In this document: in pieces, positions 1 through 58,038 of the stretch
How positions within the stretch are numbered: position 1 is the stretch's first letter
How the letters are laid out: each line of letters starts with the position of its first letter
Source of the DNA: a virus
IMG/VR virus record: IMGVR_UViG_3300042890_002798
Location: 1-58,038 of that record
Length of the DNA stretch: 58,038 nucleotides
Direction: 5' to 3' (one strand)
Program-made: the position numbers and the translations under genes
The notes under the pieces: model-generated
Database searches by the model: none
The model's input: only the letters and a program-made list of their open reading frames with translations
Told to the model about the DNA's origin: nothing

Positions 1-127
1 CCGTCCGATGTTTACGCCGGCGAAGATTCGGAAGTTGTGAAGTCTGCCAAGAAGCGCAAGAAGGGCGGCAAGGTTTGTGGCCCAATGGCCATGAAGCGCG
101 CTGACCGCAAGCCGCGCAAGTCTGGCG
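1..127. repeat. Left copy of 127-bp terminal redundancy
   Basis: This segment is identical to 57912-58038. A perfect end overlap of exactly 127 bases is what a de Bruijn assembler with k=127 leaves on a circular or circularly permuted molecule. It therefore most likely marks assembly closure rather than a biological terminal repeat. Confidence 0.93.
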
Positions 128-198
128 GCAAGGTCTCGGCGGGCTGGGATGCGGCCTCCACGACGCACAATCCTCCGGGCCGCAATCTGGTTGACTGA
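1..198 (+). CDS. Small basic GG-motif protein, 3' part (gene crosses the junction)
   Basis: Frame 1 is open from the first base to the TGA at 196-198. It continues the gene that starts at 57846, giving about 86 aa when the circle is closed. The product is rich in Lys, Arg and Gly and carries three GG+basic motifs (KKGGSV, KKGGKV, KSGGKV) of the kind that recur in other virion proteins here. It lies directly after the beta-helix head protein and before an intrinsic terminator. Function is unknown; a virion or DNA-associated minor protein is an inference. Confidence 0.8.
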   Translation, partial: PSDVYAGEDSEVVKSAKKRKKGGKVCGPMAMKRADRKPRKSGGKVSAGWDAASTTHNPPGRNLVD

Positions 199-207
199 TT
201 ATGGATT

Positions 208-233
208 GGCCCGCTTCGGCGGGCCTTTCTTTT
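208..233 (+). terminator. Intrinsic terminator with UUCG tetraloop
   Basis: A perfect 7-bp stem GGCCCGC/GCGGGCC (208-214 and 219-225) is closed by TTCG and followed by TTTCTTTT. It lies 9 bases after the stop at 198 and just before the Shine-Dalgarno of the next gene. It probably ends or attenuates the capsid transcript, separating head genes from tail genes. Confidence 0.88.
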
Positions 234-244
234 CGGAGGTTGTC

Positions 245-502
245 ATGGCTGAGAAATGGATCCAGTCAGCAATAAAAAAACCTGGGGCGTTGCGTAAATC
301 GCTGAAGGTTAAAGAGGGTGAAACAATTCCGACCGGCAAGCTTAAAAAGGCTTCGCATTCGGAAAACCCGACGCTTGCCAAGCGGGCAAATCTGGCTTTG
401 ACTTTGAAAAAACTCAATAAGCGCCATGGCGGTCAGGTTGACGGCGCGATTTCAGTTAAAAGACTGGATCGGAAGCCTCGCGCTGGCGGTGGCTGCTACT
501 AA
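245..502 (+). CDS. Conserved small phage structural-region protein
   Basis: The product is 85 aa and very basic. The ATG at 245 is chosen because GGAGG lies at 235-239, five bases upstream; the longer frame from 149 would run through the terminator. Residues 1-60 resemble a short protein seen in many podovirus-like phages (MAEKWIQ...GALRKSL...NPTLAKRANLAL). The C-terminus holds RHGGQV and RAGGG, versions of the recurring GG motif. No enzymatic motif is visible and the exact role is unknown. It lies between head fibre genes and tail genes. Confidence 0.8.
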   Translation: MAEKWIQSAIKKPGALRKSLKVKEGETIPTGKLKKASHSENPTLAKRANLALTLKKLNKRHGGQVDGAISVKRLDRKPRAGGGCY

Positions 503-513
503 GGAATTTTATC

Positions 514-1164
514 ATGCAAGGCATTCAGGTAGTTGCCGGTCCTTTGGCCACGGCTGATGATAATGGTATTTGCGAATCGCAGACTCCTTCGGCCGGCCCT
601 TTGACATTAAATGGCGCGCTTGTCTCTAGTGGCGTTGCAAGACTTGGAACTGCTCGACGAGTGCTTGTTACTACAGCTGGCAATGAAACCGGTAAGACGA
701 TGATTATTACCGGGACAGATGTTAATGGGAATACAATCTCCGACACGGTTAGTTTGCCAAATGCTTCAACTGTTTACACAGATTTAGATTTTCTTACTGT
801 TACTCGTGTTACGATAAGCTCTAATGCAGCAGCTGGCATTATTGTCGGAACTAATGGAATTGGTGGATCTCGCTGGGTGCGATTTGATGATTTTGCCCCA
901 GGCAGTATCTCAATCCAGCTTACAGTTAGTGGAACTGTAAACTATACGCTTCAAGCTACTCTCGATGATCCAAATGATCCATTTAGCCCTGTAACAGCTG
1001 AAAATGTAACCTGGGTTAACTCTTCAGATTTAAATGTCGTAGCTGTTGCGGCAACTCGTCAGAGTAATTTCCTTTTTGCGCCCAAATATGCCCGTGTGCT
1101 TATCAATAGCGGAACGGGAACGGTTACGGCTACATTCGTCCAGAGCAGCAATGGACCGATCTAA
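514..1164 (+). CDS. Putative virion structural protein
   Basis: The product is 216 aa, rich in Thr, Ser, Val and Gly, with alternating beta-strand-like hydrophobicity and no enzymatic motif. It resembles the beta-rich minor head or tail proteins that sit just before fibre genes in podovirus-like phages. Its stop overlaps the next start (TAATG at 1162-1166), which suggests translational coupling. Composition and position support a structural role; the exact place in the particle is inferred only. Confidence 0.75.
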   Translation: MQGIQVVAGPLATADDNGICESQTPSAGPLTLNGALVSSGVARLGTARRVLVTTAGNETGKTMIITGTDVNGNTISDTVSLPNASTVYTDLDFLTVTRVTISSNAAAGIIVGTNGIGGSRWVRFDDFAPGSISIQLTVSGTVNYTLQATLDDPNDPFSPVTAENVTWVNSSDLNVVAVAATRQSNFLFAPKYARVLINSGTGTVTATFVQSSNGPI

Positions 1165-1352
1165 TGTCTGGTATATCTGCTGGAAACGGCTTAAGCGCAG
1201 GAAATAATCTTTCTACGCTTACGGCATTATCTCCTGATAATGGGCTATCTTTCAATGGCTTCCCTGCTGCTAATCCGACAAACTCTCTATTGCTTGAATC
1301 CGGCTCATACTTGCTTTTGCAGGATGATAGTCATCTCTTATTGCAGGCATAA
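1164..1352 (+). CDS. Small Ser/Asn/Leu-rich tail-associated protein
   Basis: The product is 62 aa. It has short repeated SAGNxLS units at the N-terminus and a LLLESGSYLLLQ type C-terminus of the sort seen in small fibre-associated phage proteins. It is coupled to the gene before by TAATG and followed after 2 bases by a fibre gene. Function is unknown; a small fibre adaptor or decoration is plausible. Confidence 0.65.
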   Translation: MSGISAGNGLSAGNNLSTLTALSPDNGLSFNGFPAANPTNSLLLESGSYLLLQDDSHLLLQA

Positions 1353-1354
1353 TC

Positions 1355-1885
1355 ATGGCTGACCAAAAGCTTCCTTCACTTCCTGCCGCTTCAACTCTTA
1401 CAGGGTCAGAGGTTTTATATGGCGTCCAGTCATCAGCATCTGTGAAGATCAGCGGAAATCAAATTAAGACATTTACTAATGTCCCTGGTGGAACAGACGG
1501 GCAAGTCCAGTGGAATAGTAATGGCGCTTTTGGGGGATTTGATGTTTCTGGAGACGCTACATTAGTTACATCAACTGGCGCTCTTACGGTTTCCAAGATT
1601 GGTGGCATCCCAGTTTCTTCTAATTATGTTTCTAAGACAGGAACATATACTGCAAGTTCAAGTGACTTTGTAATTGATTGCACCGCTAATACATTTACAG
1701 TTAGCCTTCCGACAGCAGTTGGTATTACTGGAAAGCAATATTGTATTAAGAATAGTGGAACTGGTGTTATTACGATTGATGCCAATGGATCTCAAACAAT
1801 TGATGGCGAATTAACTCGCATATTATCAATTCAGTATGGGGCTATTTGGATTATTTCCGATGGCGCAAATTGGAAGGTTATCTAA
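1355..1885 (+). CDS. Short tail fibre protein with shared N-terminal anchor
   Basis: The product is 176 aa. Residues 1-45 (LPSLPAAS...SEVLYGVQ...VKISGNQIKTF) match in pattern the first 45 residues of the proteins at 2377 and 5899, which suggests a common particle-anchoring module. The remainder is beta-rich, with a C-terminal stretch (KNSGTGVITIDANGSQTIDG) of a type common at the distal end of phage fibres. It ends by TAATG overlap with the next gene, so the two may form one fibre in two chains. Confidence 0.78.
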   Translation: MADQKLPSLPAASTLTGSEVLYGVQSSASVKISGNQIKTFTNVPGGTDGQVQWNSNGAFGGFDVSGDATLVTSTGALTVSKIGGIPVSSNYVSKTGTYTASSSDFVIDCTANTFTVSLPTAVGITGKQYCIKNSGTGVITIDANGSQTIDGELTRILSIQYGAIWIISDGANWKVI

Positions 1886-2370
1886 TGTCTTACAATACTG
1901 CCCCAAATCCTCATGCAACATTCTCATCATCTGTTGATCAGGCGATTGTTGATTCTGCATTGGCTCAAGTCGTCACATTCAATACAACAATAAATTCAGC
2001 CGGCATTTCTCTTGGAGATAATACAAAAATTATATTGCCGCAAACAGGCAATTATTTATTTTCAATTTCCGCTGTTGCGTTTTGCACGGCGGGATCTGAT
2101 CAAGAAGCTTCAATATGGTTTAGAAAAAATGGGGATGACGTAGCAAATTCTAACACTTATCTAACTGTTCCTAAAAATAACAACATGATTGTTGCAGTTA
2201 CTCTTAGTCTTCCCTGCACAACTGCGGGTGACTATTATGAATTGTGGTTTTCTGGGCAGTCCACAAGCGTTAGACTTGATTCTGTCGCTGCTATTACAGG
2301 CTCATCAACCTTCCCGCCAAATCAACCTGCTTCACCTTCAATTATTATAACTGTTGCTCAAATAGGTTAA
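1885..2370 (+). CDS. Putative receptor-binding jelly-roll protein
   Basis: The product is 161 aa. The start at 1885 is chosen because it overlaps the previous stop as TAATG. The core IWFRKNGDDVANSN followed by a YYELWFSG strand resembles TNF/C1q-like jelly-roll tips found at the ends of phage fibres. A related core (VWIRKNGVDVPW) occurs in the protein at 8081. A trimeric receptor-binding tip is inferred from this motif and from the position after a fibre stub. Confidence 0.7.
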   Translation: MSYNTAPNPHATFSSSVDQAIVDSALAQVVTFNTTINSAGISLGDNTKIILPQTGNYLFSISAVAFCTAGSDQEASIWFRKNGDDVANSNTYLTVPKNNNMIVAVTLSLPCTTAGDYYELWFSGQSTSVRLDSVAAITGSSTFPPNQPASPSIIITVAQIG

Positions 2371-2376
2371 TAAATA

Positions 2377-4758
2377 ATGGCCAATACACCTATATCTGGG
2401 CTTAACCCAGGCGTTGCTATTAGCGATACGGATTTATTTCCCGACGTTCAGACGGTAGGTATTGGCCCGGTAAGGGTTACTGCTTCTCAGATTAAAACAT
2501 ATACTTCTAATAGCCCAGTGCTTGTTACGCCTAATATCGGCGTTGCAACCGGAACGAGCCTGGCTCTTGGTGGCGCTGCTATTGGCTCTAATGCGCTGGC
2601 TGTTACTGGAACGGTTGATTTCAATGGCGCTGTTACGCTTGGAACGCAGCAGAGCATTCAAGGATCTCTTGTTCTTTCCAACACTGCCGCTGGCGCGTAC
2701 GAGACAACGTTAAGATCCTCAAATTCATCAAGCGTTGCCTGGACATTTACGCTTCCTCCGAATGCCGGAACAAACGGCTTTATTCTGACTACGAATGGAT
2801 CTGGCGTATCTGCCTGGACTAATCCGACTGCTCTTGGCATTGATATAGACGTTAATTCCACGGCTATCACGGGTGGCGTTAGTGGTAGGCTTGTTTACGA
2901 TAACGCGGGCACTTTTGGTGAGATTTCAGCCATTACAACCAATGGCTCCGGAGCGTTAACTATCGGATCTCAGCAGACGACCCAAGGCTCTATTGTGTTG
3001 GGCAACACCGCTTCTGGTGCTTTTTCTACGACAATTCAGTCATCAAATAGTTCTTCGGCAGCCTGGACGCTGACGCTTCCGACCACTGCCGGGACGAGCA
3101 ATTATGTTCTTACCACAAATGGTTCTGGCGTATCATCCTGGTCTCAGGTTAGCCTAACTGCTGGCGTAACAGGGATATTGCCGCTTGCAAATGGTGGAAC
3201 AAACGCAAATTTGACTGCCTCTAATGGCGGTATTTTTTATTCAAATGCCACGGCTGGAGCTATTTTATCTGGCACTGCCACCGCTGGGCAGCATTTGCAA
3301 TCCGGCGCTAATTCGGCTCCTTCGTGGACAACGGCGACATTCCCGTCTACTGCGACCGGAACGGGTTCAATACTTCGGGCTGATGGAACAAATTGGACTG
3401 CCACAACTGCAACATATCCCAATACGACCGCGGCAGGCACAGTTTTAGTCTCTGCTACTGCGAGCGCTATTACCGCTTCGTCTTCTCCGACCTTGGGTGT
3501 TCAGCAAACCACGCAAGGTTCTCTTGTCCTTGCCAATACCGCTGCTGGGGCTTTCGCGACAACAGTTAATTCATCTAACTCTTCTACGGAAGCATGGACA
3601 CTCACACTACCGCCCAACAAGGGAACTAATGGGTATATACTGACCACAAATGGTTCGGGCGTATCCTCATGGACGAATCCAACGGCACTAGGTATTGACC
3701 TGGATGTTAACACGACGCCCATAACAAATGGCACGGCTGGACGACTGCTTTTTGAGGGTGCGGGCAACGTTCTTCAGGAAAGCGCAAATCTTACATTTTC
3801 TTCCAGCACATTAACGCTTGGCGTTGCATCTTCCGCCACTGGCTCTGTAGCATTGACGGGCGCGACGAGCGGGACGGCAACAATAACGGCGCAAGCTGTT
3901 GCAGGAACTCCGACGCTAACACTGCCAACTGCAAGCGGGACTCTTGTATCAACAGCAACTTCTCCGCTTTCTATCAACGCAACAAGCGGAGATATTTCAA
4001 TTACTGGCTTGGCGGGTGGGGTTCTTGCCGGCTCAACTCCTGCGTTTACTGCCACTCCAACACTTGGAGTTGCCGGAACGACGGTAGGAACCATTGCATT
4101 TGCCAATGCTACATCTGGAAGCATTACTCTTTCGCCTGCAACTGGTGCGCTTGGGTCATCAACTATAACTATACCGGCGACGACTGGAACGATGACCGTT
4201 CTGGGAAATTCCACTACTGGATCTGGCAATATTGTACTTGGCACATCTCCTTCTTTGACAACTCCATCTCTCGGAGTTGCAACAGGAACTAGTCTTAATA
4301 TAAATGGCGCGACACTTGGAACAAACAATTTAGCAGTAGTGGGAACGTCATTTTTTAATGGAAGTGTTGGTATTGGGGCAAACGCACTTTCTTTTACTCA
4401 GTTTTATGTAAACTCCTCATCTAATATTAATGCAAGATTTGAAAGACAAAGCGGAGCAGCCGTAGATATTCTTGCTCAATCAACATTAGGTGCCATTGGA
4501 ACGGCTAACTCTAATCCATTTTTGTTTTACACAAATGGCTCCGAGTCGGCCAGGATAGATCAAAATAAGAATTTTGTTATTAATACAGCAGCTATTGCGA
4601 CAAACGCAACTAATGGATTCTTGTATATCCCGTCGTGCGCGGGAACTCCTACTGGCGTCCCAACGACATATACTGGTAGACTGCCTATTGTATATGACTC
4701 TACAAATAATATGTTATACATATACAATGGGGGGTGGAAATCGGCTACGTTTACTTAA
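2377..4758 (+). CDS. Large repeat-containing tail fibre
   Basis: The product is 793 aa, very rich in Thr, Ser, Gly and Asn. The N-terminal 45 residues carry the anchor module shared with the 1355 and 5899 products. About 65-100-residue repeats begin near residues 86, 195 and 372, each with QG(S/I)xVLxNTA, then SSNSS, then TLP, then NGSGVS. A second duplicated block (GVATGTSL...GTxxFNG) occurs near residues 50 and 635. The C-terminal 150 residues are non-repetitive and probably form the tip. It is a trimeric fibre by analogy; the receptor is unknown. Confidence 0.83.
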   Translation: MANTPISGLNPGVAISDTDLFPDVQTVGIGPVRVTASQIKTYTSNSPVLVTPNIGVATGTSLALGGAAIGSNALAVTGTVDFNGAVTLGTQQSIQGSLVLSNTAAGAYETTLRSSNSSSVAWTFTLPPNAGTNGFILTTNGSGVSAWTNPTALGIDIDVNSTAITGGVSGRLVYDNAGTFGEISAITTNGSGALTIGSQQTTQGSIVLGNTASGAFSTTIQSSNSSSAAWTLTLPTTAGTSNYVLTTNGSGVSSWSQVSLTAGVTGILPLANGGTNANLTASNGGIFYSNATAGAILSGTATAGQHLQSGANSAPSWTTATFPSTATGTGSILRADGTNWTATTATYPNTTAAGTVLVSATASAITASSSPTLGVQQTTQGSLVLANTAAGAFATTVNSSNSSTEAWTLTLPPNKGTNGYILTTNGSGVSSWTNPTALGIDLDVNTTPITNGTAGRLLFEGAGNVLQESANLTFSSSTLTLGVASSATGSVALTGATSGTATITAQAVAGTPTLTLPTASGTLVSTATSPLSINATSGDISITGLAGGVLAGSTPAFTATPTLGVAGTTVGTIAFANATSGSITLSPATGALGSSTITIPATTGTMTVLGNSTTGSGNIVLGTSPSLTTPSLGVATGTSLNINGATLGTNNLAVVGTSFFNGSVGIGANALSFTQFYVNSSSNINARFERQSGAAVDILAQSTLGAIGTANSNPFLFYTNGSESARIDQNKNFVINTAAIATNATNGFLYIPSCAGTPTGVPTTYTGRLPIVYDSTNNMLYIYNGGWKSATFT

Positions 4759-4775
4759 TCAGGGAGGGATCAATC

Positions 4776-5096
4776 ATGTCTTTAATTTATGAAACCGTAA
4801 TTAATGAAATGCAGGTTAAAACAAATATTGATAATAAGAAAAATGTTGTGTTCATAATAAATTTTAATATCGTTGGAAGTGATGATGGGTTTTCGTCATA
4901 TGAAAATTTAAATTATGAAATAGGATATGACAAATATTCTGATTTTGTCTCTTATGAAAATCTGACCAAAGAAATTGTCTGTTCATGGATTACTAAATCA
5001 CTTGGCTACGAGCTTGACAATATCAAAAACAAAATTAAACTAAACATTGAAGAAATGAAAAATCCAACCGTTAAATCTATTCCTCTCCCATGGTAG
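4776..5096 (+). CDS. Conserved hypothetical protein in fibre cluster
   Basis: The product is 106 aa, acidic and AT-rich. The ATG at 4776 has AGGGAGGG about 8 bases upstream and is preferred to the in-frame ATG at 4734, which lies inside the fibre gene. It has an alternating strand pattern (VVFIINFNIVGSDDG) and no catalytic motif. Small proteins of this kind commonly sit between fibre genes in such phages, but the function is unknown. Confidence 0.65.
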   Translation: MSLIYETVINEMQVKTNIDNKKNVVFIINFNIVGSDDGFSSYENLNYEIGYDKYSDFVSYENLTKEIVCSWITKSLGYELDNIKNKIKLNIEEMKNPTVKSIPLPW

Positions 5097-5108
5097 AATG
5101 AGGGCAAA

Positions 5109-5285
5109 ATGGACAATATACCTGTTACCTTGACGGCAAATGAATGGAATGTTGTTCTTAATGCTTTGTGTCAAAGGCCATTTGCCGAGGTAAATTTTCT
5201 TATATATAAAATAAAAAACCAAGCTGATGCTCAGGCTGAAATAAATAATATTGGTAATAATTCTGATATATCTCAAAATACATAG
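5109..5285 (+). CDS. Small conserved phage protein
   Basis: The product is 58 aa, beginning MDNIPVTLTANEWNVV and continuing with NALCQRPFAEV. The pattern (short beta start, then LTxxEWNxVLNAL and a helix) is seen in many small phage proteins within fibre or tail clusters. GAGGG lies 5 bases before the ATG. It starts 12 bases after the previous stop and ends 11 bases before the next start, so it belongs to the same operon. Function is unknown. Confidence 0.7.
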   Translation: MDNIPVTLTANEWNVVLNALCQRPFAEVNFLIYKIKNQADAQAEINNIGNNSDISQNT

Positions 5286-5296
5286 AGAGAAAATTA

Positions 5297-5899
5297 ATGG
5301 CATATGCATCCAAAGAGGGTAGAGCGAGAATAAATTCCCGCTCTCCACAGGCTGCTGGCCAATGTGATCGATGTGGCTTTCTCTATAGCCATAGCCACCT
5401 CCGCTGGCAATTAGATTATAGCGGATCTGGATTATACAATAAACGCATTTTAGTATGTGAGAATTGCTACGATACGCCTCAGCAACAGTTGAAGGTTATA
5501 GTTATTCCGCCAGATCCAATGCCTATCTTAAATGCCAGACCTCCAGATTATGAAAATTCTGTAACAAATATTCGCCAAACATATCAAACTCCATTAACTG
5601 ATCCTGTAACTGGATTGCCAATACCGCAAGGTGATACCAGAGTATCAAATGCCAAATTGTATTTGGACAATGAGTTGTTGATGGAAAATTTGTCCGGGTG
5701 CATACAGTTAGAAAATAGAGCATTATGTTTATCAGCAGAAAATTCTGCGCAAGAAGAATATGTTAGGGTTACCCAGCAAACCGGCGAGCCTCCAGGTGGG
5801 CTAAATGAGTTTCCTGGAACCAACTTTCAGGTTCCTGGAAATGATGATCCCGGGCTTCCCTACGGAAACGAAGAAGTACCACAGACAGGACCACTATAA
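5297..5899 (+). CDS. Zinc-ribbon structural-region protein
   Basis: The product is 200 aa. Residues 1-60 hold two CxxC pairs (CDRCGF about residues 23-28 and CENCYD about 55-60) flanking an aromatic segment, consistent with one bound metal ion. The rest is Pro-rich and probably extended. Proteins with this N-terminus are conserved in podovirus-like virion regions. The gene ends by overlap with the tailspike start at 5899. The precise role is unknown; a minor tail component or spike assembly factor is possible. Confidence 0.72.
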   Translation: MAYASKEGRARINSRSPQAAGQCDRCGFLYSHSHLRWQLDYSGSGLYNKRILVCENCYDTPQQQLKVIVIPPDPMPILNARPPDYENSVTNIRQTYQTPLTDPVTGLPIPQGDTRVSNAKLYLDNELLMENLSGCIQLENRALCLSAENSAQEEYVRVTQQTGEPPGGLNEFPGTNFQVPGNDDPGLPYGNEEVPQTGPL

Positions 5900-8070
5900 T
5901 GGCATATGTTCAGATTCCTAATCTTCCTGCATCGGCCGGTGTTAGTGGTGGAGAACTTGTAGAGGCCGTTCAAGCTGGATCGTCCGTTAAGCTGACAACT
6001 GGACAAATTGCGTCATTGTCTAAGCCAAATGGCGGAGCTTATGCGGGAAACATTAGTTTCTCAAATGTTTTGCCAGATGGAGCTAATACTGCCAGATATT
6101 TACAAACAAGATTTTCAGATTGTCTTAATGTCAAGGATTATGGGGCAATTGGCGATGGCGTAGCCGACGATACAAATGCTTTTTTATCTGCAATTGCTGC
6201 TACAAATACAACTGCACCAGAAGGAACATTGCTTGGCAAGGCCATATACATCCCATCTGGAACTTATTTAATTAAAAGAATAAACATAATAAAGTCCGTT
6301 GTGTTATTTGGCGACGGGTCAACTTCAACAAAAATCTTATGTGCGCCCTTGGTTAATAGCGATGTTTTAAATTTTAATGGCGTTGATGGAATTGAAATAA
6401 TTGGAATTACTGTAGACGGAAATAAGGCAGCTCAAATATCTGCTCCAGTTAATTCTGGAAACCCGGTAGCTTTTGTTAGCTGCTCAAATGTTTATATGCA
6501 CGATTGCGTTTTTACAAACGCTCTTGGCAACGGCATGATAACATTTGGTGGTTTTAATTTCCATTACGAAAAGTGTTATTTTACAGATAATAACGCAAAT
6601 GGAACATATCACACTACTACTGCGGTAGCAATAGATAACGGAACAAAAAATATTACCGGAACAAATTGTGTTTGCAGTAATAATGGTTTTGATGGTTTTT
6701 GCTTTGATCCAGGATCGGATAACTGCACGCTTTCGGCGTGTCTTTCTTTTTTAAATCTTGGCTGCGGATATAATGTTTTTGGAAATAACTCTGGAATATT
6801 TGCCAGAAATGTAACCCTTGTTGGATGTATTGCAAAAAGGAATAGCCTTGAAGGGTTTAGTGTTGTTGCAAGTTATAATGTTACAATTTCCGGATGCCAA
6901 TCTATTGAAGATGGCCAAAACGGATTTCCTGGAAGAAATCATGGGTTTATTGTTCTTGGAGATTTTGTTGGGCAGGGAAGGATTTACAATGTAACAATTA
7001 ATAATTGTTTAATTTTTGCTCCTCGCGGTCATGGAATTTTTTGCGATACTACAAATGGAACAACTCACGCAAATATTATTATTTCTGATACTTTAATTTA
7101 TAACGTCGGGCAAAGCAATCCGGGTAATTACGATGGGATACATTTAACAGAAGTCGAAGATGTTCTTATTTCTGATATCTTTATAAAAGATACAGATGTT
7201 CCTAAAAAAATGAGATTTGGTATCTCTACTTCCGCCGACTCTACTGGTGTTAAAATAATTGGCGGAACTGTGGAGTCCGGGACTTTAGGCAAATATAATG
7301 TTTCTAATGGAGATGTATTTATAGCTCAAGAAATTAACGATGGAGAATATTCTGTATTTACAAAAACCGAAGACAAAGGAATTTCAGTATATGGTGCTGC
7401 GCGCCCTAGAATTACTTTAACTCCCACAGCTACATCTACAAGCGCAAGATTTTATGCCAGGGAATCAAGCTGGTATGCAGCTGGTATTTGGAATAACATT
7501 CAATGGAATACTAGCTGGAATTTGGATAATGAATCATATCCCGGCTGGGACGTATCCACTAATTCTGATTTAGATATATTTCAAGTTAGAAGAGCAACAT
7601 CTGGAACAAATCCAAGAAACTTAACAACATTATTTACTATTAGAGTTAATGGAACAACTGAAAATATTGCGGAAATACAAAACTATCCGTTACCTCGTTA
7701 CGTAACTACACCCTCGCCATCTGGTTCAATTGGCAGATTTTACTCAAGAGAATCAAGCTTTTTTGCTTCTGGTTTTACGAATAATATGAATTGGAGTGCA
7801 GATTGGTTACTCGACGATCAGTCAAAATCTGGATGGGATGTATCTACTAATTCTGATCTTGATATATTTCAAATCAGAAGGGCTGCGCCCGGTCCCGATC
7901 CGGTAACTCCTGTTAAAATATTCCAAGTAGAAGCAACTGCTTATGCTAACAATGCAACGAATCTTTTTGTTTTGCATAATGATGGCTCAACGACAACACT
8001 TAAAAGAGTTAATGTTGGGGCTGCTGATAGCGCGGGAACGGGATTTAGAGCGCTTCGAGTTGATAACTAA
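5899..8070 (+). CDS. Tailspike with pectate-lyase-like beta-helix
   Basis: The product is 723 aa. Residues 1-45 are the shared anchor module. From about residue 72 the sequence VKDYGAIGDGVADDTNAF followed by KAIYIPSGTYLI is the classic start of the pectate_lyase_3 right-handed beta-helix, which continues with Asn/Cys/Gly rungs to about residue 480. The C-terminus has two copies of an about 85-residue unit (RFYxRESSxxAxG...GWDVSTNSDLDIFQ) near 515-600 and 610-690. Such spikes bind and often cleave surface polysaccharide. Catalytic residues cannot be assigned here. The gene is strikingly AT-rich compared with the capsid genes. Confidence 0.88.
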   Translation: MAYVQIPNLPASAGVSGGELVEAVQAGSSVKLTTGQIASLSKPNGGAYAGNISFSNVLPDGANTARYLQTRFSDCLNVKDYGAIGDGVADDTNAFLSAIAATNTTAPEGTLLGKAIYIPSGTYLIKRINIIKSVVLFGDGSTSTKILCAPLVNSDVLNFNGVDGIEIIGITVDGNKAAQISAPVNSGNPVAFVSCSNVYMHDCVFTNALGNGMITFGGFNFHYEKCYFTDNNANGTYHTTTAVAIDNGTKNITGTNCVCSNNGFDGFCFDPGSDNCTLSACLSFLNLGCGYNVFGNNSGIFARNVTLVGCIAKRNSLEGFSVVASYNVTISGCQSIEDGQNGFPGRNHGFIVLGDFVGQGRIYNVTINNCLIFAPRGHGIFCDTTNGTTHANIIISDTLIYNVGQSNPGNYDGIHLTEVEDVLISDIFIKDTDVPKKMRFGISTSADSTGVKIIGGTVESGTLGKYNVSNGDVFIAQEINDGEYSVFTKTEDKGISVYGAARPRITLTPTATSTSARFYARESSWYAAGIWNNIQWNTSWNLDNESYPGWDVSTNSDLDIFQVRRATSGTNPRNLTTLFTIRVNGTTENIAEIQNYPLPRYVTTPSPSGSIGRFYSRESSFFASGFTNNMNWSADWLLDDQSKSGWDVSTNSDLDIFQIRRAAPGPDPVTPVKIFQVEATAYANNATNLFVLHNDGSTTTLKRVNVGAADSAGTGFRALRVDN

Positions 8071-8080
8071 GTAGGAAGAA

Positions 8081-9007
8081 ATGGCCAATAATGACCAAGT
8101 AACAATTTGGGGAGGAATCCCAAGATTTGGCACAACTCCCACGACCGGACAGGCCATTGCTGGTGGGGGTAATGGATTTGTCATTTATGATAGTGCAATA
8201 GATAATATTAATATACCTGCATCCAAAATAAGAATAGGAAATCAATATAAAATAACTTTTGCGGGCTCAACTGATTTTGTTTTATTGGGTTCTGCAAACA
8301 ACAATGTCGGAACAATATTTACTGCAACTTCAAGCGGAACAATTTCATCGGGAACAGGAATTGTTTCGATAGAGCCTACGCCTGCTACGCCTCTTCCAAA
8401 CAAAAACATGGAACTGGCCAATAAAACAATAACCGGCGTAACAACGCAATATTATGGATTTGCTGGATATTCCGGGTCATATTATTCAACGTCAACACAG
8501 GCAAATTTGGCGGCGCAAAATCTTGTAAATTTTAATCAAACTTCCATACAATATGGCGTTTACCTCACCGGATCTCCGACAAGCAGATTGACTGTTCAAA
8601 ATGCTGGTGTGTATCGGATTAGCGGGACTTTGGACTTTTACTGCACAGATGTAAAGCCTCCGACATCTGTTCCTGTAAGCACCACAAGCATTACAGTCAG
8701 TGGTCCTTTTCCAGAAACGATCACAATATCTGGACAAACTGTTGATGTCGAATGGGACGATGTTGCGCTTGAGACATCTTTGGGTGTTTGGATAAGAAAA
8801 AATGGCGTTGATGTTCCCTGGACCAAAAGGGCTTATAGTTTGATTGGCAATGAAGCCAGAATGGTTGTAAGTATTGATTACATGTTGGTTTTGGAAAATG
8901 ATGAATACGCCGAACTTGTGTGGGAATCTGCCAGCGCCAATACATCTTTGTATAATGCTGCTGCTGATTATCCTTCCGCACTCATAAACATTACTTTGGT
9001 GAGATAA
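8081..9007 (+). CDS. Putative tail tip protein with jelly-roll domain
   Basis: The product is 308 aa. The C-terminal half (about residues 130-308) contains VWIRKNGVDVPWTKRAYSL followed by a YAELVWES strand, the same kind of TNF/C1q-like core as in the 1885 product. The N-terminal half is Gly/Ser/Thr-rich and beta-like. It directly follows the tailspike and precedes the gp4-like adaptor by zero bases. A receptor-binding or spike-associated role is inferred. Confidence 0.68.
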   Translation: MANNDQVTIWGGIPRFGTTPTTGQAIAGGGNGFVIYDSAIDNINIPASKIRIGNQYKITFAGSTDFVLLGSANNNVGTIFTATSSGTISSGTGIVSIEPTPATPLPNKNMELANKTITGVTTQYYGFAGYSGSYYSTSTQANLAAQNLVNFNQTSIQYGVYLTGSPTSRLTVQNAGVYRISGTLDFYCTDVKPPTSVPVSTTSITVSGPFPETITISGQTVDVEWDDVALETSLGVWIRKNGVDVPWTKRAYSLIGNEARMVVSIDYMLVLENDEYAELVWESASANTSLYNAAADYPSALINITLVR

Positions 9008-9694
9008 ATGGCCACATCCGGGACGTATGCGTTCAATCCTGCTCTTGGTGAGATTGTCATTGGCGCTTATGCCCGTTGTGGCATTCGCCGAACTGAGCTT
9101 ACCCAGCAGCACATGGAAGACGCACGATTTGAATCCAATATGCTCATGTCTAATTGGGCTGGCAACGGGATCAATCTGTGGCAGGTGGATACGGGAACGA
9201 TAAACCTTATCCAGGGTCAGGCGGCATATACTATTCCCACAAATACAGTTTTCCTTTTGGATGTATACATAACGCAAGGAAACAATCCGGCAATCAACAG
9301 GCTGATCCTGCCGATTAGCCGCACTGACTATGCGTCGATTGCCAACAAGACCCAGCAGGGATTTCCCACATCCTATTGGTTTGACAGGTTAATCAATCCA
9401 AATTTATACATTTGGCCACTTGCAAATCAGGATGGAGCGTATACACTCACTTATTACAGGATGCGACAGGCTCAGGACAGTGAGTTATCCAATGGGACAA
9501 ACGTCGAGGTTCCGTGGTATCAACTTGATGCCTTTCTGGCGGGTTTGGCTTCTCGATTAGCAGTTATCTATGCTCCCGATAAGGTTCAAATCCTTGAGCC
9601 TCTTTATCAGGCGTCGTGGCAAAAGGTTCTTCAGGCAGGAACAGAAAACGTTCCGTTAAAGATTTCTCCGCAGCTTCGCTCTTACTTCCGGTAA
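9008..9694 (+). CDS. P22 gp4-like head-tail adaptor / packaged DNA stabilisation protein
   Basis: The product is 228 aa. The sequence (helical N-terminus with ALGEIVIGAYARCGI, then MLMSNWAGNGINLW, then PTSYWFDR and a C-terminal helix) matches the pattern of gp4-type adaptors that bind below the portal and keep packaged DNA in the head. It begins the adaptor and nozzle block and is followed by three further adaptor-like genes. The P22 gp4 domain with lytic activity is not evident. Confidence 0.78.
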   Translation: MATSGTYAFNPALGEIVIGAYARCGIRRTELTQQHMEDARFESNMLMSNWAGNGINLWQVDTGTINLIQGQAAYTIPTNTVFLLDVYITQGNNPAINRLILPISRTDYASIANKTQQGFPTSYWFDRLINPNLYIWPLANQDGAYTLTYYRMRQAQDSELSNGTNVEVPWYQLDAFLAGLASRLAVIYAPDKVQILEPLYQASWQKVLQAGTENVPLKISPQLRSYFR

Positions 9695-9700
9695 GCCAAA

Positions 9701-10366
9701 ATGGCATTGACCTACACAACCTATGTTGCCCAGATAGCCAATATTATGGCTGCGCAATCGTCTACGACGCAGTTCCAGACGATGTTGCCTGGTTGTATAG
9801 ATTACGCAGAACAAAGATTGTACCGTGAGCTAAATCTTATATTTACGCGTGCTACGGTTACTGGCACGCTCTCTCCAAATACAAGATCGTTTACCCTTCC
9901 GAATGCCACTGGCTCCATTCCGTTCATAACGGTGAGCAATGTGAATGCGCTCATTTCCGGAAGCCGCAGGCCGCTTGCGCATATGCCTTCAAATGTGGTT
10001 GATTACCTTGCTCCAAGCGATACCGCTTCGGCGGGTAATTTTCCGACGATGTATTATATGAAGGATCAGTCAAATCTAATTGTTGGCCCTTCGTCCACCA
10101 CATCTACAACTCTTGAAATACTTGGCACATACAGGCCGGCGCCTCTGTCTGTCAGCAATACAACGACACAGCTAACAAATTTCTTCCCGGATTTGTTCAT
10201 TGCCGCTAGCATGATATTTGCCTCCGGTTACATGAGAGACTTTGGCGCTCAATCTGATAATCCGCAGCAGGCTCAGTCATGGGAAGCTCAATATGAGCTA
10301 TTAATTAAATCTGCGCAGACTGAAGAAGCCCGCAAGCGGTTTAATGAAGAGGCGTATAAACAATGA
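9701..10366 (+). CDS. Head-tail adaptor paralogue 1
   Basis: The product is 221 aa and is the first of three tandem paralogues (9701, 10363, 11037). All share IDYAEQRxYREL near residue 30, a NRSFTLP-like strand near residue 65, a PxxYYMxDQ segment and TxxxPDLFxAASM, then a C-terminal helix ending in an EExRKRF-like stretch. This is the pattern of SU10-type phage adaptor proteins that form rings between portal and nozzle. It overlaps the next gene by 4 bases. Confidence 0.76.
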   Translation: MALTYTTYVAQIANIMAAQSSTTQFQTMLPGCIDYAEQRLYRELNLIFTRATVTGTLSPNTRSFTLPNATGSIPFITVSNVNALISGSRRPLAHMPSNVVDYLAPSDTASAGNFPTMYYMKDQSNLIVGPSSTTSTTLEILGTYRPAPLSVSNTTTQLTNFFPDLFIAASMIFASGYMRDFGAQSDNPQQAQSWEAQYELLIKSAQTEEARKRFNEEAYKQ

Positions 10367-11040
10367 ATTATCTGGAATACGCTTTGGTAATTGCAAATCA
10401 AATTCCTGTGGACAAATCGTCTACGGCATTTCAGGCATTTCTTCCATCAATTATAGATTATGCAGAACAACGTATTTACAGAGAGTTAAATCTTTTATCA
10501 ACTCGCATTCGTAATTCTTCGTCAAATTGCACTGCAAATAATCGTTCATTTACTCTTCCTACAAATCTTGGGACATTTATAACGGTTACAGAAATAAGCA
10601 TAATTACTCCAGTTGGAAGCACAGCCGCAAATGGAACGAGAAACGTTCTTATGTCTGCGGCAAAAAAGCTTGTTGATGTTGTTGCTCCCACAAATACAGC
10701 GGTATCTGCATCTCAGGTGCCGTCCATGTATTATATGCTTGATCAGCAAACTGCTATATTCGGACCATCTCCGGGAGCTGCCTTTAATGTTGAAGTTACG
10801 GGAACAATTCGTCCGGCTCCATTGTCGGCTACAAATACGACGACATTTTTGACAACAAATTTACCGGATTTGTTTGTCGCCGCCAGTATGGTATACGCCG
10901 GAAACAACATGAGGGATTTTGGCATTGAGGCCGGCAACGCTGCAATTGCCCAATCCTGGGAGCAGCAATATCAGGCATTGTTCGCCTCCGCCAATGCGGA
11001 AGAGACTCGCAAGCGCTATAATCTGGAAGTTAGCCAATGA
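10363..11040 (+). CDS. Head-tail adaptor paralogue 2
   Basis: The product is 225 aa, a tandem paralogue of its neighbours on both sides, sharing IDYAEQRIYRELNLLSTR, NRSFTLPTNLG and LPDLFVAASMVYAGNNMRDF. It is linked to both neighbours by ATGA-type overlaps, so the three chains are probably made in similar amounts. It may occupy alternate positions in one ring or form a separate ring; the sequence does not decide. Confidence 0.76.
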   Translation: MNYLEYALVIANQIPVDKSSTAFQAFLPSIIDYAEQRIYRELNLLSTRIRNSSSNCTANNRSFTLPTNLGTFITVTEISIITPVGSTAANGTRNVLMSAAKKLVDVVAPTNTAVSASQVPSMYYMLDQQTAIFGPSPGAAFNVEVTGTIRPAPLSATNTTTFLTTNLPDLFVAASMVYAGNNMRDFGIEAGNAAIAQSWEQQYQALFASANAEETRKRYNLEVSQ

Positions 11041-11735
11041 GCATGAATTATACCTCATACACGCTTAGGCTTGCTTCGTTTATAACGACCAATCCGGACA
11101 ATGTTGACTATACTGTTTTGATACCGTCAACTATAGATTATGCAGAACAACGCGTTTACCGCGAACTGGATTTATTATCCACAGTTGTAACAAATGACAC
11201 AGCTTCAACGACTGCCGGAAACAGGAATTTCACCCTTCCGACGGGTCTTGGAAAATTTGTTACTGTCCAGACCATTAATATAATTACACCTGCTTCTACT
11301 GCGCCAAATAGCGGAACGCGCCGCCAGCTTACGCCTGTAGATCGACGCTATCTGGATGCTGTGTGGAATAGCTCAACGGGAGCTACTGTTCCGAAGCACT
11401 TTGCCATGAATGATCAGGATACGATTATTTTTGGACCTTGGCCCGATGCTACATATCGTGTTGAGGTTGTAGGAACAATTAGGCCCACGCCTTTGTCTTA
11501 TAGTAATCCTACGACATTCCTTACGAATTATCTTCCTGATCTGTTCTTGTCGGCAAGCATGGCGTTTTTTGCTAAAAATTTACAAGATAAGGGCGTAGGA
11601 ACGGCAAATAATGCCGAGTTTTGGGATAATAATTATAAAGAACTATATGCTTCTGCCAATGCTGAAGAGCTTAGGAAAAAATTTGCCGGACCGTCATGGA
11701 CATCTATGTCTTCTGTTAAGCCTCCGGAGAGATGA
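11037..11735 (+). CDS. Head-tail adaptor paralogue 3
   Basis: The product is 232 aa and is the third tandem paralogue (IDYAEQRVYRELDLLST, NRNFTLPTGLG, LPDLFLSASMAFFAKN). It differs from the other two in the region before the final helix and has a short Pro-rich tail. An HNH gene follows after one base, which separates this block from the nozzle gene it would otherwise adjoin. Confidence 0.76.
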   Translation: MSMNYTSYTLRLASFITTNPDNVDYTVLIPSTIDYAEQRVYRELDLLSTVVTNDTASTTAGNRNFTLPTGLGKFVTVQTINIITPASTAPNSGTRRQLTPVDRRYLDAVWNSSTGATVPKHFAMNDQDTIIFGPWPDATYRVEVVGTIRPTPLSYSNPTTFLTNYLPDLFLSASMAFFAKNLQDKGVGTANNAEFWDNNYKELYASANAEELRKKFAGPSWTSMSSVKPPER

Positions 11736-11736
11736 A

Positions 11737-12228
11737 ATGTTAAATCCGGAAAATATTAAAGAAATATTTAATTATAATCCAGAAACAGGCGATCTTACTT
11801 GGCGTCAACGTATTGGTGGAAGAACTCTCGGCAAAATCGGAACATTAGACAAAGATGGCTATTTAATATTTTTAATGAATTACCGAAAAAATAGGTATTG
11901 TGTTCATAGGGTTATTTGGGCTTATGTTCATGGAAAATGGCCTAAAGATCAGATTGATCATATTAATGGGATTAAAAACGACAATAGATTATGCAATTTG
12001 AGACAGGCTAATACGGCAGAAAATATGAGAAATGTTGGAAGGCAGTCTCATAATACTAGCGGAATCAAGGGCGTTTCATGGCATAAACTTCGCGGGAAAT
12101 GGCGTGCAGATATCAAGGTGAATCAGAAACAAATCTGGCTTGGTAATTTTGATTGTTCTGCGGCTGCATCATTTGCGTATCAGATAGCTGCTGATAAATA
12201 CCACGGAAAATTTGCGAGGTCTTTCTAA
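11737..12228 (+). CDS. HNH homing endonuclease with AP2 domain
   Basis: The product is 163 aa. The ATG at 11737 follows the previous stop directly. Residues 15-95 form an HNH module (HRVIWAYVHGKWP, then DQIDHINGIKNDNRLCNLR). Residues 103-163 form an AP2-like DNA-binding domain (SGIKGVSWHKLRGKW...WLGNFD, then YHGKFARSF). This HNH-AP2 layout is typical of free-standing mobile endonucleases. The gene is more AT-rich than its neighbours and sits between adaptor and nozzle genes, consistent with homing. A role in packaging is less likely. Confidence 0.9.
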   Translation: MLNPENIKEIFNYNPETGDLTWRQRIGGRTLGKIGTLDKDGYLIFLMNYRKNRYCVHRVIWAYVHGKWPKDQIDHINGIKNDNRLCNLRQANTAENMRNVGRQSHNTSGIKGVSWHKLRGKWRADIKVNQKQIWLGNFDCSAAASFAYQIAADKYHGKFARSF

Positions 12229-14501
12229 TGCCATTTGAGACACTTCGCATTGTGCCTTCTGTCGATCTGGAAAAAACCCTTGCGGACAATGCTGCCGGCA
12301 TTTCCTTTTCCAATTTCATCCGCTGGCGCGATAAATTGCCTGAAAAGCGTGGCGGCTCTGTATATTTCAATAATAGTTCAGCGACATATGGCGTTGTCCG
12401 GGCGCTTCATGCCTGGCAGGGTTTGAGCAATTTTAAATTTCTTGCAATTGGATCAACAACGTCTTTAACAATCTATTATTTTAACACAACAACAAATACA
12501 TGGATTACAATTCCTATTACGCCCAAGTCATTAACGGTAGATGTATCTCCTACTATTGTAAGTCAAAATGCAACAACGCTTTCAGATACAAGGGTATTTG
12601 TTAATGATGTTGGACGAAACGTCACACTATATTGCACTGTAATATTTCAAACACAGGCTTCTGTTCCACCTTCTGGATCATTTGGTTCAAATGGCGCGAA
12701 TTTTGGATGCTTTTTGCCCTCAAAAGGATATCAGATAAATAATCTGGTTACTGCAAATATATATGAAATAACGGGAACAAACGGACATGTTGGCGCTCCT
12801 TCTACGGGATTGGTTCCTCAATTTGTCACTGCAATTAACGATGGAATAGTAAGAGTTAATTTGCAGGGCCATACCTATGCTGTTGGCGATGCGGTAGATT
12901 TTAATGTTTCCACAACGGTTGGCGGAATACCGATTTTTGGTAGATATATTGTTACAGAATCCGTTATTACTGCTACCTCAGGTTCGTATCCTAGTCCCAA
13001 TGTTGGTTATTTCAAATTTAGGGCTCAACAAAACGCTACTTCTACTCAAACCGCCTCAATGAATGGCGGAAACCTAAAACTTACCTATTGGGACACCAAT
13101 AACAGCATTTCCGGCTCAACTTCAGTTACAACAACGGATTGGTGGCTAGACAATTGGGGAGAGACGTTAATAGCCAATTATGTTGATGGTCCAATTTTTA
13201 CATGGAACGTTGCTTCTCCTAACTTTTTTGCCCAGATGATATCAAATGCGCCTGTTGTAAATTTCGGGTGCTTTGTTGCAATGCCTCAACAAATGATTAT
13301 GGCCTGGGGATCGACATACACATCATTTCAGGATCCTTTGCAAATTCGTTGGTGCGATGCCGGAAACTATGATGATTGGACGCCTACAACAATAAATCAG
13401 GCTGGTGGGTTTAGGATACCGACGGGTTCCAAGCTTGTGCGAGGCATTCAGGGACCAGCGCAGCAATATTGGTGGACGGATATTGATTTGTATGTTTCTC
13501 AATATGTTGGCCCGCCTTTTGTGTTTAATTTTAATAAAATCGGTTCTGGATGCGGGTTGATTTCGCCAAAAGCAGTTGGGCAACTTGGCCCTACGCTTTA
13601 CTGGATGAGCCAAAAACAGTTTTTTGCCGTTTCCTCAACCACTGGCGTTCAGCCGATACCTTGTTCTGTCTGGGATTATGTATTCCAGAACCTTAATGAG
13701 GCTCAGGTAGATAAAATACGATGTGCGCCTAATTCACAATTCAATGAGATCACATGGTTTTTTCCCGCTGTAATAGGAATGGTAACATCTGTTGCAAATA
13801 ATGGAACCGGAAATTTAAGAGTTACACTATCAAGTTCTGCGCGAACAATCGTTAATGGTGAAACTGTTACTTTATCAGGGATGAGCGTGCCTGCATACAA
13901 TGGCTCATTTGCAATAAGCAATGTGGTTGGCAATTCTTTTGACATTACTACTGTTGCATTTACAACTACAGCTACTGGCATATGCTCATCTACTGAAAAC
14001 GATTCATATGTGACCTATAATGTTCTTTACAATGAATGGGATGTTGGCAAGCTTGCTCGTTCCGCATGGGTCAACCAATCAATATTTGGCGCTCCGCTGG
14101 CTGCTGATACATCGGGAATTATTTATCAACATGATAATACTGGCGTTTATAATCTCGGAAATGATAATATTATAATAAACGCGTATTTTGAGACTGGTTA
14201 CTTTTCAATCACAAACGGCAATGATCTTGTCTTTGTTGATTGGATGCTTCCGGATATGAAGTGGGACACCTACGATGGCTCCCAATCGGATGCGACAATT
14301 AAAATCAGTTTTAACGTCACTGATTATGCCGGAGATACGCCAACGCTTTACGGGCCGTTCACCGTGACAAAGGCGACGCCATACATTGAGCCTCGATTTA
14401 GAGGAAGGTTCATGCAGATTATTGTTGAAAGCGAAGATTCGGATAGTTTCTGGCGACTAGGCTCAATCCGATATCGCTTTGCTCCAGCAGGTAGACGATA
14501 A
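12228..14501 (+). CDS. Tail nozzle protein (P22 gp10-like)
   Basis: The product is 757 aa and beta-propeller-like. The order (N-terminal LPEKRGGSVYF, then repeated blades such as RWCDAGNYDDWTP and QRPS-free strand repeats, then a final FRGRFMQIIVES...LGSIRYRF) fits gp10-type nozzles that close the tail under the adaptor ring. Two small beta inserts appear to interrupt it: one near residues 195-285 (DGIVRVNLQGHTYAVGDAV) and one near residues 520-590 (GNLRVTLSSSARTIVNGETV). Both look like a small repeated all-beta domain placed in surface loops. Its position after the adaptors supports the assignment. Confidence 0.8.
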   Translation: MPFETLRIVPSVDLEKTLADNAAGISFSNFIRWRDKLPEKRGGSVYFNNSSATYGVVRALHAWQGLSNFKFLAIGSTTSLTIYYFNTTTNTWITIPITPKSLTVDVSPTIVSQNATTLSDTRVFVNDVGRNVTLYCTVIFQTQASVPPSGSFGSNGANFGCFLPSKGYQINNLVTANIYEITGTNGHVGAPSTGLVPQFVTAINDGIVRVNLQGHTYAVGDAVDFNVSTTVGGIPIFGRYIVTESVITATSGSYPSPNVGYFKFRAQQNATSTQTASMNGGNLKLTYWDTNNSISGSTSVTTTDWWLDNWGETLIANYVDGPIFTWNVASPNFFAQMISNAPVVNFGCFVAMPQQMIMAWGSTYTSFQDPLQIRWCDAGNYDDWTPTTINQAGGFRIPTGSKLVRGIQGPAQQYWWTDIDLYVSQYVGPPFVFNFNKIGSGCGLISPKAVGQLGPTLYWMSQKQFFAVSSTTGVQPIPCSVWDYVFQNLNEAQVDKIRCAPNSQFNEITWFFPAVIGMVTSVANNGTGNLRVTLSSSARTIVNGETVTLSGMSVPAYNGSFAISNVVGNSFDITTVAFTTTATGICSSTENDSYVTYNVLYNEWDVGKLARSAWVNQSIFGAPLAADTSGIIYQHDNTGVYNLGNDNIIINAYFETGYFSITNGNDLVFVDWMLPDMKWDTYDGSQSDATIKISFNVTDYAGDTPTLYGPFTVTKATPYIEPRFRGRFMQIIVESEDSDSFWRLGSIRYRFAPAGRR

Positions 14502-14920
14502 TGTCACAAGACGCAATTAACGCATCCGCTCAAAATGCAGTTGTTGCCATAAATGCTCTTAATAAATTTATTGACACAATATCTGTTTCGCTTGTTGCGT
14601 CTACGGCCACCTTGGCTGACATTAATCTAAAACAATTTGGCACGACAAATAGCTCAGCTTTAGTCGGACCATCAACGCTTCCTCTTATACAAACAAATAT
14701 ATACGATGGTACTGGGACTTTGGTTCGGATATCGGTTATCAAAGACGGCACAAGTCAGGGTTATATTTACGACAGAGATGTAATTGTTGCGACAACCCAG
14801 TATCTCTGTGCCATACCCAACACCATAGGCATTTATGAAGTCCACTTACGATTTAGCACTGGACTGGTCATTGAGCCTGGGTTAGATCAAACTGTTCTTG
14901 TCTCTTACTCTCCAGACTGA
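14501..14920 (+). CDS. Hypothetical structural-region protein
   Basis: The product is 139 aa. It has an Ala-rich N-terminal helix (about residues 1-45) followed by a beta-rich domain with GYIYDRDVIVATTQY. It overlaps the nozzle stop by one base. No recognisable family is visible. Its position between nozzle and internal virion genes suggests a tail or internal component. Confidence 0.68.
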   Translation: MSQDAINASAQNAVVAINALNKFIDTISVSLVASTATLADINLKQFGTTNSSALVGPSTLPLIQTNIYDGTGTLVRISVIKDGTSQGYIYDRDVIVATTQYLCAIPNTIGIYEVHLRFSTGLVIEPGLDQTVLVSYSPD

Positions 14921-14928
14921 GAATAATC

Positions 14929-15522
14929 ATGCCTCTCCAAAAGGGTAAAAGTCAAAAGGCGATTTCTGCTAACATTTCCGAACTGGTTCATTCGGGACGC
15001 CCGCAGAAGCAAGCAATTGCCATCGCCCTGGACACGGCCCGCAAAGCTATGGATCGTGGCGGCGGAGTGCCAAAACATGTCGCCAAGAGAGTCGTGCATG
15101 AAGGGCCGATTAATGTGGCAATACCTGGCCGCACAGACAGGCTCCCGGTGCATGTCTATTCCGGGTCTTATGTCATTCCGGCGGATATTGTGTCAGGTCT
15201 TGGAGAGGGCAATACGCTGGCCGGGAATGATGTTATTCGTCGCATGTTTTTCCATGATTCCAGCCCGCTCAAGAGAGCCAAGGGCGGTCGGTCCATGATG
15301 ACTGAAAAATATGGACTGCATGGCTATTACCACAATGACACGCGAAAGATCGTACCCTGTATTGTTGCCGGCGGAGAGTTCATCATTCCTCCGGAAGTCG
15401 TAGAGGAATTAGGCGAAGGCGATATGGATAAGGGCCACGCCCTTCTTGACTCGTTTGTTAAGTCTCAAAGACGTAAATTGCGTCAAAAGCTCGCTAAATT
15501 GCCTCCGCCCGCGCAGGACTAG
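14929..15522 (+). CDS. Conserved phage protein preceding GNAT and internal virion genes
   Basis: The product is 197 aa. The N-terminus (KAISANISELVHSGRPQKQA, then IAIALDTARK) matches a short helical module common in podovirus-like genomes. Two related segments follow, VYSGSYVIPADIVSGLGEGN and AGGEFIIPPEVVEELGEGD, about 65 residues apart, so the body appears duplicated. DRGGGV and AKGGRS are variants of the recurring GG motif. Function is unknown; a minor virion protein is likely by context. Confidence 0.72.
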   Translation: MPLQKGKSQKAISANISELVHSGRPQKQAIAIALDTARKAMDRGGGVPKHVAKRVVHEGPINVAIPGRTDRLPVHVYSGSYVIPADIVSGLGEGNTLAGNDVIRRMFFHDSSPLKRAKGGRSMMTEKYGLHGYYHNDTRKIVPCIVAGGEFIIPPEVVEELGEGDMDKGHALLDSFVKSQRRKLRQKLAKLPPPAQD

Positions 15523-15528
15523 TCTACG

Positions 15529-15993
15529 ATGAAATTTGATGATTGCCCGGATGTTCGGATTGCCCAGCAGTCTGATGAGGAAGAGCTTGTCCGGTTAGCC
15601 CAAATGGCTGCCGAAGAGGATAATCAAGGCACATTTGACATAGATAAAGTCAGGTCTGTTCTTAATCTTCATTTCCATAAAGCCGGTGGGATCATTGGCG
15701 TTATAGGAAATCCGGGCCATAAATTAAAAGCTTTTACACTGTTAGCAATTACCCAACCATGGTATAGTTCAGATGGTCAGGTTCAGGAGTTGTCATTGTT
15801 TGTTGACCCTGACCACAGAAAAACGGATTATGCCAAGCAGTTGATGGTATTCAGTAAAAAGACATCGGAAGCTCTTAATCTTCAGCTTTCTATTGGCGTT
15901 ATAGCTAATGAAAAGACTGAAGCAAAGGTTCGTTTGTATCAAAGGCAATTCCCACAGGCGGGAGCCTTTTTTCGTTATAATCCGCAGGCTTAG
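15529..15993 (+). CDS. GNAT-fold acetyltransferase-like protein
   Basis: The product is 154 aa. Residues 8-150 follow the GNAT pattern: N-terminal VRIAQQSDEEELVRLAQMA, a central strand VQELSLFVDPDHRKTDYAKQ in place of the acetyl-CoA loop, and a C-terminal EAKVRLYQRQFPQAGAFF. Such genes are frequent next to internal virion genes in podovirus-like phages. The substrate is unknown. The canonical QxxGxG/A loop is degenerate (HRKTDYA), so catalysis is uncertain. Confidence 0.75.
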   Translation: MKFDDCPDVRIAQQSDEEELVRLAQMAAEEDNQGTFDIDKVRSVLNLHFHKAGGIIGVIGNPGHKLKAFTLLAITQPWYSSDGQVQELSLFVDPDHRKTDYAKQLMVFSKKTSEALNLQLSIGVIANEKTEAKVRLYQRQFPQAGAFFRYNPQA

Positions 15994-16004
15994 GGAATAG
16001 AATT

Positions 16005-19000
16005 ATGCCGCAGACGACGGGCCAGAATTGGGGCATTTACAACCAGACATACACGCCAGCGGCGCAGACAGATATTTTCAATGCCATGCGTCGGGCGCAG
16101 GATGTCTCGCAGCTTCCGTTTCAGCCGTATCTTGGCCAGACCGTCGCGGGTTTTGCGCCGTCCGAAATTGCCGCCATGCGCGGTATTTATGGCTTGCAGG
16201 GATATTATGAGCCTTATGGACAGCAGGCGACGACTTTACTTGGTCAGGCCCAGGCATATGCCAATCCAAATGACCCCAGATTGCAGCAAATCCTTGGCGC
16301 GCAAATACCTACGTTTTCTCAACAAGCTGTTCAGCAATATTATAGTCCATATCAGAAAAATGTCATCGACGCTACGATGGCCAATATTGCCCAGGAGAAT
16401 TTGCGCCAGCAAAATGATCTGACTGCTCGCGCTATCCAACAGGGCGGATTTGGAGGAGACAGAACTGGTATCGCAAGGGCTGAGTTAAATCGTCTTCAGA
16501 ACCTACAGAATGCCCAGACGCTCTCTCAATTGCAAAATCAGGGTTATGCCCAGGCATTAGGAGCATTTCAGCAACAACAGGATTTTGCAAGGCAGAAGCA
16601 GGCTCAGGATTTTGCTCAATATAGTGCGGCAAGAAACGCCGCTATTCAGGCTGCTCAGCAGGGCGCTTACTCATTAGGACAGCTTGGCCTTCAGGGCCAG
16701 CAAGCCGGTATGCAGGGCATTCAGGCGCTTATGGGCGTTGGCCAGATGGAGCGCGCGCTTGGTCAGGCGCAGCTTGAGGATCAGTTCAAGCGTTATATGA
16801 CTGCCATGGGCTATCCCTGGGAGACCGCACAGTGGCTTGCTTCTATCGTTGGCTCTCTTGGACCGCAGGCTGGTGGCACAACGTCCGGCGTCAGCTTCGG
16901 CGGATCCAGCCAGCAGACGCCAGGCCCCAGCCCGATTTCATCAATAGCTGGTCTGGCGACAAGCGGCCTTGGGGCTTTGCTCAAGCTGTTTCCCGGAGCC
17001 GGGTTTAAAGACGGTGGCCGCGTTGGCAAGGCTGATGGCGGTGGATTTGGTGAAATTCAGAGCCTTGGCCTTGAAAGCCCGTGGTCCGGATTTGACCCTC
17101 GCCGGTTGAACGAAGAGAAAATGCGGCAATGGGTTTCTCGCCTTGATGTTGATGAGGCGGTTAAGGACCAGTTGCGTGAACGCAGTTGGCTTAATCCGGA
17201 TGAGACCTATGAGCCTTATCAGGATGAAGAAGAAGACCGTTCATTTTTGATGAGCCATGGCGGTCGCGCGGGTTATAAGGCTGGGGGCCGTCCATATGAG
17301 GGAGGGTCTTCTTATATTGAGTCTGATACTGTTCCCTATATTGACAAGCTAGAGCTTGCGCCTCCCAAGGCTCCGACGATTCCAAATCCCAAAAAGCCCG
17401 AGGCTCCTGAAGTCGGGAAGCTGGAAGGCGATGATAGTTTTGGTGATCTTGGCAAGATGATCGGGTCGCTGGGAACAAATGTTTCGAAGTATTTCTCCAC
17501 GAGAAGCTCTAATCCTGCCGCAGCTATTACAGCTGACGAAGCTAATACAGAGTCTGAAACAGCCTCAGAAGAGCAATATGGCGGTCGCGTCGTAAAGGCC
17601 GATGGTGGTGGATTTGGAAATTGGCTCTCTTCGCTCCGTCAGGCTGGCAGCCCGACTGCTCCATATTTGCAAAATCAGGCCTCACAGCCACGACCGATGA
17701 TCTCCAATATTGGAGATTTGTATAAATTTGCTTTCGGCAGAGAAGCCGATCCTGAAGGAGCAAGGTTCTGGCAGCAACAGCAGCAAGCTGGCATGTCTCT
17801 TGGGGATATTGCAAAGAATATTCTTTCCTCTCAAGAGGCAGTTTCAAGATACGGGCAAGAAAACATCGGCGGATTGCAGGATGTTTTTAGTAAATTTACT
17901 TCTACGCCCGCTGCGCCAGGATCTGTTTCTCCGTTCCAGACGCTTTTGACGACTGGCGGCGCGCCGGTAGTAAATCCTGATGGAACGCCTGTTACGCTGG
18001 AGGATGTTCAGACTCCATCCGCCGTTCAGGGACCGCCCGGACAAGGTCCGTATTCAGAAGGCGACATTGCAGCGGCGGGACAAATTTCTCCACCTGATGC
18101 CGGATTGATGCTGATGGTGGGCAAGAATCCGATGCTTGCCGTTGTTATCAATCAGCAGCAGCAAGAGAAGCAGGCTGCGGCCAATCGCAAGGTCGCAGAA
18201 ATGCGCGCCTATAATGATCAGGTTTATAATGCGCCGAGGTCTCCTATCGGATACTTTATGAACCTGGATTACAGGACAATGAGCCCGAGCGGCTTGTTCG
18301 GCTTCAATCCTATTTCTCCTTATTATTCGCCTATTGTTCCCACGGCTATTAAAAGAAATGCTGGTGGCAAGGTCGAAGAACCGCGTCCGGGACTTGATCT
18401 TGGCGGTATTGCCAGACTTCCAGGGCAAACGTCTTCAATGATGACCGGCCCTGCCTCGCAGACATCATTCTCGACTAACCCTCCGGGTTACAATCCGAAT
18501 GCCTATGGGCCGTATCGTGAGAGCGGTGGCCGTGTTGGCATGAGGGATGGTGGAGATCCTTCAATCATTGACCGGATTGCGAGAGGCATTGCTGCAATAG
18601 AAAGCGGCGGCTCCAAAAACCCATATGCTGTCGTCGGCGCAAGAAGCCGTAAGGGTGATCGTCCGTATGGCAAATATCAAATTATGGGCGCAAATATCCC
18701 GTCATGGGGTCGTGAGGCCGGGTATCCTAATCTGACCGTCCGCGAGTTTCTGTCTAATCCTAAAATCCAGGAAGATGTTGCGAGAACCCAGTTCGCCAAA
18801 ATATTTGCCAAGAGCGGCAGTCCGAATGCCGTTGCTGGCGAATGGCTAGGCGGCCCAGGTTGGAGACGAAACAGAAGCGCCGATGTTTTGGGAACAACTG
18901 TTCCGGAATATATCCGTCGCTTTGCTCGCGCTTATGGATCTCCAACTGATGTTGTGGCTTCTTCGCGCCCTGCCTCCCAAACTCCTGTCAGAATCGCAAA

Positions 19001-21092
19001 AGTCCGACCGCTGACTGGTGAGCGTGTTGGCGCGGCAACATCTTCTGTGGCTCCCGTTTCAGCCGCTGATGCTCAATGGGAAAACCGCACGCGGTATGAT
19101 TACAGCAAACCTTCGGCTGAGAGGGTTCCGTCTGCGGGTTCTACCGTCGCCGCTCCAGCCAAAAAGGGTTTTAGCCTTTCTGATCTGAATCCTATTGGAT
19201 CAGCACAGGCTGCCGAAGCTGGTGTTGAGCCGAAGCCTGAATCCTTCAAGGATGCGGCTGCTCGTATGCGCGGTTTGAGCGGAACCTATGCTCCGGGTGT
19301 CACAGAGCAAAAATCCCTCTACACTGATTTTGGAAATCTTATTCCTGATCGGGATATGCTGGAGGAGACGCCATACGCCCAGACCATGGTTGGCTCTCCG
19401 ATGAGCATGAGCATTTGGGATGGGCTCGGATTTAGTGAGCCTTCCAACGATGTTGTCTCTGAAGAACCCGCCAGGGCCAAGCCGCAAGCTGCTCCGGCAT
19501 CGGAAAAACGAGAGCCTGAAAAAGGTCTCTATTTCGGTGATTTCCGGGATTACGAGCCGTGGAAGTCTGATCCGATCGGCGGCTTCTTTGATGAGCTTAT
19601 GGGCGAAAAGCCACAGAGCAAAACGATGGGCAAGCGCCCGGATGTAAACTCCGGAGACGGACTGGGCTTCCTCAAGGAGCTTTTCAGTGGTCGCGCGAGT
19701 GGCGGGCGAATGGGCTATGCCGATGGTGGATCGCCGGAAGACGAAGATACGTTGACCATTGATCCGGAATTGTTGAGCCCTGAGCCCATGGGTCCGACAA
19801 AAGGATTTGATCTGGCTGAAGAGCCGACGCCCGAGTCGGATGTTGTGTCTGCTGAAGAGGCTCCCGCCACAAGGCGCGCTCCTGCCGCTTCTGCCGCTCA
19901 GAAGCCCGCTGAGCGTGGGTTTGGATCTATGCTGGGTCTTGATCGTGGGAGACTTGATTCGCTTGCTGACGCCATGATTGCCGCCGGTTTTGGCATGATG
20001 GCTGGCAAGTCTCCGAATGCCTTCCAGAATATCGGCATGGGTGGCCTTAAAGGCATCGAGGCTTATCAGGCCGGTGAGGCTATCCGGGCGCGTCGGGAGG
20101 GTGAACTTGCCAAGATCAGACAAAAAGAAGCTGAATCTGATCGTGAGCGGAACTATTTGACGGAATTTTTAGGCGCTCCATCTGCGGAAGCCGCTCCAAT
20201 CCGTCCCGTCTCCAGGCAGGAAGGCGCAGATACTGAACTTGAGCCTCTTTATGATGAGCTGGAAAGATATCAGCGCGGCATCGCAGCGGCTCCCAGCCCT
20301 GAAGCTGCTCGACGGCTGAAGCTTCTTCAGGACAATATCAAGTTCAAAATCCAGCGCCTGAAAGAAGCGCAGACACAAAAAGAACGAGCAATAGAAAAGG
20401 CTCCTTCAAGCGTCTTTGAAAAGAAGCAGGCTGAAGTAAGCGCCTCTGAGTTTGCAAAGGATTATCAGGAAACACAGAAAGCCGCTGAAGCCGCAAGAAA
20501 GAGCGATGTTATTCTTCGCAGCACGTTGGATGCTCTTAATGATCCGACTGTTTATACAGGCGCGGCTGGCGAAACTGTTCTGGAAACCAAAAAGAAAATG
20601 GCCGGTTTGCTGGACCAGTTCCCGTCCCTCAAGAACGTCATTCCTGAGATGTTGACGCCATCGACATCCGGCATTGCCCAGACGGAAATGCTGAAATCCG
20701 GCGCGATCAAGTCTGTTCTTGAGGCTGCTGGAGGAAGGTTTGGCGCTGGCTTCTCCGATGGCGACCGCAGAGCGATGGAAGCCGCATCATTTGGCGTCGG
20801 CACATCCAGAGAGGGCAATATCAAAATCATCAAACAGGCTCAGGCTGCGAACAATCGCATCCAGGAAATCGCCCGTATGCAGCAAGATTATATCTCGCGC
20901 AATGGCGTCCTCGATGATGGGTTCAATCGTGAGCTTCAGCAGTATGCAAAAGCAAATCCCTTGTTCGACGCAAAGGGAAATCCGGTTGAGGAGGGTAAAG
21001 CTCCTCCGGCATCTGCGCAGACCGAATCAAAACCACGATTTACTCGCGAGCAAATTCAGGAAGAACTTCGTCGCCGTCAGGGAGCGCGATAA
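16005..21092 (+). CDS. Giant internal virion protein with lysozyme-like and DUF4214 domains
   Basis: The product is 1695 aa. Order: Gln/Ala-rich helical N-terminus (1-300); a disordered part studded with GGRVGKADGG-type motifs; a DUF4214 unit near 565-625 (FAFGREADPEGARFW); a transglycosylase/lysozyme-like domain near 852-975 (AAIESGG, then YGKYQIM, then GEWLGGPGW), with the Glu of IESGG as candidate catalytic acid; more GG motifs; and a coiled-coil C-terminus rich in Lys and Glu. It resembles in concept the ejected T7 gp16 transglycosylase protein that opens peptidoglycan during DNA entry. It is followed by a second internal protein and the lysis genes. Confidence 0.82.
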   Translation: MPQTTGQNWGIYNQTYTPAAQTDIFNAMRRAQDVSQLPFQPYLGQTVAGFAPSEIAAMRGIYGLQGYYEPYGQQATTLLGQAQAYANPNDPRLQQILGAQIPTFSQQAVQQYYSPYQKNVIDATMANIAQENLRQQNDLTARAIQQGGFGGDRTGIARAELNRLQNLQNAQTLSQLQNQGYAQALGAFQQQQDFARQKQAQDFAQYSAARNAAIQAAQQGAYSLGQLGLQGQQAGMQGIQALMGVGQMERALGQAQLEDQFKRYMTAMGYPWETAQWLASIVGSLGPQAGGTTSGVSFGGSSQQTPGPSPISSIAGLATSGLGALLKLFPGAGFKDGGRVGKADGGGFGEIQSLGLESPWSGFDPRRLNEEKMRQWVSRLDVDEAVKDQLRERSWLNPDETYEPYQDEEEDRSFLMSHGGRAGYKAGGRPYEGGSSYIESDTVPYIDKLELAPPKAPTIPNPKKPEAPEVGKLEGDDSFGDLGKMIGSLGTNVSKYFSTRSSNPAAAITADEANTESETASEEQYGGRVVKADGGGFGNWLSSLRQAGSPTAPYLQNQASQPRPMISNIGDLYKFAFGREADPEGARFWQQQQQAGMSLGDIAKNILSSQEAVSRYGQENIGGLQDVFSKFTSTPAAPGSVSPFQTLLTTGGAPVVNPDGTPVTLEDVQTPSAVQGPPGQGPYSEGDIAAAGQISPPDAGLMLMVGKNPMLAVVINQQQQEKQAAANRKVAEMRAYNDQVYNAPRSPIGYFMNLDYRTMSPSGLFGFNPISPYYSPIVPTAIKRNAGGKVEEPRPGLDLGGIARLPGQTSSMMTGPASQTSFSTNPPGYNPNAYGPYRESGGRVGMRDGGDPSIIDRIARGIAAIESGGSKNPYAVVGARSRKGDRPYGKYQIMGANIPSWGREAGYPNLTVREFLSNPKIQEDVARTQFAKIFAKSGSPNAVAGEWLGGPGWRRNRSADVLGTTVPEYIRRFARAYGSPTDVVASSRPASQTPVRIAKVRPLTGERVGAATSSVAPVSAADAQWENRTRYDYSKPSAERVPSAGSTVAAPAKKGFSLSDLNPIGSAQAAEAGVEPKPESFKDAAARMRGLSGTYAPGVTEQKSLYTDFGNLIPDRDMLEETPYAQTMVGSPMSMSIWDGLGFSEPSNDVVSEEPARAKPQAAPASEKREPEKGLYFGDFRDYEPWKSDPIGGFFDELMGEKPQSKTMGKRPDVNSGDGLGFLKELFSGRASGGRMGYADGGSPEDEDTLTIDPELLSPEPMGPTKGFDLAEEPTPESDVVSAEEAPATRRAPAASAAQKPAERGFGSMLGLDRGRLDSLADAMIAAGFGMMAGKSPNAFQNIGMGGLKGIEAYQAGEAIRARREGELAKIRQKEAESDRERNYLTEFLGAPSAEAAPIRPVSRQEGADTELEPLYDELERYQRGIAAAPSPEAARRLKLLQDNIKFKIQRLKEAQTQKERAIEKAPSSVFEKKQAEVSASEFAKDYQETQKAAEAARKSDVILRSTLDALNDPTVYTGAAGETVLETKKKMAGLLDQFPSLKNVIPEMLTPSTSGIAQTEMLKSGAIKSVLEAAGGRFGAGFSDGDRRAMEAASFGVGTSREGNIKIIKQAQAANNRIQEIARMQQDYISRNGVLDDGFNRELQQYAKANPLFDAKGNPVEEGKAPPASAQTESKPRFTREQIQEELRRRQGAR

Positions 21093-23119
21093 TGGATGAT
21101 AATGATCTTTCCCAATATTCCACTGAAGAGCTTCAGAGAATGTTGGGCGAGCAAGAAGCTCCTGCGCCCACGGGAATTGAGAGTATTCCTGAAGAAGAAC
21201 TTACCAGAATGGCTCAAGAAACGCAGCCAGCAGAAGGCGACTGGCGTGGCGAAGTAGCTGCCGGCCTTCGTGGCGTTCGTCGTTCCTTGCCGTTTGGACA
21301 GGACATTGGCGCTGCCGCTGAAGCTTTTCGGAAAGGCGTGCCATTTGAGGAAGAAAAAAGAGCCCAGGTCGCCAGAGACATTGAGCTGGAAAAACAATAT
21401 CCAAAATCGACGCTTGCTGGTGAGGTTGGTGGGTTTTTTGTTCCCGGATTCGGTCTTGCTGGTCCGATGGCCAAGTCTGAACAGGCTGTTGCATCCCGAC
21501 TAGCGCCAAAGGTTGGTGAGACTGCGGCCAGAATTGTCGGCGCTGGAGCCGCTGGCGCGGGCGCTGGGGCTATTCAGGGCTTCGGAGAGGGCGTAACTCC
21601 AGAGGAGCGCCTAAAGGGCGCTACATCGGCTGCCGGTATCGGTGCGCTTGGCGGAGCGGCATTGCCTGCTGCTGGGGCCGCAGTAAAGCGATCTCTTAAT
21701 GAGGCTGAACTGGCGGCGCAAAGGCTCGGGATTGGGGCTCCAAGATATGTAACCAGCGAAGCCGCCTTGCCAAAAACCACGGCTGCGGCTCTTGAGGCTG
21801 TGCCTGTTACCGGCGGCGTTATCCAGAGAGCAGCCAGAGAAGGAATTGAACAGCTTGGCGAAGCAACCGAGCGGATTCCGGGCGTTTCTCCGCTGGTTGA
21901 TAGATATGAAGCCGGAGCCGCCGCGAAACAGGCGTTAACGGGTTGGGCGGGAACACGATCTGAAAATGTCGTCTCAAAAGCATATGACGCTGTTGACAAA
22001 TATATTAACCCGAATGTAGCCACGCCTCTTTCAAATACCGCGTCTACTGTCCAGCAAATTGGATCCAAAAATTTGCTGGCCCATCTCCCGGAAGAGACTG
22101 CTGCGACCAAGCTTTTGATGGACGCCGTGACTAACCCGGAGGGACTGACGTATGAGGGAATTAAATTCCTTCGCACGCATGTCGGTCAGAAAATGAAGGA
22201 TGCGCTTCATACAACGGGTGTCGAGCAAACTGAACTCAAGCAGCTTTATGGTTCTCTCACCAAAGATCTCCGGGATGCGGTAGAAAAAGCTGGTGGTCAG
22301 CGCGGATTAAGCGCATTTGAGCGTGCAAATACTCTAAATGCGCAGGTTCAGGCCAAGCGCGATCAGCTTTACAAGATTGTCGGCGCGGCGGGTGATACGC
22401 CTCCGGAGGCTGTTTTTGATAAAATATACAGAATGGGAACGGATAAAGCCGGAGCCAATATCGAACTTCTCCGCAATGCCAGAACATCCATTAAAGGAAG
22501 CGATTGGGAAGACGTAACATCGGGCATTATCAATACGATGGGTCGTGATGCCGAAAAAGCTTTTTCTCCGGATCGTTTTGTGACTGCCTACGGGAAGCTT
22601 TCTGATCGCGGCAAGGATCTGATTTTTGGCGCTGCCGGCAATCCGGTAAGACAAGCGATGGAAGATGTAAATCTTCTATCCAGCAAATATGCACAGGCGG
22701 CCAAGAGCAGGAATGTTTCAAAGACTGCTCCGGTTCTGCTTGGGGCTGGCGCATTGCTTGGATTGGCGACCGGAGCGACGGGAATAGGCGGAACTGCCGC
22801 TGGCATATTGGGAACAATCCCGGTTGCAATGCTTCTGGCCAGCCCAAAAACCGCAAAAACCGTTTCCAATTTCATCAAAAAGCCAAGTAAGTTCAGCTAT
22901 AATGCTTTATTGAATGCTGCGAGACTTGAGGCTAGGAAACCTGAAGAAGATCGCACGCCGAGGGCTGCTGGAGGAAAGGTTTATCCTGCCAAAAAGCTTA
23001 GCCTTATGGAGAAGGCTGCAAGGAAAGCCTTTAATGATATTGCTCTGGAATCGCGCCCTTTGATGGATATGCCGGATGAGGCAATCGTCAAGGCGCTGGA
23101 TTTGGCGAAAGACAAATGA
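21092..23119 (+). CDS. Internal virion / DNA ejection protein
   Basis: The product is 675 aa. It has an acidic N-terminus, then Gly/Ala-rich segments that could insert in membranes (about residues 100-205, AGAAGAGAGA and GIGALGGAALPAAGAA; about 545-590, LLGAGALLGLATGATG). Between them is a helical region, and the C-terminus carries AAGGKVYPAKK and a conserved LMDMPDEAIVKALDLA-like end. The pattern fits pore-forming ejection proteins of short-tailed phages. It overlaps the giant protein's stop by one base and the next small gene by 4 bases. Confidence 0.75.
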   Translation: MDDNDLSQYSTEELQRMLGEQEAPAPTGIESIPEEELTRMAQETQPAEGDWRGEVAAGLRGVRRSLPFGQDIGAAAEAFRKGVPFEEEKRAQVARDIELEKQYPKSTLAGEVGGFFVPGFGLAGPMAKSEQAVASRLAPKVGETAARIVGAGAAGAGAGAIQGFGEGVTPEERLKGATSAAGIGALGGAALPAAGAAVKRSLNEAELAAQRLGIGAPRYVTSEAALPKTTAAALEAVPVTGGVIQRAAREGIEQLGEATERIPGVSPLVDRYEAGAAAKQALTGWAGTRSENVVSKAYDAVDKYINPNVATPLSNTASTVQQIGSKNLLAHLPEETAATKLLMDAVTNPEGLTYEGIKFLRTHVGQKMKDALHTTGVEQTELKQLYGSLTKDLRDAVEKAGGQRGLSAFERANTLNAQVQAKRDQLYKIVGAAGDTPPEAVFDKIYRMGTDKAGANIELLRNARTSIKGSDWEDVTSGIINTMGRDAEKAFSPDRFVTAYGKLSDRGKDLIFGAAGNPVRQAMEDVNLLSSKYAQAAKSRNVSKTAPVLLGAGALLGLATGATGIGGTAAGILGTIPVAMLLASPKTAKTVSNFIKKPSKFSYNALLNAARLEARKPEEDRTPRAAGGKVYPAKKLSLMEKAARKAFNDIALESRPLMDMPDEAIVKALDLAKDK

Positions 23120-23247
23120 TGATTCATCCAGACGATCACGATGCTTTGATCAGGCTATGCAAGGCGGTTGCGGTCGTATGGATATGCGTTCTTTGCTATA
23201 AGATGGGCAAAGATGCTTATTACATAATGAGGTATGAAATCCCATGA
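23116..23247 (+). CDS. Small single-span membrane protein of lysis cassette
   Basis: The product is 43 aa, starting MMIHPDDHDALIRLCK, with one predicted transmembrane stretch AVAVVWICVLCY. ATGA overlaps link it to the gene before and to the endolysin after, so it is translated within the late operon. It could be a holin accessory or antiholin. There is no homology I can name. Confidence 0.6.
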   Translation: MMIHPDDHDALIRLCKAVAVVWICVLCYKMGKDAYYIMRYEIP

Positions 23248-23783
23248 ACAAGGCTTACTTCTTTGATAGAATCAGAAGGGCCGTTTTTGGTGGCAGACTC
23301 ACGCAAAAACAGGTCGACGGAATGAGCCGCATCCTTGCGTATCGGGATGAGAAGTGGCCTAAAATGCCGGATGCTGAATTGGCATATCTATTGGCTACGA
23401 CTGTCCATGAGACGGCTTTTACGATGCAGCCAATCCGGGAGATGGGTTCTGCGGCGTATTTCAGAACCAAGAGATACGCGCCGAAGTGGATCGGTCGAGG
23501 GCTCATTCAGATTACCTGGAAATATAATTACGAAAAATTCGGTATCGCCAACGATCCGGATTCGGCTCTCAAGTGGCCGACTGCGCTGGACATAGCATTT
23601 CGAGGCATGATTTTCGGAATGTTTACAGGCAAGAAGCTTTCGGATTATATCAAGCCTAACAAGGTTCCGGATTTTGTGGGCGCTCGCCGCATCATAAACG
23701 GGACAGACAGGGCCAATCTTATCGCCGGTTATGCAAGATCATTTTTGGACGCTCTGACGCAATCAAAGGAGACGCCTAAATGA
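23244..23783 (+). CDS. Endolysin, GH19 chitinase-like
   Basis: The product is 179 aa. The motif ATTVHETAFTMQPIREMG (catalytic Glu at about residue 56) followed by RYAPKWIGRGLIQITWK and then NYEKFG is the signature of GH19-type phage endolysins that cut the glycan strand of peptidoglycan. There is no signal peptide, so release needs a holin. It lies in an overlapping gene cluster of small membrane proteins. Confidence 0.92.
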   Translation: MNKAYFFDRIRRAVFGGRLTQKQVDGMSRILAYRDEKWPKMPDAELAYLLATTVHETAFTMQPIREMGSAAYFRTKRYAPKWIGRGLIQITWKYNYEKFGIANDPDSALKWPTALDIAFRGMIFGMFTGKKLSDYIKPNKVPDFVGARRIINGTDRANLIAGYARSFLDALTQSKETPK

Positions 23784-23923
23784 TACAGGAAACCCTGAGA
23801 TTTACTATACTGGCTGCTATGTTTTCGTTGACGCTTGTGGGTGTCAGCTTACTGGCGGCCTGTAGTGAAATGAAATACGCTGAATGTATCGTTCGGGACA
23901 ATACGCGCAATCCCTGCAATTGA
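23780..23923 (+). CDS. Small lipoprotein, possible outer spanin
   Basis: The product is 47 aa. The N-terminal hydrophobic stretch ends in a lipobox-like LLAAC (Cys at about residue 28) after VGVS, followed by a short soluble tail with two further Cys. It starts 4 bases inside the endolysin end. A lipoprotein beside an endolysin is usually an outer-membrane spanin, but the tail here is short (about 19 residues), so a regulatory role is possible. Confidence 0.6.
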   Translation: MIQETLRFTILAAMFSLTLVGVSLLAACSEMKYAECIVRDNTRNPCN

Positions 23924-23934
23924 TGGAGAATAGA

Positions 23935-24144
23935 ATGTTTAAAAATCTCACTGTTAGCTGGCACACGACTGTTTCCGGCATGATTCCGCTGATTGCCTAT
24001 GCGCTGAATTATTTTGGCATGTGGCCCAGCATTATGCCGCTTCCGCCGATCGACCAGGTATGGCCTTTTGTTGTGGCCGTATTGGGTATCGGTGCGTATG
24101 CCAAAGACGCAAACGTGACTGGCGGAAAGATCAGCCAAGAATGA
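23935..24144 (+). CDS. Holin-like protein
   Basis: The product is 69 aa. The ATG at 23935 follows GGAGAATAG. Two hydrophobic segments (about residues 12-32, VSGMIPLIAYALNYFGMW, and 42-57, VWPFVVAVLGIGAYA) are joined by a Pro-rich turn, and the C-terminus is charged and short. The size and topology fit a class II holin. It overlaps the next gene by 4 bases. Confidence 0.65.
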   Translation: MFKNLTVSWHTTVSGMIPLIAYALNYFGMWPSIMPLPPIDQVWPFVVAVLGIGAYAKDANVTGGKISQE

Positions 24145-24386
24145 ACTGGCTATCTCTCGCCATCAAGGTTATCCCTGCGATATTATCCATTATTCAGTGG
24201 CTAATATCCAGGGCTAACGACAAGAAGCTTATTGCAGAAGGCGAGAGACGCGCTATTTTGGCTAATGCAATGATTATTGCCTCCAAGGTTTCTATCGCTA
24301 AAAAGATAGAGGAGGAGGCAAAGGCGGACCACATTGCCAATCCTGATAGCGATGACGGTTTTGACACCGAGTTTATGAGAAAGTAA
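24141..24386 (+). CDS. Membrane-anchored coiled-coil protein of lysis cassette
   Basis: The product is 81 aa. An N-terminal membrane span (about residues 4-22) is followed by a charged helix (KKLIAEGERRAI...KKIEEEAKADH). This topology fits an inner spanin or antiholin. It lies between the holin-like gene and the Rz1-like gene. Confidence 0.6.
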   Translation: MNWLSLAIKVIPAILSIIQWLISRANDKKLIAEGERRAILANAMIIASKVSIAKKIEEEAKADHIANPDSDDGFDTEFMRK

Positions 24387-24388
24387 AT

Positions 24389-24589
24389 ATGGATAGCTGG
24401 ACTCTGTGTATAGGTTTTGTAGTTATGTTCTGTCAGGTTCAGGAAGCTCCTAAGCCTGCAACGGACAGTTATTGCGAGATTTCAAAGCCTATTTATTGGA
24501 GCGCATCCGATACGAGGGCAACTAAAGAACAGGTTGACACTCACAATCGGGTTTGGAAAAAGCTATGTCGGACTTCAGGATCGAAATAA
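24389..24589 (+). CDS. Rz1-like small protein
   Basis: The product is 66 aa. It has a hydrophobic N-terminus, a Pro-rich region (QEAPKPATDSYCE), then CEISKPIYWSASDTRAT and a HNRVWKKLC ending. This CxxxxPIxxSxxDT...HNxxWxxxC pattern occurs in many small phage proteins of the lysis region that are annotated as Rz1-like. The lipobox is not classical, so the spanin role is inferred from pattern and position. Confidence 0.62.
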   Translation: MDSWTLCIGFVVMFCQVQEAPKPATDSYCEISKPIYWSASDTRATKEQVDTHNRVWKKLCRTSGSK

Positions 24590-24909
24590 GCGAAGAAGCC
24601 AAAAATTTAATTGAGGCTATAAAGGATTATATTTCTGTATTCGTTATTCCTATTGCTGGCGGAGCCATAGGCTATGTCGCCGGAAGGCGTAAAGAAAACT
24701 CTGAAGCCAACAAATTTGATGCAGAAGCAGATAAATTTTATGCCGAAGCTGAAGCAGCAAAGCTTGACAGCATTACACGGCATTTCGAAGCCTTGATTGA
24801 AGGCTATGAGACAAGAGTGAAAGATCTTGTGAGTGAGGTTGAAAAGCTCAGAGAAGAGGTTTTGTCTCTTCGCAAGGCGTTAGACCAAAGACCTCGATCA
24901 AGATATTAA
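24565..24909 (+). CDS. Membrane protein with coiled coil, possible inner spanin
   Basis: The product is 114 aa. A start at 24565 overlaps the previous gene by 25 bases. It has a central hydrophobic span (about residues 24-43, YISVFVIPIAGGAIGYVAGR) and a long coiled coil to the C-terminus (HFEALIEGYETRVKDLV onward). It is the last gene of the late plus-strand transcript and faces the minus-strand early operon. Confidence 0.68.
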   Translation: MSDFRIEISEEAKNLIEAIKDYISVFVIPIAGGAIGYVAGRRKENSEANKFDAEADKFYAEAEAAKLDSITRHFEALIEGYETRVKDLVSEVEKLREEVLSLRKALDQRPRSRY

Positions 24910-24947
24910 TTGTCGGATTTGCGCGGTTTCACTGGCCCAAATGCAAC

Positions 24948-25035
24948 ACCAGCTAACACCAGAACCACGCCTTGTATTGACTCGCACAATATCCCGATGT
25001 CCGACATCCGGCTGACGTTGAAGGTGTTAGCTGGT
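24948..25035. repeat. 13-bp perfect inverted repeat at convergent junction
   Basis: ACCAGCTAACACC at 24948-24960 is the exact complement of GGTGTTAGCTGGT at 25023-25035, with 62 bases between. The loop contains a small palindrome GATGTCCGACATC. The right arm overlaps the stop codon of the minus-strand gene ending at 25027. There is no T-tract, so it is not a textbook terminator. A bidirectional RNA hairpin or a protein-binding site are options. Confidence 0.75.
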
Positions 25036-25242
25036 AACTGTCAAATCCTCAGTCTTTTCCGGTTCGATAATTTTAGCATCTATTTCCAAAGGCTCCCATT
25101 CTTCTGAGCCTTCCTTCATAATCTCAAATCTGTGTCCGGCAGATTTGTATTCCAGATGTCCATTCTCATTTAGCTCAAGAGCAAACAGGTTCAATGCTCT
25201 CATGCGAATGATCGGCTTGGGCTTTGGATTTCTTCCTGCCAT
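25027..25242 (-). CDS. Hypothetical small early protein
   Basis: The product is 71 aa, with a basic N-terminus (RNPKPKPIIRMRALNLFAL) and an acidic C-terminus. The pattern LELNENGHLEYKSAGHRFEI suggests a small beta-rich fold. It is the last gene of the minus early operon, 1 base after the ClpP-like gene. Function is unknown. Confidence 0.65.
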   Translation of the reverse strand: MAGRNPKPKPIIRMRALNLFALELNENGHLEYKSAGHRFEIMKEGSEEWEPLEIDAKIIEPEKTEDLTVTS

Positions 25243-25243
25243 G

Positions 25244-25714
25244 TTACTTTACCTCACTGGATGGTGAATAGGACATGTAGTTGTAAACTCCGGGCTTTCT
25301 CCCGAATACAACTCTTGGGTGCGTGTTTTTGCATGGCTTCACGCCCAAATCCACAAGATCCGTATATCCCAATGTAGATTCCGGCGTGTATTGGCGCTGG
25401 ACATGGCCCCAGAGACGCGTCCTGATTGGCGTCGGGAGCATGTATAGCATTTGCTCGGTTATATCCGGCCTGCGATTACCGCTTTTCTCTTCATAGGCCA
25501 AATGGGCCATGACTTTGGCATTCGGTCCAACGCATACATTTCTTGCGGCCAGAGCCAGAATGCAGGCTGATCTACACATGCCAAGGATCTTGACCTTCCT
25601 TCCCTGGTAATTGTAAATCTCCACAGCCCTTTGATATTCATCTACATAGCCGCCTCGATCATCATGGATCTCTACAGGCGCTGAGCCATATGGTGGGATC
25701 GTAAACTCGCCCAT
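25244..25714 (-). CDS. ClpP-like / SAC-motif serine protease homologue
   Basis: The product is 156 aa. IHDDRGGYVDEYQRAVEIYN, then LGMCRSACILALAA (Ser about residue 49), then CVGPNAKVMAHLAYEE (His about residue 71) follows the Ser-His order of ClpP/crotonase-fold periplasmic proteases common in Alphaproteobacteria. Those relatives usually have a signal peptide and a longer N-terminus; neither is present here, so it would act in the cytoplasm or is a trimmed derivative. Substrate and activity are unknown. It could remodel host protein turnover or be inactive. Confidence 0.68.
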   Translation of the reverse strand: MGEFTIPPYGSAPVEIHDDRGGYVDEYQRAVEIYNYQGRKVKILGMCRSACILALAARNVCVGPNAKVMAHLAYEEKSGNRRPDITEQMLYMLPTPIRTRLWGHVQRQYTPESTLGYTDLVDLGVKPCKNTHPRVVFGRKPGVYNYMSYSPSSEVK

Positions 25715-25763
25715 AACTGCCCCAATGGGTTAGAGGGAGGACTCGCCTCCCTCATTTGATTGT

Positions 25764-26114
25764 TTACTTTTTGACTGCGGTTTTTGCAGGCGCTGAAATC
25801 TTGACGGGCTTTTCAATAAACTCGTCTTCCAGCTTGTTAAGGATTTCAGACATTGTCGTAATGCGCTTGCCGATTTCTTCCTGATTTTTATCGACAAGTG
25901 GATAATGTTCAACAGATTTGTCGACTGATTTGGCGTCTGTCAGTTCGTGCAGCAGCCTTTCAATCATGTCCTGTATTCTGGAATCCTTATCCAGAAATGG
26001 CATATTCCCGCGTCCTTTTGCAGCGCGCGCTTCCTGCACAGCGTTAGTCGAGATAGACCGCATACGGTCATCAAGGCTGAAGGTATATGAAGGAATGGCA
26101 GTGATCATTGTCAT
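25764..26114 (-). CDS. Hypothetical early protein
   Basis: The product is 116 aa, charged, with predicted helices (RIQDMIERLLHELTDA and ITTMSEILNKLEDEF) and a Lys/Ala-rich tail. The start overlaps the preceding small gene as ATGA at 26111-26114, with AGGAG upstream. No family is recognised. Confidence 0.65.
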   Translation of the reverse strand: MTMITAIPSYTFSLDDRMRSISTNAVQEARAAKGRGNMPFLDKDSRIQDMIERLLHELTDAKSVDKSVEHYPLVDKNQEEIGKRITTMSEILNKLEDEFIEKPVKISAPAKTAVKK

Positions 26115-26272
26115 TTGTTTCTCCTGTTTCCTATGCTGATTGTGGTTTTTACTCTAGGCTGGTCTTTGTTAACGTAGTTTTGACCTTTGAAATATTTACG
26201 CATCGTTGGGTAGACATCTGCGGCAATCGCACAGGCGCATATCGCTACGACCCATAGACCTATATAAATCAT
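26111..26272 (-). CDS. Small single-span membrane or exported protein
   Basis: The product is 53 aa. It starts with a hydrophobic segment IYIGLWVVAICACAIAADVY and continues with a basic tail ending in NRRNK. It lies between the exported repeat protein (2 bases away) and the next gene (4-base overlap), which supports translation. Role is unknown; membrane location is inferred. Confidence 0.6.
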   Translation of the reverse strand: MIYIGLWVVAICACAIAADVYPTMRKYFKGQNYVNKDQPRVKTTISIGNRRNK

Positions 26273-26274
26273 GC

Positions 26275-26538
26275 TTATTCATCCTCATCAAACGGGCCTC
26301 CGTAGAGGCGCGGCCCCATCGTTGAAAATTGGTTCTTGGGGCTGTATGGGCTGAATTCATTTCCATACGGGCCAAACTGGTTTTTAAGGCTGTATGGATA
26401 GAATTCATTATTCATCAGGCTAAACTCATTGTTGATGCTTTCGCCATCAAACATGTTGCCTGACAAATTTCCAATGTATTCATCTGCCAGCGCATTCACT
26501 GGTAGAAAAATACAAAATGCTGCTGTTATGATTTTCAC
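26275..26538 (-). CDS. Small exported Asn/Phe/Tyr repeat protein
   Basis: The product is 87 aa. It has a Sec signal peptide with an ALA-D cleavage site near residue 18. The mature part is made of repeats of about 14 residues with the core NEFxPYSxKNQFxxYG. Small exported proteins with NxFxPYS repeats are known in Rhizobiales genomes, where they are also unexplained. In an early operon this may be a host-derived envelope protein, perhaps affecting superinfection, but that is inference. Confidence 0.72.
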   Translation of the reverse strand: MKIITAAFCIFLPVNALADEYIGNLSGNMFDGESINNEFSLMNNEFYPYSLKNQFGPYGNEFSPYSPKNQFSTMGPRLYGGPFDEDE

Positions 26539-26592
26539 TTGTTTCTCCTGTTTTTTGATTATTTCCTACACTCGCACGCACAAGCCCGCAAG

Positions 26593-27009
26593 TCAAGCAA
26601 ATTTTTTCAAGCTTTTATCCTTGTTTTTATTGGCCATCCATTCCTGATAGCGCTGGAAGACTTCAGGATTTTCTCTTCTCATCACGCGCAGAGCCTTGTC
26701 TCGAATCTGTCCGATCCGCGATGATGATACGCCCAGCTTGTCGGCCAGCTCTCGGACAGTGACGCCATTGATCGTTTGCTTGATAACGAAAATCTCACGT
26801 TCCCGCAGAGCATTCTTGTCATAGGGCGAAGCGTCCTTGAACTTCATCTCATGGCCTTCGTTCCGCATGACATTGATCGTCGCCCTGAGCGCCTTGTGAT
26901 CCTTGTTAAGAAGATCAGCGATTTCGGCGATTGTTTTGGTGCCATCGGCAAGATCCAGAATGGAAAGTCGATATGCACTTGTTTCATTTCCGCAGTGTGG
27001 ACATTTCAT
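26593..27009 (-). CDS. Sigma-region-4-like HTH regulator with zinc knuckle
   Basis: The product is 138 aa. The N-terminus MKCPHCGNE is half of a zinc site. Residues 32-58 form one predicted HTH (TIAEIADLLNKDHKALRATI). Residues 72-110 match sigma-70 region 4 (LREREIFVIKQTINGVTVRE, then LADKLGVSSSRIGQIRDKAL). No region 2 is present, so it is not a complete sigma factor. It could steer host RNA polymerase or repress early genes. It lies two bases downstream of an HNH gene. Confidence 0.7.
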   Translation of the reverse strand: MKCPHCGNETSAYRLSILDLADGTKTIAEIADLLNKDHKALRATINVMRNEGHEMKFKDASPYDKNALREREIFVIKQTINGVTVRELADKLGVSSSRIGQIRDKALRVMRRENPEVFQRYQEWMANKNKDKSLKKFA

Positions 27010-27010
27010 T

Positions 27011-27373
27011 TCACGAATCCTCGAACATTGATCTTCGCGGAGGCAAAGATATTTTTTCTGCTCTTTCGCGCTTTGGAAACCCGCGTGATTGTATTTTTAC
27101 TTTTGGGGTGACAGCTCCAAGGTGACGCGCCTCTACCCTTTTCGCTTTGCTGATCATCTTGACATCCTGCTTTGTTTTCTCAGAGTGGCATGGAATGCAA
27201 AGCAGCCGGCTGTTTTCGAATGTTGGCTCGCCAAGCAAGCCATCGGCACGTATGTGATCGATTTCAAACTTTGTGCATGGGCATCCACATCCATCGCAAT
27301 ACACATTACCATTGACCGTCGCCGCCTTTATTCGGGCGACTATGATCGCTTTAGTGAAATTTCGCCTAGCCAT
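27011..27373 (-). CDS. HNH endonuclease
   Basis: The product is 120 aa. The motif CDGCGCPCTKFEIDHIRADG, then FENSRLLCIPCHSEKTKQD shows the two zinc-binding Cys pairs, the DH pair and the final HxxK of HNH nucleases of the McrA type. The tail is basic. It overlaps the RHH gene by 8 bases, so it is a regular operon member rather than an obvious insertion. Confidence 0.88.
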   Translation of the reverse strand: MARRNFTKAIIVARIKAATVNGNVYCDGCGCPCTKFEIDHIRADGLLGEPTFENSRLLCIPCHSEKTKQDVKMISKAKRVEARHLGAVTPKVKIQSRGFPKRERAEKISLPPRRSMFEDS

Positions 27374-27590
27374 ATCTGTCTTTCATGTTCCATAGGTAGC
27401 TGGAGATTGCTTCCTGAACCAAATAAGACTGGCTCTTGCCTGTTTTTTCAGAGAACTTTTTGAGCTTGTGGATGATAGTATCATCCATACGAACGTTGAG
27501 TTGCTTCATTACAACTTTCGTTCGGCTCTCTCTGTGGCCTCGCGGCTTTGTAGACAAGTTACGATCATTTTGATCTTGTTTTTGGTGCAT
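27366..27590 (-). CDS. Ribbon-helix-helix DNA-binding protein
   Basis: The product is about 74 aa from the start at 27590, which has AGGGA upstream; a shorter form starting at 27509 would contain only the DNA-binding domain. The C-terminal 47 residues (VMKQLNVRMDDTIIHKLKKF, then SEKTGKSQSYLVQEAISSYL) are a clear RHH fold. It is a likely early repressor. The N-terminal part is basic and polar and overlaps the upstream HNH gene. Confidence 0.78.
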   Translation of the reverse strand: MHQKQDQNDRNLSTKPRGHRESRTKVVMKQLNVRMDDTIIHKLKKFSEKTGKSQSYLVQEAISSYLWNMKDRYG

Positions 27591-28053
27591 ATCTTTTCCC
27601 TGTAATGTGTGACCAATTTTGTCCACTTTTTATTGCGGTAATCGTTGTTATACTTGTTTTATAATCATCAGATATTGTTTCATATTTTCTGTTATCATTA
27701 AATATTTTTAAAACTTCATCGCCTGTAAGTTTTGATCCCGCTCCATATCTTTTTGGTCTTTTTTGTAAAATCCCTTTTTTTGACGCATCTATTGAATTGT
27801 CTTTTGCTGTTCCCTCCCACAAATGATCTGGATTAACGCATAATTTGTTATCGCATGAGTGGCATACAAAATTGTCTGGAATATTATCTTTATATATTAA
27901 ATATGATGCTCTATGCGCAGGCATAGTGCGTTTTGTTGATATTGTAAATGATCCATATCCAGAACTACTTACTGCGCCAGTCCATAACCAGCAACCACAA
28001 TTTGGCTCAGGTATAAATTTTCTTTCAAATCTTTCTACTATTGTTCTGCTCAT
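27565..28053 (-). CDS. HNH homing-type endonuclease
   Basis: The product is 162 aa. NCGCWLWTGAVSSSGYGSF, then HRASYLIY, then VCHSCDNKLCVNPDHLWEGT matches the HNH_3 family of phage homing endonucleases, followed by a C-terminal helix-turn-helix-like region. It is more AT-rich than the flanking recombination genes and splits them from the regulators downstream, consistent with mobile origin. Confidence 0.88.
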   Translation of the reverse strand: MSRTIVERFERKFIPEPNCGCWLWTGAVSSSGYGSFTISTKRTMPAHRASYLIYKDNIPDNFVCHSCDNKLCVNPDHLWEGTAKDNSIDASKKGILQKRPKRYGAGSKLTGDEVLKIFNDNRKYETISDDYKTSITTITAIKSGQNWSHITGKRYAPKTRSK

Positions 28054-28361
28054 AATTTCATCTCCGCTCTTGCGTTTGCCTCTTTTGACTGATTTTCCAT
28101 AAACCTCAGTCTAATCCACTCTACCTTCACCTTTGCCAGATTAGCCGCAGTTCTAGCTTCAACCATTTCCTTGATGTAATCCATCCATTCGCTGGATGCT
28201 TTAACCTTCAACTCAGCTTTTGATACTGGCATGTCTCCAAGGGCAGACATTTTCTGGCTAAGCACGGCTGACTTTGTCTCCTCCATCAGCCGCGCCTTGT
28301 TATCCAGATCAACCCAATCTTTCGCGGCCAGTCTATATTGCTCTGACAGCGGGTGAGACAT
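28050..28361 (-). CDS. Hypothetical helical protein of recombination cluster
   Basis: The product is 103 aa and almost wholly helical (LAAKDWVDLDNKARLMEETK, then AVLSQKMSALGDM and a long C-terminal helix). Small proteins of this kind occur beside ERF annealing genes in several phages. It overlaps both neighbours by a few bases or none. A recombination accessory role is inferred. Confidence 0.66.
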   Translation of the reverse strand: MSHPLSEQYRLAAKDWVDLDNKARLMEETKSAVLSQKMSALGDMPVSKAELKVKASSEWMDYIKEMVEARTAANLAKVKVEWIRLRFMENQSKEANARAEMKL

Positions 28362-28588
28362 CAGAAATCCTCAGACTGCTTCTTGCTGGATTTACCGCCT
28401 TCATACGGCTCGGAAACAGCGCCTTTGATATATTTTTTCCCTGCCTTGGTTTCGTTAAGCCAGGCGGAAAGGCGGAGTTTCTCGCCCTTCCACATAATGT
28501 CTCCGCTATAGTCGGGCTGGGTTTCCTTCTCCTTCTTCTCATTGCGAAACAGAGAAAAGGTGTTGTCTTTCATTTCGTATTCAGCCAT
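28361..28588 (-). CDS. SSB-like small protein
   Basis: The product is 75 aa. The pattern DNTFSLFRNEKKEKETQPDY, then SGDIMWKGEKLRLSAWLNET, then GKKYIKGAVSE resembles DUF736-type OB-fold proteins linked to single-stranded DNA handling. It lies between the ERF gene and a helical accessory gene, which fits a recombination module. Binding to ssDNA is not shown by the sequence alone. Confidence 0.65.
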   Translation of the reverse strand: MAEYEMKDNTFSLFRNEKKEKETQPDYSGDIMWKGEKLRLSAWLNETKAGKKYIKGAVSEPYEGGKSSKKQSEDF

Positions 28589-29201
28589 TGGTCTGATCCT
28601 TTATTTTGGCCTGGGTTTCTTTGAACAGTTTGGTGATCTTCACCTGATCCAGAACTGTAAGCTTTTGCTTGTCTTTGATGTTGTCGTCACGCCATTTTTC
28701 GCAGTCTTCCAATGTTTTGCAGGATCGAAGGCTTTCCTCCATCTTGTCCAGAAGAAGGATAGACTTTTCATCCTTTACGTTAGGAGATTCAGGCAATTGG
28801 TGTTTCTGGTCAGAGTCAGCATCCGGCTCGCCTGTCGGGATCTGAAACAGATCGCGTATGAAATACTTCTGCGCGTAGGAGGCTGCCGAGCCATAGGCTT
28901 GAGCGCCTGAAGCTGACACCTGAACAGTCCTTTTTACAGGTCCGTATTCAGCTCCGCCCTCATGGTAAATCCAGAAAGCATATTCGCAATGCAGGGATTT
29001 TTCCCTCACCTCGCATGATACTTCGTCAGCCACGATGATAAGCCCATGCTTGGCCATGAGCTTGCCAGCCTTTGCCTTGATCTGATCGTGGGATACGAAT
29101 TTGTAGTTGGCAAATTTGTTATCCTGATCAGCAACAAGACCTTCTACCTCTTCACATACCTGCTTGATTGCTTTGGCTATTTCTGGAGGCATTTTAGGCA
29201 T
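28581..29201 (-). CDS. erf: ERF-family single-strand annealing protein
   Basis: The product is 206 aa from the start at 29201, which has GGAG 8 bases upstream. The central segment NYKFVSHDQIKAKAGKLMAK, then KRTVQVSASGAQAYGSAASY, then AQKYFIRDLFQIPTGEPDAD is the ERF signature. It would anneal complementary strands after exonuclease resection. It overlaps the YqaJ gene end by 8 bases, forming a Red-like pair, and should generate concatemers and repair. Confidence 0.92.
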   Translation of the reverse strand: MPKMPPEIAKAIKQVCEEVEGLVADQDNKFANYKFVSHDQIKAKAGKLMAKHGLIIVADEVSCEVREKSLHCEYAFWIYHEGGAEYGPVKRTVQVSASGAQAYGSAASYAQKYFIRDLFQIPTGEPDADSDQKHQLPESPNVKDEKSILLLDKMEESLRSCKTLEDCEKWRDDNIKDKQKLTVLDQVKITKLFKETQAKIKDQTNG

Positions 29202-29829
29202 TCTGTTTCTCCGCAAGTTTGTTCATTAGTTTTTCAACCATCTGCTCTACTTCGGACAGGAACTTCCTTACCATTTCCTCAGACGTGGCGATGAAGCAAT
29301 CATCCCTGTCTACACGTTTGATAAACAGTTTCAGACCTTCTGGAGATCGTGGATCATAACTGACGAAATCGCACCATTTGCGACCTGTGCAGGCCATTTG
29401 CCACTGCATCTGGGTGAAGTATTTTTCCGGCACATCGTCGTTTAGTATGTATCCCAGGTGGGTGTGTGTCTCCGGGCACTTAATTTCGATGAGGCCATGA
29501 TCTCCAACGAGGCCGTCAGGGCTAGCCCCAGCGTCATTGATAGAAGGATGAGGAACAAAACCTGTTTCAGACACCTCATCAAAGCATATCGACCTGTATT
29601 CATTTCTTGCCTCTGGCTCCGTCTTTGTTCCCCAGTCCATTGATGAGCTGGTCGGGAATGTGTAGGGCTGTTTGGTGATGCGCTCGATGGCAAGCTGGGA
29701 CATGTAGGCGTCGCGGCTTTTGGACCATCCTGTCTTTGTTCTTGCCATAAGATCTGCGAGTCTTGATGCAGTCACTTTCCCGACGCGCTCAGATTTCCAT
29801 TCATCGGTTCCCTGATTTGGCGTGTTCAT
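29194..29829 (-). CDS. YqaJ / lambda-exonuclease-like recombinase nuclease
   Basis: The product is 211 aa from the start at 29829 (GGAGG 7 bases upstream). Motifs: an N-terminal EWKSERVGKVTASR, then INDAGASPDGLVG (Asp about 105) and GLIEIKCPE (Glu about 115, Lys about 117), the metal-binding PD-(D/E)xK core of YqaJ exonucleases, then QWQMACTGRKWCDFV. It acts 5' to 3' on duplex ends by family analogy and partners with ERF next to it. Confidence 0.93.
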   Translation of the reverse strand: MNTPNQGTDEWKSERVGKVTASRLADLMARTKTGWSKSRDAYMSQLAIERITKQPYTFPTSSSMDWGTKTEPEARNEYRSICFDEVSETGFVPHPSINDAGASPDGLVGDHGLIEIKCPETHTHLGYILNDDVPEKYFTQMQWQMACTGRKWCDFVSYDPRSPEGLKLFIKRVDRDDCFIATSEEMVRKFLSEVEQMVEKLMNKLAEKQNA

Positions 29830-30038
29830 TCGGATTCCTCCCATGCTTTGTTGAAAGCCTTTACCGCAGCTTCCAGCTTTTTCTGATGCTGGATATTTAC
29901 AAAAACCCTGTTGTTTTCTGGCTTGAAGCCTTCATTCATGTCATAGATGTCCATGGCGATCGTGCCTCTTTGACCGTAATGAACATCAAGTTTTATCTGA
30001 TCTTCTGAAAACCACGTGACGTAAGTTGCTATTCTCAT
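29826..30038 (-). CDS. Hypothetical first gene of minus early operon
   Basis: The product is 70 aa, beta-strand then helix (RIATYVTWFSEDQIKLDV, then a C-terminal KKLEAAVKAFNKAWEE). It is the promoter-proximal gene of the recombination operon and overlaps the exonuclease start by 4 bases. No family is recognised. Confidence 0.68.
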   Translation of the reverse strand: MRIATYVTWFSEDQIKLDVHYGQRGTIAMDIYDMNEGFKPENNRVFVNIQHQKKLEAAVKAFNKAWEESE

Positions 30039-30073
30039 TTTGTTTCTCCGTTGTTTATTAATTACTTATGGAT

Positions 30074-30102
30074 TACCTATACGAAACCTGCTAGCATGTC
30101 AA
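30074..30102 (-). promoter_or_regulatory. Candidate early promoter, minus strand
   Basis: On the minus strand TTGACA (30097-30102) is followed by 17 bases and TAGGTA, or by 15 bases and TATAGG (30076-30081). It lies 36 bases or more upstream of the start at 30038 and back to back with a plus-strand TTGACA. The -35 is perfect while the -10 is weak, so an activator may be needed. Confidence 0.55.
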
Positions 30103-30140
30103 CTGTAAACAGTGCTAGGAAAAAATATATTTGCATGTCC

Positions 30141-30170
30141 TTGACAGGCGTTTTGGTCTGTGTCGATGAT
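30141..30170 (+). promoter_or_regulatory. Candidate early promoter, plus strand
   Basis: TTGACA (30141-30146), an 18-base spacer and GATGAT (30165-30170) lie upstream of the AGGAG and start at 30190. Together with the minus-strand promoter it forms a divergent early control region of about 120 bp. Confidence 0.5.
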
Positions 30171-30189
30171 AGCAAATCAGGAGATGGAA

Positions 30190-30417
30190 ATGGACGATTT
30201 ACACGAACACGCAAGCAGCCACTCAAACGTAAGCATGACCAATGCCGATTGGCGCAAGGTGATGGCGGATAGCCTTGGAGATCGGGCTCCGCCTAATACC
30301 AGAGAACGGTATCAGATTTACCGGGATGCTGGCGTTCCGGAGACGATGATAAACATTCTGGATGATATGGTTTTCTATGCTGCTCTACAGAAGGTGGGCA
30401 ATGAGAGCGCAGATTGA
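30190..30417 (+). CDS. Hypothetical early protein
   Basis: The product is 75 aa. The ATG at 30190 has AGGAG six bases upstream. It is rich in His and Asp at the N-terminus (DDLHEHASSHS) and helical after (RERYQIYRDAGVPETM). It overlaps the nuclease gene by 17 bases. No family is recognised. Confidence 0.62.
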   Translation: MDDLHEHASSHSNVSMTNADWRKVMADSLGDRAPPNTRERYQIYRDAGVPETMINILDDMVFYAALQKVGNESAD

Positions 30418-30757
30418 AAACAGCATTCAGAGATCAATAGTCGCATATTTGCGCACTGTGGTCCGCGACTGTGTGGTTATGGCGATCCCGAATGCGGCGC
30501 GTCGGACGATCAACGGAAAGCCCATGAATGCGGCTCCGGGTTTGCTTCCGGGCGCTCCCGATCTGGTCATAGCCTTTCCCGGTGGCAAGGTTTTGTGGTT
30601 GGAAGTCAAGGCTCCTAAAGGCGTCGTCAGTGATAATCAGGTTCTTGTCCATGAGCGTCTGGGCGAGATCGGGCATACGGTATACATCGTCCGCTCGATA
30701 GATGACGTTAAGGAAGTTATACAAAAATTAAACATAACAACGAGAGAGAAACAATGA
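30401..30757 (+). CDS. VRR-NUC domain nuclease
   Basis: The product is 118 aa. IPNAARR, then GLLPGAPDLVIAFPGGKVLW, then LEVKAPKGVVSDNQ is the VRR-NUC form of the PD-(D/E)xK fold, with Asp of GAPDL and Glu/Lys of LEVK as the metal site. It may resolve branched DNA during recombination or replication. It overlaps the following GcrA-like gene by 4 bases. Confidence 0.9.
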   Translation: MRAQIENSIQRSIVAYLRTVVRDCVVMAIPNAARRTINGKPMNAAPGLLPGAPDLVIAFPGGKVLWLEVKAPKGVVSDNQVLVHERLGEIGHTVYIVRSIDDVKEVIQKLNITTREKQ

Positions 30758-31422
30758 CCAAGAAAGCTGTATGGAACAAAGACAACGAGGAATTCTTGTC
30801 AAAGTTGCTAAACGCAGGTGCGACTGCGGCGCAGGCATCCGATGAGATTAATAACAAATTCGACATGTATTTTTCTCGCAATGCAATAATCAGCAAGGCA
30901 AGAAGATTAAAGCTGGAATTTGTCGTCAGGGTTGGAAGGAGTTATATTCCCGGATCTATAAAATATAATCAAACATATAAGATTAAAAAGGCAGATAATG
31001 TTGAGTTTATGAAAGCGTGGAAAGCAAATATCAAGATTCACGAATTGGAATCAATGTTCGGGATCAAGCGTAAATCTATACTTGAAAAGGCAAAAAAGCT
31101 AAAACTTGATAAAAGAGAAATAGATGAAAAGAGGTCGATTAGAGATATCAATTATTCAAAAGATATAAAATTCAAAAAGCTTCCGTCATTCATACGGGAA
31201 AGACAATCCTTTCCCAATCCAAAGGCTCTTGGTCTGAAGCTTTTGGAGCTTCGCAATAACCAATGCAGATACATCCTCGGCAGCGAGAGGCCATCGGATT
31301 TTCTGTATTGCGCTGCGCCAGTGGAGCCTGACTCTCCGGTCCCGTATTGCCCAACCTGTCGGGCGATTGTGTACGTAAAACCGTCAGGGCCGTCGCATAA
31401 GATTTTCAAGCTATACAGATGA
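30754..31422 (+). CDS. gcrA: GcrA-like cell-cycle transcription regulator
   Basis: The product is 222 aa. Residues 5-55 match the GcrA N-terminal HTH (WNKDNEEFLSKLLNAGATAA, then SRNAIISKARRL, where host GcrA has TRNAVIGKVHRL). Residues 82-120 look like a second HTH (ELESMFGIKRKSILEKAKKL). Residues 160-210 match the GcrA C-terminus that contacts sigma-70 (LLELRNNQCRYILGSERPSD, then FLYCAAP, then PYCPTCRAIVY); the last His of the usual CxxH is Cys. Host GcrA activates promoters carrying GANTC methylated by CcrM. The next promoter downstream contains a GANTC site, so autogenous or downstream control is plausible. Confidence 0.87.
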   Translation: MTKKAVWNKDNEEFLSKLLNAGATAAQASDEINNKFDMYFSRNAIISKARRLKLEFVVRVGRSYIPGSIKYNQTYKIKKADNVEFMKAWKANIKIHELESMFGIKRKSILEKAKKLKLDKREIDEKRSIRDINYSKDIKFKKLPSFIRERQSFPNPKALGLKLLELRNNQCRYILGSERPSDFLYCAAPVEPDSPVPYCPTCRAIVYVKPSGPSHKIFKLYR

Positions 31423-31427
31423 GAAAA

Positions 31428-31462
31428 CGCCCGGTCTGTCTGAGGCGTTGACAGTCCGGGCG
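31428..31462 (+). promoter_or_regulatory. 12-bp interrupted palindrome upstream of promoter
   Basis: CGCCCGG (31428-31434) and CTGTC (31436-31440) pair with GACAG (31450-31454) and CCGGGCG (31456-31462), with one T-T mismatch and a 9-base loop. It starts 6 bases after the GcrA-like stop and abuts the -35 box at 31463. There is no T-tract, so it is either an operator-like site or an RNA hairpin protecting the upstream message. Confidence 0.7.
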
Positions 31463-31491
31463 TTGACAGGCCGAGTCATTCGGCTTAGGAT
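31463..31491 (+). promoter_or_regulatory. Candidate promoter with GANTC in spacer
   Basis: Perfect TTGACA (31463-31468), a 17-base spacer and TAGGAT (31486-31491). The spacer holds a small palindrome GCCGA...TCGGC (31470-31484) with GAGTC, a GANTC site, at 31473-31477. In Caulobacter, GcrA-dependent promoters often have methylated GANTC between or near the -10 and -35. It would drive the 31564 gene, the structured RNA and the dCTP deaminase-helicase genes. Confidence 0.62.
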
Positions 31492-31563
31492 ATATTTCGG
31501 CTTCGTAAGAAGACAGCAACTTCTTATGAAACCTGAACATGAACAGTTGACCAGAGAACCGTT

Positions 31564-31869
31564 ATGTCTGTTGAGAAGAATAGGCCGTCTTCGGCGGAAA
31601 ATCAATCCGCTAAATCCTATACACAGGATTATTCGAAGGCCGTTGACTATCATTTTTCCAAAGAAGCCAAGGTAGAACAGGCAGAACTGTCTGTTCTCAA
31701 TAGCTTACGCAATGCTGTGAGCTTTGCCCAGCTTGCTGAAGATCACCGTTCTTTATTTGATCCTGTCGGATTTGAGCATTGCGCTGAGCAATTTCTCGCC
31801 AATGCCCGCAAGGCATCCGAAGCACTTCGGACTCTTAAATCTCTGAAAAAGGAGGCATCCAAGGGCTAG
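31564..31869 (+). CDS. Hypothetical early protein
   Basis: The product is 101 aa, mainly helical, Ser/Ala/Lys-rich (VDYHFSKEAKVEQAELSVLN, then FLANARKASEALRTLKS). It follows the GANTC-containing promoter. Its stop codon sits in the loop of a hairpin AAGGGC/GCCCTT (31861-31880). No family is recognised. Confidence 0.65.
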   Translation: MSVEKNRPSSAENQSAKSYTQDYSKAVDYHFSKEAKVEQAELSVLNSLRNAVSFAQLAEDHRSLFDPVGFEHCAEQFLANARKASEALRTLKSLKKEASKG

Positions 31870-31894
31870 GCAGCGCCCTTCCATGCGTCCTTAA

Positions 31895-32120
31895 CCATCC
31901 GCCGGCAAAGGCGAGAGACCCGGCATATGCCGATCGAGTCAGGACAACAGTTGCCTTTGGGAAATAGTAAAATGGGGCCTGTCCCGGGCCAGTGGGAAAT
32001 CTTGCGGAAAGATCCACCATACCTGACGAATGCATACGATACACAAGTCCTCATGGTGAGGCCGGAGCCGGCAAGCAGATGCCGATAGTAGGGAGAACCT
32101 ACATCTGAGTCAGGGAATAC
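31895..32120 (+). ncRNA. Candidate structured non-coding RNA
   Basis: The stretch 31870-32265 has no convincing gene. On the plus strand it contains nested pairings: CAAAGGC/GCCTTTG (31906-31912 with 31953-31959) enclosing CGGCATATGCCG; GTGG+ATCTT with AAGAT+CCAC (31992-32017, 3-base bulge); CCTCA/TGAGG (32049-32061); GCCG/CGGC (32061-32072); and CAGAT+GTAGG with CCTAC+ATCTG (32076-32107, 7-base bulge). Several hairpins sit back to back with little spacing. No tRNA, tmRNA, RNase P or group I intron signature was recognised. It may be a leader, a regulatory RNA or a packaged RNA. Confidence 0.45.
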
Positions 32121-32265
32121 CAGAACCGCTGCCAAACCCGTCCGTATAGACCCAATGGCCAAGGTCCAGGTCGCCGGGTCGCCCACTCCAGACTCAATTG
32201 TCCGGATTAGTGGTATCGGAGCATACGGGAGAGGGAGCTATGCCCAAATTCAGGAGAATGTTTAC

Positions 32266-32754
32266 ATGGAAGATGATTACCTGCCTGACAATGTGAGGCC
32301 AGAGAAGCACGCCTATCGAGATGAGGATATCAGTAGACGCCACAGAATGTGGGGGTTTAACTGTCCAGCCGCCGACCTTGATTTTGTGATGGTGGAATAC
32401 AACATCGGCAAGCCTGTCGCGCTTGTTGAGTATAAATATTACCTGCACAAGATCACGGATTTTAACCATCCCACATACAGGGCGATTCGCTGTCTGGCGG
32501 ACGAATACAAAAGTGGACCGTTGCCATTTATCGTATCGCTTTATTCACGTGACGACTGGTCGTTTAGGGTATACTGTGTGAATGAAGCTGCTGAGAAGCA
32601 TTTCTGTTCTGGCGAGCATTTGTCTGAACTGGAATATGTCCAGCGTCTTTACCGAATGCGCCGTCAGGCACTGGCCAAACATCTGGAAAATCAACTCAAC
32701 ACAACGATCAAGGAAAAATCAAATGGCGCAATTGTCAGCCCAATCTATCCGTAA
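32266..32754 (+). CDS. Putative PD-(D/E)xK-like protein
   Basis: The product is 162 aa. The ATG at 32266 has AGGAG nine bases upstream; an in-frame extension to 32155 would enter the structured region and lacks a ribosome site. MWGFNCPAADLDFVMVEYN, then PVALVEYKYY gives the order D-x(n)-E-x-K that marks PD-(D/E)xK nucleases, followed by a helix and FIVSLYSRDDWSFRVYCV strands. A nuclease or restriction-like fold is inferred from these few residues only. It overlaps the dCTP deaminase start by 32 bases. Confidence 0.68.
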   Translation: MEDDYLPDNVRPEKHAYRDEDISRRHRMWGFNCPAADLDFVMVEYNIGKPVALVEYKYYLHKITDFNHPTYRAIRCLADEYKSGPLPFIVSLYSRDDWSFRVYCVNEAAEKHFCSGEHLSELEYVQRLYRMRRQALAKHLENQLNTTIKEKSNGAIVSPIYP

Positions 32755-33190
32755 GCTATGCGAGGGCGAGCGTCCTATGGTGTATCCGTTTGTTGCGGAA
32801 AAGAAGGTGGTCAACGGAACGAGCTATGGGTTATCCGCAGCTTCATATGACGTAAGGATCGGGCATGATCTTGTGTTGCATCCAAAGCAATCATCCCTGG
32901 CTCATACGTTTGAAGATTTCTGTATGCCGGATAATGTTGTCGCATATGTAGTAGATAAATCGACTTATGCGAGAAGATTTATATCAGCATTGAATACATT
33001 AATAGATCCTGGGTTTGTTGGTAATCTGACGCTTGAATTGGTTAATCTTGGCAATCACGTGGTCCATATTAATTCTGGCGACCCGATATGCCAGATTGCT
33101 TTTCACTGGCTGGATGAGCCAACTGAAATTCCATACAAGGGTAAATACCAACATCAAACAAAAGAAGCTCATGGGGCGCGTTATGAATGA
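32723..33190 (+). CDS. dcd: dCTP deaminase
   Basis: The product is 155 aa. Start at 32723 has AAGGA upstream; the longer frame from 32582 would add unrelated residues. GLSAASYDVRIG, then VVDKSTYARRF (Ser about 80, Arg about 84), then TLIDPGFVGNLTLELVNLGN (catalytic Glu about 105) are the family motifs. It converts dCTP to dUTP on the way to dTTP; whether it is bifunctional like DCD-DUT enzymes is unclear. It adjusts nucleotide pools for phage DNA synthesis. Confidence 0.93.
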   Translation: MAQLSAQSIRKLCEGERPMVYPFVAEKKVVNGTSYGLSAASYDVRIGHDLVLHPKQSSLAHTFEDFCMPDNVVAYVVDKSTYARRFISALNTLIDPGFVGNLTLELVNLGNHVVHINSGDPICQIAFHWLDEPTEIPYKGKYQHQTKEAHGARYE

Positions 33191-33449
33191 TCCTGTTAAT
33201 AATCCAAAGCATTATAATTCACATCCATCCGGGATCGAATGCATTCAAATAACCGAGCATATGAATTTTTGTTTGGGAAATGCGGTGAAGTATATCTGGA
33301 GAGCGGGATTAAAGGGAGGCGCTATAGAAGATCTGGAAAAATCAGTCTGGTATTTGCAAAGGGAAATACAAAGAAGAAAAACATATAATTGGAGAGAATC
33401 CTGTGAAACAGCTAAGGCCCTATCAAGAGAACGCAATTCAAGAGCTTAG
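33183..33449 (+). CDS. DUF3310 protein
   Basis: The product is 88 aa. NNPKHYNSHPSGIECIQITE, then NAVKYIWRAGLKGG, then IEDLEKSVWYLQREI is the DUF3310 pattern found in many phages, often next to nucleotide metabolism genes. The ATG at 33183 lies 8 bases inside the dCTP deaminase end. Its last 47 bases overlap the helicase start. Biochemical role is unsettled. Confidence 0.9.
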   Translation: MNDPVNNPKHYNSHPSGIECIQITEHMNFCLGNAVKYIWRAGLKGGAIEDLEKSVWYLQREIQRRKTYNWRESCETAKALSRERNSRA

Positions 33450-34893
33450 ATCGGCTTTAGCTTTAAAGCTAAAACCAGTCCTGTCAGCTCCAACGGGATC
33501 AGGTAAAACGAGAATCGCCTCAGAGATATTCGCTCTTGCTCGCGTAAAAAATAAGCGTGTGTGTTTCTGTGTTCCGTTTTTGTCCCTTATCCGCCAAACC
33601 TATCGGGCATTTGTTGAGGCTGGGATAGATGAGCGGGAGATCGGGATAATTCAGGCTAATAATGAACTCACAGACTGGTCGCGTCCGGTTCAGATCGCCT
33701 CGATTGATACGCTATCCCGCCGGCCAAAATTCCCGGATGTCGATGTTGTGATCTTTGATGAAGTCCATAACAATTCTGTCGTTTACAAACGATGGATGGA
33801 GGCATCTCCCAACACCTATTTTATCGGATTGTCTGCGACTCCATGGGCCAGTGGCATGAGCAAGCTCTGGGACAAAATGATCGTTGTCTCGACAGTCGCT
33901 GAGCTTATTAAAGATGGATACCTGTCTCCATTCAAATATTACGCGCCGTCTGTTCCTGACCTGCGAGACGTCAAGATAGTTGCTGGTGATTATCAAAAGG
34001 ACCAGCTTGCACTGGCCATGAGCAAGGCTGATCTCATAGCTGACATCGTGACTACGTGGATAAAGAAAGGCGAGAACAGGCCGACCTTTTGCTTTGCCGT
34101 GAACCGCCGCCATGCTCAGGAGATCCAGCACCAGTTCCTGAATGCCGGAATCCCGGCTGGTTACGTGGATGCCTATACGCCCGTCGAGGAGCGTGAGGCC
34201 ATGATTAATCAGCTACGGGACGGAGAATTAAAGGTCATCTGTAATATCGGAACGATGACGACTGGCGTTGATGCGCCTTTTGTGTCCTGCATCATTCTAG
34301 CGCGCCCGACAAAGAGTGAGATGCTTTTTGTGCAAATTATCGGTCGCGGCTTGAGGACTAATCCAGATAAACAGGATTGTATTATTCTGGATCATTCCTC
34401 GACTGCCCTTAATCTCGGCAGGCCAGATGAGATATTTTACGATCATTTTCGTGGTGGTCAGTCTCCTGTTGGTGGGACGAAAGCAGACAAGAAGGAAAAA
34501 GAAGATCCAAAGCCGAGAGCCTGCCCGAGTTGCGGATTCCTGCTTTTGCCTAAAGAAAAGGATTGTCCATCTTGTGGATATGTATTCCCTCCGCCCAGCA
34601 GTGATGTATATGTAGCAGATGGCGAGCTTGCGGAATTGGGTTCTGGTGGTAAGCTACGCAAGGTCAAATTTGACGAGAAGCAATCTTTCTGGTCTGGATT
34701 GCTTTATCTTGCTGAAGAGCGTGGTCGGGCGCGTTCATGGGCGTTGGCCAATTATAAGAACAAGTTTGGGGTTTGGCCGAGAAATCTCAAGGATAAACCT
34801 GAGTATCCCACAAAATCGGTAAAAGACTTTGTAAAAAGTCGAAGTATCGCGTGGGCAAAAAGAATGGAAAAAGAAAGAATATTAACGGGATGA
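33403..34893 (+). CDS. SF2 DEAD/DEAH-type helicase with zinc ribbon
   Basis: The product is 496 aa. Q-like start LRPYQENAIQELR, Walker A APTGSGKT (29-36), DEVH (about 118-121), motif III SATPW (about 145), and QIIGRGLRT (about 311-319) as motif VI place it in superfamily 2. Residues about 373-397 add a CPSCG...CPSCG zinc ribbon. It is the only helicase found and could load or remodel replication or recombination forks. It is linked by ATGA to the next gene. Confidence 0.92.
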   Translation: MKQLRPYQENAIQELRSALALKLKPVLSAPTGSGKTRIASEIFALARVKNKRVCFCVPFLSLIRQTYRAFVEAGIDEREIGIIQANNELTDWSRPVQIASIDTLSRRPKFPDVDVVIFDEVHNNSVVYKRWMEASPNTYFIGLSATPWASGMSKLWDKMIVVSTVAELIKDGYLSPFKYYAPSVPDLRDVKIVAGDYQKDQLALAMSKADLIADIVTTWIKKGENRPTFCFAVNRRHAQEIQHQFLNAGIPAGYVDAYTPVEEREAMINQLRDGELKVICNIGTMTTGVDAPFVSCIILARPTKSEMLFVQIIGRGLRTNPDKQDCIILDHSSTALNLGRPDEIFYDHFRGGQSPVGGTKADKKEKEDPKPRACPSCGFLLLPKEKDCPSCGYVFPPPSSDVYVADGELAELGSGGKLRKVKFDEKQSFWSGLLYLAEERGRARSWALANYKNKFGVWPRNLKDKPEYPTKSVKDFVKSRSIAWAKRMEKERILTG

Positions 34894-35075
34894 GTTACTT
34901 CAAGAAGCCAGTGGTCGTTGAAAAACGCAAGCTTGGACCGAACAGATGGAAGAAGTCTGCGCCAGATCAGCCTGAAAAGCCGGTTTACAGCGATATAGAA
35001 AAACAGCTACACAAGCATAGCAAGCGGAACTCGACCTATTTCCCGCCATCCTGGTGGCTACCCGGAGAAAAGTGA
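34890..35075 (+). CDS. Small basic protein
   Basis: The product is 61 aa, beginning MSYFKKPVVVEKRKLG and strongly basic, with a YFPPSWWLPGEK end. It overlaps the helicase stop as ATGA and ends just before the next start. A helicase accessory or nucleic-acid-binding peptide is possible. No family is recognised. Confidence 0.65.
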   Translation: MSYFKKPVVVEKRKLGPNRWKKSAPDQPEKPVYSDIEKQLHKHSKRNSTYFPPSWWLPGEK

Positions 35076-35612
35076 ATGGCACGCCCTGGCCGTAAGCGGA
35101 AAATCGAAGCGCCGCGTTTTCCAAACGGCCAGGTAAAGCCGGCGGAACAAGAGCCGTCTCCAACTCTGGTTAAGCGCCTGGCTGCCTATTCTCTGGTCGG
35201 AATGCAGGATGCGCAATGGGGTACTGTTCCGGGTATATTCTATCTCAGCAGGAAGATAGACGAGACTGAATATGAGACGGCCAAGCGGTTCTCAAGTCTC
35301 TACAGCCAGTATATTGCGGTTATAAACGGCCCACGTAGGCCAAAAACATCTACCGGAGAGCAGAGAGGCCAATCGGCTCAGATTGATGTGGATACGTTTC
35401 TGGGCCAGCAAGAGGCATCCAGGCATACCGATGTCATGGACAGGTATAATGACGCCTACACAGCCCTGCAAAATCTTGGGGCTGGTGTGGCTACAGAGGT
35501 CATTAATTTCTGCGCTGATTCGGGTCAGACGCCATGCGGATGGGAAGGGATGATAAAATTAAGAAAGGGTTTATCTGTTCTGGCTGTGCTTTGGAATGTA
35601 AAAAGCAGGTAG
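35076..35612 (+). CDS. Hypothetical early protein
   Basis: The product is 178 aa. It has a basic N-terminus (MARPGRKRKIEAPRFPNG), then a helical body (RLAAYSLVGMQDAQWG, then DETEYETAKRFSSLYSQY). It is directly abutted to the gene before. The arrangement resembles early phage proteins of unknown function. Confidence 0.66.
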   Translation: MARPGRKRKIEAPRFPNGQVKPAEQEPSPTLVKRLAAYSLVGMQDAQWGTVPGIFYLSRKIDETEYETAKRFSSLYSQYIAVINGPRRPKTSTGEQRGQSAQIDVDTFLGQQEASRHTDVMDRYNDAYTALQNLGAGVATEVINFCADSGQTPCGWEGMIKLRKGLSVLAVLWNVKSR

Positions 35613-35692
35613 GATTTGACAAGATTGATGGATTGTATAATATGTTTATTGGCATTGTTTCGTCAGATGCTGTTTCTCCAACTTGTCCGTGA
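35540..35692 (+). CDS. Possible small Cys-rich protein overlapping preceding gene
   Basis: A 50-aa frame starting MGRDDKIKKGFICSGCAL with a CxxC...C cluster overlaps the last 73 bases of the 35076 gene and continues 80 bases past it, ending just before the terminator at 35715. There is no good Shine-Dalgarno. It would fill the otherwise empty gap, but it could be chance. Confidence 0.35.
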   Translation: MGRDDKIKKGFICSGCALECKKQVGFDKIDGLYNMFIGIVSSDAVSPTCP

Positions 35693-35714
35693 TTTCTTCC
35701 TCCCTGCATGGACG

Positions 35715-35751
35715 CCCGCCCAGTCACAATAGTCTGGGCGGGATTTTTTTT
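35715..35751 (+). terminator. Strong intrinsic terminator of plus early operon
   Basis: CCCGCCCAG (35715-35723) and CTGGGCGGG (35734-35742) form a 9-bp stem with a 10-base loop, followed by A and eight T. It separates the plus early operon from the facing minus-strand gene, whose stop is at 35750-35752. Confidence 0.92.
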
Positions 35752-36019
35752 AGGCTTTGATGGCCTTGTATCTAACCGCAGAGAACATGGTCGTCTTGGC
35801 GAGCTGCTGGTAAACAGACGGATCAAGCACCTTTTCGGCTTCCTTGGCGGAAATGCTGGTGCGCTCCTGAAGGCCGACTGTTACACGGAAGCGATCTCCT
35901 TCGATAACGTCAACTCCCGTGGCCAGGATCATGGACTTGACTGCGTCCAGTTCATCCTGAAGGGCATCCATCTCGATTTTAAGAGCGGCATAGCGGTCAG
36001 CGAGTTCATTCTGGCTCAT
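35750..36019 (-). CDS. Hypothetical protein with coiled-coil N-terminus
   Basis: The product is 89 aa. Residues 1-35 form a coiled coil (ADRYAALKIEMDALQDELDA) and the rest is a small beta/helix unit (GDRFRVTVGLQERTSISAKE). The organisation resembles Gp157-like small phage proteins. It has its own promoter candidate upstream. Function is unknown. Confidence 0.7.
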   Translation of the reverse strand: MSQNELADRYAALKIEMDALQDELDAVKSMILATGVDVIEGDRFRVTVGLQERTSISAKEAEKVLDPSVYQQLAKTTMFSAVRYKAIKA

Positions 36020-36055
36020 TTGGTCCCTCGTTGGTTTGTGTTGTTGACGAAGATG

Positions 36056-36083
36056 AGATTACCACATCCCGCAATCCTGTCAA
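36056..36083 (-). promoter_or_regulatory. Candidate promoter for the 35750 gene
   Basis: On the minus strand TTGACA (36078-36083), a 16-base spacer and TAATCT (36056-36061) with an upstream TG (extended -10, TGGTAATCT). It lies 37 bases from the gene start at 36019 and just after the upstream gene's stop. Confidence 0.55.
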
Positions 36084-36104
36084 GCCCATATCAAAATATT
36101 TTTG

Positions 36105-36407
36105 TTACAGGCTTCTTTCAACCATATCGACGATGCGATATTGATGCGGATCCTTGTGCAGGGCTTTTTCGATCAGGCGATAGATTTCTGAATTGTTGTC
36201 CAGCCTGAGTCCGGCCTTTCCTTTTTCATCGGCATGAAGTATAATGCTTTCAACGTCGTAGCATATCCCGCCGCGATATCCTGTGTCTGGATCTCCGGGA
36301 TCTGTTTCGAATGCGATCTCTGCTTCGCCCCAGACGCATGAGTCATGGTCCGGGACGACCTGAAGTTCTTCGAAGTCGTAGGTCAAATATCCAGTTCGGT
36401 ATTTCAT
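36105..36407 (-). CDS. Hypothetical acidic protein
   Basis: The product is 100 aa, acidic, beta-rich (YLTYDFEELQVVPDHDSC, then EIAFETDPGDPDTGYRGG). It overlaps the upstream gene by 4 bases. No family is recognised. Confidence 0.66.
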   Translation of the reverse strand: MKYRTGYLTYDFEELQVVPDHDSCVWGEAEIAFETDPGDPDTGYRGGICYDVESIILHADEKGKAGLRLDNNSEIYRLIEKALHKDPHQYRIVDMVERSL

Positions 36408-36727
36408 TTTGGGAGCCTTTCGAATCCGATGGCGACGTTTCTTGAGATGACATGGGCCATGGGGATTTCGCCCTTGGGGGTTATCCTTACGCCCAGATCG
36501 AAATTGACTCTGCCGGCGATTTCAATCCGGGAGGTGTAGATTTTGCGGGCCAGATTGTAAGCTCCCAGCACGGCGGCTTCCAATGGCAGTTTCTGGGGTG
36601 GAATGGCGATGGGCTTAGGCGATTTCTCGTCTGCCCACGCCTGTTTAAGGCACTCGCCAAATGGCTGTCCTGTCTCACGTCGTAGCCTATGGGCTACAAG
36701 CATGACTCTTCGTTTATCGTAGCGCAT
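36404..36727 (-). CDS. Hypothetical basic protein
   Basis: The product is 107 aa and basic. The N-terminal stretch RRVMLVAHRLRRETGQPFGE followed by CLKQAWADEK resembles short helical modules in phage proteins that bind nucleic acid, but no family is certain. It is coupled to the next gene by ATGA. Confidence 0.62.
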   Translation of the reverse strand: MRYDKRRVMLVAHRLRRETGQPFGECLKQAWADEKSPKPIAIPPQKLPLEAAVLGAYNLARKIYTSRIEIAGRVNFDLGVRITPKGEIPMAHVISRNVAIGFERLPK

Positions 36728-36805
36728 GTTGGGTTCCTCATTTCCATGGTTGGTCTCATCAGCAGCCGCCTTACGGCTGGACAGGGCCGGAGCCCTGTTT
36801 CGACC

Positions 36806-36988
36806 TTAGTTCAGGAAATCAGATGGGAATTTAGCTTCGATTTCGTATCCCATATCTTTGATCTGCTTCAGAGCATCTTTTGTCAGTGTCTTGGTCCCAA
36901 GGAGCTTGGCAAATTTATTAGCCATATCGCAGTGGGGATAAGCTTTGTCTTCGCCAAAAACGTTTTTGATCAGGACGGTGATTTTCAT
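36806..36988 (-). CDS. Small hypothetical protein
   Basis: The product is 60 aa (MKITVLIKNVFGEDKAYPHC, then a helical LTKDALKQIKDMGYEIEAKF). It is the promoter-proximal gene of the minus-strand quartet, 34 bases from the TTGACA...TATTTA promoter. The 78 bases to the following gene contain only a GC-rich hairpin-prone stretch. Confidence 0.65.
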   Translation of the reverse strand: MKITVLIKNVFGEDKAYPHCDMANKFAKLLGTKTLTKDALKQIKDMGYEIEAKFPSDFLN

Positions 36989-37021
36989 TTTGTCTCTCCA
37001 AGGTTTGTGTTTATGTCCCTA

Positions 37022-37050
37022 TAAATACCGTTCTAAATAAAATCTGTCAA
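37022..37050 (-). promoter_or_regulatory. Early promoter, minus strand
   Basis: On the minus strand: TTGACA (37045-37050), a 17-base spacer and TATTTA (37022-37027), 34 bases upstream of the start at 36988. Sequence and spacing fit a sigma-70 promoter well. It faces away from a plus-strand promoter 11 bases further on. Confidence 0.72.
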
Positions 37051-37060
37051 GCCCTTTTTG

Positions 37061-37088
37061 TTGCAAAGTGCGAAAAATCTGGTATAGT
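37061..37088 (+). promoter_or_regulatory. Candidate promoter of the packaging region
   Basis: TTGCAA (37061-37066), a 16-base spacer and TATAGT (37083-37088). The same TTGCAA-16-TATA layout precedes the portal gene at 44865, so this may be a late-type class. Confidence 0.52.
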
Positions 37089-37179
37089 TTAAAACTCCTT
37101 GAGAGGCCAAGGACTTGCGCAGGTCCGAACGCGGAATGCCGACAGCAAGGGTAGCGTCTTGCCCTGGAGAAGATGGCGG

Positions 37180-37404
37180 ATGGCGATTAACTGGGCCAAA
37201 TATGGTTTGCTGGCGAAACCCGGTCCTGAAGGCGGTCCCTATGTAATAGAACCCGGATCCTGGGAGCTGATCGACGAATTCCTCGCTGAGCTAAAAGCCC
37301 ATGACGAAGCCCGCAAATCCGGTCGTGTCGTCATCGCAGTAGACTTCAAGACAAAGAAGATAAAAGACCATAAGGACAACCCGGACAGTTTCTTCAATTT
37401 CTAG
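37180..37404 (+). CDS. Small hypothetical protein
   Basis: The product is 74 aa. The ATG at 37180 follows GGAGAAG; a longer frame from 37099 would begin too close to the promoter. Composition is mixed, with a C-terminal charged helix. It is the first gene of the plus-strand late arm. No family is recognised. Confidence 0.6.
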   Translation: MAINWAKYGLLAKPGPEGGPYVIEPGSWELIDEFLAELKAHDEARKSGRVVIAVDFKTKKIKDHKDNPDSFFNF

Positions 37405-37418
37405 AGAAAGATCCACCT

Positions 37419-37595
37419 ATGCCCACACAAACCAACGAAACCCGTATGGTCGAACTATTCGAGCGCTTAGTAATAAAGGTAGAGAGAATTTCAGAACACC
37501 TTGAGCTATATTCAGGCATTCTCAAAGACACCCTCGAAGAAGAGGGAAAATGCAATAAAGAGATAAAGACAAAGATCGAGCAGGGAATTGTTTGA
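37419..37595 (+). CDS. Small coiled-coil protein
   Basis: The product is 58 aa, nearly one long amphipathic helix (MVELFERLVIKVERISEHLE and onward, then EEEGKCNKEIKTKIEQ). It lies between the 37180 gene and the ParB-methyltransferase. Function is unknown. Confidence 0.6.
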   Translation: MPTQTNETRMVELFERLVIKVERISEHLELYSGILKDTLEEEGKCNKEIKTKIEQGIV

Positions 37596-37651
37596 TAAAT
37601 CAAATATATACAAGATAGAGTTAAAGTGCCCAAAAAAGGAATTTCCCGATC

Positions 37652-39016
37652 ATGAAAAAGATTTGGCCTGCTGATAAGGTAGAAAGAAGAGAAGTCAATA
37701 AGTTAGTGCCTTATGCGAGGAACGCCAGAACGCATTCTCCTGAGCAGATTGACCAGATCGCGGCGAGCATTCGGGAGTGGGGCTGGACAACGCCTGTTCT
37801 GATTGACGAGGAAGGCGGTTTGATCGCTGGCCATGGTCGTGTCATGGCTGCCAAGAAGCTCGGGATCGGCGAGATTCCCGTGATGGTCGCGTCTGGCTGG
37901 TCTGATGCCCAGAAAAAGGCTTACGTTCTGGCTGACAATAAACTGGCGCTAAACGCCGGCTGGGACACGGAAATGCTCAAGATCGAATTGTCCGATCTCT
38001 CTGAGATGGACTTTAACCTGGACTTGACCGGGTTTGGCCCTGATGAACTGGCAATCCTGCTGGCGGAGAAAACGGAAGGTTTAACGGATCCCGATGAAAC
38101 GCCCGAACCGCCTGCTGAACCGGTTAGCGTTCTTGGCGATGTTTGGATTCTTGGGAATCATAGGTTGGTATGTGGAGATGCCACCAATGTTAATGACTGG
38201 AATACTTTAAAAGTAAGCCATGGATTCATTCTTTTTACTTCTCCACCTTACAATCTTGGTAGTGGGGCAAAATTAAGCGGCAATAAGTCCATAAGCAAGA
38301 ATGGCAACGCTTACGGTGATTACACAGATAATGTGTCATCTAACGAATATTTTTGCCTATTAGATTCAATACTTTCTACTTCTATGACATTTGTTGATCT
38401 ATCTGTTATAAATGTCCAGCCGTTGGCTAATTCAAAAAGGCCAATAATTGAGTGGATGGGCAAATGGGCGACAAATCTTATTGACATAGTCACTTGGGAT
38501 AAGGGCCATGCAGCACCACCGATGGCTAAAGGTGTGATGTCGAGTCGTTATGAATGGATATTTTTATTCTCAAATAAGGAAAACGCATCTAGATCAATAC
38601 CATATTCTTCCTGGCAGGGAAAATTCAGCAACGTATATAACGCGCCGCCGCAGCGGAATAATGAATTTGCCAGCGTTCATGGCGCTACATTTCCTGTGCA
38701 TTTGCCAGAATACATAGTTGGGGATCTTGTAAACAGATGCAGAGGCGTGGTCGATTGTTTTATGGGAACGGGAACAACGATGATTGCTGCTGAGAAATTA
38801 GGTCGAGAATGCCGAGGTATTGAAATCAGTCCGGCCTATGTAGACATCTGTGTGGAAAGATGGCAGAATTTCACGGGAAAAGAAGCTCATCTGGAATCTA
38901 ATGGAGAGTCTTTTAATAATTTGAAGGCGAAAAAAAATCATGTCCAACGATCAGAAAGTAAAGAAACCGGGAATGCCTCCCTTCAAGCCGACGGAAGAAA
39001 ACCGGAAGATGGTTGA
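37652..39016 (+). CDS. ParB-N domain fused to DNA methyltransferase
   Basis: The product is 454 aa. Residues 10-110 are a ParB/Srx-type domain (LVPYARNARTHSPEQIDQIA, then LIAGHGRVMAAKKLG). Residues 150-425 are a beta-class amino-methyltransferase: motif IV TSPPYNL (about 195-201) precedes motif I DCFMGTGTT (about 366-374). SPPY is more typical of N4-cytosine enzymes than DPPY of adenine enzymes, but this is not decisive. The ParB part is GC-rich and the methylase centre AT-rich, which suggests a mosaic origin. The C-terminal 76 bases overlap TerS. Confidence 0.88.
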   Translation: MKKIWPADKVERREVNKLVPYARNARTHSPEQIDQIAASIREWGWTTPVLIDEEGGLIAGHGRVMAAKKLGIGEIPVMVASGWSDAQKKAYVLADNKLALNAGWDTEMLKIELSDLSEMDFNLDLTGFGPDELAILLAEKTEGLTDPDETPEPPAEPVSVLGDVWILGNHRLVCGDATNVNDWNTLKVSHGFILFTSPPYNLGSGAKLSGNKSISKNGNAYGDYTDNVSSNEYFCLLDSILSTSMTFVDLSVINVQPLANSKRPIIEWMGKWATNLIDIVTWDKGHAAPPMAKGVMSSRYEWIFLFSNKENASRSIPYSSWQGKFSNVYNAPPQRNNEFASVHGATFPVHLPEYIVGDLVNRCRGVVDCFMGTGTTMIAAEKLGRECRGIEISPAYVDICVERWQNFTGKEAHLESNGESFNNLKAKKNHVQRSESKETGNASLQADGRKPEDG

Positions 39017-39353
39017 GGCCATGTCCAGCTTCGGAATGCCTCAGGCTCAGATATGCACGGTTCTGGATATAGATCCTAAAACCTTGAGGAAATATTTCCG
39101 CGAGGAATTGGACAAGGCTATGATCAAGGCCAATGCCAAGGTCGCGGCTAATCTATTCCGCCAGGCCACCAAGGATGACTTTAAGGCTACGACGGCTGCT
39201 ATATTCTGGTCAAAGACCCGGATGGGCTGGAAAGAGCCTGTTCACATGGAGCATTCCGGTTCATTAAGCGTGAATTTCAAAGGCATGTCAGACGATGAGC
39301 TTGACGACTTTATCGCGGAGCAAACGGGAAACCTTAGCGGAAGCTTTGATTGA
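38940..39353 (+). CDS. terS: Terminase small subunit-like protein
   Basis: The product is 137 aa. An HTH-like segment (MVEAMSSFGMPQAQICTVLD, then IDPKTLRKYF) is followed by a helical oligomerisation region and FWSKTRMGWKEP. It overlaps TerL by about 59 bases. It would recognise the packaging start and stimulate TerL. The size and position support the call. Confidence 0.85.
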   Translation: MSNDQKVKKPGMPPFKPTEENRKMVEAMSSFGMPQAQICTVLDIDPKTLRKYFREELDKAMIKANAKVAANLFRQATKDDFKATTAAIFWSKTRMGWKEPVHMEHSGSLSVNFKGMSDDELDDFIAEQTGNLSGSFD

Positions 39354-40992
39354 AAAATCGCGCCGCCAATGCGAAGCCTCGTTTGTTCACTTTGTCAAGA
39401 AAGCATGGCCCAATATTGAGCCCGGAAACAATTTGATATGGGGATGGCATATGAATGCCATTTGCGAACATCTTGAGGCCGTTTATTATGGAGAAATCAA
39501 TCGTTTACTTATAAATGTTCCTCCTGGGTTTTCTAAATCGCTTTTGACATCTGTGTTCTTTCCGAGTTGGTGTTGGGCGAAGGATCCGCATCTGCGGTTT
39601 TTGTGCGCATCCCATACGCAAAGTCTGGCTATTCGCGATTCGACAAAAATGCGTCGGCTTGTCCAAAGCGATTGGTATCAGGCTCGATGGGGCGACAAGA
39701 TCATTCTTACCGGCGACCAGAACGCCAAGACCAAATTCGAGAATAAAGCGACAGGCTTTAGAGAGGCTGTGGCTGCTGGCTCGATCACTGGCTCCAGAGG
39801 CGACATCGTTATCATTGACGATCCGCATTCTGTCGAGGGCGCTGCGTCTGAGGCCATGCGCAATTCTACGATTGAATGGTTTCTTGAGGCCGTTCCGACT
39901 CGCTTGAACAATCCCGAAACGTCGTCGATTGTTGTCATTATGCAGCGCCTCAATGAGGGCGATGTATCTGGCGTAATCATTGATAAGCAGCTTGGGTATG
40001 AGCATCTCTGCCTGCCGATGGAATTCGAAGAAGACCGGCGATGCGAGACCAGCATAGGCTTTGTAGATCCGCGTGAGGAAGAGGGCGAGCTACTATTCCC
40101 GGATCGATTCCCGCGTGAGGTTGTCGAACGGGACAAAAGGGTTATGGGGCCGTTCGCCACTGCCGGCCAGTTCCAGCAGCGCCCATCTCCCAGAGGAGGC
40201 GGCATTATCCAGCGATCCTGGTGGCAGCTTTACGACGACAACGAAGCCGCAGCTCAGGGACTGAACAGCGGCATGACCTATCCGGATATGGATTACATCG
40301 TCGCCTCGCTGGACACTGCCTATACCGAGAAGCAGGAGAACGACGCCAGCTATCTGACGATCTGGGGAATCTGGCAGCGCGGCGGCTCAGCGGCAAAATC
40401 CATTCTCTCCGTCAAGGGCGAGCGCATCGACCTGATTGACGACAGGGATACGATCCCATGCGCCATGCTGATGCACGCAAAGGAGATGCGCTTGCAGGTT
40501 CATGGCTCGAATGTATTGCGGGAGCCCGGAGAGACTGAGGCCGCTTTCAGAATCAGGCAGAGGGCTGCATGGGGTCTGGTCGAGTGGGTCACGCATATGT
40601 GCAACCAGTTCAAGGTTGACCTGCTGCTGATCGAGGCGAAGGCCAACGGCATGACTGTCGCGGATGAGATCAAGAGATTGAACCGGACGACGAACTGGTC
40701 GGTTCAGTTGATCAATCCCGGCAGCGCGGACAAGGTCGCCAGAGCCTATGCCGCTCAGGCTACATTCTCGAATGGCCAGGTCTGGGCTCCGGATCGGGAC
40801 TGGGCTGATAAGGTCATCACCCAGTGCGAGATGTTCCCGAAGGGCAGGCATGACGACGCTGTGGACTCCACCACACAGGCGCTGAATTATCTCAGGAAGC
40901 GCGGCTTTCTGCATCGTCAGGAAGATATCCTTGCTGACATTGGCGAGAGAGCGACCTACAAAAAGCCGGTCAAACCTATTTACGACACCTAG
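39295..40992 (+). CDS. terL: Terminase large subunit
   Basis: The product is 565 aa. ATPase part: Walker A-like INVPPGFSKS (about 73-82), Walker B IVIIDDP (about 171-177), and a coupling segment VIMQRLNEGDVSG. Nuclease part: SLDTAYTEKQENDASY (first Asp about 340), LLLIEAKANG (Glu about 448), and HDDAVDSTTQ (Asp about 522), as in RNase H-fold terminases. The start at 39295 is tentative; an in-frame TTG at 39346 is an alternative. It packages DNA into the procapsid, probably by headful cutting. Confidence 0.95.
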   Translation: MSLTTLSRSKRETLAEALIEKSRRQCEASFVHFVKKAWPNIEPGNNLIWGWHMNAICEHLEAVYYGEINRLLINVPPGFSKSLLTSVFFPSWCWAKDPHLRFLCASHTQSLAIRDSTKMRRLVQSDWYQARWGDKIILTGDQNAKTKFENKATGFREAVAAGSITGSRGDIVIIDDPHSVEGAASEAMRNSTIEWFLEAVPTRLNNPETSSIVVIMQRLNEGDVSGVIIDKQLGYEHLCLPMEFEEDRRCETSIGFVDPREEEGELLFPDRFPREVVERDKRVMGPFATAGQFQQRPSPRGGGIIQRSWWQLYDDNEAAAQGLNSGMTYPDMDYIVASLDTAYTEKQENDASYLTIWGIWQRGGSAAKSILSVKGERIDLIDDRDTIPCAMLMHAKEMRLQVHGSNVLREPGETEAAFRIRQRAAWGLVEWVTHMCNQFKVDLLLIEAKANGMTVADEIKRLNRTTNWSVQLINPGSADKVARAYAAQATFSNGQVWAPDRDWADKVITQCEMFPKGRHDDAVDSTTQALNYLRKRGFLHRQEDILADIGERATYKKPVKPIYDT

Positions 40993-41079
40993 CCTTCGTG
41001 GTATAGGAAATATAGTTGCCTGTAAGAACAACCCATCTCCCAAATGTCCACAATATTGTCAGAACAAAAAGGTGACGCC

Positions 41080-41172
41080 ATGCTCAAAGCCATTTTTGCG
41101 ATTATTGCGTTTATCGGCATTTACATAAGCCTTTGGTATTTGTTCCAAAGCACTGGTGGGGGCGTAGGATGA
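41080..41172 (+). CDS. Tiny membrane peptide
   Basis: The product is 30 aa: MLKAIFAIIAFIGIY then ISLWYLFQSTGG. AAGGTG precedes the ATG. An in-frame ATG at 41044 would lengthen it by 12 residues. It is linked by ATGA to the next small gene. A holin-like or regulatory peptide is possible. Confidence 0.5.
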   Translation: MLKAIFAIIAFIGIYISLWYLFQSTGGGVG

Positions 41173-41303
41173 TCGTCCATATTTTCACAGCCATCGGCGT
41201 CTACACCGTTGGAATGTGTCTGGTGCGGATCGTGCTGGCGCTTATGGGCGATCGGACGGGAAATAGCGGACGCTACAAAATGTGGGACGAGGAAGATGAC
41301 TGA
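41169..41303 (+). CDS. Small membrane protein
   Basis: The product is 44 aa, with an N-terminal membrane span (IVHIFTAIGVYTVGM, then CLVRIVLALM) and a charged C-terminus ending DEEDD. It is translationally coupled to the peptide before. Role is unknown. Confidence 0.55.
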   Translation: MIVHIFTAIGVYTVGMCLVRIVLALMGDRTGNSGRYKMWDEEDD

Positions 41304-41359
41304 ATACGCAAGTGCGTATATCTCAATTTAATACGCAAACCCGTATAGGGAGAGAAGGT

Positions 41360-41578
41360 ATGATCGACTACAGCAAACTCGCAAAAACCATGTGGGACGC
41401 TTATTGCGCTCATGCCGGTGGGAAGACGTTTGACGGGAAACCGCTGCCGACATGGGACGAGCTTGGCGATGAGCGTCAGGGCTGCTGGATCGCCGCCGCC
41501 GAAGCTGCTTTCGCTGAACTGACGAAACCGACAGATCGGGAAATATTTCGGCTTTATTCCAGCCCCACGCCGCGCTGA
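41360..41578 (+). CDS. Small hypothetical protein
   Basis: The product is 72 aa. The start at 41360 follows GGGAGAGAAGG. It has a helical N-terminus (MIDYSKLAKTMWDAYCAHAG) and a Trp-containing centre (CWIAAAEAAFAEL), a pattern common in small proteins of alphaproteobacterial phages. Function is unknown. Confidence 0.66.
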   Translation: MIDYSKLAKTMWDAYCAHAGGKTFDGKPLPTWDELGDERQGCWIAAAEAAFAELTKPTDREIFRLYSSPTPR

Positions 41579-41591
41579 AGGGAAAGAAGGG

Positions 41592-41825
41592 ATGACAAAC
41601 AAACCGGAAGAAGGTCCGCATGTGCCGGACACTGTGGCGCTTCTTGAAGCGCAGGCGAAGGAGATTGCGGAGAAGGATGCCCGCATCGCGGAATTGGAGG
41701 CGGCGCTGAAAGAATCTGACGAATCTTTGGGATGGCTAATATCGAAATATGTATGCGAGCTTGTTAATCATGACGACAGGGCACGCATACTCGCCGCGAT
41801 GAATGGAGAGAATTACAATGGATAA
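41592..41825 (+). CDS. Small coiled-coil protein
   Basis: The product is 77 aa, with a heptad-rich segment (LLEAQAKEIAEKDARIAELE) followed by a helical tail. It overlaps the GapR-like gene by 8 bases. Function is unknown. Confidence 0.66.
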   Translation: MTNKPEEGPHVPDTVALLEAQAKEIAEKDARIAELEAALKESDESLGWLISKYVCELVNHDDRARILAAMNGENYNG

Positions 41826-42063
41826 TAAAACACTTCAAAGCTACATCGACCGTATGGTTAAGCTAAAGATGGAACAGCGCCAGCTCGCCGAGTTCCTGTC
41901 AGATGTTAAATTGGAGGCCAAATCCAATGGCTTCGACGTTGGCGCTCTTGATGAAGTCGTGGCTCGCATTGTGGCCAAGGAAGAACTTCTGAAAAAGCGC
42001 AAGGAGCGAGAAGAGATCGCCAGGGTATATGCCGAGGCTATCGGCCAGATGAGTCTGTTTTGA
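41818..42063 (+). CDS. gapR: GapR-like (DUF2312) nucleoid protein
   Basis: The product is 81 aa. LQSYIDRMVKLKMEQRQLAE, then DVKLEAKSNGFDVGALDEVV matches the DUF2312 family, whose Caulobacter member GapR clamps overtwisted DNA ahead of replication forks and transcription. The start at 41818 has GGAGAG upstream. It lies immediately before a DnaA-type DNA-binding protein, consistent with a role in replication or nucleoid control. Confidence 0.88.
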   Translation: MDNKTLQSYIDRMVKLKMEQRQLAEFLSDVKLEAKSNGFDVGALDEVVARIVAKEELLKKRKEREEIARVYAEAIGQMSLF

Positions 42064-42089
42064 TATCATCAAGCGTAAGAGAGTAAGCC

Positions 42090-42608
42090 ATGAACATGTA
42101 CTATTACCGCTCAAATTCTCCGCTTGCCCTGAAGATCAACAAAATCCTTCGGGACAGGAGGATGGAATCCCAGGACAATAACCGGGAAAAAACAAAGATA
42201 TATTATATCACAAGCTCAAACTGGCGTGGCTTGAGAGGAAGAAATGAAGCGCCTCCTGAGTTAATGGACGCCCAGTTCCCATGGGCTCCGTTCAGATATC
42301 TGGACAGCATCATCCGTGAGGTAGAGTCGGAGTATGGCATCTCCTACGATGACATCAAGGGATCAAGGCGTTCTCCCAAAATGTCGTATGCCAGGCATGT
42401 TGTTTTCTATGTAGCCAAAGAAGCGACAAGCCTGAGCTATCCTGACATTGGCCGTCGCATGGGAGGCAAGGATCATACGACGATCTTGCATGGATACCAT
42501 CGGATTAAAAAGATCGTTGAGGCTGGCGGCGATGAAGCTGATAGAATTATAGCCTTAAAGGAAAAGGCAAAGAACCGTCGCGCTCACAGCGGATATTGGG
42601 GCTGCTAG
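42090..42608 (+). CDS. Free-standing DnaA domain IV protein
   Basis: The product is 172 aa. Residues 70-140 follow DnaA domain IV: VESEYGISYDDIKGSRRSPK, then YARHVVFYVAKEATSLSYPD, then IGRRMGGKDHTTILHGYHRI (DnaA signature GGxDHTTxLH). No AAA+ domain or domain I is present, so it cannot initiate on its own. It could occupy DnaA boxes to block host initiation, or recruit host factors to the phage genome. The GapR-like gene is directly upstream. Confidence 0.9.
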   Translation: MNMYYYRSNSPLALKINKILRDRRMESQDNNREKTKIYYITSSNWRGLRGRNEAPPELMDAQFPWAPFRYLDSIIREVESEYGISYDDIKGSRRSPKMSYARHVVFYVAKEATSLSYPDIGRRMGGKDHTTILHGYHRIKKIVEAGGDEADRIIALKEKAKNRRAHSGYWGC

Positions 42609-42614
42609 ACTGCC

Positions 42615-43025
42615 ATGACTCGTAAGATTGTCTTGACCGATGAGCAAATTGAAGCCCGGCTGGAGAAGAAAAGGCAGTATCAGAGAGAGTGGTCCAAAGC
42701 CAACCACGAAAGAAGATACGCCAGGCTAAAACAGCGCATGGCCGCTGATCCTGAATTTGAGTCGCAGGTGAAGAGTAGATGGGAGGCTAACCGAAAGAAG
42801 CGTCGGGCGAGTGGTGCTGACAAATACGAGTCTCCCGAATCCAAAGAGAAGCGCTTGAATCGTGAGCGTAGATATCGGGAGAAGAAAAAGCAGGAACGGA
42901 AGCTGGCTAATCCTGCTCCGCCAAAGCCAAAGGTGGAACAGAAGCCCAAAAAGTGCGTTACAAAGACAGAGGCGAAGAAAAAGCCCGGACGATTGCTGGC
43001 CCTCATGGGATGGGCCGGGTATTAG
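42615..43025 (+). CDS. Lys/Arg-rich protein
   Basis: The product is 136 aa, more than a third Lys or Arg, with repeats of ERRYxxxKxx and a C-terminal KKPGRLLALMGWAGY. It starts 6 bases after the DnaA-like gene. DNA or RNA binding is likely by charge. No named family is recognised. Confidence 0.68.
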   Translation: MTRKIVLTDEQIEARLEKKRQYQREWSKANHERRYARLKQRMAADPEFESQVKSRWEANRKKRRASGADKYESPESKEKRLNRERRYREKKKQERKLANPAPPKPKVEQKPKKCVTKTEAKKKPGRLLALMGWAGY

Positions 43026-43037
43026 TCTGCTATGGCT

Positions 43038-43271
43038 TCAGCTTGTCTTTCCGCCTGGCAATGATGAAAGATCACCCACTGGTATCGTCTTGAAGCTTAA
43101 TCTGATCGCCCGAAGCATTAACAGGGCTTCCTTCTTGGCTTCATCGTCTCTGACATGATCGACAAGCGCGAGAAGCTTTGTAAAGCTGGCTGCTCTAGCT
43201 GCCACAGGATCTATTGGGGCTTCATCAAACGGAGGCACATCAACATCCGAATAGTCTTCATCGTCTGACAT
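43038..43271 (-). CDS. Small acidic protein of antisense island
   Basis: The product is 77 aa. The start at 43271 overlaps the preceding minus gene end. It has a DDEDYSDVDVPPFDEAP N-terminus and a helical body (FTKLLALVDHVRDDEAKKEA). It is the third gene of the minus-strand island. Function is unknown. Confidence 0.63.
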   Translation of the reverse strand: MSDDEDYSDVDVPPFDEAPIDPVAARAASFTKLLALVDHVRDDEAKKEALLMLRAIRLSFKTIPVGDLSSLPGGKTS

Positions 43272-43464
43272 TTTTCTTCTCCCGACATCTGAATGGCATG
43301 ATGGGCTCTCCGTCCTTGCGCCACTCCATGAGAATAGAATAATTATTGTGGGGAGGCCCAAGGTTTAGCGGATTTTCCCAGCCAAGCTCTAATGCTTTCT
43401 CAAACCACGCATGTGGAACGTAGAGAAATATTCTTTCACTTTTTGATTTTTTTTGATCGTTCAT
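43258..43464 (-). CDS. Small hypothetical protein of antisense island
   Basis: The product is 68 aa from the start at 43464, which lies inside the end of the metallophosphoesterase gene. The sequence has IFLYVPHAWFEKALELGWEN and a basic tail. Tight overlaps on both sides indicate a three-gene operon. Function is unknown. Confidence 0.63.
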   Translation of the reverse strand: MNDQKKSKSERIFLYVPHAWFEKALELGWENPLNLGPPHNNYSILMEWRKDGEPIMPFRCREKKNVRR

Positions 43465-44512
43465 ATTCACTCCGTAGTGCGTCCAGAAAAATAACGCCAC
43501 GTTCAACAGTTGGAGCTGTCCAGATCCGGTTGGGAGATGTTTCAGGTTCACGCGGATCAATGATCACCAATGCGCCAGGAAAGATCGGATGCTTCTTTAG
43601 CCCTAGCTGCTTGGCATAGCTGTCTGCGACCTTGTATCCAGAAACCCGGACGATCTGGGCCACTAGCCCGTCAGGCGTGACCAAGGTTTCCTGTGCGCCA
43701 GTGTGTTTGTGGCCACAAATCACCAGATGATCGCGGAAGCCCATCAGAAGCTCACGACGCGGCCCATGAAGCTGGCTATAGATAGATGTGCCTGGAAAAT
43801 CATGGCGAGCGTGGATACGGGTTTTAGCGCCACACGGATGCTGTAGCTCGATCCTGACGCCATGCGGCTCGTATAGCGAACCCTGTTTGCCGGCGATCCA
43901 TTCCAGCGGATCTCCCTGGCCCTGCCATAAGTCATGATTTCCGGCCACCAGAAACAGCCATTGCAGCGGCTCAACAAGCCATTCGACCAGCTTCCATGCC
44001 TCGCGTGCCGTTACCTGTTGCTCACCATACAGGACGCCCAGCCTGCCGATCCAGCCGTTTTGATAGTCGCCGACAGACGCAGCCAGAACATACGGGTGGC
44101 TGATCGCTATATCCCGGTGCGCGGCGAGCAGTTCAAAATCACATCCAGCATCGTCCACATGCGGATCGCCCAAAACAAGGAGGCCAAAAGGCCCATCAAT
44201 GTGGACTGGAATATGAATGAGATCGCGCGCTTCATCGGCTGTCTTTGCTCTGCGGCTCTCTTCAATTTTGTCTGCAATTAGCTGATCTATGTCGCGGCTT
44301 TTGCTGGGTAGCCTGGGGAGGGTGAATTTCTTGAGCTTGGCAACTCTGTGCTGCATAGCTCTTCGAGATATTCCCAAAGCAGTGGCTGCGGCACGGATAT
44401 TGTTATCATTGACCTCAAGCGCTTTACGCGTTTGCTCGAGCTCCTCACGCGTCAGCCCAAGATTGCGTGCCACCAGAGTCATCCTTTGATGATGGGTTAG
44501 TAATCCACTCAA
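43436..44512 (-). CDS. Metallophosphoesterase with N-terminal HTH
   Basis: The product is 358 aa. Residues 20-60 form a Fis-type HTH (AAATALGISRRAMQHRVAKL). From about residue 112 the metal-binding motifs appear in order: GDPHVD, GDYQ (about 148-151), GNHD (about 191-194), HARHD (about 234), GHKH (about 267-270). It belongs to the calcineurin-like superfamily; a nuclease or phosphatase role on nucleic acid is possible. It is transcribed against the late genes from its own promoter and overlaps the next gene. Confidence 0.9.
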   Translation of the reverse strand: MSGLLTHHQRMTLVARNLGLTREELEQTRKALEVNDNNIRAAATALGISRRAMQHRVAKLKKFTLPRLPSKSRDIDQLIADKIEESRRAKTADEARDLIHIPVHIDGPFGLLVLGDPHVDDAGCDFELLAAHRDIAISHPYVLAASVGDYQNGWIGRLGVLYGEQQVTAREAWKLVEWLVEPLQWLFLVAGNHDLWQGQGDPLEWIAGKQGSLYEPHGVRIELQHPCGAKTRIHARHDFPGTSIYSQLHGPRRELLMGFRDHLVICGHKHTGAQETLVTPDGLVAQIVRVSGYKVADSYAKQLGLKKHPIFPGALVIIDPREPETSPNRIWTAPTVERGVIFLDALRSEYERSKKIKK

Positions 44513-44565
44513 TCGATCTGACGGAAGGCCGAAAAATCACAAAAAACTCTGTGGATCGCCCGTTT

Positions 44566-44595
44566 CCTATATTGACACTCTTTTTTCAGAGGCAA
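44566..44595 (-). promoter_or_regulatory. Candidate promoter of antisense island
   Basis: On the minus strand TTGCCT (44590-44595), an 18-base spacer and TATAGG (44566-44571), 54 bases upstream of the start at 44512. Both boxes are 4/6 matches, so support is moderate. Confidence 0.38.
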
Positions 44596-44683
44596 TTTGC
44601 ATTCTAACAACAATAAGATAAGATTCAAGAAAAGCTTTCGTGTGGCTGACGCTCTCTTCCGGAGTAGATATTAGGAGGTTAGT

Positions 44684-44832
44684 ATGACTAAAATATTTAT
44701 TCCGGATTACTGGCCCTTCTGGAAGTCTGACATATCGCTCAGGATTCCAGGGATCCCTACGGCAAGCCTTTGATTGAGACTGCGAGAATGGACGCCATGG
44801 TATCTGGCTATGAGGCGGATAAAATTGTGTAA
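44684..44832 (+). pseudogene. Frameshifted remnant of a small gene
   Basis: GGAGG precedes an ATG at 44684. The first frame reads MTKIFIPDYWPFWKSDIS and stops at 44773. The +1 frame beyond about 44735 reads RDPYGKPLIETARMDAMVSG and on to a stop at 44832, which looks protein-like. A single-base shift may have broken a gene of about 48 aa, or a programmed shift may join them. The remaining sequence of 44513-44945 holds two promoter candidates and an AACTGTTT/AAACAGTT inverted repeat (44831-44866). Confidence 0.4.
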
Positions 44833-44864
44833 CTGTTTGATATTGAGGCAAATAATAAAACAGT

Positions 44865-44892
44865 TTGCAATGATCTGAAAATCATATATAAA
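44865..44892 (+). promoter_or_regulatory. Candidate late promoter before portal operon
   Basis: TTGCAA (44865-44870), 16 bases, TATAAA (44887-44892), upstream of the 44946 gene and the portal. It matches the layout of the 37061 promoter and lies after a short hairpin ATGAT...ATCAT. Confidence 0.48.
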
Positions 44893-44945
44893 AATATAAA
44901 GCCCGCATTTTGCCTTTGATTTATCAATGGGTTGGGGTTGCGCCA

Positions 44946-45167
44946 ATGATGACCCTGTTCCAGATCGAAGAGCGCCAGAGGGAAATTCAGAAACGTGTTG
45001 AAGAAATTGGCGATTTAATCGTAAGTAATGCTGGCGATCCTGAATCATTGTCGATTGAAATTGCAGGGTTAATTTCAGAGCTTTCTGAATTGCGCGGCAA
45101 GATAATTGAGCAGCACGAATTAATTATTGCTCTTGCTATTTGCGATTGCGTAGGCGGCCCGCACTAA
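44946..45167 (+). CDS. Small coiled-coil protein preceding portal
   Basis: The product is 73 aa, almost wholly helical (FQIEERQREIQKRVEEIGDL, then ISELSELRGKIIEQHELI), ending in CDCVGGPH. It starts at either of two adjacent ATGs (44946 or 44949). It lies 15 bases before the portal start. Function is unknown. Confidence 0.6.
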   Translation: MMTLFQIEERQREIQKRVEEIGDLIVSNAGDPESLSIEIAGLISELSELRGKIIEQHELIIALAICDCVGGPH

Positions 45168-45182
45168 TCTACAGGACAACTC

Positions 45183-47435
45183 ATGGCTATACCGTATAAC
45201 CTCCGGCAGGTTCAGCCTCCGCAGGAAGAGCTTCCTGACGAAGAAGTTGTTGATATTCAGGCTCCTGTTGGTGCGCCTGGTATTGGGGCTTTAGCCATTG
45301 ATTTGCCGGATGGTTCGGTATCCATCAATTTCGGCGGCATTCCGTTCAAGCCTCCGGGCGACTCTGAAGAGCATACGGAAAATCTCGCCAAGCACATGGA
45401 TGATACTGAGCTTAGCGGGATTGCCGATACGCTTTTGAAGCATATCCGTGATGACATTTCCCGGCAGGAGCAGCGGCTTCAGGATATTGTGAAGGGCGTT
45501 GATCTTCTTGGAATCAAGCTTGAGGAGCCTCGCTCGGAGCCCGGAGAAGACAGCATTTCCGTTGTCAGGCATCCGCTTTTGCTGGAGGCTATTCTACGAT
45601 TTCAGGCCAACGCCCGTGGCGAAATGCTGCCTGCCGATGGCCCTGTGAAGGTTTCGAATGAAGGCGACCAGTCCAAGATGATGGACGAGGATGCGCGCCA
45701 GCTTGAAAAAGACATGAACCATTATCTGACATCTGGCGCTCCGGAATATTACCCGGATTGCGACCGGATGTTTTTTAGCCTTGCCATGGGCGGAGAGGCT
45801 TACAAGAAAGTCTATTTTCATCCGATCAAGCGCCGTCCGGTCAGCGAAACGATTGACCGTAAGGATTTGATCCTGTCTGAGGGCGCTGTTAGCCTGGAAG
45901 CCAATAGCCGCATCACGCATCGTTGCCGCATGAAGCCGAGCGATGTGAAGCGAATGCAGCTTGCCGGCGTATGGCGTGATGTTCCTCTTGGAGACGCATT
46001 TCTTGCCGGATTGATGGTTAATACTGTTGACACCGCGCTAGAACAGATTTCCGGATTTCAGCCGAAAACTGTTACCGATCCTGAAGACATGGATCGAGAA
46101 ATCTATGAATGTTATTGCGAAATTGATCTCAAGGGATTCGAACATAAGGAGGACGGCGAGCTTACTGGCCTTGCGCTTCCTTATCGCGTCACTATTGATC
46201 GTGATTCTCGCCAAATACTTGAAATTAGACGTTGGTGGGAAGAAAAAGATGAGACATTTACTCGAAAAGAAGTTTTTGTCGAATATATCTTTGTTCCGGC
46301 GTTTCCCGGCGTTAACCTCGGTTTGCTGCATATTCTTGGTAACGCTGATCGCGCTCTTACAGCGGCTTGGCGAATTGCTCTTGACAATGGTATGTTGGCT
46401 AACTTTCCGGGCGGCATTATGGCTCGATCATCCGGAAAGCAGCAAACGACTACGATCAGGGTGGCTCCGGGACAAGTTGCGCCGGTAGATGTTGATGGCG
46501 TTCCTTTGAAGGATGCCTTTATGCCTATGCCTTACCGTGATGTCACGGGAGGCTTTGTCAATATCATCCAGATGATTGAGCAGGCGAGCCAGCGCCTCGG
46601 CGGAACTGCGGAAACGGCAGTTGGCGAGGGCAGGAATGATGCGCCTGTCGGAACTACGATTGCCCTGATTGAGCAGGCGACGCGGGTGATGAATGCCGTC
46701 CATAAGCGTATGCATTCCGCCCAGTGCAAGGAATTTGCTCTTCTGAAAGAGCTATTCAAAAAAGACCCTGAATCTCTTTGGCGTAGTAACAAAAATCCCG
46801 GCTTTGACAGAAATGTTATGCTGCTTCAGCGGGCTTTGGAGAACAAGGATATTGTTCCGAAGTCTGATCCCAACACTTCCAGCCAGACATTGCGCATTCA
46901 GAAGGCGATTGCTCTGAAGCAGGCATCTGCTGCGAATCCGATGCTCTATAATATGCGGGCTGTCGAAGAGCGGTTCCTGTCCATGATTGGCGTTGAGGAT
47001 GCCGCTGATCTTATGAACAATCAGCCTCCGCCTCCGATGCAGGCTGATCCGTCTCCGATGATTGAGGCTCAGGCCAAGATGATTGCGGCGCAGGCCAAGC
47101 TTCAGGATATTCAGGCCAAGACCCAGATTTCTTCCGTGGACCAGCAGACAAAGATTGCTCTTGCCAAAGCCAAGCTTAAAGAGAGCGATACGAAAGCGAT
47201 TCAGGCTCAGACGGATGCGGCCAATCATGCTGCCGACCGGGAGAGCAAGGAAAAGCTTGCCATGATTGACTTTGCTCAATCTGAGCTGGTTCATAAGGAC
47301 AAAATTAGCGAGAATCAACGTCGCGCTGACATTGATACTGCTATGAAGATTGAAAAAGCACAGGAAGAACGTCGTCGTCACGCGATGGATGAAGCTCTTT
47401 CCGCCCAGCAACTATCGCAGAGCGAGACTGAGTGA
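45183..47435 (+). CDS. Portal protein
   Basis: The product is 750 aa, similar in length to P22-type portals (about 725 aa). The wing/stem region includes RHPLLLEAILRFQANARGEM, WEEKDETFTRKEVFVEYIFV and DNGMLANFPGGIM; the clip and barrel follow, with a Gln/Ala/Lys coiled-coil C-terminus (EAQAKMIAAQAKLQDIQAK). Position between terminase genes and scaffold/capsid is canonical. It forms the dodecameric DNA channel and binds the adaptor ring. Confidence 0.88.
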   Translation: MAIPYNLRQVQPPQEELPDEEVVDIQAPVGAPGIGALAIDLPDGSVSINFGGIPFKPPGDSEEHTENLAKHMDDTELSGIADTLLKHIRDDISRQEQRLQDIVKGVDLLGIKLEEPRSEPGEDSISVVRHPLLLEAILRFQANARGEMLPADGPVKVSNEGDQSKMMDEDARQLEKDMNHYLTSGAPEYYPDCDRMFFSLAMGGEAYKKVYFHPIKRRPVSETIDRKDLILSEGAVSLEANSRITHRCRMKPSDVKRMQLAGVWRDVPLGDAFLAGLMVNTVDTALEQISGFQPKTVTDPEDMDREIYECYCEIDLKGFEHKEDGELTGLALPYRVTIDRDSRQILEIRRWWEEKDETFTRKEVFVEYIFVPAFPGVNLGLLHILGNADRALTAAWRIALDNGMLANFPGGIMARSSGKQQTTTIRVAPGQVAPVDVDGVPLKDAFMPMPYRDVTGGFVNIIQMIEQASQRLGGTAETAVGEGRNDAPVGTTIALIEQATRVMNAVHKRMHSAQCKEFALLKELFKKDPESLWRSNKNPGFDRNVMLLQRALENKDIVPKSDPNTSSQTLRIQKAIALKQASAANPMLYNMRAVEERFLSMIGVEDAADLMNNQPPPPMQADPSPMIEAQAKMIAAQAKLQDIQAKTQISSVDQQTKIALAKAKLKESDTKAIQAQTDAANHAADRESKEKLAMIDFAQSELVHKDKISENQRRADIDTAMKIEKAQEERRRHAMDEALSAQQLSQSETE

Positions 47436-50400
47436 TGGACATTAAAGATATCCGTGACAAGCAAATCCGCGATGCTTTGATGATGGCGGCTGATCGTGCC
47501 TCCCGTGGCCGCAAGAAAGATTCGCCTAAAGAAAAACCGATGCCCAGGGATTTGGAGACTTTTTACAATCCGGAGGCAGGTTCGCGAATAAAAGACGGAA
47601 TTTTGGAGCCTGGTGACTATGGTCCTAACTATGGCGCAGATGTAAAGAATTGGCGCGAAAAGCGCGGAGCGTATGGTCGGGAAAAAGGCTACAATCCCTG
47701 GGCCGATCCGGAGAATATGTATACTCATCCGTCCGAGGAGCGCCACGACCCGAATGACCCGATTTATAACGTCAGCCCGGAGGAATATCGAAAGGGCGCT
47801 TATGGTCGCGGAGTATATGCTTTAAGGAATGGTGGTCGCGCCGGTATGGCTACAGGCGGCGATCCAACAAGTAATTACATAAGCTCGCTATATCAAAACA
47901 TTATGGGCCGAGAGGCTGATGTGGGCGGCGCTGAATATTGGAAACAGCAGCTTGAAGAGGGAAATATTACTCCTTCAGATATATTGTATAATTTTGCGCA
48001 ATCGCCTGAATTCAAAAATGTTTATCAATCTGATCCGAGCAAGGCTGTAAGCTCTCTTTATCAAGCTGCTCTAGGCAGATCTCCGGATCAGGCAGGTCTT
48101 GATTACTGGAATCAGCAAGTAAAAAGTGGTCTAGGATTAGGAGATTTGGTTTCTGGGTTTACGGGTAGCGAAGAAGGTAGGTCTTACCAAAGCTACAAGT
48201 TCCCTGGACTGTATAACATTAATGATAGTGTTGCCGATCAAGACAGAAAGTATTCGGAACGATTAGTTGCGGATTTGTATCATTCCATTTTAGGTCGTGA
48301 GCCAGATCGGGAAGGTTTTAATTTTTGGACTCGTCAAATGATTGATGGCAAACAATCATATGATGATGTTGCTAATGCTCTTTTCGATTTGCCAGAAGCA
48401 AAAGAAAATTTTGTCAATCAAACTTACAAACAATTTTTGGGTAGAGAGCCGGATGCAGAGGGTAAAAAATATTTTACTCAAGCTCTACAGTCAGGACAAG
48501 CAACGCCTGATCAAATTTATGAAATAATTCAAAATAGCGAAGAAGCTGGCGATTTCGAAATATCTAACTTTATTCAGGATCAATATAAAGGATTGACTGG
48601 GCGCGATCCATCCAGGCAAGAGCTAAACTCAGCATTAGATCAATTAAAAAGTGGAGCTGTTACATTTGATCAGTTTCACTCCAATATGTTTAATTCTCCC
48701 GAATCTCAACAATATCAGGCAAGTAATTTTGAACCGTATCAGGTAGCGAGCGCTGAAGGTTCGGTAACCGTCGCTCCCAAACAGCTTCGAACTGCTTATG
48801 AGTATAGCAAAGCTAATGATGAACTCATTCGAAGCCTTCCTATTGAGCAGCAGGTGGGCGCTCTTCTTCAACAGGAAGGTGGAATTTGGGTTGATAAAAT
48901 TTTAAATCCCAACACACCGAAAGAAATAAAAGATCAAGCTTTAAAGCAATTAGAAGGCATTGTTAATGTTGTAGCTAACCGCGCCGCAGTTGGTTTGACA
49001 GAGAATAGCGGAGGCAAGAAAAGTCCTTGGCGAGGCTGGTTTGATCGTCAGGAAAACGATCCAAAAAGCGTTACCAGTCAAATTTTGGCTCCTTCAGCTT
49101 TTTCCGCAATGAAAATTGGAGTGTCAAAATTAGCTAAAGAAGGCTACAATGCTATTGTAAATCAAGCTATTCCAAACTTTAACAAAGAAGAATATCAACC
49201 AATTATGGATATGATCAAGGGCGTTTTGTCTGGTCAACGTCCTGATATAACCCAAGGTGCAACACATTATAAAGCAAATTATGTCCATCCAGGCTGGGCA
49301 AAAAGGCTCCCTCTTCACACGGATTTAGGAGGAGCGCCTGGAGGAAAGGGACCATATCATCAATTTTATGGAGCCAAGGACAGGGCCGCTGAAGCCCAGC
49401 AGGCCAGATTTGGTGTATCCTATGGTGGCGCAGATGTTGACCCGGCCCTTGCTGGAGCTGGCGCAGGCGTAACTGGCGGTGGCAGTGGGACTGGTTATAT
49501 TCCGGGCGGCGGATCTGGATATGTTCCAGGCGGTGGCGGAATATCTGGACCCGCCGATGTTTCAGGAGCCGGCGGAGATTATACCGGCGGTCATGGCGGT
49601 GGCGGAACCGGGCATGTCGGCGTCGGCACCGGTCATGGCGGCATCCACGGTGGGACACACACAGGAACTCCGCATGTGACTGGCGGCGTTCACACTGCTG
49701 GCCACGGCACGACCTATACCGGCGGTCATGGCGGCCCGCATGTAACGGGTGGCGTTAGTTACCTTGATTCCGGTGGCTATCATCCCGGTGGCTTTCATTC
49801 CGGCGGCGATTTTGGCTCTTATGCGGGCTCGCATGGATTTGGGCATTCGACAGTCGGCCACGGCGGTCATCATGGTAGCCATGTCAGTCCATACCATGGC
49901 TGGTCGTGGGATATGTTCCACTCACAAAACCCTTACGGCATTCATCACAGCTTCAAAAACGGCGGCGCTGTTAAAGACGCTCTCCGCATAGCCAGAGCTT
50001 CAGGTGGCGGCGCATGGACTCGCAAAGAGGGCAAGAACCCTGAAGGCGGGTTGAATGAAAAGGGCCGCGCCTCTCTTCGCGCGCAGGGCCATGACATCAA
50101 GCGCCCACAGCCGGAGGGCGGTTCTCGCAGGGATAGCTTCTGCGCGAGAATGAAGGGCATGAAGGCCAAGCTCACCAGTGCTGAAACGGCCAATGATCCG
50201 GATAGCCGGATTAATAAGTCGCTTCGCAAATGGAATTGTGCGGACGGCGGTGCGATTGATGATGCTCTTATGGTGGCTCGCAAATCTGGCGGAGAAGTCT
50301 GGAACAAACCGCGCCCTAAATCTCTCGGTAAGCCCGAAAAGCTGACATCAAAAGAAAAGGCAAGCGCCAAGCGCATGGCCAAGGCTGCTGGCCGTCCTTA

Positions 50401-50488
50401 TCCTAATCTTGTTGACAATATGCGAGCCGCCAAAGCTGATGGCGGTTCTATTGATGATGCTCTCCGCATTGCGAAGAGGGCTAAATAA
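47435..50488 (+). CDS. Large virion protein with DUF4214 repeats and Gly/His-rich domain
   Basis: The product is 1017 aa from ATG 47435 (TGATG overlap with portal). Order: basic N-terminus with [13 protein letters not shown]; at least five DUF4214 repeats (about 143-430) with cores such as [15 protein letters not shown] and [15 protein letters not shown]; a helical middle; a Gly/His-rich low-complexity block (about 666-842) with many GGHGG and GTH units that could bind metal; then three GGxxxDALRIARxSGG-type repeats near 843, 937 and 1002. It is probably packaged in the head, but its role is unknown. Confidence 0.8.
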
Positions 50489-50490
50489 CC

Positions 50491-50530
50491 GGATATCCGA
50501 AGGCGCTCTTAGGCTATCCTTTTACTTTTT
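50491..50530 (+). terminator. Imperfect hairpin with T-rich tail
   Basis: GGATA/TATCC with inner CC/GG and AAG/CTT pairs (50491-50519), followed by TTTTACTTTTTA. It lies in the 56-base gap between two structural genes and could reduce downstream expression. Confidence 0.5.
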
Positions 50531-50544
50531 ATAGGAATAAAACA

Positions 50545-51900
50545 ATGGCACATCCGTATAAATCAGAAGCGAAAGCTGGTCACAGCAAGAAGCTTGCGAG
50601 CTATGGCGCAAAGAAAGAAGCGAAGAACTGGGCTGGCGAAAAGGCGTTGAACACCGACCGTCAGGCCGGCATGGACATCATTGAAGAAGAGCCGTCCCTG
50701 TCCAAAAAGACCATGGACCGCATCATGCGCAAGGCTGGCGGTTCCGTTAAGGGCAAGGATGCTGTCAAGCGTCTGGATAAGGTTTCCCGCAAGGGCAAGC
50801 GCCTGAAGGCTGCCGATGGTCTCCCGTCCATTGAGGAGCAGCTTAAATCGGCTGAGCGTCTGAAGGAAATCCGCGCCCGCAAGATGCCGGAAGAGGGTCC
50901 GACGCGCGAGGAAGCCGAGAGCATCAATCGCAAACAGCGTTATTCCATTGAGGATCTGGCTGCTCCCGGTCGCAAGAAGGGCGGCAAGGTCTCCCACATG
51001 GAATGGGAACATTCCAAGAAAGATTTGGCCCAGGATCGCAAGCTGGCCAAAAAGCACGGCATGTCGCTTGAGAAATGGGAAAAGTCAAAGCTTGACGAAA
51101 AGCATGACAAGCAGCAGTCGACCGAAGGTCTAAAGAAGGGCGGTCGCGCCATGCGTGGCTCCGGTGGTCCGGTTGCTCCGAAGACGAAGTCCTACACTTC
51201 TGAGAACAAAGTCACCAAATCGGCCAAATCCGGCGATCGCATGGGCGCTCTTACGGAGGCCGCAAGGACGACTGATCGGGTTAAGAAGTTTGGCGGTGGT
51301 GGTCTGACTGAAGAAAAGTCCACGAGCAAGAAAGCCGGCAAGGCCACTAATCTGACGATTAACATTGGTGGTCCCGGTCAGGGTGGCGCGCAGCCGATGC
51401 CGCCGGCTCCTGCTATGCCGCCTGCTCCTCCGCCGCCTCCGCCCATGCCTCCGATGGGACCGCCGATGGGTGGAATGCCGCCTATGGGTCCGATGGGTGG
51501 TGGTATGCCTCCTATGGGCGGAATGCCTCCGATGGGTGGCGCTCCGATGATGCGTCAGTCTGGTGGCCGCGTTGGCAAACAGATTGGTGGCGGCATGATG
51601 GGCGCTTCGGCTCCGGGTTTCGCCAGCAATGTCCCGCCGATGGGCATGGGTTATGGCCAGCAGATGGATAATCAGCAGGTCAATCCGATGGATCTGATTG
51701 CTCTTGGCAATGCGCTTCGTAGCGGTGGCATGGGAATGGGAACGGGCATGGCTCCGCGCGGCTTCAAGAAGGGCGGTCGAGTCAATCCTGACGTTCCGGT
51801 CAAGCAGCCGGGTCGAACGGCTGAGGGCTACGCGAAAATGGATTATGGCTCTGTTAGCGGTAAGGGCCGCCGCCAAAAGATCCTTGCGCAGGAAGACTGA
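50545..51900 (+). CDS. Basic GG-motif protein with Pro/Met/Gly low-complexity region
   Basis: The product is 451 aa. The N-terminal two-thirds are Lys/Arg-rich and charged, with KAGGSV, KKGGKV and KKGGRA motifs. Residues about 283-334 are [11 protein letters not shown] repeats. Then [13 protein letters not shown] and KKGGRV motifs appear. The composition suggests disorder and nucleic-acid contact, possibly an internal head protein. It is followed after 2 bases by a small HTH gene. No enzymatic motif is visible. Confidence 0.75.
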
Positions 51901-51902
51901 TC

Positions 51903-52055
51903 ATGGGCAGAAGGCCGAAGTTTGACAGGAATGAAAAGATCCTCGCAATGCGGCTTTCTGGCGTGACCTATAAAGAAATAGCCTCTGCCTTTGGGATAAC
52001 TAAAGGCAGGGCTTTTCAGATTTGCAAATATATGATGGAAAAAAGAGGAGGCTAA
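51903..52055 (+). CDS. Small HTH protein
   Basis: The product is 50 aa. LSGVTYKEIASAFGITKGRA is a resolvase-type HTH (two helices joined by a tight turn), preceded by a basic start MGRRPKFDRNEK. It is tightly packed between two structural genes and ends where the next gene's ribosome site lies. A DNA-binding regulator of late genes is possible. Confidence 0.65.
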   Translation: MGRRPKFDRNEKILAMRLSGVTYKEIASAFGITKGRAFQICKYMMEKRGG

Positions 52056-52056
52056 A

Positions 52057-52260
52057 ACGAATCTCGATCTGCGATTTTATCGGGAGTTGGAAGACAGAAT
52101 TTCCAGTGAATTAGAAAAGCTCGCTGCTGAATTAATCGCTGGAAAGGCAGTTGATTGGCCTGATTATAAAATGAGGGTTGGTCGGCTGAAGGGTATGCAA
52201 GAAGCTCTTGCATTCGCAAAAGAAGTCCAAAAAGAAGTTTTGGGCGTTGAAAGGAAGTAA
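52057..52260 (+). CDS. Small helical phage protein with apparent ACG start
   Basis: The frame reads NLDLRFYRELEDRISSELEK, then LAAELIAGKAVDWPDYKMRV and ends at 52260. No ATG, GTG or TTG lies at its beginning. A perfect AGGAGG (52046-52051) sits 5 bases before an ACG at 52057, exactly where an ATG is expected. Either ACG is used, or an ATG mutated to ACG. An internal TTG at 52087 is the first standard start. Similar N-terminal sequences begin at this point in related small phage proteins, from memory. Confidence 0.65.
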   Translation, partial: TNLDLRFYRELEDRISSELEKLAAELIAGKAVDWPDYKMRVGRLKGMQEALAFAKEVQKEVLGVERK

Positions 52261-52263
52261 GCC

Positions 52264-52680
52264 ATGCCGGCTTTACAGATGTTGCATGATCGCGATCCAA
52301 AAGAAGCTCTTTTGGAGAAGGTAGGCGATCTTTCTGGTATTGAGATATTTGGATCAGACGTTCTGGTTGCCATATATCGCAGGCCAGAAAAAACAAAATC
52401 GGGTATTATTCTTGCGGATTCCACCAGATCAGAGGATCGGTGGCAATCAAAATGCTTTTTGGTCCTTAAATTAGGTCCGACAGCCTATCTGGATGATGAG
52501 GGAAATCGTTTCAGGGACATTAAAGAGGGCGATTGGGTCGTAGCGCGCTGCTCGGACGGCTGGGAAGTCACTCTGAATACCCTGAAAACAGGAATTTCCA
52601 AGGAAGACACGGTTTCTTGCCGGATTTTCTCCGATCACGCAATCCGCGCCCGTGTCGCTGACCCTGATTCCATCTACTGA
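52264..52680 (+). CDS. GroES-like co-chaperonin homologue
   Basis: The product is 138 aa. GSDVLVAIYRRPEKTKSGII, then LADSTRSEDRWQSKCFLV, then FRDIKEGDWVVARCSDGWEV follow the GroES order (mobile loop, then beta-barrel). As with T4 gp31, it could pair with host GroEL to fold the capsid protein. It sits directly before the scaffold gene, which fits head assembly. Confidence 0.84.
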   Translation: MPALQMLHDRDPKEALLEKVGDLSGIEIFGSDVLVAIYRRPEKTKSGIILADSTRSEDRWQSKCFLVLKLGPTAYLDDEGNRFRDIKEGDWVVARCSDGWEVTLNTLKTGISKEDTVSCRIFSDHAIRARVADPDSIY

Positions 52681-52690
52681 GGGCTGAAAA

Positions 52691-53638
52691 ATGGAAGATA
52701 TTGAAGAAAATTTGGGTGAAACCGTCAAATTGGACGAAGATCCCTCTGTTGTTGTTGAGATTGAAGAGCCAAAATCCGAAAAAAAGGCTAAAAACGAGCC
52801 TGATGAGCGTGAAGTTGCTCTTAATGAGATGCGCGCTCAGTATGAAGAGCAGAAAAAGCGCCTTGAGATTGAGCGTAGAGCCCGTGAACAGGCTGAACAA
52901 TATGCCTACCAGCAGGCAAAGCAGGCTCACAGCGCCCGCGCAGAGGCAGAAGACAGCAATCTCCGCACTATTTTGAACGCCATCGCTGCCGACGAGCAGG
53001 TTGCGACAAATGCAGAGCGTGTTTACGCGGATGCTGTGGCTACAGGCGATACCGCACTGGCTGCCAAGGCTCAGCGTGAGATGGCCAGAGTTGAGGCTCG
53101 ATTGCTTCAGCTCGAAAATGGCAAGCGAGCGCTTGAGGAAAGGCTACAGACCGCCGAGGGCAGGGTATCTGAGCCCGAAATGCCCAGGTTTGCGCCTCAA
53201 CAGCCGGCTGATCCTGTTGAGATGTATGCTTCCCGGCTAACGCCCAAAAGCGCAGCCTGGCTAAGATCGCATCCTGAAGCGGCCAATTCAATTAATAAGC
53301 TCACGGCGGCGCATACTGCTGCGGTAGAGCTTGAAGGAATTGAAGCAGAGTCTCCGGAATACTTTGCTTACATTGAGAGCAAGCTTGGTTATTCCGGTGG
53401 CGGGAGAGACAGCAAGAGCGAACCCAGAAGGTCTAAATCCAATATAAGTTCAGCGCCGGTTTCTTCGTCAAGCTCCATGATGGCTCCGCGTTCCAGCGGA
53501 TCATCTGGTTCTATTACGCTGAGCCCTGCTGAAGTTGAAATGGCCATGCTGGCTGAGCCTGATTTGCCGCGTGAGAAAGCTCTGGAAGCTTATGCCCGGA
53601 ACAAACAGGCGCTTCTCCGCGAAGGCAAACTTAATTAA
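52691..53638 (+). CDS. Head scaffolding protein
   Basis: The product is 315 aa, acidic at the N-terminus, then a long Ala/Glu/Arg coiled coil (RAREQAEQYAYQQAKQAHSA), a Ser-rich linker (SSAPVSSSSSMMAPRSSGSS) and a helical C-terminus (ALEAYARNKQALLREGK) that would bind coat protein. The position upstream of the capsid gene and the composition are typical. No protease domain is seen. Confidence 0.82.
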   Translation: MEDIEENLGETVKLDEDPSVVVEIEEPKSEKKAKNEPDEREVALNEMRAQYEEQKKRLEIERRAREQAEQYAYQQAKQAHSARAEAEDSNLRTILNAIAADEQVATNAERVYADAVATGDTALAAKAQREMARVEARLLQLENGKRALEERLQTAEGRVSEPEMPRFAPQQPADPVEMYASRLTPKSAAWLRSHPEAANSINKLTAAHTAAVELEGIEAESPEYFAYIESKLGYSGGGRDSKSEPRRSKSNISSAPVSSSSSMMAPRSSGSSGSITLSPAEVEMAMLAEPDLPREKALEAYARNKQALLREGKLN

Positions 53639-53649
53639 GGATTTGGACA

Positions 53650-54201
53650 ATGACTGGTTTTGAAAACATCGACATCCCGGATATCCGTTCCTCTGAAGCC
53701 CGTGCTGCATCTCGCGAACCGAAGGCGAGGCCGAAACTGGACTCTACTTCGTCTTCTCTTGCGCGTGCGGAAGCCCGTTTGCGGGAAATCCGTGAAAGCC
53801 TGCCGGAGGGCGGTGCGCTTCGAGACAAATTCTGGGCTCCCCAAGCTCCGGCAGGATGGACTTATGAATGGAAAGTCCGGACGGTTATGAATGAAGAGCA
53901 ATCATCGTATATCGTTGAATTGGCTCGAAATGGCTGGGAAGCTGTCCCGTTGAGCCGCCATCCTGACATGATGCCGGCAGGTTGGAAGGGCGATACGATT
54001 GAGGTTGAGGGTCTGGTTCTTATGGAGCGCCCGTCTGTTCTGACAGAAGAAGACCGCGCTGCTGAGGTACGGGCTGCCCGTGAAGCTGTAGCCACAAAAG
54101 AGGCACAACTTCGGGATGGCAGGGCTAGCGATCTGGGCAAGCGCGAGGTTCAGCGCTTCTCGAAAAGCCGCTCTCCGATTAATATTCCGGGTGACGAATA
54201 A
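53650..54201 (+). CDS. Head-region conserved protein
   Basis: The product is 183 aa. The N-terminus and C-terminus are charged and probably helical; the centre (GWTYEWKVRTVMNEEQSSYI, then VELARNGWEAVP) is a small beta domain. It lies between scaffold and capsid-proximal genes. A minor head or assembly role is inferred. Confidence 0.72.
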   Translation: MTGFENIDIPDIRSSEARAASREPKARPKLDSTSSSLARAEARLREIRESLPEGGALRDKFWAPQAPAGWTYEWKVRTVMNEEQSSYIVELARNGWEAVPLSRHPDMMPAGWKGDTIEVEGLVLMERPSVLTEEDRAAEVRAAREAVATKEAQLRDGRASDLGKREVQRFSKSRSPINIPGDE

Positions 54202-54208
54202 GCAATTG

Positions 54209-54237
54209 TTGACTTGAAAGTCAATAAAGGCTAAATA
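54209..54237 (+). promoter_or_regulatory. Inverted repeat and weak promoter-like site
   Basis: TTGACTT and AAGTCAA (54209-54215 and 54218-54224) form a perfect palindrome. TTGACT with a 17-base spacer and TAAATA (54232-54237) gives a weak promoter. It lies just after the 53650 gene and before the terminator at 54285. Confidence 0.35.
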
Positions 54238-54284
54238 TTCGCAGACTACGGAATTCTGTCTAGTAATAGACAAAAGAATTAGGT

Positions 54285-54313
54285 GGGGACCGCAGGGTTG
54301 GTCCCTCCTTTTA
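54285..54313 (+). terminator. Terminator upstream of capsid genes
   Basis: GGGACC (54286-54291) and GGTCCC (54300-54305), with an 8-base loop and TCCTTTTAT after. It separates the scaffold transcript from the capsid transcript, and may lower read-through to the capsid genes or protect their mRNA 5' end. Confidence 0.6.
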
Positions 54314-54409
54314 TAAAGTCGATCCGCGCCGGATTGGCATTCATCTTCTCCGCTAAAATCTCCCACGCGCTGTTGGCGATTAGGCACTCTCTGAATTCAG
54401 GAGGGTGTG

Positions 54410-55045
54410 TTGACAAACACCTTTGCTCCCTTCGGATTCCGTCCAGTTTCGACCAGCAATGGCCCGATCAACTGGCGTGTTTCCACTCGTCGCGTCGCGG
54501 CGGGAAATTCTACGCCCATCTATAAGGGCGACGTTGTCATGCCGGTAGTTGGCACGCCGACGGGTTATATTACGCTTGGCGTTCCTGGCACGATTGCCGC
54601 GACGGTTCCTGCCGCCGGCATCTTCTGGGGCTGCCAGTATCTTTCGACGACGCAGAAGCGGACGGTCTGGTCTCAGTATTGGCCCGGTTCTGACGCGACT
54701 GGCGACGTTATTGCGTTTGTGATTGACGATCCGAATGCTCGCTTTGTCGTTCAGACGAGCGGTTCTTCGTTCCAGATCACTGGCACTAACTCCGCCTTCA
54801 CGTCGTCTCCGGTTGGCCAGTATGCCACGTTCAACGCGGGCGCTGGTTCGGCCACCACGCAGCAGTCTGGCCAGTATCTTGATACGGTCGGAAGCACGGC
54901 TGCCTATCCGTTCATTATCACGGACATGGTCATTGACCCGCCGGGAGCTAATGGCACGGATGCGACGAGCAACTACAACTATGTGGTTGTCGGCTTCAAC
55001 AACGAGTGGCTGCGCAGCAATGCGGGCGTCACTGGCATCAGCTAA
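54410..55045 (+). CDS. Head decoration-like structural protein
   Basis: The product is about 211 aa. AGGAGG at 54399-54404 supports the TTG at 54410 (5 bases) over the GTG at 54407 (2 bases). The protein is beta-rich (TNTFAPFGFRPVSTSNGP, then GDVVMPVVGTPTGYITLGVP), of a type often encoded next to capsid proteins in podovirus-like phages. Codon use is GC-rich as in the capsid gene, consistent with high expression. Confidence 0.76.
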   Translation: MTNTFAPFGFRPVSTSNGPINWRVSTRRVAAGNSTPIYKGDVVMPVVGTPTGYITLGVPGTIAATVPAAGIFWGCQYLSTTQKRTVWSQYWPGSDATGDVIAFVIDDPNARFVVQTSGSSFQITGTNSAFTSSPVGQYATFNAGAGSATTQQSGQYLDTVGSTAAYPFIITDMVIDPPGANGTDATSNYNYVVVGFNNEWLRSNAGVTGIS

Positions 55046-55058
55046 GGAGTAGAGACCA

Positions 55059-55970
55059 ATGGCTGTTAATCTTAGCGCCATCCGCGATCTGCTCCTTCCG
55101 GGCCTTCGCGGTGTTGAGGGTAAGTATCCTCAGATCCCGAGTCAGTGGGACAAGGTCTTTGAAAAGGCCAAGTCCAACATGGCTCTCGAGCGTACCGCTG
55201 AAATGCGTTACCTCGGCCTTGCCGCCATCAAGACTGAAGGCGGTGCGGTTAGCTTCGACAACAACGCTTCCGAGCGTTACGTCTATAATCAGGAGCATTA
55301 CGAGATCGGTCTCGGCTACGCGATCACTCGTAAGGCGATTGATGACAACCTGTATAAGACCCAGTTCACGCCCACGAATCTTGGCCTGATCGAGTCCTTC
55401 GGTCAGACGAAGGAAATCTATGGCGCGAACATTCTTAACACGGCGACGACGTATAACTCGGCGGTCGGCGGTGACGGTGTTGCTCTCTGCTCCACCTCGC
55501 ATCCGATTGACGGCGGCGTTGTTGCTAATCGCCCGACTGTCGACGTTGATCTTAACGAAGCCTCGCTGCTTAACGGTATGATCAGCATTCGTCAGAACTT
55601 CAAGGACATCGCCGGCCTGAAGATGTTTGCGCGTGGTCGCAAGCTCATCATTCCGCCGACCCTTGAGCCGACGGCGATTCGCCTTACCAAGACGGAACTC
55701 CGTCCGGGCACGGCAAACAACGACGTCAACGCGATCCATACGACCGCAGGCGGTCTGCCGGAAGGCTACATGGTCAACGACTTCCTGACTTCGACGAAGG
55801 CCTGGTTCCTTCTGACGAATATCAAGGGTCTTGTCTACATGGAGCGTATCCCGTACGAAATGGATATGCAGGTAGACTTCACCACGGATAATTTGCTAGT
55901 GAAGGGATATGAACGTTATAGTTTCGGCTACTACAATTGGCGCTCAATTTTTGGTAGCTTCCCGACCTAA
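55059..55970 (+). CDS. Major capsid protein (Mu gpT-like)
   Basis: The product is 303 aa. NLSAIRDLLLPGLRGVEGKY, then FDNNASERYVYNQEHYEIGL, then AITRKAIDDNLY fit the gpT-type HK97-fold capsid family. The length is right, the Shine-Dalgarno AAGGAG is strong, and codon use is GC-rich with few rare codons. No maturation protease was found nearby, so processing is doubtful. Confidence 0.9.
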   Translation: MAVNLSAIRDLLLPGLRGVEGKYPQIPSQWDKVFEKAKSNMALERTAEMRYLGLAAIKTEGGAVSFDNNASERYVYNQEHYEIGLGYAITRKAIDDNLYKTQFTPTNLGLIESFGQTKEIYGANILNTATTYNSAVGGDGVALCSTSHPIDGGVVANRPTVDVDLNEASLLNGMISIRQNFKDIAGLKMFARGRKLIIPPTLEPTAIRLTKTELRPGTANNDVNAIHTTAGGLPEGYMVNDFLTSTKAWFLLTNIKGLVYMERIPYEMDMQVDFTTDNLLVKGYERYSFGYYNWRSIFGSFPT

Positions 55971-55976
55971 TTGATT

Positions 55977-56019
55977 TAAGTCGCTGTATTTATTCAACAA
56001 TGCAGCGACTTAATATTTT
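55977..56019 (+). terminator. Terminator-like hairpin after capsid gene
   Basis: TAAGTCGCTG (55977-55986) pairs with CAGCGACTTA (56003-56012), 10 bp with a 16-base loop, followed by ATATTTTC. It probably ends most capsid transcripts and isolates the following endonuclease unit. Confidence 0.7.
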
Positions 56020-56030
56020 CGGGTGTTGGC

Positions 56031-56059
56031 TTTACATTATCATTAAGCCAAAGTATAAT
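56031..56059 (+). promoter_or_regulatory. Strong promoter of the endonuclease gene
   Basis: TTTACA (56031-56036), a 17-base spacer and a perfect TATAAT (56054-56059), 33 bases before the ATG at 56093. It has the best -10 box of the promoter candidates listed. Confidence 0.72.
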
Positions 56060-56092
56060 CTTCAAATCGTAGCTACGATTGGGAGATATGCG

Positions 56093-56737
56093 ATGGTAAA
56101 AAATGTAGAGCTGACATTCGAAGAATTGTCCAATGTTTTGAGTTATGACGCCTATTCAGGTTCTTTTACCTGGAAGGTGACAATTAACTCCAGAGCTAAG
56201 GCAGGAGAAAAAGCAGGCGTTTGGCAGCGTATGCAAAATGGCAAAGATTATTTTTCGATCACTTATAAGGGTCGAAAGTTATCTGGAGCCCAGCTTGCAT
56301 GGTTGCTTCATCATGGCGAATGGCCAGATAGGTCAACCTTCTTCATTGATGGCGACACGACAAATCTTCGGATATCAAACATCAAGCTAGCTGATTACAA
56401 GGCAGAGCGGGTTGTTAGAGAAGATGGTTCTACTCGCTATAAAATGTCTAAGGATCAGCAACGACACTATGGCTTGATGCGCTATTATGGAATGTCTGTT
56501 GGCGAATATGCCGAGATGTTTCGGAAGCAGGATGGCAAATGCGCCATCTGCAATCAGCCGGAAACTGATAAAGATCGTCATGGGAACATTCGTGTTCTAG
56601 CAGTCGATCACTGTCATGCTACTGGCGCTGTTCGGGAACTTCTTTGCTATGCCTGCAATAGTATGCTTGGGCAAGCCAAAGATAACATTGATGTTTTACT
56701 TGCTGGTGCTGAGTATCTCAAAAAGCATTCAGCTTAA
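56093..56737 (+). CDS. HNH/endonuclease VII-type homing endonuclease
   Basis: The product is 214 aa. The start at 56093 follows GGGAG at a 7-base spacing. Residues about 1-100 resemble the DNA-binding part of HNH_3 homing enzymes (LTFEELSNVLSYDAYSGSFT, then AQLAWLLHHGEWP). Residues about 130-214 match recombination endonuclease VII (CAICNQPE, then LAVDHCHATGAVRELLCYAC, then NSMLGQAKDN). It is AT-rich, has its own promoter and follows a terminator between capsid and fibre genes, so it looks like an inserted mobile gene; T4 gp49-like resolvase work is an alternative. Confidence 0.88.
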   Translation: MVKNVELTFEELSNVLSYDAYSGSFTWKVTINSRAKAGEKAGVWQRMQNGKDYFSITYKGRKLSGAQLAWLLHHGEWPDRSTFFIDGDTTNLRISNIKLADYKAERVVREDGSTRYKMSKDQQRHYGLMRYYGMSVGEYAEMFRKQDGKCAICNQPETDKDRHGNIRVLAVDHCHATGAVRELLCYACNSMLGQAKDNIDVLLAGAEYLKKHSA

Positions 56738-56762
56738 CGCACAACCCCAAAGGATGTGAATA

Positions 56763-57821
56763 ATGGCACTTACCAATTTTCCCAACGGCATTACCTCTTT
56801 CGGTGTGCCGGTCGTTGGTGGCGTTGGCGGCATTCCGCTGACTGGCACCTGGTGGTTTGTTAACCCGGCTTCGGGTTCTGACGCCTATGATGGGCAGTCT
56901 CCCGAGACGCCTTTCCAGACGATTTATGCTGCCTATCAGGCTGCGGCTGACGGCAATAACGACGTTATTGTCCTGATCGGCAACGGTGCGACCAGCGGCA
57001 CGGCGCGTCTTTCTCTTGCGAATGCGCAGGCGGCAAACAGCGCTGCGACGAGCGGCTCTCTTATTTGGGCGAAGAATGCTCTTCACCTGATTGGCGAGGG
57101 TTCTCCGACCGGCATCAGCAATCGCGCGCGCATGGCTCCGCCGACAACCTATACGGCCGCGACCTTCCTTAATAGTCAGCCGGTTGCTTCGACGCCGGTT
57201 GTGAAGGTCACTGGCTCTGGATGTATCTTTGCGAACTTCCAGATCTGGGGTGGTTTCTCGACGGGTAATGCCGGTATGATTACCTGGCAGGACGAGGGCA
57301 ATCGTAACTATTACGCCAGCGTCCATTTTGCTGGTCAGTCTGACGCAGCTTCGGCTGGCGGCACGGCTTCGCGTTCGCTGGTTCTTTCCGGCGGCGGCGA
57401 GCATGTGTTTCAGGACTGCACTGTTGGCGTTGATACTGTTCAGCGCACGACGGGCGTTACGCGCACGCTTGAGTTCAAGGACGGCACGGCTCGCAACTCG
57501 TTCCTTGGTTGCGTATTCCCGGTCACGCTGGCGTCTGCTTCGGCTGCTTCTCGGACGATCTACACGGCTGCTGCGGCGGCTGCGGATCGCTGGCAGCGGT
57601 TTGATGGCTGCACGTTCATCAACGCGGTTGGCTCGGGTTCAACGGCCCAGACGGCTCTTGTCGATCTGGCTGCCTCGACGGGTGGCGTTGTCATCCTGAA
57701 GAACTCGACGGCTGTTGGTTCGACGGATCTGTTCGCGAATGCGACGACTGCCGGCCAGATGTATATCGACGGTGGCGCTCCGACTGCGGCTACCACGGCC
57801 CTTGCTGTTAATCCGGCCTAA
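56763..57821 (+). CDS. Beta-helix head fibre-like structural protein
   Basis: The product is 352 aa. N-terminus ALTNFPNGITSFGVPVVGG resembles the capsid-binding start of head proteins, then FVNPASGSDAYDGQSPETPF begins a parallel beta-helix-like domain that continues to about residue 330. Codon use is GC-rich, like the capsid gene. It is probably a head fibre or decoration protein, inferred from neighbours and fold pattern. Confidence 0.75.
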   Translation: MALTNFPNGITSFGVPVVGGVGGIPLTGTWWFVNPASGSDAYDGQSPETPFQTIYAAYQAAADGNNDVIVLIGNGATSGTARLSLANAQAANSAATSGSLIWAKNALHLIGEGSPTGISNRARMAPPTTYTAATFLNSQPVASTPVVKVTGSGCIFANFQIWGGFSTGNAGMITWQDEGNRNYYASVHFAGQSDAASAGGTASRSLVLSGGGEHVFQDCTVGVDTVQRTTGVTRTLEFKDGTARNSFLGCVFPVTLASASAASRTIYTAAAAAADRWQRFDGCTFINAVGSGSTAQTALVDLAASTGGVVILKNSTAVGSTDLFANATTAGQMYIDGGAPTAATTALAVNPA

Positions 57822-57845
57822 TCCCAAAGATTAAGGAGATAGAAT

Positions 57846-58038
57846 ATGAAAGCTCATTACAAGAAGGGTGGCTCGGTTGAGCCCCAGGGCAAGATGGTTG
57901 CCAACCCGACTCCGTCCGATGTTTACGCCGGCGAAGATTCGGAAGTTGTGAAGTCTGCCAAGAAGCGCAAGAAGGGCGGCAAGGTTTGTGGCCCAATGGC
58001 CATGAAGCGCGCTGACCGCAAGCCGCGCAAGTCTGGCG
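57846..58038 (+). CDS. Small basic GG-motif protein, 5' part
   Basis: It begins MKAHYKKGGSVEPQGKMVA after AAGGAGATAGAAT and is open to the last base. On the closed circle it continues from position 128 and stops at 198, giving about 86 aa. It contains KKGGSV, KKGGKV and KSGGKV motifs. Function is unknown. Confidence 0.8.
   Translation, partial: MKAHYKKGGSVEPQGKMVANPTPSDVYAGEDSEVVKSAKKRKKGGKVCGPMAMKRADRKPRKSG
57912..58038. repeat. Right copy of 127-bp terminal redundancy
   Basis: Identical to positions 1-127. The reading frame of the small basic protein is continuous across the overlap, which supports a closed circular assembly. Confidence 0.93.

Follow-up and report, generated by a model that had tools for sequence, protein, structure and literature searches.

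The 58,038-nt stretch of viral DNA analyzed here in its entirety (the window; IMG/VR record IMGVR_UViG_3300042890_002798) encodes a GcrA-family protein, a GapR-like protein, and a standalone DnaA domain IV. With moderate confidence, we read these as parts of a mosaic built of replication and transcription genes of alphaproteobacterial phages, with two of the genes altered, rather than as a single module that hijacks the cell-cycle circuit of the host. The reading is built on family membership, on the conservation and loss of particular residues, and on gene neighborhoods in other phages; every biochemical role is inferred, as is the host.

The first 127 bases of the window are identical to the last 127, and a relative (G004) is continuous across the join of the two ends. 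The window is therefore a complete phage genome with a unit of 57,911 bp. The host is probably an alphaproteobacterium. Relatives were sought with the terminase large subunit (39295..40992, + strand), for which the best matches in isolated phages include those of Paracoccus, Aeromonas, and Roseobacter. As originally predicted, no polymerase, primase, or DnaB-type helicase was found among the ORFs scanned with HMMs and PHROGs, the sole replication-type helicase among them being of the DEAD/ResIII (RadD-like) type (33403..34893, + strand). A leftward operon encodes an ERF single-strand annealing protein (28581..29216, − strand; PF04404, 6e-20) and a YqaJ-type exonuclease (29194..29844, − strand; PF09588, 4e-25). 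A divergent intergenic region (30039..30159), which contains no GANTC site, separates these recombination genes from the rightward genes leading to GcrA. Two features of this layout count against the mosaic reading: the gene for GcrA is some 11 kb from those for GapR and DnaA domain IV, in a separate operon, and the genome encodes no recognizable replisome organizer, so that a replication role for DnaA domain IV has to be taken from other phages.

The placement of all three proteins in their families, as originally predicted, is borne out by scores above the HMM cut-offs. The GcrA-family protein (222 aa; 30754..31422, + strand) scores 45.0 bits against PF07750 (cut-off 26.9) over residues 7–202, with both ends covered. 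An alignment of 35 phage GcrAs indicates retention of Trp-7, Arg-42, Asn-43, Ala-44, Lys-48, and Arg-51 of the DNA-binding domain (DBD) and of Cys-171, Cys-186, and Cys-199 of the sigma-interacting domain (SID), with His-202 replaced by Cys. Structural models, built with GcrA sequences, match the DBD (5yiu; TM 0.83 by target length, 1.3 Å) and the SID (5yix; TM 0.78, 1.5 Å) of GcrA. In the Caulobacter protein, residues 46–107 form an unstructured linker joining the two domains (PMC7403470). The corresponding region of the phage protein holds an insert resembling its own DBD, with a self-repeat score of 50 against 24.5 ± 4.5 that is reached by none of 1000 shuffles. The insert is helical in both models, with the helices drawn differently, and the disagreement between the two helix predictions is a further point against the mosaic reading. 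The GcrA DBD profile alone detects the insert weakly (it ranks 19th among 1654 scored sequences, all others being shuffles), and the case for a second helix-turn-helix (HTH) rests on similarity to the first. A second HTH-like segment (residues ~79–123) is probable, located between an intact N-terminal HTH (~7–54) and an intact C-terminal SID (~160–210), and it is plausible that this altered GcrA acts on sigma-70. Close relatives of the protein were absent from the phage collection, and those in IMG/VR were solely from the same phage.

DnaA domain IV stands alone in a protein of 172 aa (42090..42608, + strand) that scores 82.1 bits against Bac_DnaA_C (PF08299; cut-off 31.5). The match is confined to residues 72–139, so this is a domain IV protein and not a DnaA; the Pfam scan found no match to the AAA+ domain (DnaA domain III). 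Residues 71–148 align without gaps to the DNA-binding domain of E. coli DnaA (1j1v), a second structure (8btg) also matches, and the DHTT motif is present as GGKDHTT. Arg-94, Pro-118, Asp-128, His-129, and Thr-131, which are invariant among phage copies, presumably correspond to E. coli Arg-399, Pro-423, Asp-433, His-434, and Thr-436. Judged by alignment, the base-contact residues are retained. Comparison between relatives gave 10 synonymous versus 2 amino-acid changes. Directly 3′ of this gene lies one for a Lys/Arg-rich protein of 136 aa (42615..43025, + strand), for which family scans returned no match.

The GapR-like (DUF2312) protein (86 aa; 41803..42063, + strand, with an alternative start, used in the original prediction, at the second in-frame ATG, 41818) scores 44.1 bits against PF10073 (GapR_DNA-bd; cut-off 22.6) and is matched by GapR structures in the PDB, down to 2.9e-8. 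It does not reach the NCBIfam GapR equivalog cut-off (34 versus 140 bits). GapR contacts DNA through Lys-34, Lys-42, Lys-49, Lys-56, Lys-59, Lys-60, Arg-63, and Lys-66 (PMC7498317). Only one of these eight is retained by MAFFT and three by pairwise alignment, amounting by sequence comparison to a loss of five to seven contact residues. At the same positions, seven other phage GapRs have six to eight basic residues, and that of Rhizobium phage RHph_TM3_3_3 has four. With most DNA contacts lost, the proposal that this protein organizes phage DNA is doubtful. The gene is too short for its 3 synonymous versus 2 amino-acid changes between relatives to be judged.

These alterations bring in a rather unlikely alternative, that the phage copies are decoys or poisons that interfere with the host regulators and stall the host cycle to the benefit of the phage. 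The GapR-like protein would form mixed tetramers unable to grip DNA, DnaA domain IV would compete at the boxes of oriC, and the GcrA-like protein would hold sigma-70 at other promoters. The lost GapR contacts, together with retention of Tyr-82 and Gly-87 at the tetramer interface, are in keeping with this, as are a DnaA domain that keeps its DNA-binding residues without an ATPase and a GcrA with an extra HTH-like segment. There is also a precedent in the E. coli prophage protein YfdR, a brake on DnaA initiation (PMC4776307). However, Arg-65, Asp-68, Arg-69, and Glu-88 of the interface are changed, which makes the joining of host GapR tetramers uncertain.

The fourth protein of the set as first proposed combines a ParB/Srx-type N-terminal domain with an N6/N4 DNA methylase bearing a TSPPY motif (37652..39016, + strand). 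The methylase scores above its cut-off (PF01555, 82.3 bits, cut-off 26.7; phrog_498 DNA methyltransferase, 1e-99). For the ParB domain, ParB_N (PF02195) scores 23.2 bits, under its cut-off of 26.3, and TIGR00180 (ParB/RepB/Spo0J) 26.9 against 58.45, but the ParB-like phrog_620 matches at 2e-54. Identity with CcrM was considered and rejected. The protein shares a broad methylase superfamily with CcrM (6pbd) but differs in its TSPPY motif, its ParB-type domain, and its score of 29.1 bits against the NCBIfam CcrM equivalog cut-off of 830. Its family extends to 608 phage records from many hosts, and it is missing from the close relatives G005 and G006. In a ~98%-identical relative, a GIY-YIG-like gene takes its place, and both the methylase and the terminase small subunit (38940..39353, + strand; phrog_309, 5.5e-22) are exchanged between relatives around this locus. 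(The contig of G006, ~98% identical, breaks off at ~30322 and ~35870 in window coordinates, leaving the GcrA stretch outside.) Being widespread, not CcrM, and absent from these relatives, the ParB-methylase falls outside the set, and we judge it to be an independent, exchangeable, generic phage gene. The other three members of the proposed set stand as phage-borne genes that recur together.

This bears directly on the concerted takeover originally proposed, in which DnaA domain IV blocks host DnaA, GcrA acts with a CcrM-like ParB-methylase to switch methylated promoters, and phage DNA is organized by GapR. All four genes are present, the DNA-contact residues of DnaA domain IV and both domains of GcrA are retained, and three of the four genes are contiguous in another phage. 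The methylase, however, is neither CcrM nor kept in close relatives, the channel of the GapR-like protein is neutralized, the genes are scattered over 12 kb amid packaging genes, and co-occurrence is not obligate. Nor do sites on the phage DNA point to redirected GANTC promoters or DnaA boxes. GANTC is depleted in the genome (136 observed versus 190 expected, ratio 0.71), intergenic DNA shows no clear enrichment of it (16 versus 12.4 expected), and DnaA-box-like sites are at chance level (48 versus 43.9 expected). We therefore regard a concerted takeover as quite improbable. The site counts also weigh on the mosaic reading, since depletion is only moderate compared with ratios of 0.34–0.50 in the isolated alphaproteobacterial phages tested, and no DnaA-box cluster rose clearly above chance. 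The same was true of iterons.

Recurrence in other phages speaks for the mosaic. GcrA relatives occur on at least 125 IMG/VR contigs; finding them needed a broad alignment, as the GcrA of Caulobacter phage DMCA matched nothing as a lone query and an eight-sequence alignment was too diverse. GcrA, GapR, or standalone DnaA domain IV are found in twos or threes in the early regions of alphaproteobacterial phages, often adjoining replication genes. One contig (L225) has GcrA, DnaA domain IV, GapR, and a DUF1376-like organizer contiguously; in another (L054), a methylase-like ORF, DnaA domain IV, a GcrA HTH, and an organizer-like protein each overlap the next. The order in MW202748 is DnaA domain IV, replisome organizer, ParB-methylase, and the terminase small and large subunits. 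Bradyrhizobium phages have a leftward ERF/YqaJ operon opposite rightward DnaA domain IV and DUF2312 genes, and RHph_TM3_3_3 has the latter pair. The expected co-occurrence thus holds for twos and threes without being obligate: among 43 GcrA-bearing phage contigs of at least 30 kb, DnaA domain IV is found in 8, GapR in 8, and both in 3, an association of GapR with DnaA domain IV that is not significant (p = 0.15). Across 114 alphaproteobacterial genomes, one clear second GcrA lay within 5 kb of a second DnaA domain IV, so such chromosomal co-location is rare. When the DnaA domain IV alignment was run against bacterial genomes, nearly all loci checked among the matches listed were full-length host DnaA; these matches carry little information on prophages.

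The commonest state in phages is GcrA without either partner. Together with the exchange of methylase and terminase small subunit at a mosaic locus, this would suit the idea that the three are neutral or marginal cargo, acquired from hosts and retained without an important role. Set against it are their repeated appearance in one alphaproteobacterial phage after another, for the most part within early regions, the excess of synonymous changes in DnaA domain IV, and the conserved structural residues of GcrA, and we consider it very improbable.

Under the mosaic reading, three host-derived chromosome-cycle domains would have been drawn from a pool that circulates among alphaproteobacterial phages and is, as a rule, linked to early functions in replication and transcription. 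The GcrA-like protein would bind region 2 of host sigma-70 through its conserved C-terminal domain, and its standard DBD and probable second HTH could change which promoters RNA polymerase is steered to. DnaA domain IV may occupy DnaA boxes, either at the host origin or at a few or unusual phage sites, and, because it lacks an ATPase, would either flag a phage origin to the replication proteins of the host or compete with host DnaA. With the GapR fold kept but its positively charged DNA channel lost, the GapR-like protein is more likely to modify host GapR or combine with it than to coat phage DNA. It is unlikely that all three act in concert, the two-HTH GcrA re-aiming sigma-70, the neutralized GapR poisoning host tetramers, and the ATPase-free DnaA domain competing for boxes; if true, one phage strategy would hit topology, initiation, and transcription of a single host cycle simultaneously.

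That phages carry GcrA (2012), GapR (2025), and DnaA-like genes was already known, each noted singly. What is new here lies in the details, namely the probable second HTH of GcrA and the loss of contacts in the GapR-like protein. With these altered proteins, it can be tested clearly and cheaply whether the host cycle is redirected or sabotaged by phages. The three genes form a recurring, loosely assembled pool, sometimes contiguous before a replisome-organizer gene, which suggests that alphaproteobacterial phages routinely tap the host chromosome cycle.

Among known systems, Gill et al. (2012, PMC3556154) proposed that gp222 of phiCbK, a GcrA homologue, makes the host enter a replicating state. 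Like the window protein, it is a phage GcrA with DBD and SID, but it scores 88.5 bits against PF07750, compared with ~40–45, and has no HTH-like insert; phiCbK, unlike the window phage, carries its own T7-like polymerase. In the early region of Caulobacter phage DMCA (PQ480021), GapR, GcrA, and an adenine methyltransferase share one rightward run, and the genes opposite it, YqaJ/NinB, point leftward. Its GapR is nearly identical to the host protein and retains all eight contacts, unlike that of the window; DMCA has a replicative helicase, and DnaA domain IV is absent from the stretch searched. For Erythrobacter phage R34L1, a 2025 paper reports what it calls the first phage GapR and describes it as highly similar to those of Erythrobacter strains (PMC12185513). 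The window protein, also phage-borne, is divergent by contrast, with most of the DNA contacts missing. The gene table of Sinorhizobium phiLM21-like prophages lists a GcrA regulator, DnaA, and a UPF0335 (GapR) protein, as cargo only, without mechanism or joint analysis (PMC12429752). Also comparable are Bradyrhizobium phages ppBjS10J-1 and ppBeUSDA76-2 and Rhizobium phages RHph_TM3_3_3 and RHph_N28_2, which, as in the window, have an early-region standalone DnaA domain IV and a DUF2312/GapR-type gene, in all but ppBjS10J-1 with a DUF1376-type gene also nearby, but which, unlike the window, have no GcrA.

The four proteins on which the original prediction of a host-takeover module was built do belong to the families named for them. 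In HMM searches, the GcrA ORF (30754–31422, +) matches PF07750 at 45 bits, the GapR/DUF2312 ORF (41803–42063, +) PF10073 at 44 bits, and the standalone DnaA domain IV protein (DnaA-IV; 42090–42608, +), from which the ATPase domain is absent, Bac_DnaA_C (PF08299) at 82 bits; the fourth (37652–39016, +) is a ParB_N plus N6_N4_Mtase protein, an assignment that PHROGs strongly supports. The window is a complete genome with a unit length of 57,911 bp, because positions 1–127 and 57912–58038 are identical (127 bp) and the sequence of a relative, G004, runs across the end-to-start join. Its replication-type genes encode a DEAD/RadD-like helicase, ERF, YqaJ, a VRR nuclease, and a dCTP-deaminase/dUTPase-type protein; as had been claimed, no polymerase, primase, or DnaB is found among the ORFs scanned. 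Also encoded are a GroES-like co-chaperonin (52264–52680; PF00166, phrog_3188), a small HTH protein (26593–27009, −) that resembles sigma-70 region 4 and D5-like phage transcription regulators and is a possible phage transcription factor, and, between DnaA-IV and the portal gene, a metallophosphatase/DNA repair exonuclease-type protein with an N-terminal Fis-type HTH (43436–44512, −).

The GcrA-like protein was compared with 34 other phage GcrAs, and a structure model was built on that alignment. Its DNA-binding domain keeps W7, R42, N43, A44, K48, and R51; in its sigma-interacting domain the three cysteines are conserved, and a fourth Cys takes the place of His202. Both domains are modeled confidently (pLDDT mostly >80), and their closest solved structures include the corresponding Caulobacter domains (5yiu at 1.3 Å and 5yix at 1.5 Å, respectively), the modest Foldseek E-values reflecting the small size of each domain. 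Between them lies an insert that is absent from all 34 other proteins. It is similar to the protein's own first HTH, with a score of 50; 1000 shuffles gave 24.5 ± 4.5 and never equalled it. AlphaFold gives three helices without an alignment (82–90, 95–102, and 106–115) and two longer ones with it (79–102 and 106–123). The insert is thus a probable, if unproven, second HTH.

The GapR-like protein probably has the GapR fold and has probably lost the GapR-type grip on DNA. Caulobacter GapR contacts DNA through K34, K42, K49, K56, K59, K60, R63, and K66 (PMC7498317). The first six are Q, S, K, G, D, and E here, and the last two are A/E or R/K, depending on the alignment; most other phage GapRs retain 6–8 basic residues at these eight positions. 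At the tetramer interface, Y82 and G87 are kept; R65, D68, R69, and E88 are changed. These replacements make the suggestion that phage DNA is organized by GapR doubtful.

Our reading is that host-derived parts, two of them altered, serve the phage's own replication and transcription programme. The altered GcrA would still reach sigma-70 and read DNA differently, and the altered GapR-like protein would act on protein partners rather than coat phage DNA; the biochemical steps are proposals throughout. That the altered regulators instead act as poisons or decoys could draw on the same changes, but we regard it as unlikely.

Residues 71–148 of DnaA-IV align without gaps to E. coli DnaA (1j1v), and the positions equivalent to R399, P423, D433, H434, and T436, which we take from the E. 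coli structure to contact the DnaA box, are invariant in nine of nine phage copies. The phage genome has no excess of DnaA-box-like sites (48 versus 43.9 expected), and any target would therefore lie on the host or be unlike the standard box.

The ParB-methylase is widespread phage equipment, with relatives in 608 phage records from many hosts. It is not CcrM, scoring 29 bits where that model's cut-off is 830. Two relatives that are ~98% identical in the flanks, G005 and G006, lack it; in its stead they have an ORF that looks by eye GIY-YIG-like, and their small terminase is of another kind. This replacement (window 37600–39591; L050 1731–2887) marks an exchange point beside the packaging genes. 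In the unrelated phage MW202748, the order is DnaA-IV, replisome organiser, ParB-methylase, TerS, TerL (small and large terminase subunits), so proximity of the methylase to DnaA-IV reflects common phage gene order. The methylase hence drops out of the cell-cycle set, and a four-part takeover module, for all that its family assignments are sound, becomes quite improbable; both it and the poison or decoy version have less support than recruitment to the phage's own programme.

GANTC occurs 136 times in the window against 190 expected, which fits an alphaproteobacterial host without proving it; isolated alphaproteobacterial phages give stronger depletion in the same test (0.34–0.50). Between window genes there is no clear enrichment (16 versus 12.4 expected). 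The terminase has relatives in phages of Paracoccus, Roseobacter, and Rhizobium, which point the same way, though others occur in Aeromonas and Shewanella phages. One relative with the same kind of terminase, L010 (IMGVR 3300021225_000417), avoids the CcrM site very strongly, with 2 GANTC in 21.6 kb against ~48 expected.

IMG/VR contains no fewer than 125 contigs with a gene for a GcrA relative. Among the 43 of ≥30 kb, counting matches above family cut-offs, DnaA-IV occurs in eight, GapR in eight, and both in three, an overlap that is not significant (p = 0.15). The trio is therefore recurrent yet not obligate, and members that do occur together are often near neighbours. In L225, a divergent repressor precedes the consecutive genes for GcrA, DnaA-IV, GapR, and a DUF1376-like organiser, after which comes a terminase small subunit-like ORF; in L054 and L053, DnaA-IV and a GcrA-type HTH overlap or abut, and an organiser-like protein comes next. 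In these three contigs the organiser, repressor, and terminase ORFs were named by eye. A DnaA-IV-like gene lies within ~0.4 kb of GcrA in L227, L229, and L244/L245; such spacing (~0.4 kb or less) is seen in several contigs of the L223–L245 group, especially L225, L227, L229, and L244, contigs that may be related. On alphaproteobacterial chromosomes, 1 of 114 genomes has a second GcrA and a second DnaA-IV no more than 5 kb apart. One alphaproteobacterial genome, G087, has two GapR domains in a single 250-aa frame (C4:19068–19556, +) and two more GapR copies elsewhere.

Phage GcrA (PMC3556154) and phage GapR (PMC12185513) have already been published, as has a DnaA-like protein from a single alphaproteobacterial phage cluster (PMC10783043), and a Sinorhizobium prophage gene table lists all three names (PMC12429752). 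Isolated phages carry subsets: GapR, GcrA, and a methylase in Caulobacter phage DMCA, DnaA-IV and GapR in two Bradyrhizobium phages, and DnaA-IV with a GapR-type protein in two Rhizobium phages.

Follow-up and report, generated by a model that had tools for sequence, protein, structure and literature searches.

A probable new structured RNA of about 354 nt between two genes of an uncultured phage

The locus and its genes

The window analysed in this study is the whole 58,038-base virus record IMGVR_UViG_3300042890_002798, and the site is read on its + strand (Table 1). Genes for a VRR-NUC nuclease and a GcrA-family protein are followed by a sigma-70-type promoter, the u101 gene, the element described here and a phrog_16357-family gene, beyond which dCTP deaminase, a DUF3310 protein and a helicase are encoded in this order. 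The u101 stop codon lies 15 nt before P1, the helix predicted to close the element. When the + strand was scanned from the promoter to the next gene, neither a terminator nor a T-tract was detected, as an earlier note on this DNA had claimed, and no promoter or terminator belonging to the element itself was found.

Two homologous loci, L076 (IMG/VR 3300033571_003641) and L077 (IMG/VR 3300046009_002641), were recovered from IMG/VR by the DNA pattern of one hairpin, GGAAAGATCCACCATACC; searches via the neighbouring proteins returned identical or unrelated contigs only. In all three phages, a u101 homologue precedes the element, a start codon follows it, and the same helicase is encoded further downstream. 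The u101 protein of the window is 38% and 32% identical to its relatives (48-49% at the DNA level). The gene directly after the element belongs to the phrog_16357 family in the window, whereas it encodes an 87-aa protein in L076, followed by a second small gene, and a 189-aa protein in L077. The "nuclease-like" gene that had been named as the downstream neighbour is therefore not a fixed one. Genes have thus been swapped in the interval from the RNA to the helicase (32266-32754 in the window, L076:5581-6248, L077:1483-2052), and the conserved RNA marks a border of this swapping point.

The promoter had previously been described as a GANTC promoter. A GAGTC is indeed present inside it, but promoters resembling it upstream of the u101 homologues in L076 and L077 are without GANTC, and the three GANTC in the window's element (GAGTC motifs) are also absent from the homologues. 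Because neither the promoter GANTC nor the internal GAGTC motifs are conserved, a GcrA/GANTC link is not supported, and the idea of a GANTC/GcrA operator was rejected. The phage GcrA and a protein with a DnaA C-terminal domain (PF08299, 42090-42608), both also encoded in L076, are relatives of alphaproteobacterial cell-cycle regulators, and the window has fewer GANTC sites than expected (136 vs 225).

Just after the promoter, a hairpin is present at the transcript start in all three phages (31498-31535, L076:4929-4952 and L077:795-818). Its sequence is AAGAAG-acagcaa-CUUCUU (z -4.7) for the window, against GGGG-cugcaa-CCCC (z about 0) for the relatives; the GCAA loop is common to them and the stem differs. 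The hairpin may stabilise the 5' end or be a site of the antitermination type. A circularly permuted relative with 98% identity to the window, IMGVR_UViG_3300044610_000230, ends exactly at window 30322 and 35870, so its copy of the element is missing; this 5.5-kb module is absent or unassembled there, and breaks close to 33.1 and 33.9 kb are seen in further near-identical contigs.

In every frame, codon statistics of the stretch range from uninformative to negative. Searches returned neither a protein family nor a homologous protein for it, and the small indels between the homologous copies have lengths that are not multiples of three, with no frame conserved. These results agree with the earlier note that the stretch lacks a believable gene, and a conserved protein, which the note had named as evidence against an RNA, was not found here. 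One frame is open for 72 codons, and stop counts this low occur in 56% of shuffles. TAG is the ordinary stop in 8 of the 54 genes of this phage, so the partly open frame does not point to recoding; readthrough or TAG recoding that joins u101 to the nuclease was rejected, since TAG is a normal stop and homologues of such a product are lacking. The GC content of the stretch is 55%, compared with 43-46% in the flanks.

Table 1. Positions of genes, signals and predicted RNA parts in the window
Feature	Position	Strand	Remark
VRR-NUC nuclease gene	30362-30757	+	
GcrA-family protein gene	30754-31422	+	PF07750
Sigma-70-type promoter TTGACA-17-TAGGAT	31463-31491	+	GAGTC inside at 31473; precedes u101
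u101 gene, 101 aa	31564-31869	+	homologue 5' of the RNA element in 3/3 phages
Structured RNA element, about 354 nt (candidate)	31885-32238	+	full-length homologues; 7 compensatory pairs
P1 closing helix, 5' strand GC + UCCUU	31885-31892	+	pairs with 32232-32238; two C-G/U-G changes
P2 hairpin, bulged A	31898-31916	+	2 compensatory pairs
P3 hairpin, lower GAC/GUC, upper CGGC/GCCG	31917-31940	+	3 compensatory pairs
GGACA, possible pseudoknot with UGUCC 31980-31984 (P5 loop)	31942-31946	+	invariant 3/3; no covariation
P5 hairpin	31976-31990	+	1 compensatory pair
P6 hairpin, asymmetric GAA bulge, loop GCGGA	31991-32018	+	invariant except outermost pair
P7 5' strand CCUGAC	32022-32027	+	pairs with GUCAGG 32109-32114; invariant
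P15 5' strands AUGC + CGAUAC	32030-32042	+	pair with 32213-32224; pairs invariant
P8 hairpin, loop AUGGN	32049-32061	+	1 compensatory pair
P9 hairpin CGGCA/UGCCG	32069-32084	+	stem invariant
P10 hairpin GUAGG/CCUAC	32088-32102	+	UAGGGUG/CAUCCUA in homologues; z -3.1 window, -2.6 homologues
P11 small hairpin CAG/CUG	32121-32131	+	within invariant 24-nt block
P12 5' strand CCGU	32142-32145	+	pairs with ACGG 32225-32228; invariant
P13 variable hairpin GACCC/GGGUC	32149-32180	+	GGCC/GGCC in L076, GUCCCC/GGGGGC in L077
P14 variable hairpin	32183-32213	+	closed on invariant GUGG in 3/3
P15 3' strands GUAUCG + GCAU	32213-32224	+	inside invariant 35-nt block
P1 3' strand AGGGAGC	32232-32238	+	inside invariant 35-nt block
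Shine-Dalgarno AGGAGA + start ATG (32266)	32252-32268	+	ribosome-binding site conserved
phrog_16357-family gene	32266-32754	+	directly 3' of the element

Conservation and base pairing of the element

About a dozen helices can be placed in the element, in line with the packed base-paired elements described before, and the asymmetric bulges are there as well (GAA in P6, a bulged A in P2, offset loops in P3 and P10). The limits given earlier, 31895-32265, come close; the conserved element begins ten bases upstream of them and ends before an equally conserved 27-nt spacer that holds the ribosome-binding site and leads to the ATG. According to the proposed fold, P1 would tie the ends of the element together around the 5' hairpins P2, P3, P5 and P6; a central core would be made of P7, P8, P9, P10, P11, P15 and P12, and P13 and P14 would be variable peripheral hairpins. 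P7 and P12 each cross P15, which gives a pseudoknot if both helices form, and the central core is probably pseudoknotted. The outermost pair of P6 is broken in the window (A.C), and small indels adjoin the 5' strands of P15 in L077. An alternative switch hairpin, P16 (GCAUA/UAUGC), is conserved but thermodynamically weak (-2.1 kcal/mol).

In the window sequence alone, the structure does not go beyond chance; it exceeds chance only through comparison with the homologues. The minimum free energy of the whole element against shuffles gave z = -0.97 for the + strand and -1.51 for the - strand, and 120-nt sliding windows over the element ranked mid-field or worse among the 966 windows of the phage. 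Local hairpins were mixed: 32070-32112 folds well (z -2.9), and several others are no better than shuffles. Minimum-energy helices of the window, such as CCCUUCC.../...GGGAGAGGG and GACCCGGC/GCCGGGUC, were dropped because they are not kept in the homologues, and an internal near-duplication, in which GCCGGCAA, ATGCCGAT and GAGTCAGG each occur twice, was rejected as a feature for the same reason. A structured RNA of such average folding energy can be missed by stability scans and recovered with a few distant homologues. The strongest local RNA folds of the window lie at 27421-27540, 55921-56040, 51901-52020 and 24121-24240 (z -5 to -6.8), mostly at gene ends, and are likely terminators.

The element aligns over its full length with L076 and L077 at 76-77% identity (BLAST E about 1e-70), and runs of 37, 24 and 35 nt are unchanged in all three phages. 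When the window is compared with L076/L077 at four-fold degenerate sites, the helicase, the terminase and a 178-aa protein reach only 26-41% identity. Invariant runs that persist despite such diverged sites point to strong purifying selection on the element at the nucleotide level. The element is more conserved at this level than the surrounding genes and is among the best-preserved stretches found in the neighbourhood.

Pairing was counted for 74 proposed pairs in the three sequences, using a plain MAFFT alignment (A2) made without regard to the structure. Pairing is held in 98.2% of the cells, and seven pairs in P2, P3 (both lower and upper stem), P5 and P8 show compensatory double changes. 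Shuffled controls had a mean of 2.4 such pairs, with none of 500 reaching seven, and sliding the partners by 1-3 columns left 0-2. Moreover, P10, P13 and P14 differ in sequence between the phages, to the point that MAFFT cannot align them, and retain their hairpin pairing. P13 is kept as a hairpin with different sequence and length and is weak when taken alone (z -1.7, -0.5 and -1.6); P14 has an unrelated inner sequence in each phage, and each folds as a hairpin (z -2.6, -3.3 and -3.2). Covariation in homologues, the check that the earlier note had set, is thus provided by the seven compensatory pairs and the rebuilt P10, P13 and P14, and the structured RNA it had suspected gains support from these pairs and from the conservation of the homologues.

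The one-sided changes in P1 are of the C-G/U-G type, and pairing holds there only with + strand RNA; non-pairing cells number four for the + strand vs eight for the - strand. As read from this alignment, the G-U changes place the RNA on the + strand. It should be mentioned that the structure was drawn partly from the same three sequences that were used for counting; some local hairpins, among them P2, P9, P10, P13 and the upper P3 stem, had come out of earlier predictions on the window sequence by itself, which makes the count less circular. Since there are only three sequences, the invariant helices P6, P7, P9, P12 and P15 and the pseudoknots are without covariation support. RNAalifold column-shuffle scores (z -3.3 to -3.5; minus strand -3.1) were dropped as evidence, because helicase coding controls score as well (-2 to -5). 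Judging from the homologue comparison, a conserved structured RNA very probably exists at this site.

Searches for relatives and comparison with known RNAs

No match to the window was found in Rfam 15 at E<=10, which includes GOLLD, ROOL, RNase P, tmRNA, group I/II introns and riboswitches. L076 and L077 gave none at gathering score, with only sub-threshold mir-92 and GHRLOS at chance level (E 0.15-9.7). ARAGORN detected no tRNA or tmRNA, and hammerhead, RNase P and group I motifs sought by eye gave nothing convincing. Hence the earlier statement that no tRNA or tmRNA signature is present stands, and the Rfam search then proposed matched no family. A group I intron was rejected, given the intact genes on both sides and no intron model match in the three copies (E<=10). 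Tandem direct repeats, as in a type III toxin-antitoxin RNA, were sought and not found, and this candidate was also rejected, the downstream genes being unrelated among the phages.

By blastn with DNA from different copies, no copy was detected in 50,697 phage records or 72,556 plasmids, and two other patterns of 16-18 nt gave only chance matches in viral contigs besides the copies already known. A covariance model built on the core (31991-32131) found only the three known copies among 60 loci, 38 related records and 385 Alphaproteobacteria genomes, and no copy in the distant phages MW202675 and MW960033. As these searches were limited, absence from the searched sets is weak evidence. Literature searches returned no description of this RNA. 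The element, found in neither Rfam nor the searched collections of phages and plasmids, is very probably a previously undescribed RNA and a member of no Rfam 15 family.

The put RNA of HK022 is a two-hairpin element, well under 100 nt, near a promoter. It is an antitermination element in an early phage transcript and acts in cis by its structure (PMC9378689). The present element is likewise an RNA structure predicted within an early phage transcript, with cis action proposed, and differs in being several times as large and in its place, which is behind a gene and about 385 nt from the transcript start. The manA and wcaG motifs are phage-borne 5'-UTR motifs of cyanophages that are thought to be cis-regulatory (PMC2864571). 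Like them, the element is a structured RNA before genes of an uncultured phage; unlike it, they precede other kinds of genes, in cyanophages, and the element is without an Rfam match. Group I introns are similar in size and share a conserved core, variable peripheral hairpins and crossing helices, whereas the element has no Rfam match at E<=10 and is not within a gene, and the P/Q/R/S elements cannot be convincingly placed.

GOLLD and ROOL are "ornate" RNAs of phages and prophages, about 660 to over 800 nt in length and often near tRNA islands (PMC12286853). The element is likewise phage-encoded and large, with an elaborate conserved secondary structure of many helices recognised by sequence comparison, its pseudoknots being only probable. 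It is shorter than GOLLD and ROOL, at about 354 nt, and no tRNA genes are found next to it; its place is within an operon, immediately ahead of a start codon, and the Rfam models of both RNAs fail to match it. The closest resemblance is to these orphan large phage RNAs (PMC12286853) or to a large structured leader.

Proposed role and alternatives

Our preferred reading, to which we give a probability of about 0.5, is that the element is a new + strand structured RNA of about 354 nt within the operon transcript, acting as a cis leader. It would be made as part of a transcript that starts near 31498. The element is co-oriented with the next gene and stands at a fixed distance before the ribosome-binding site, with exactly 27 nt from the end of P1 to the next ATG in all three phages; the promoter and the lack of a terminator suggest that both are on the same transcript. 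In the window, this ATG is supported by the phrog_16357 alignment. Cis control of the following start as the main role, which we rate slightly below even odds from the sequence comparison, would mean that the element sets the timing or strength of translation of the next gene and of the helicase further down. P1 might be opened or stabilised by ribosomes terminating on u101, by a phage or host protein, or by a ligand, and its 3' strand lies 27 nt before the start codon. A cis leader is favoured by the placement in the operon without own promoter or terminator, the fixed distance to the start, the swapped gene and the nearness of P1 to the ribosome-binding site. On the other hand, the size and invariance of the element are above what is usual for a simple translation leader.

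The next gene is different in each phage, which indicates that the RNA was kept while its neighbour was exchanged. Tentatively, the element may belong to a novel class of large phage RNAs that are active in their own right (as a catalyst, an RNA-protein machine or an RNA-only machine); it would then be carried in a recombination/replication operon and conserved independently of the next gene. Beyond the classic examples, large RNAs of elaborate fold are rare, and they have often proved to act as ribozymes, scaffolds or unusual regulators; the present one is short enough to be transcribed, probed and assayed, which makes its role directly testable.

Rather unlikely, in our estimate, is a free-standing RNA that is cut from the operon transcript and works in trans, alone, with a protein, or as an RNA-only assembly like GOLLD and ROOL, the phage precedents for it (PMC12286853). 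The size, the end-to-end closing helix, the long invariant blocks and the variable peripheral hairpins do resemble stand-alone RNAs, and the RNA is kept independently of the non-conserved downstream gene; however, it has no promoter or terminator of its own, and the conserved start distance and ribosome-binding site would be needless for action in trans.

The invariant junctions and the likely crossing of P7, P15 and P12 are typical of catalytic RNAs, and a ribozyme that processes the operon mRNA, either self-cleaving or a divergent remnant of a self-splicing intron, was considered. We regard it as improbable: the three copies gave no match at E<=10 to the ribozyme and intron models of Rfam, and splicing would join nothing obvious between complete genes with their own stop and start codons.

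A DNA-level element (a replication origin, or a protein-binding or recombination site) that forms hairpins by chance seems very improbable. The total invariance of P6, P7, P9 and P15 is stricter than base pairing needs, and genes are swapped at the 3' edge, as at recombination points; nevertheless, the compensatory changes keep RNA pairing, with G-U pairs possible only in + strand RNA, there are no iterons, and the homologues do not share the repeated 8-mers of the window. Ordinary intergenic sequence, or a short coding or decayed gene, fits the average single-sequence folding and the one open frame of 72 codons, and is scarcely credible in view of the strong conservation, the non-triplet indels, a frame openness expected by chance, the lack of a conserved frame or protein homologue, and the compensatory pairs that largely contradict it.

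Around the start codon that follows the RNA, a conserved dyad, ATGTnnACAT (32256-32268), overlaps the ATG in all three phages. In the relatives, a tiny ORF that begins at 32240, AUG-CCN-AAA, owes its in-frame stop (TAA, TAG) to the nn of the dyad; the dyad and the tiny ORF could be an operator or a leader peptide.
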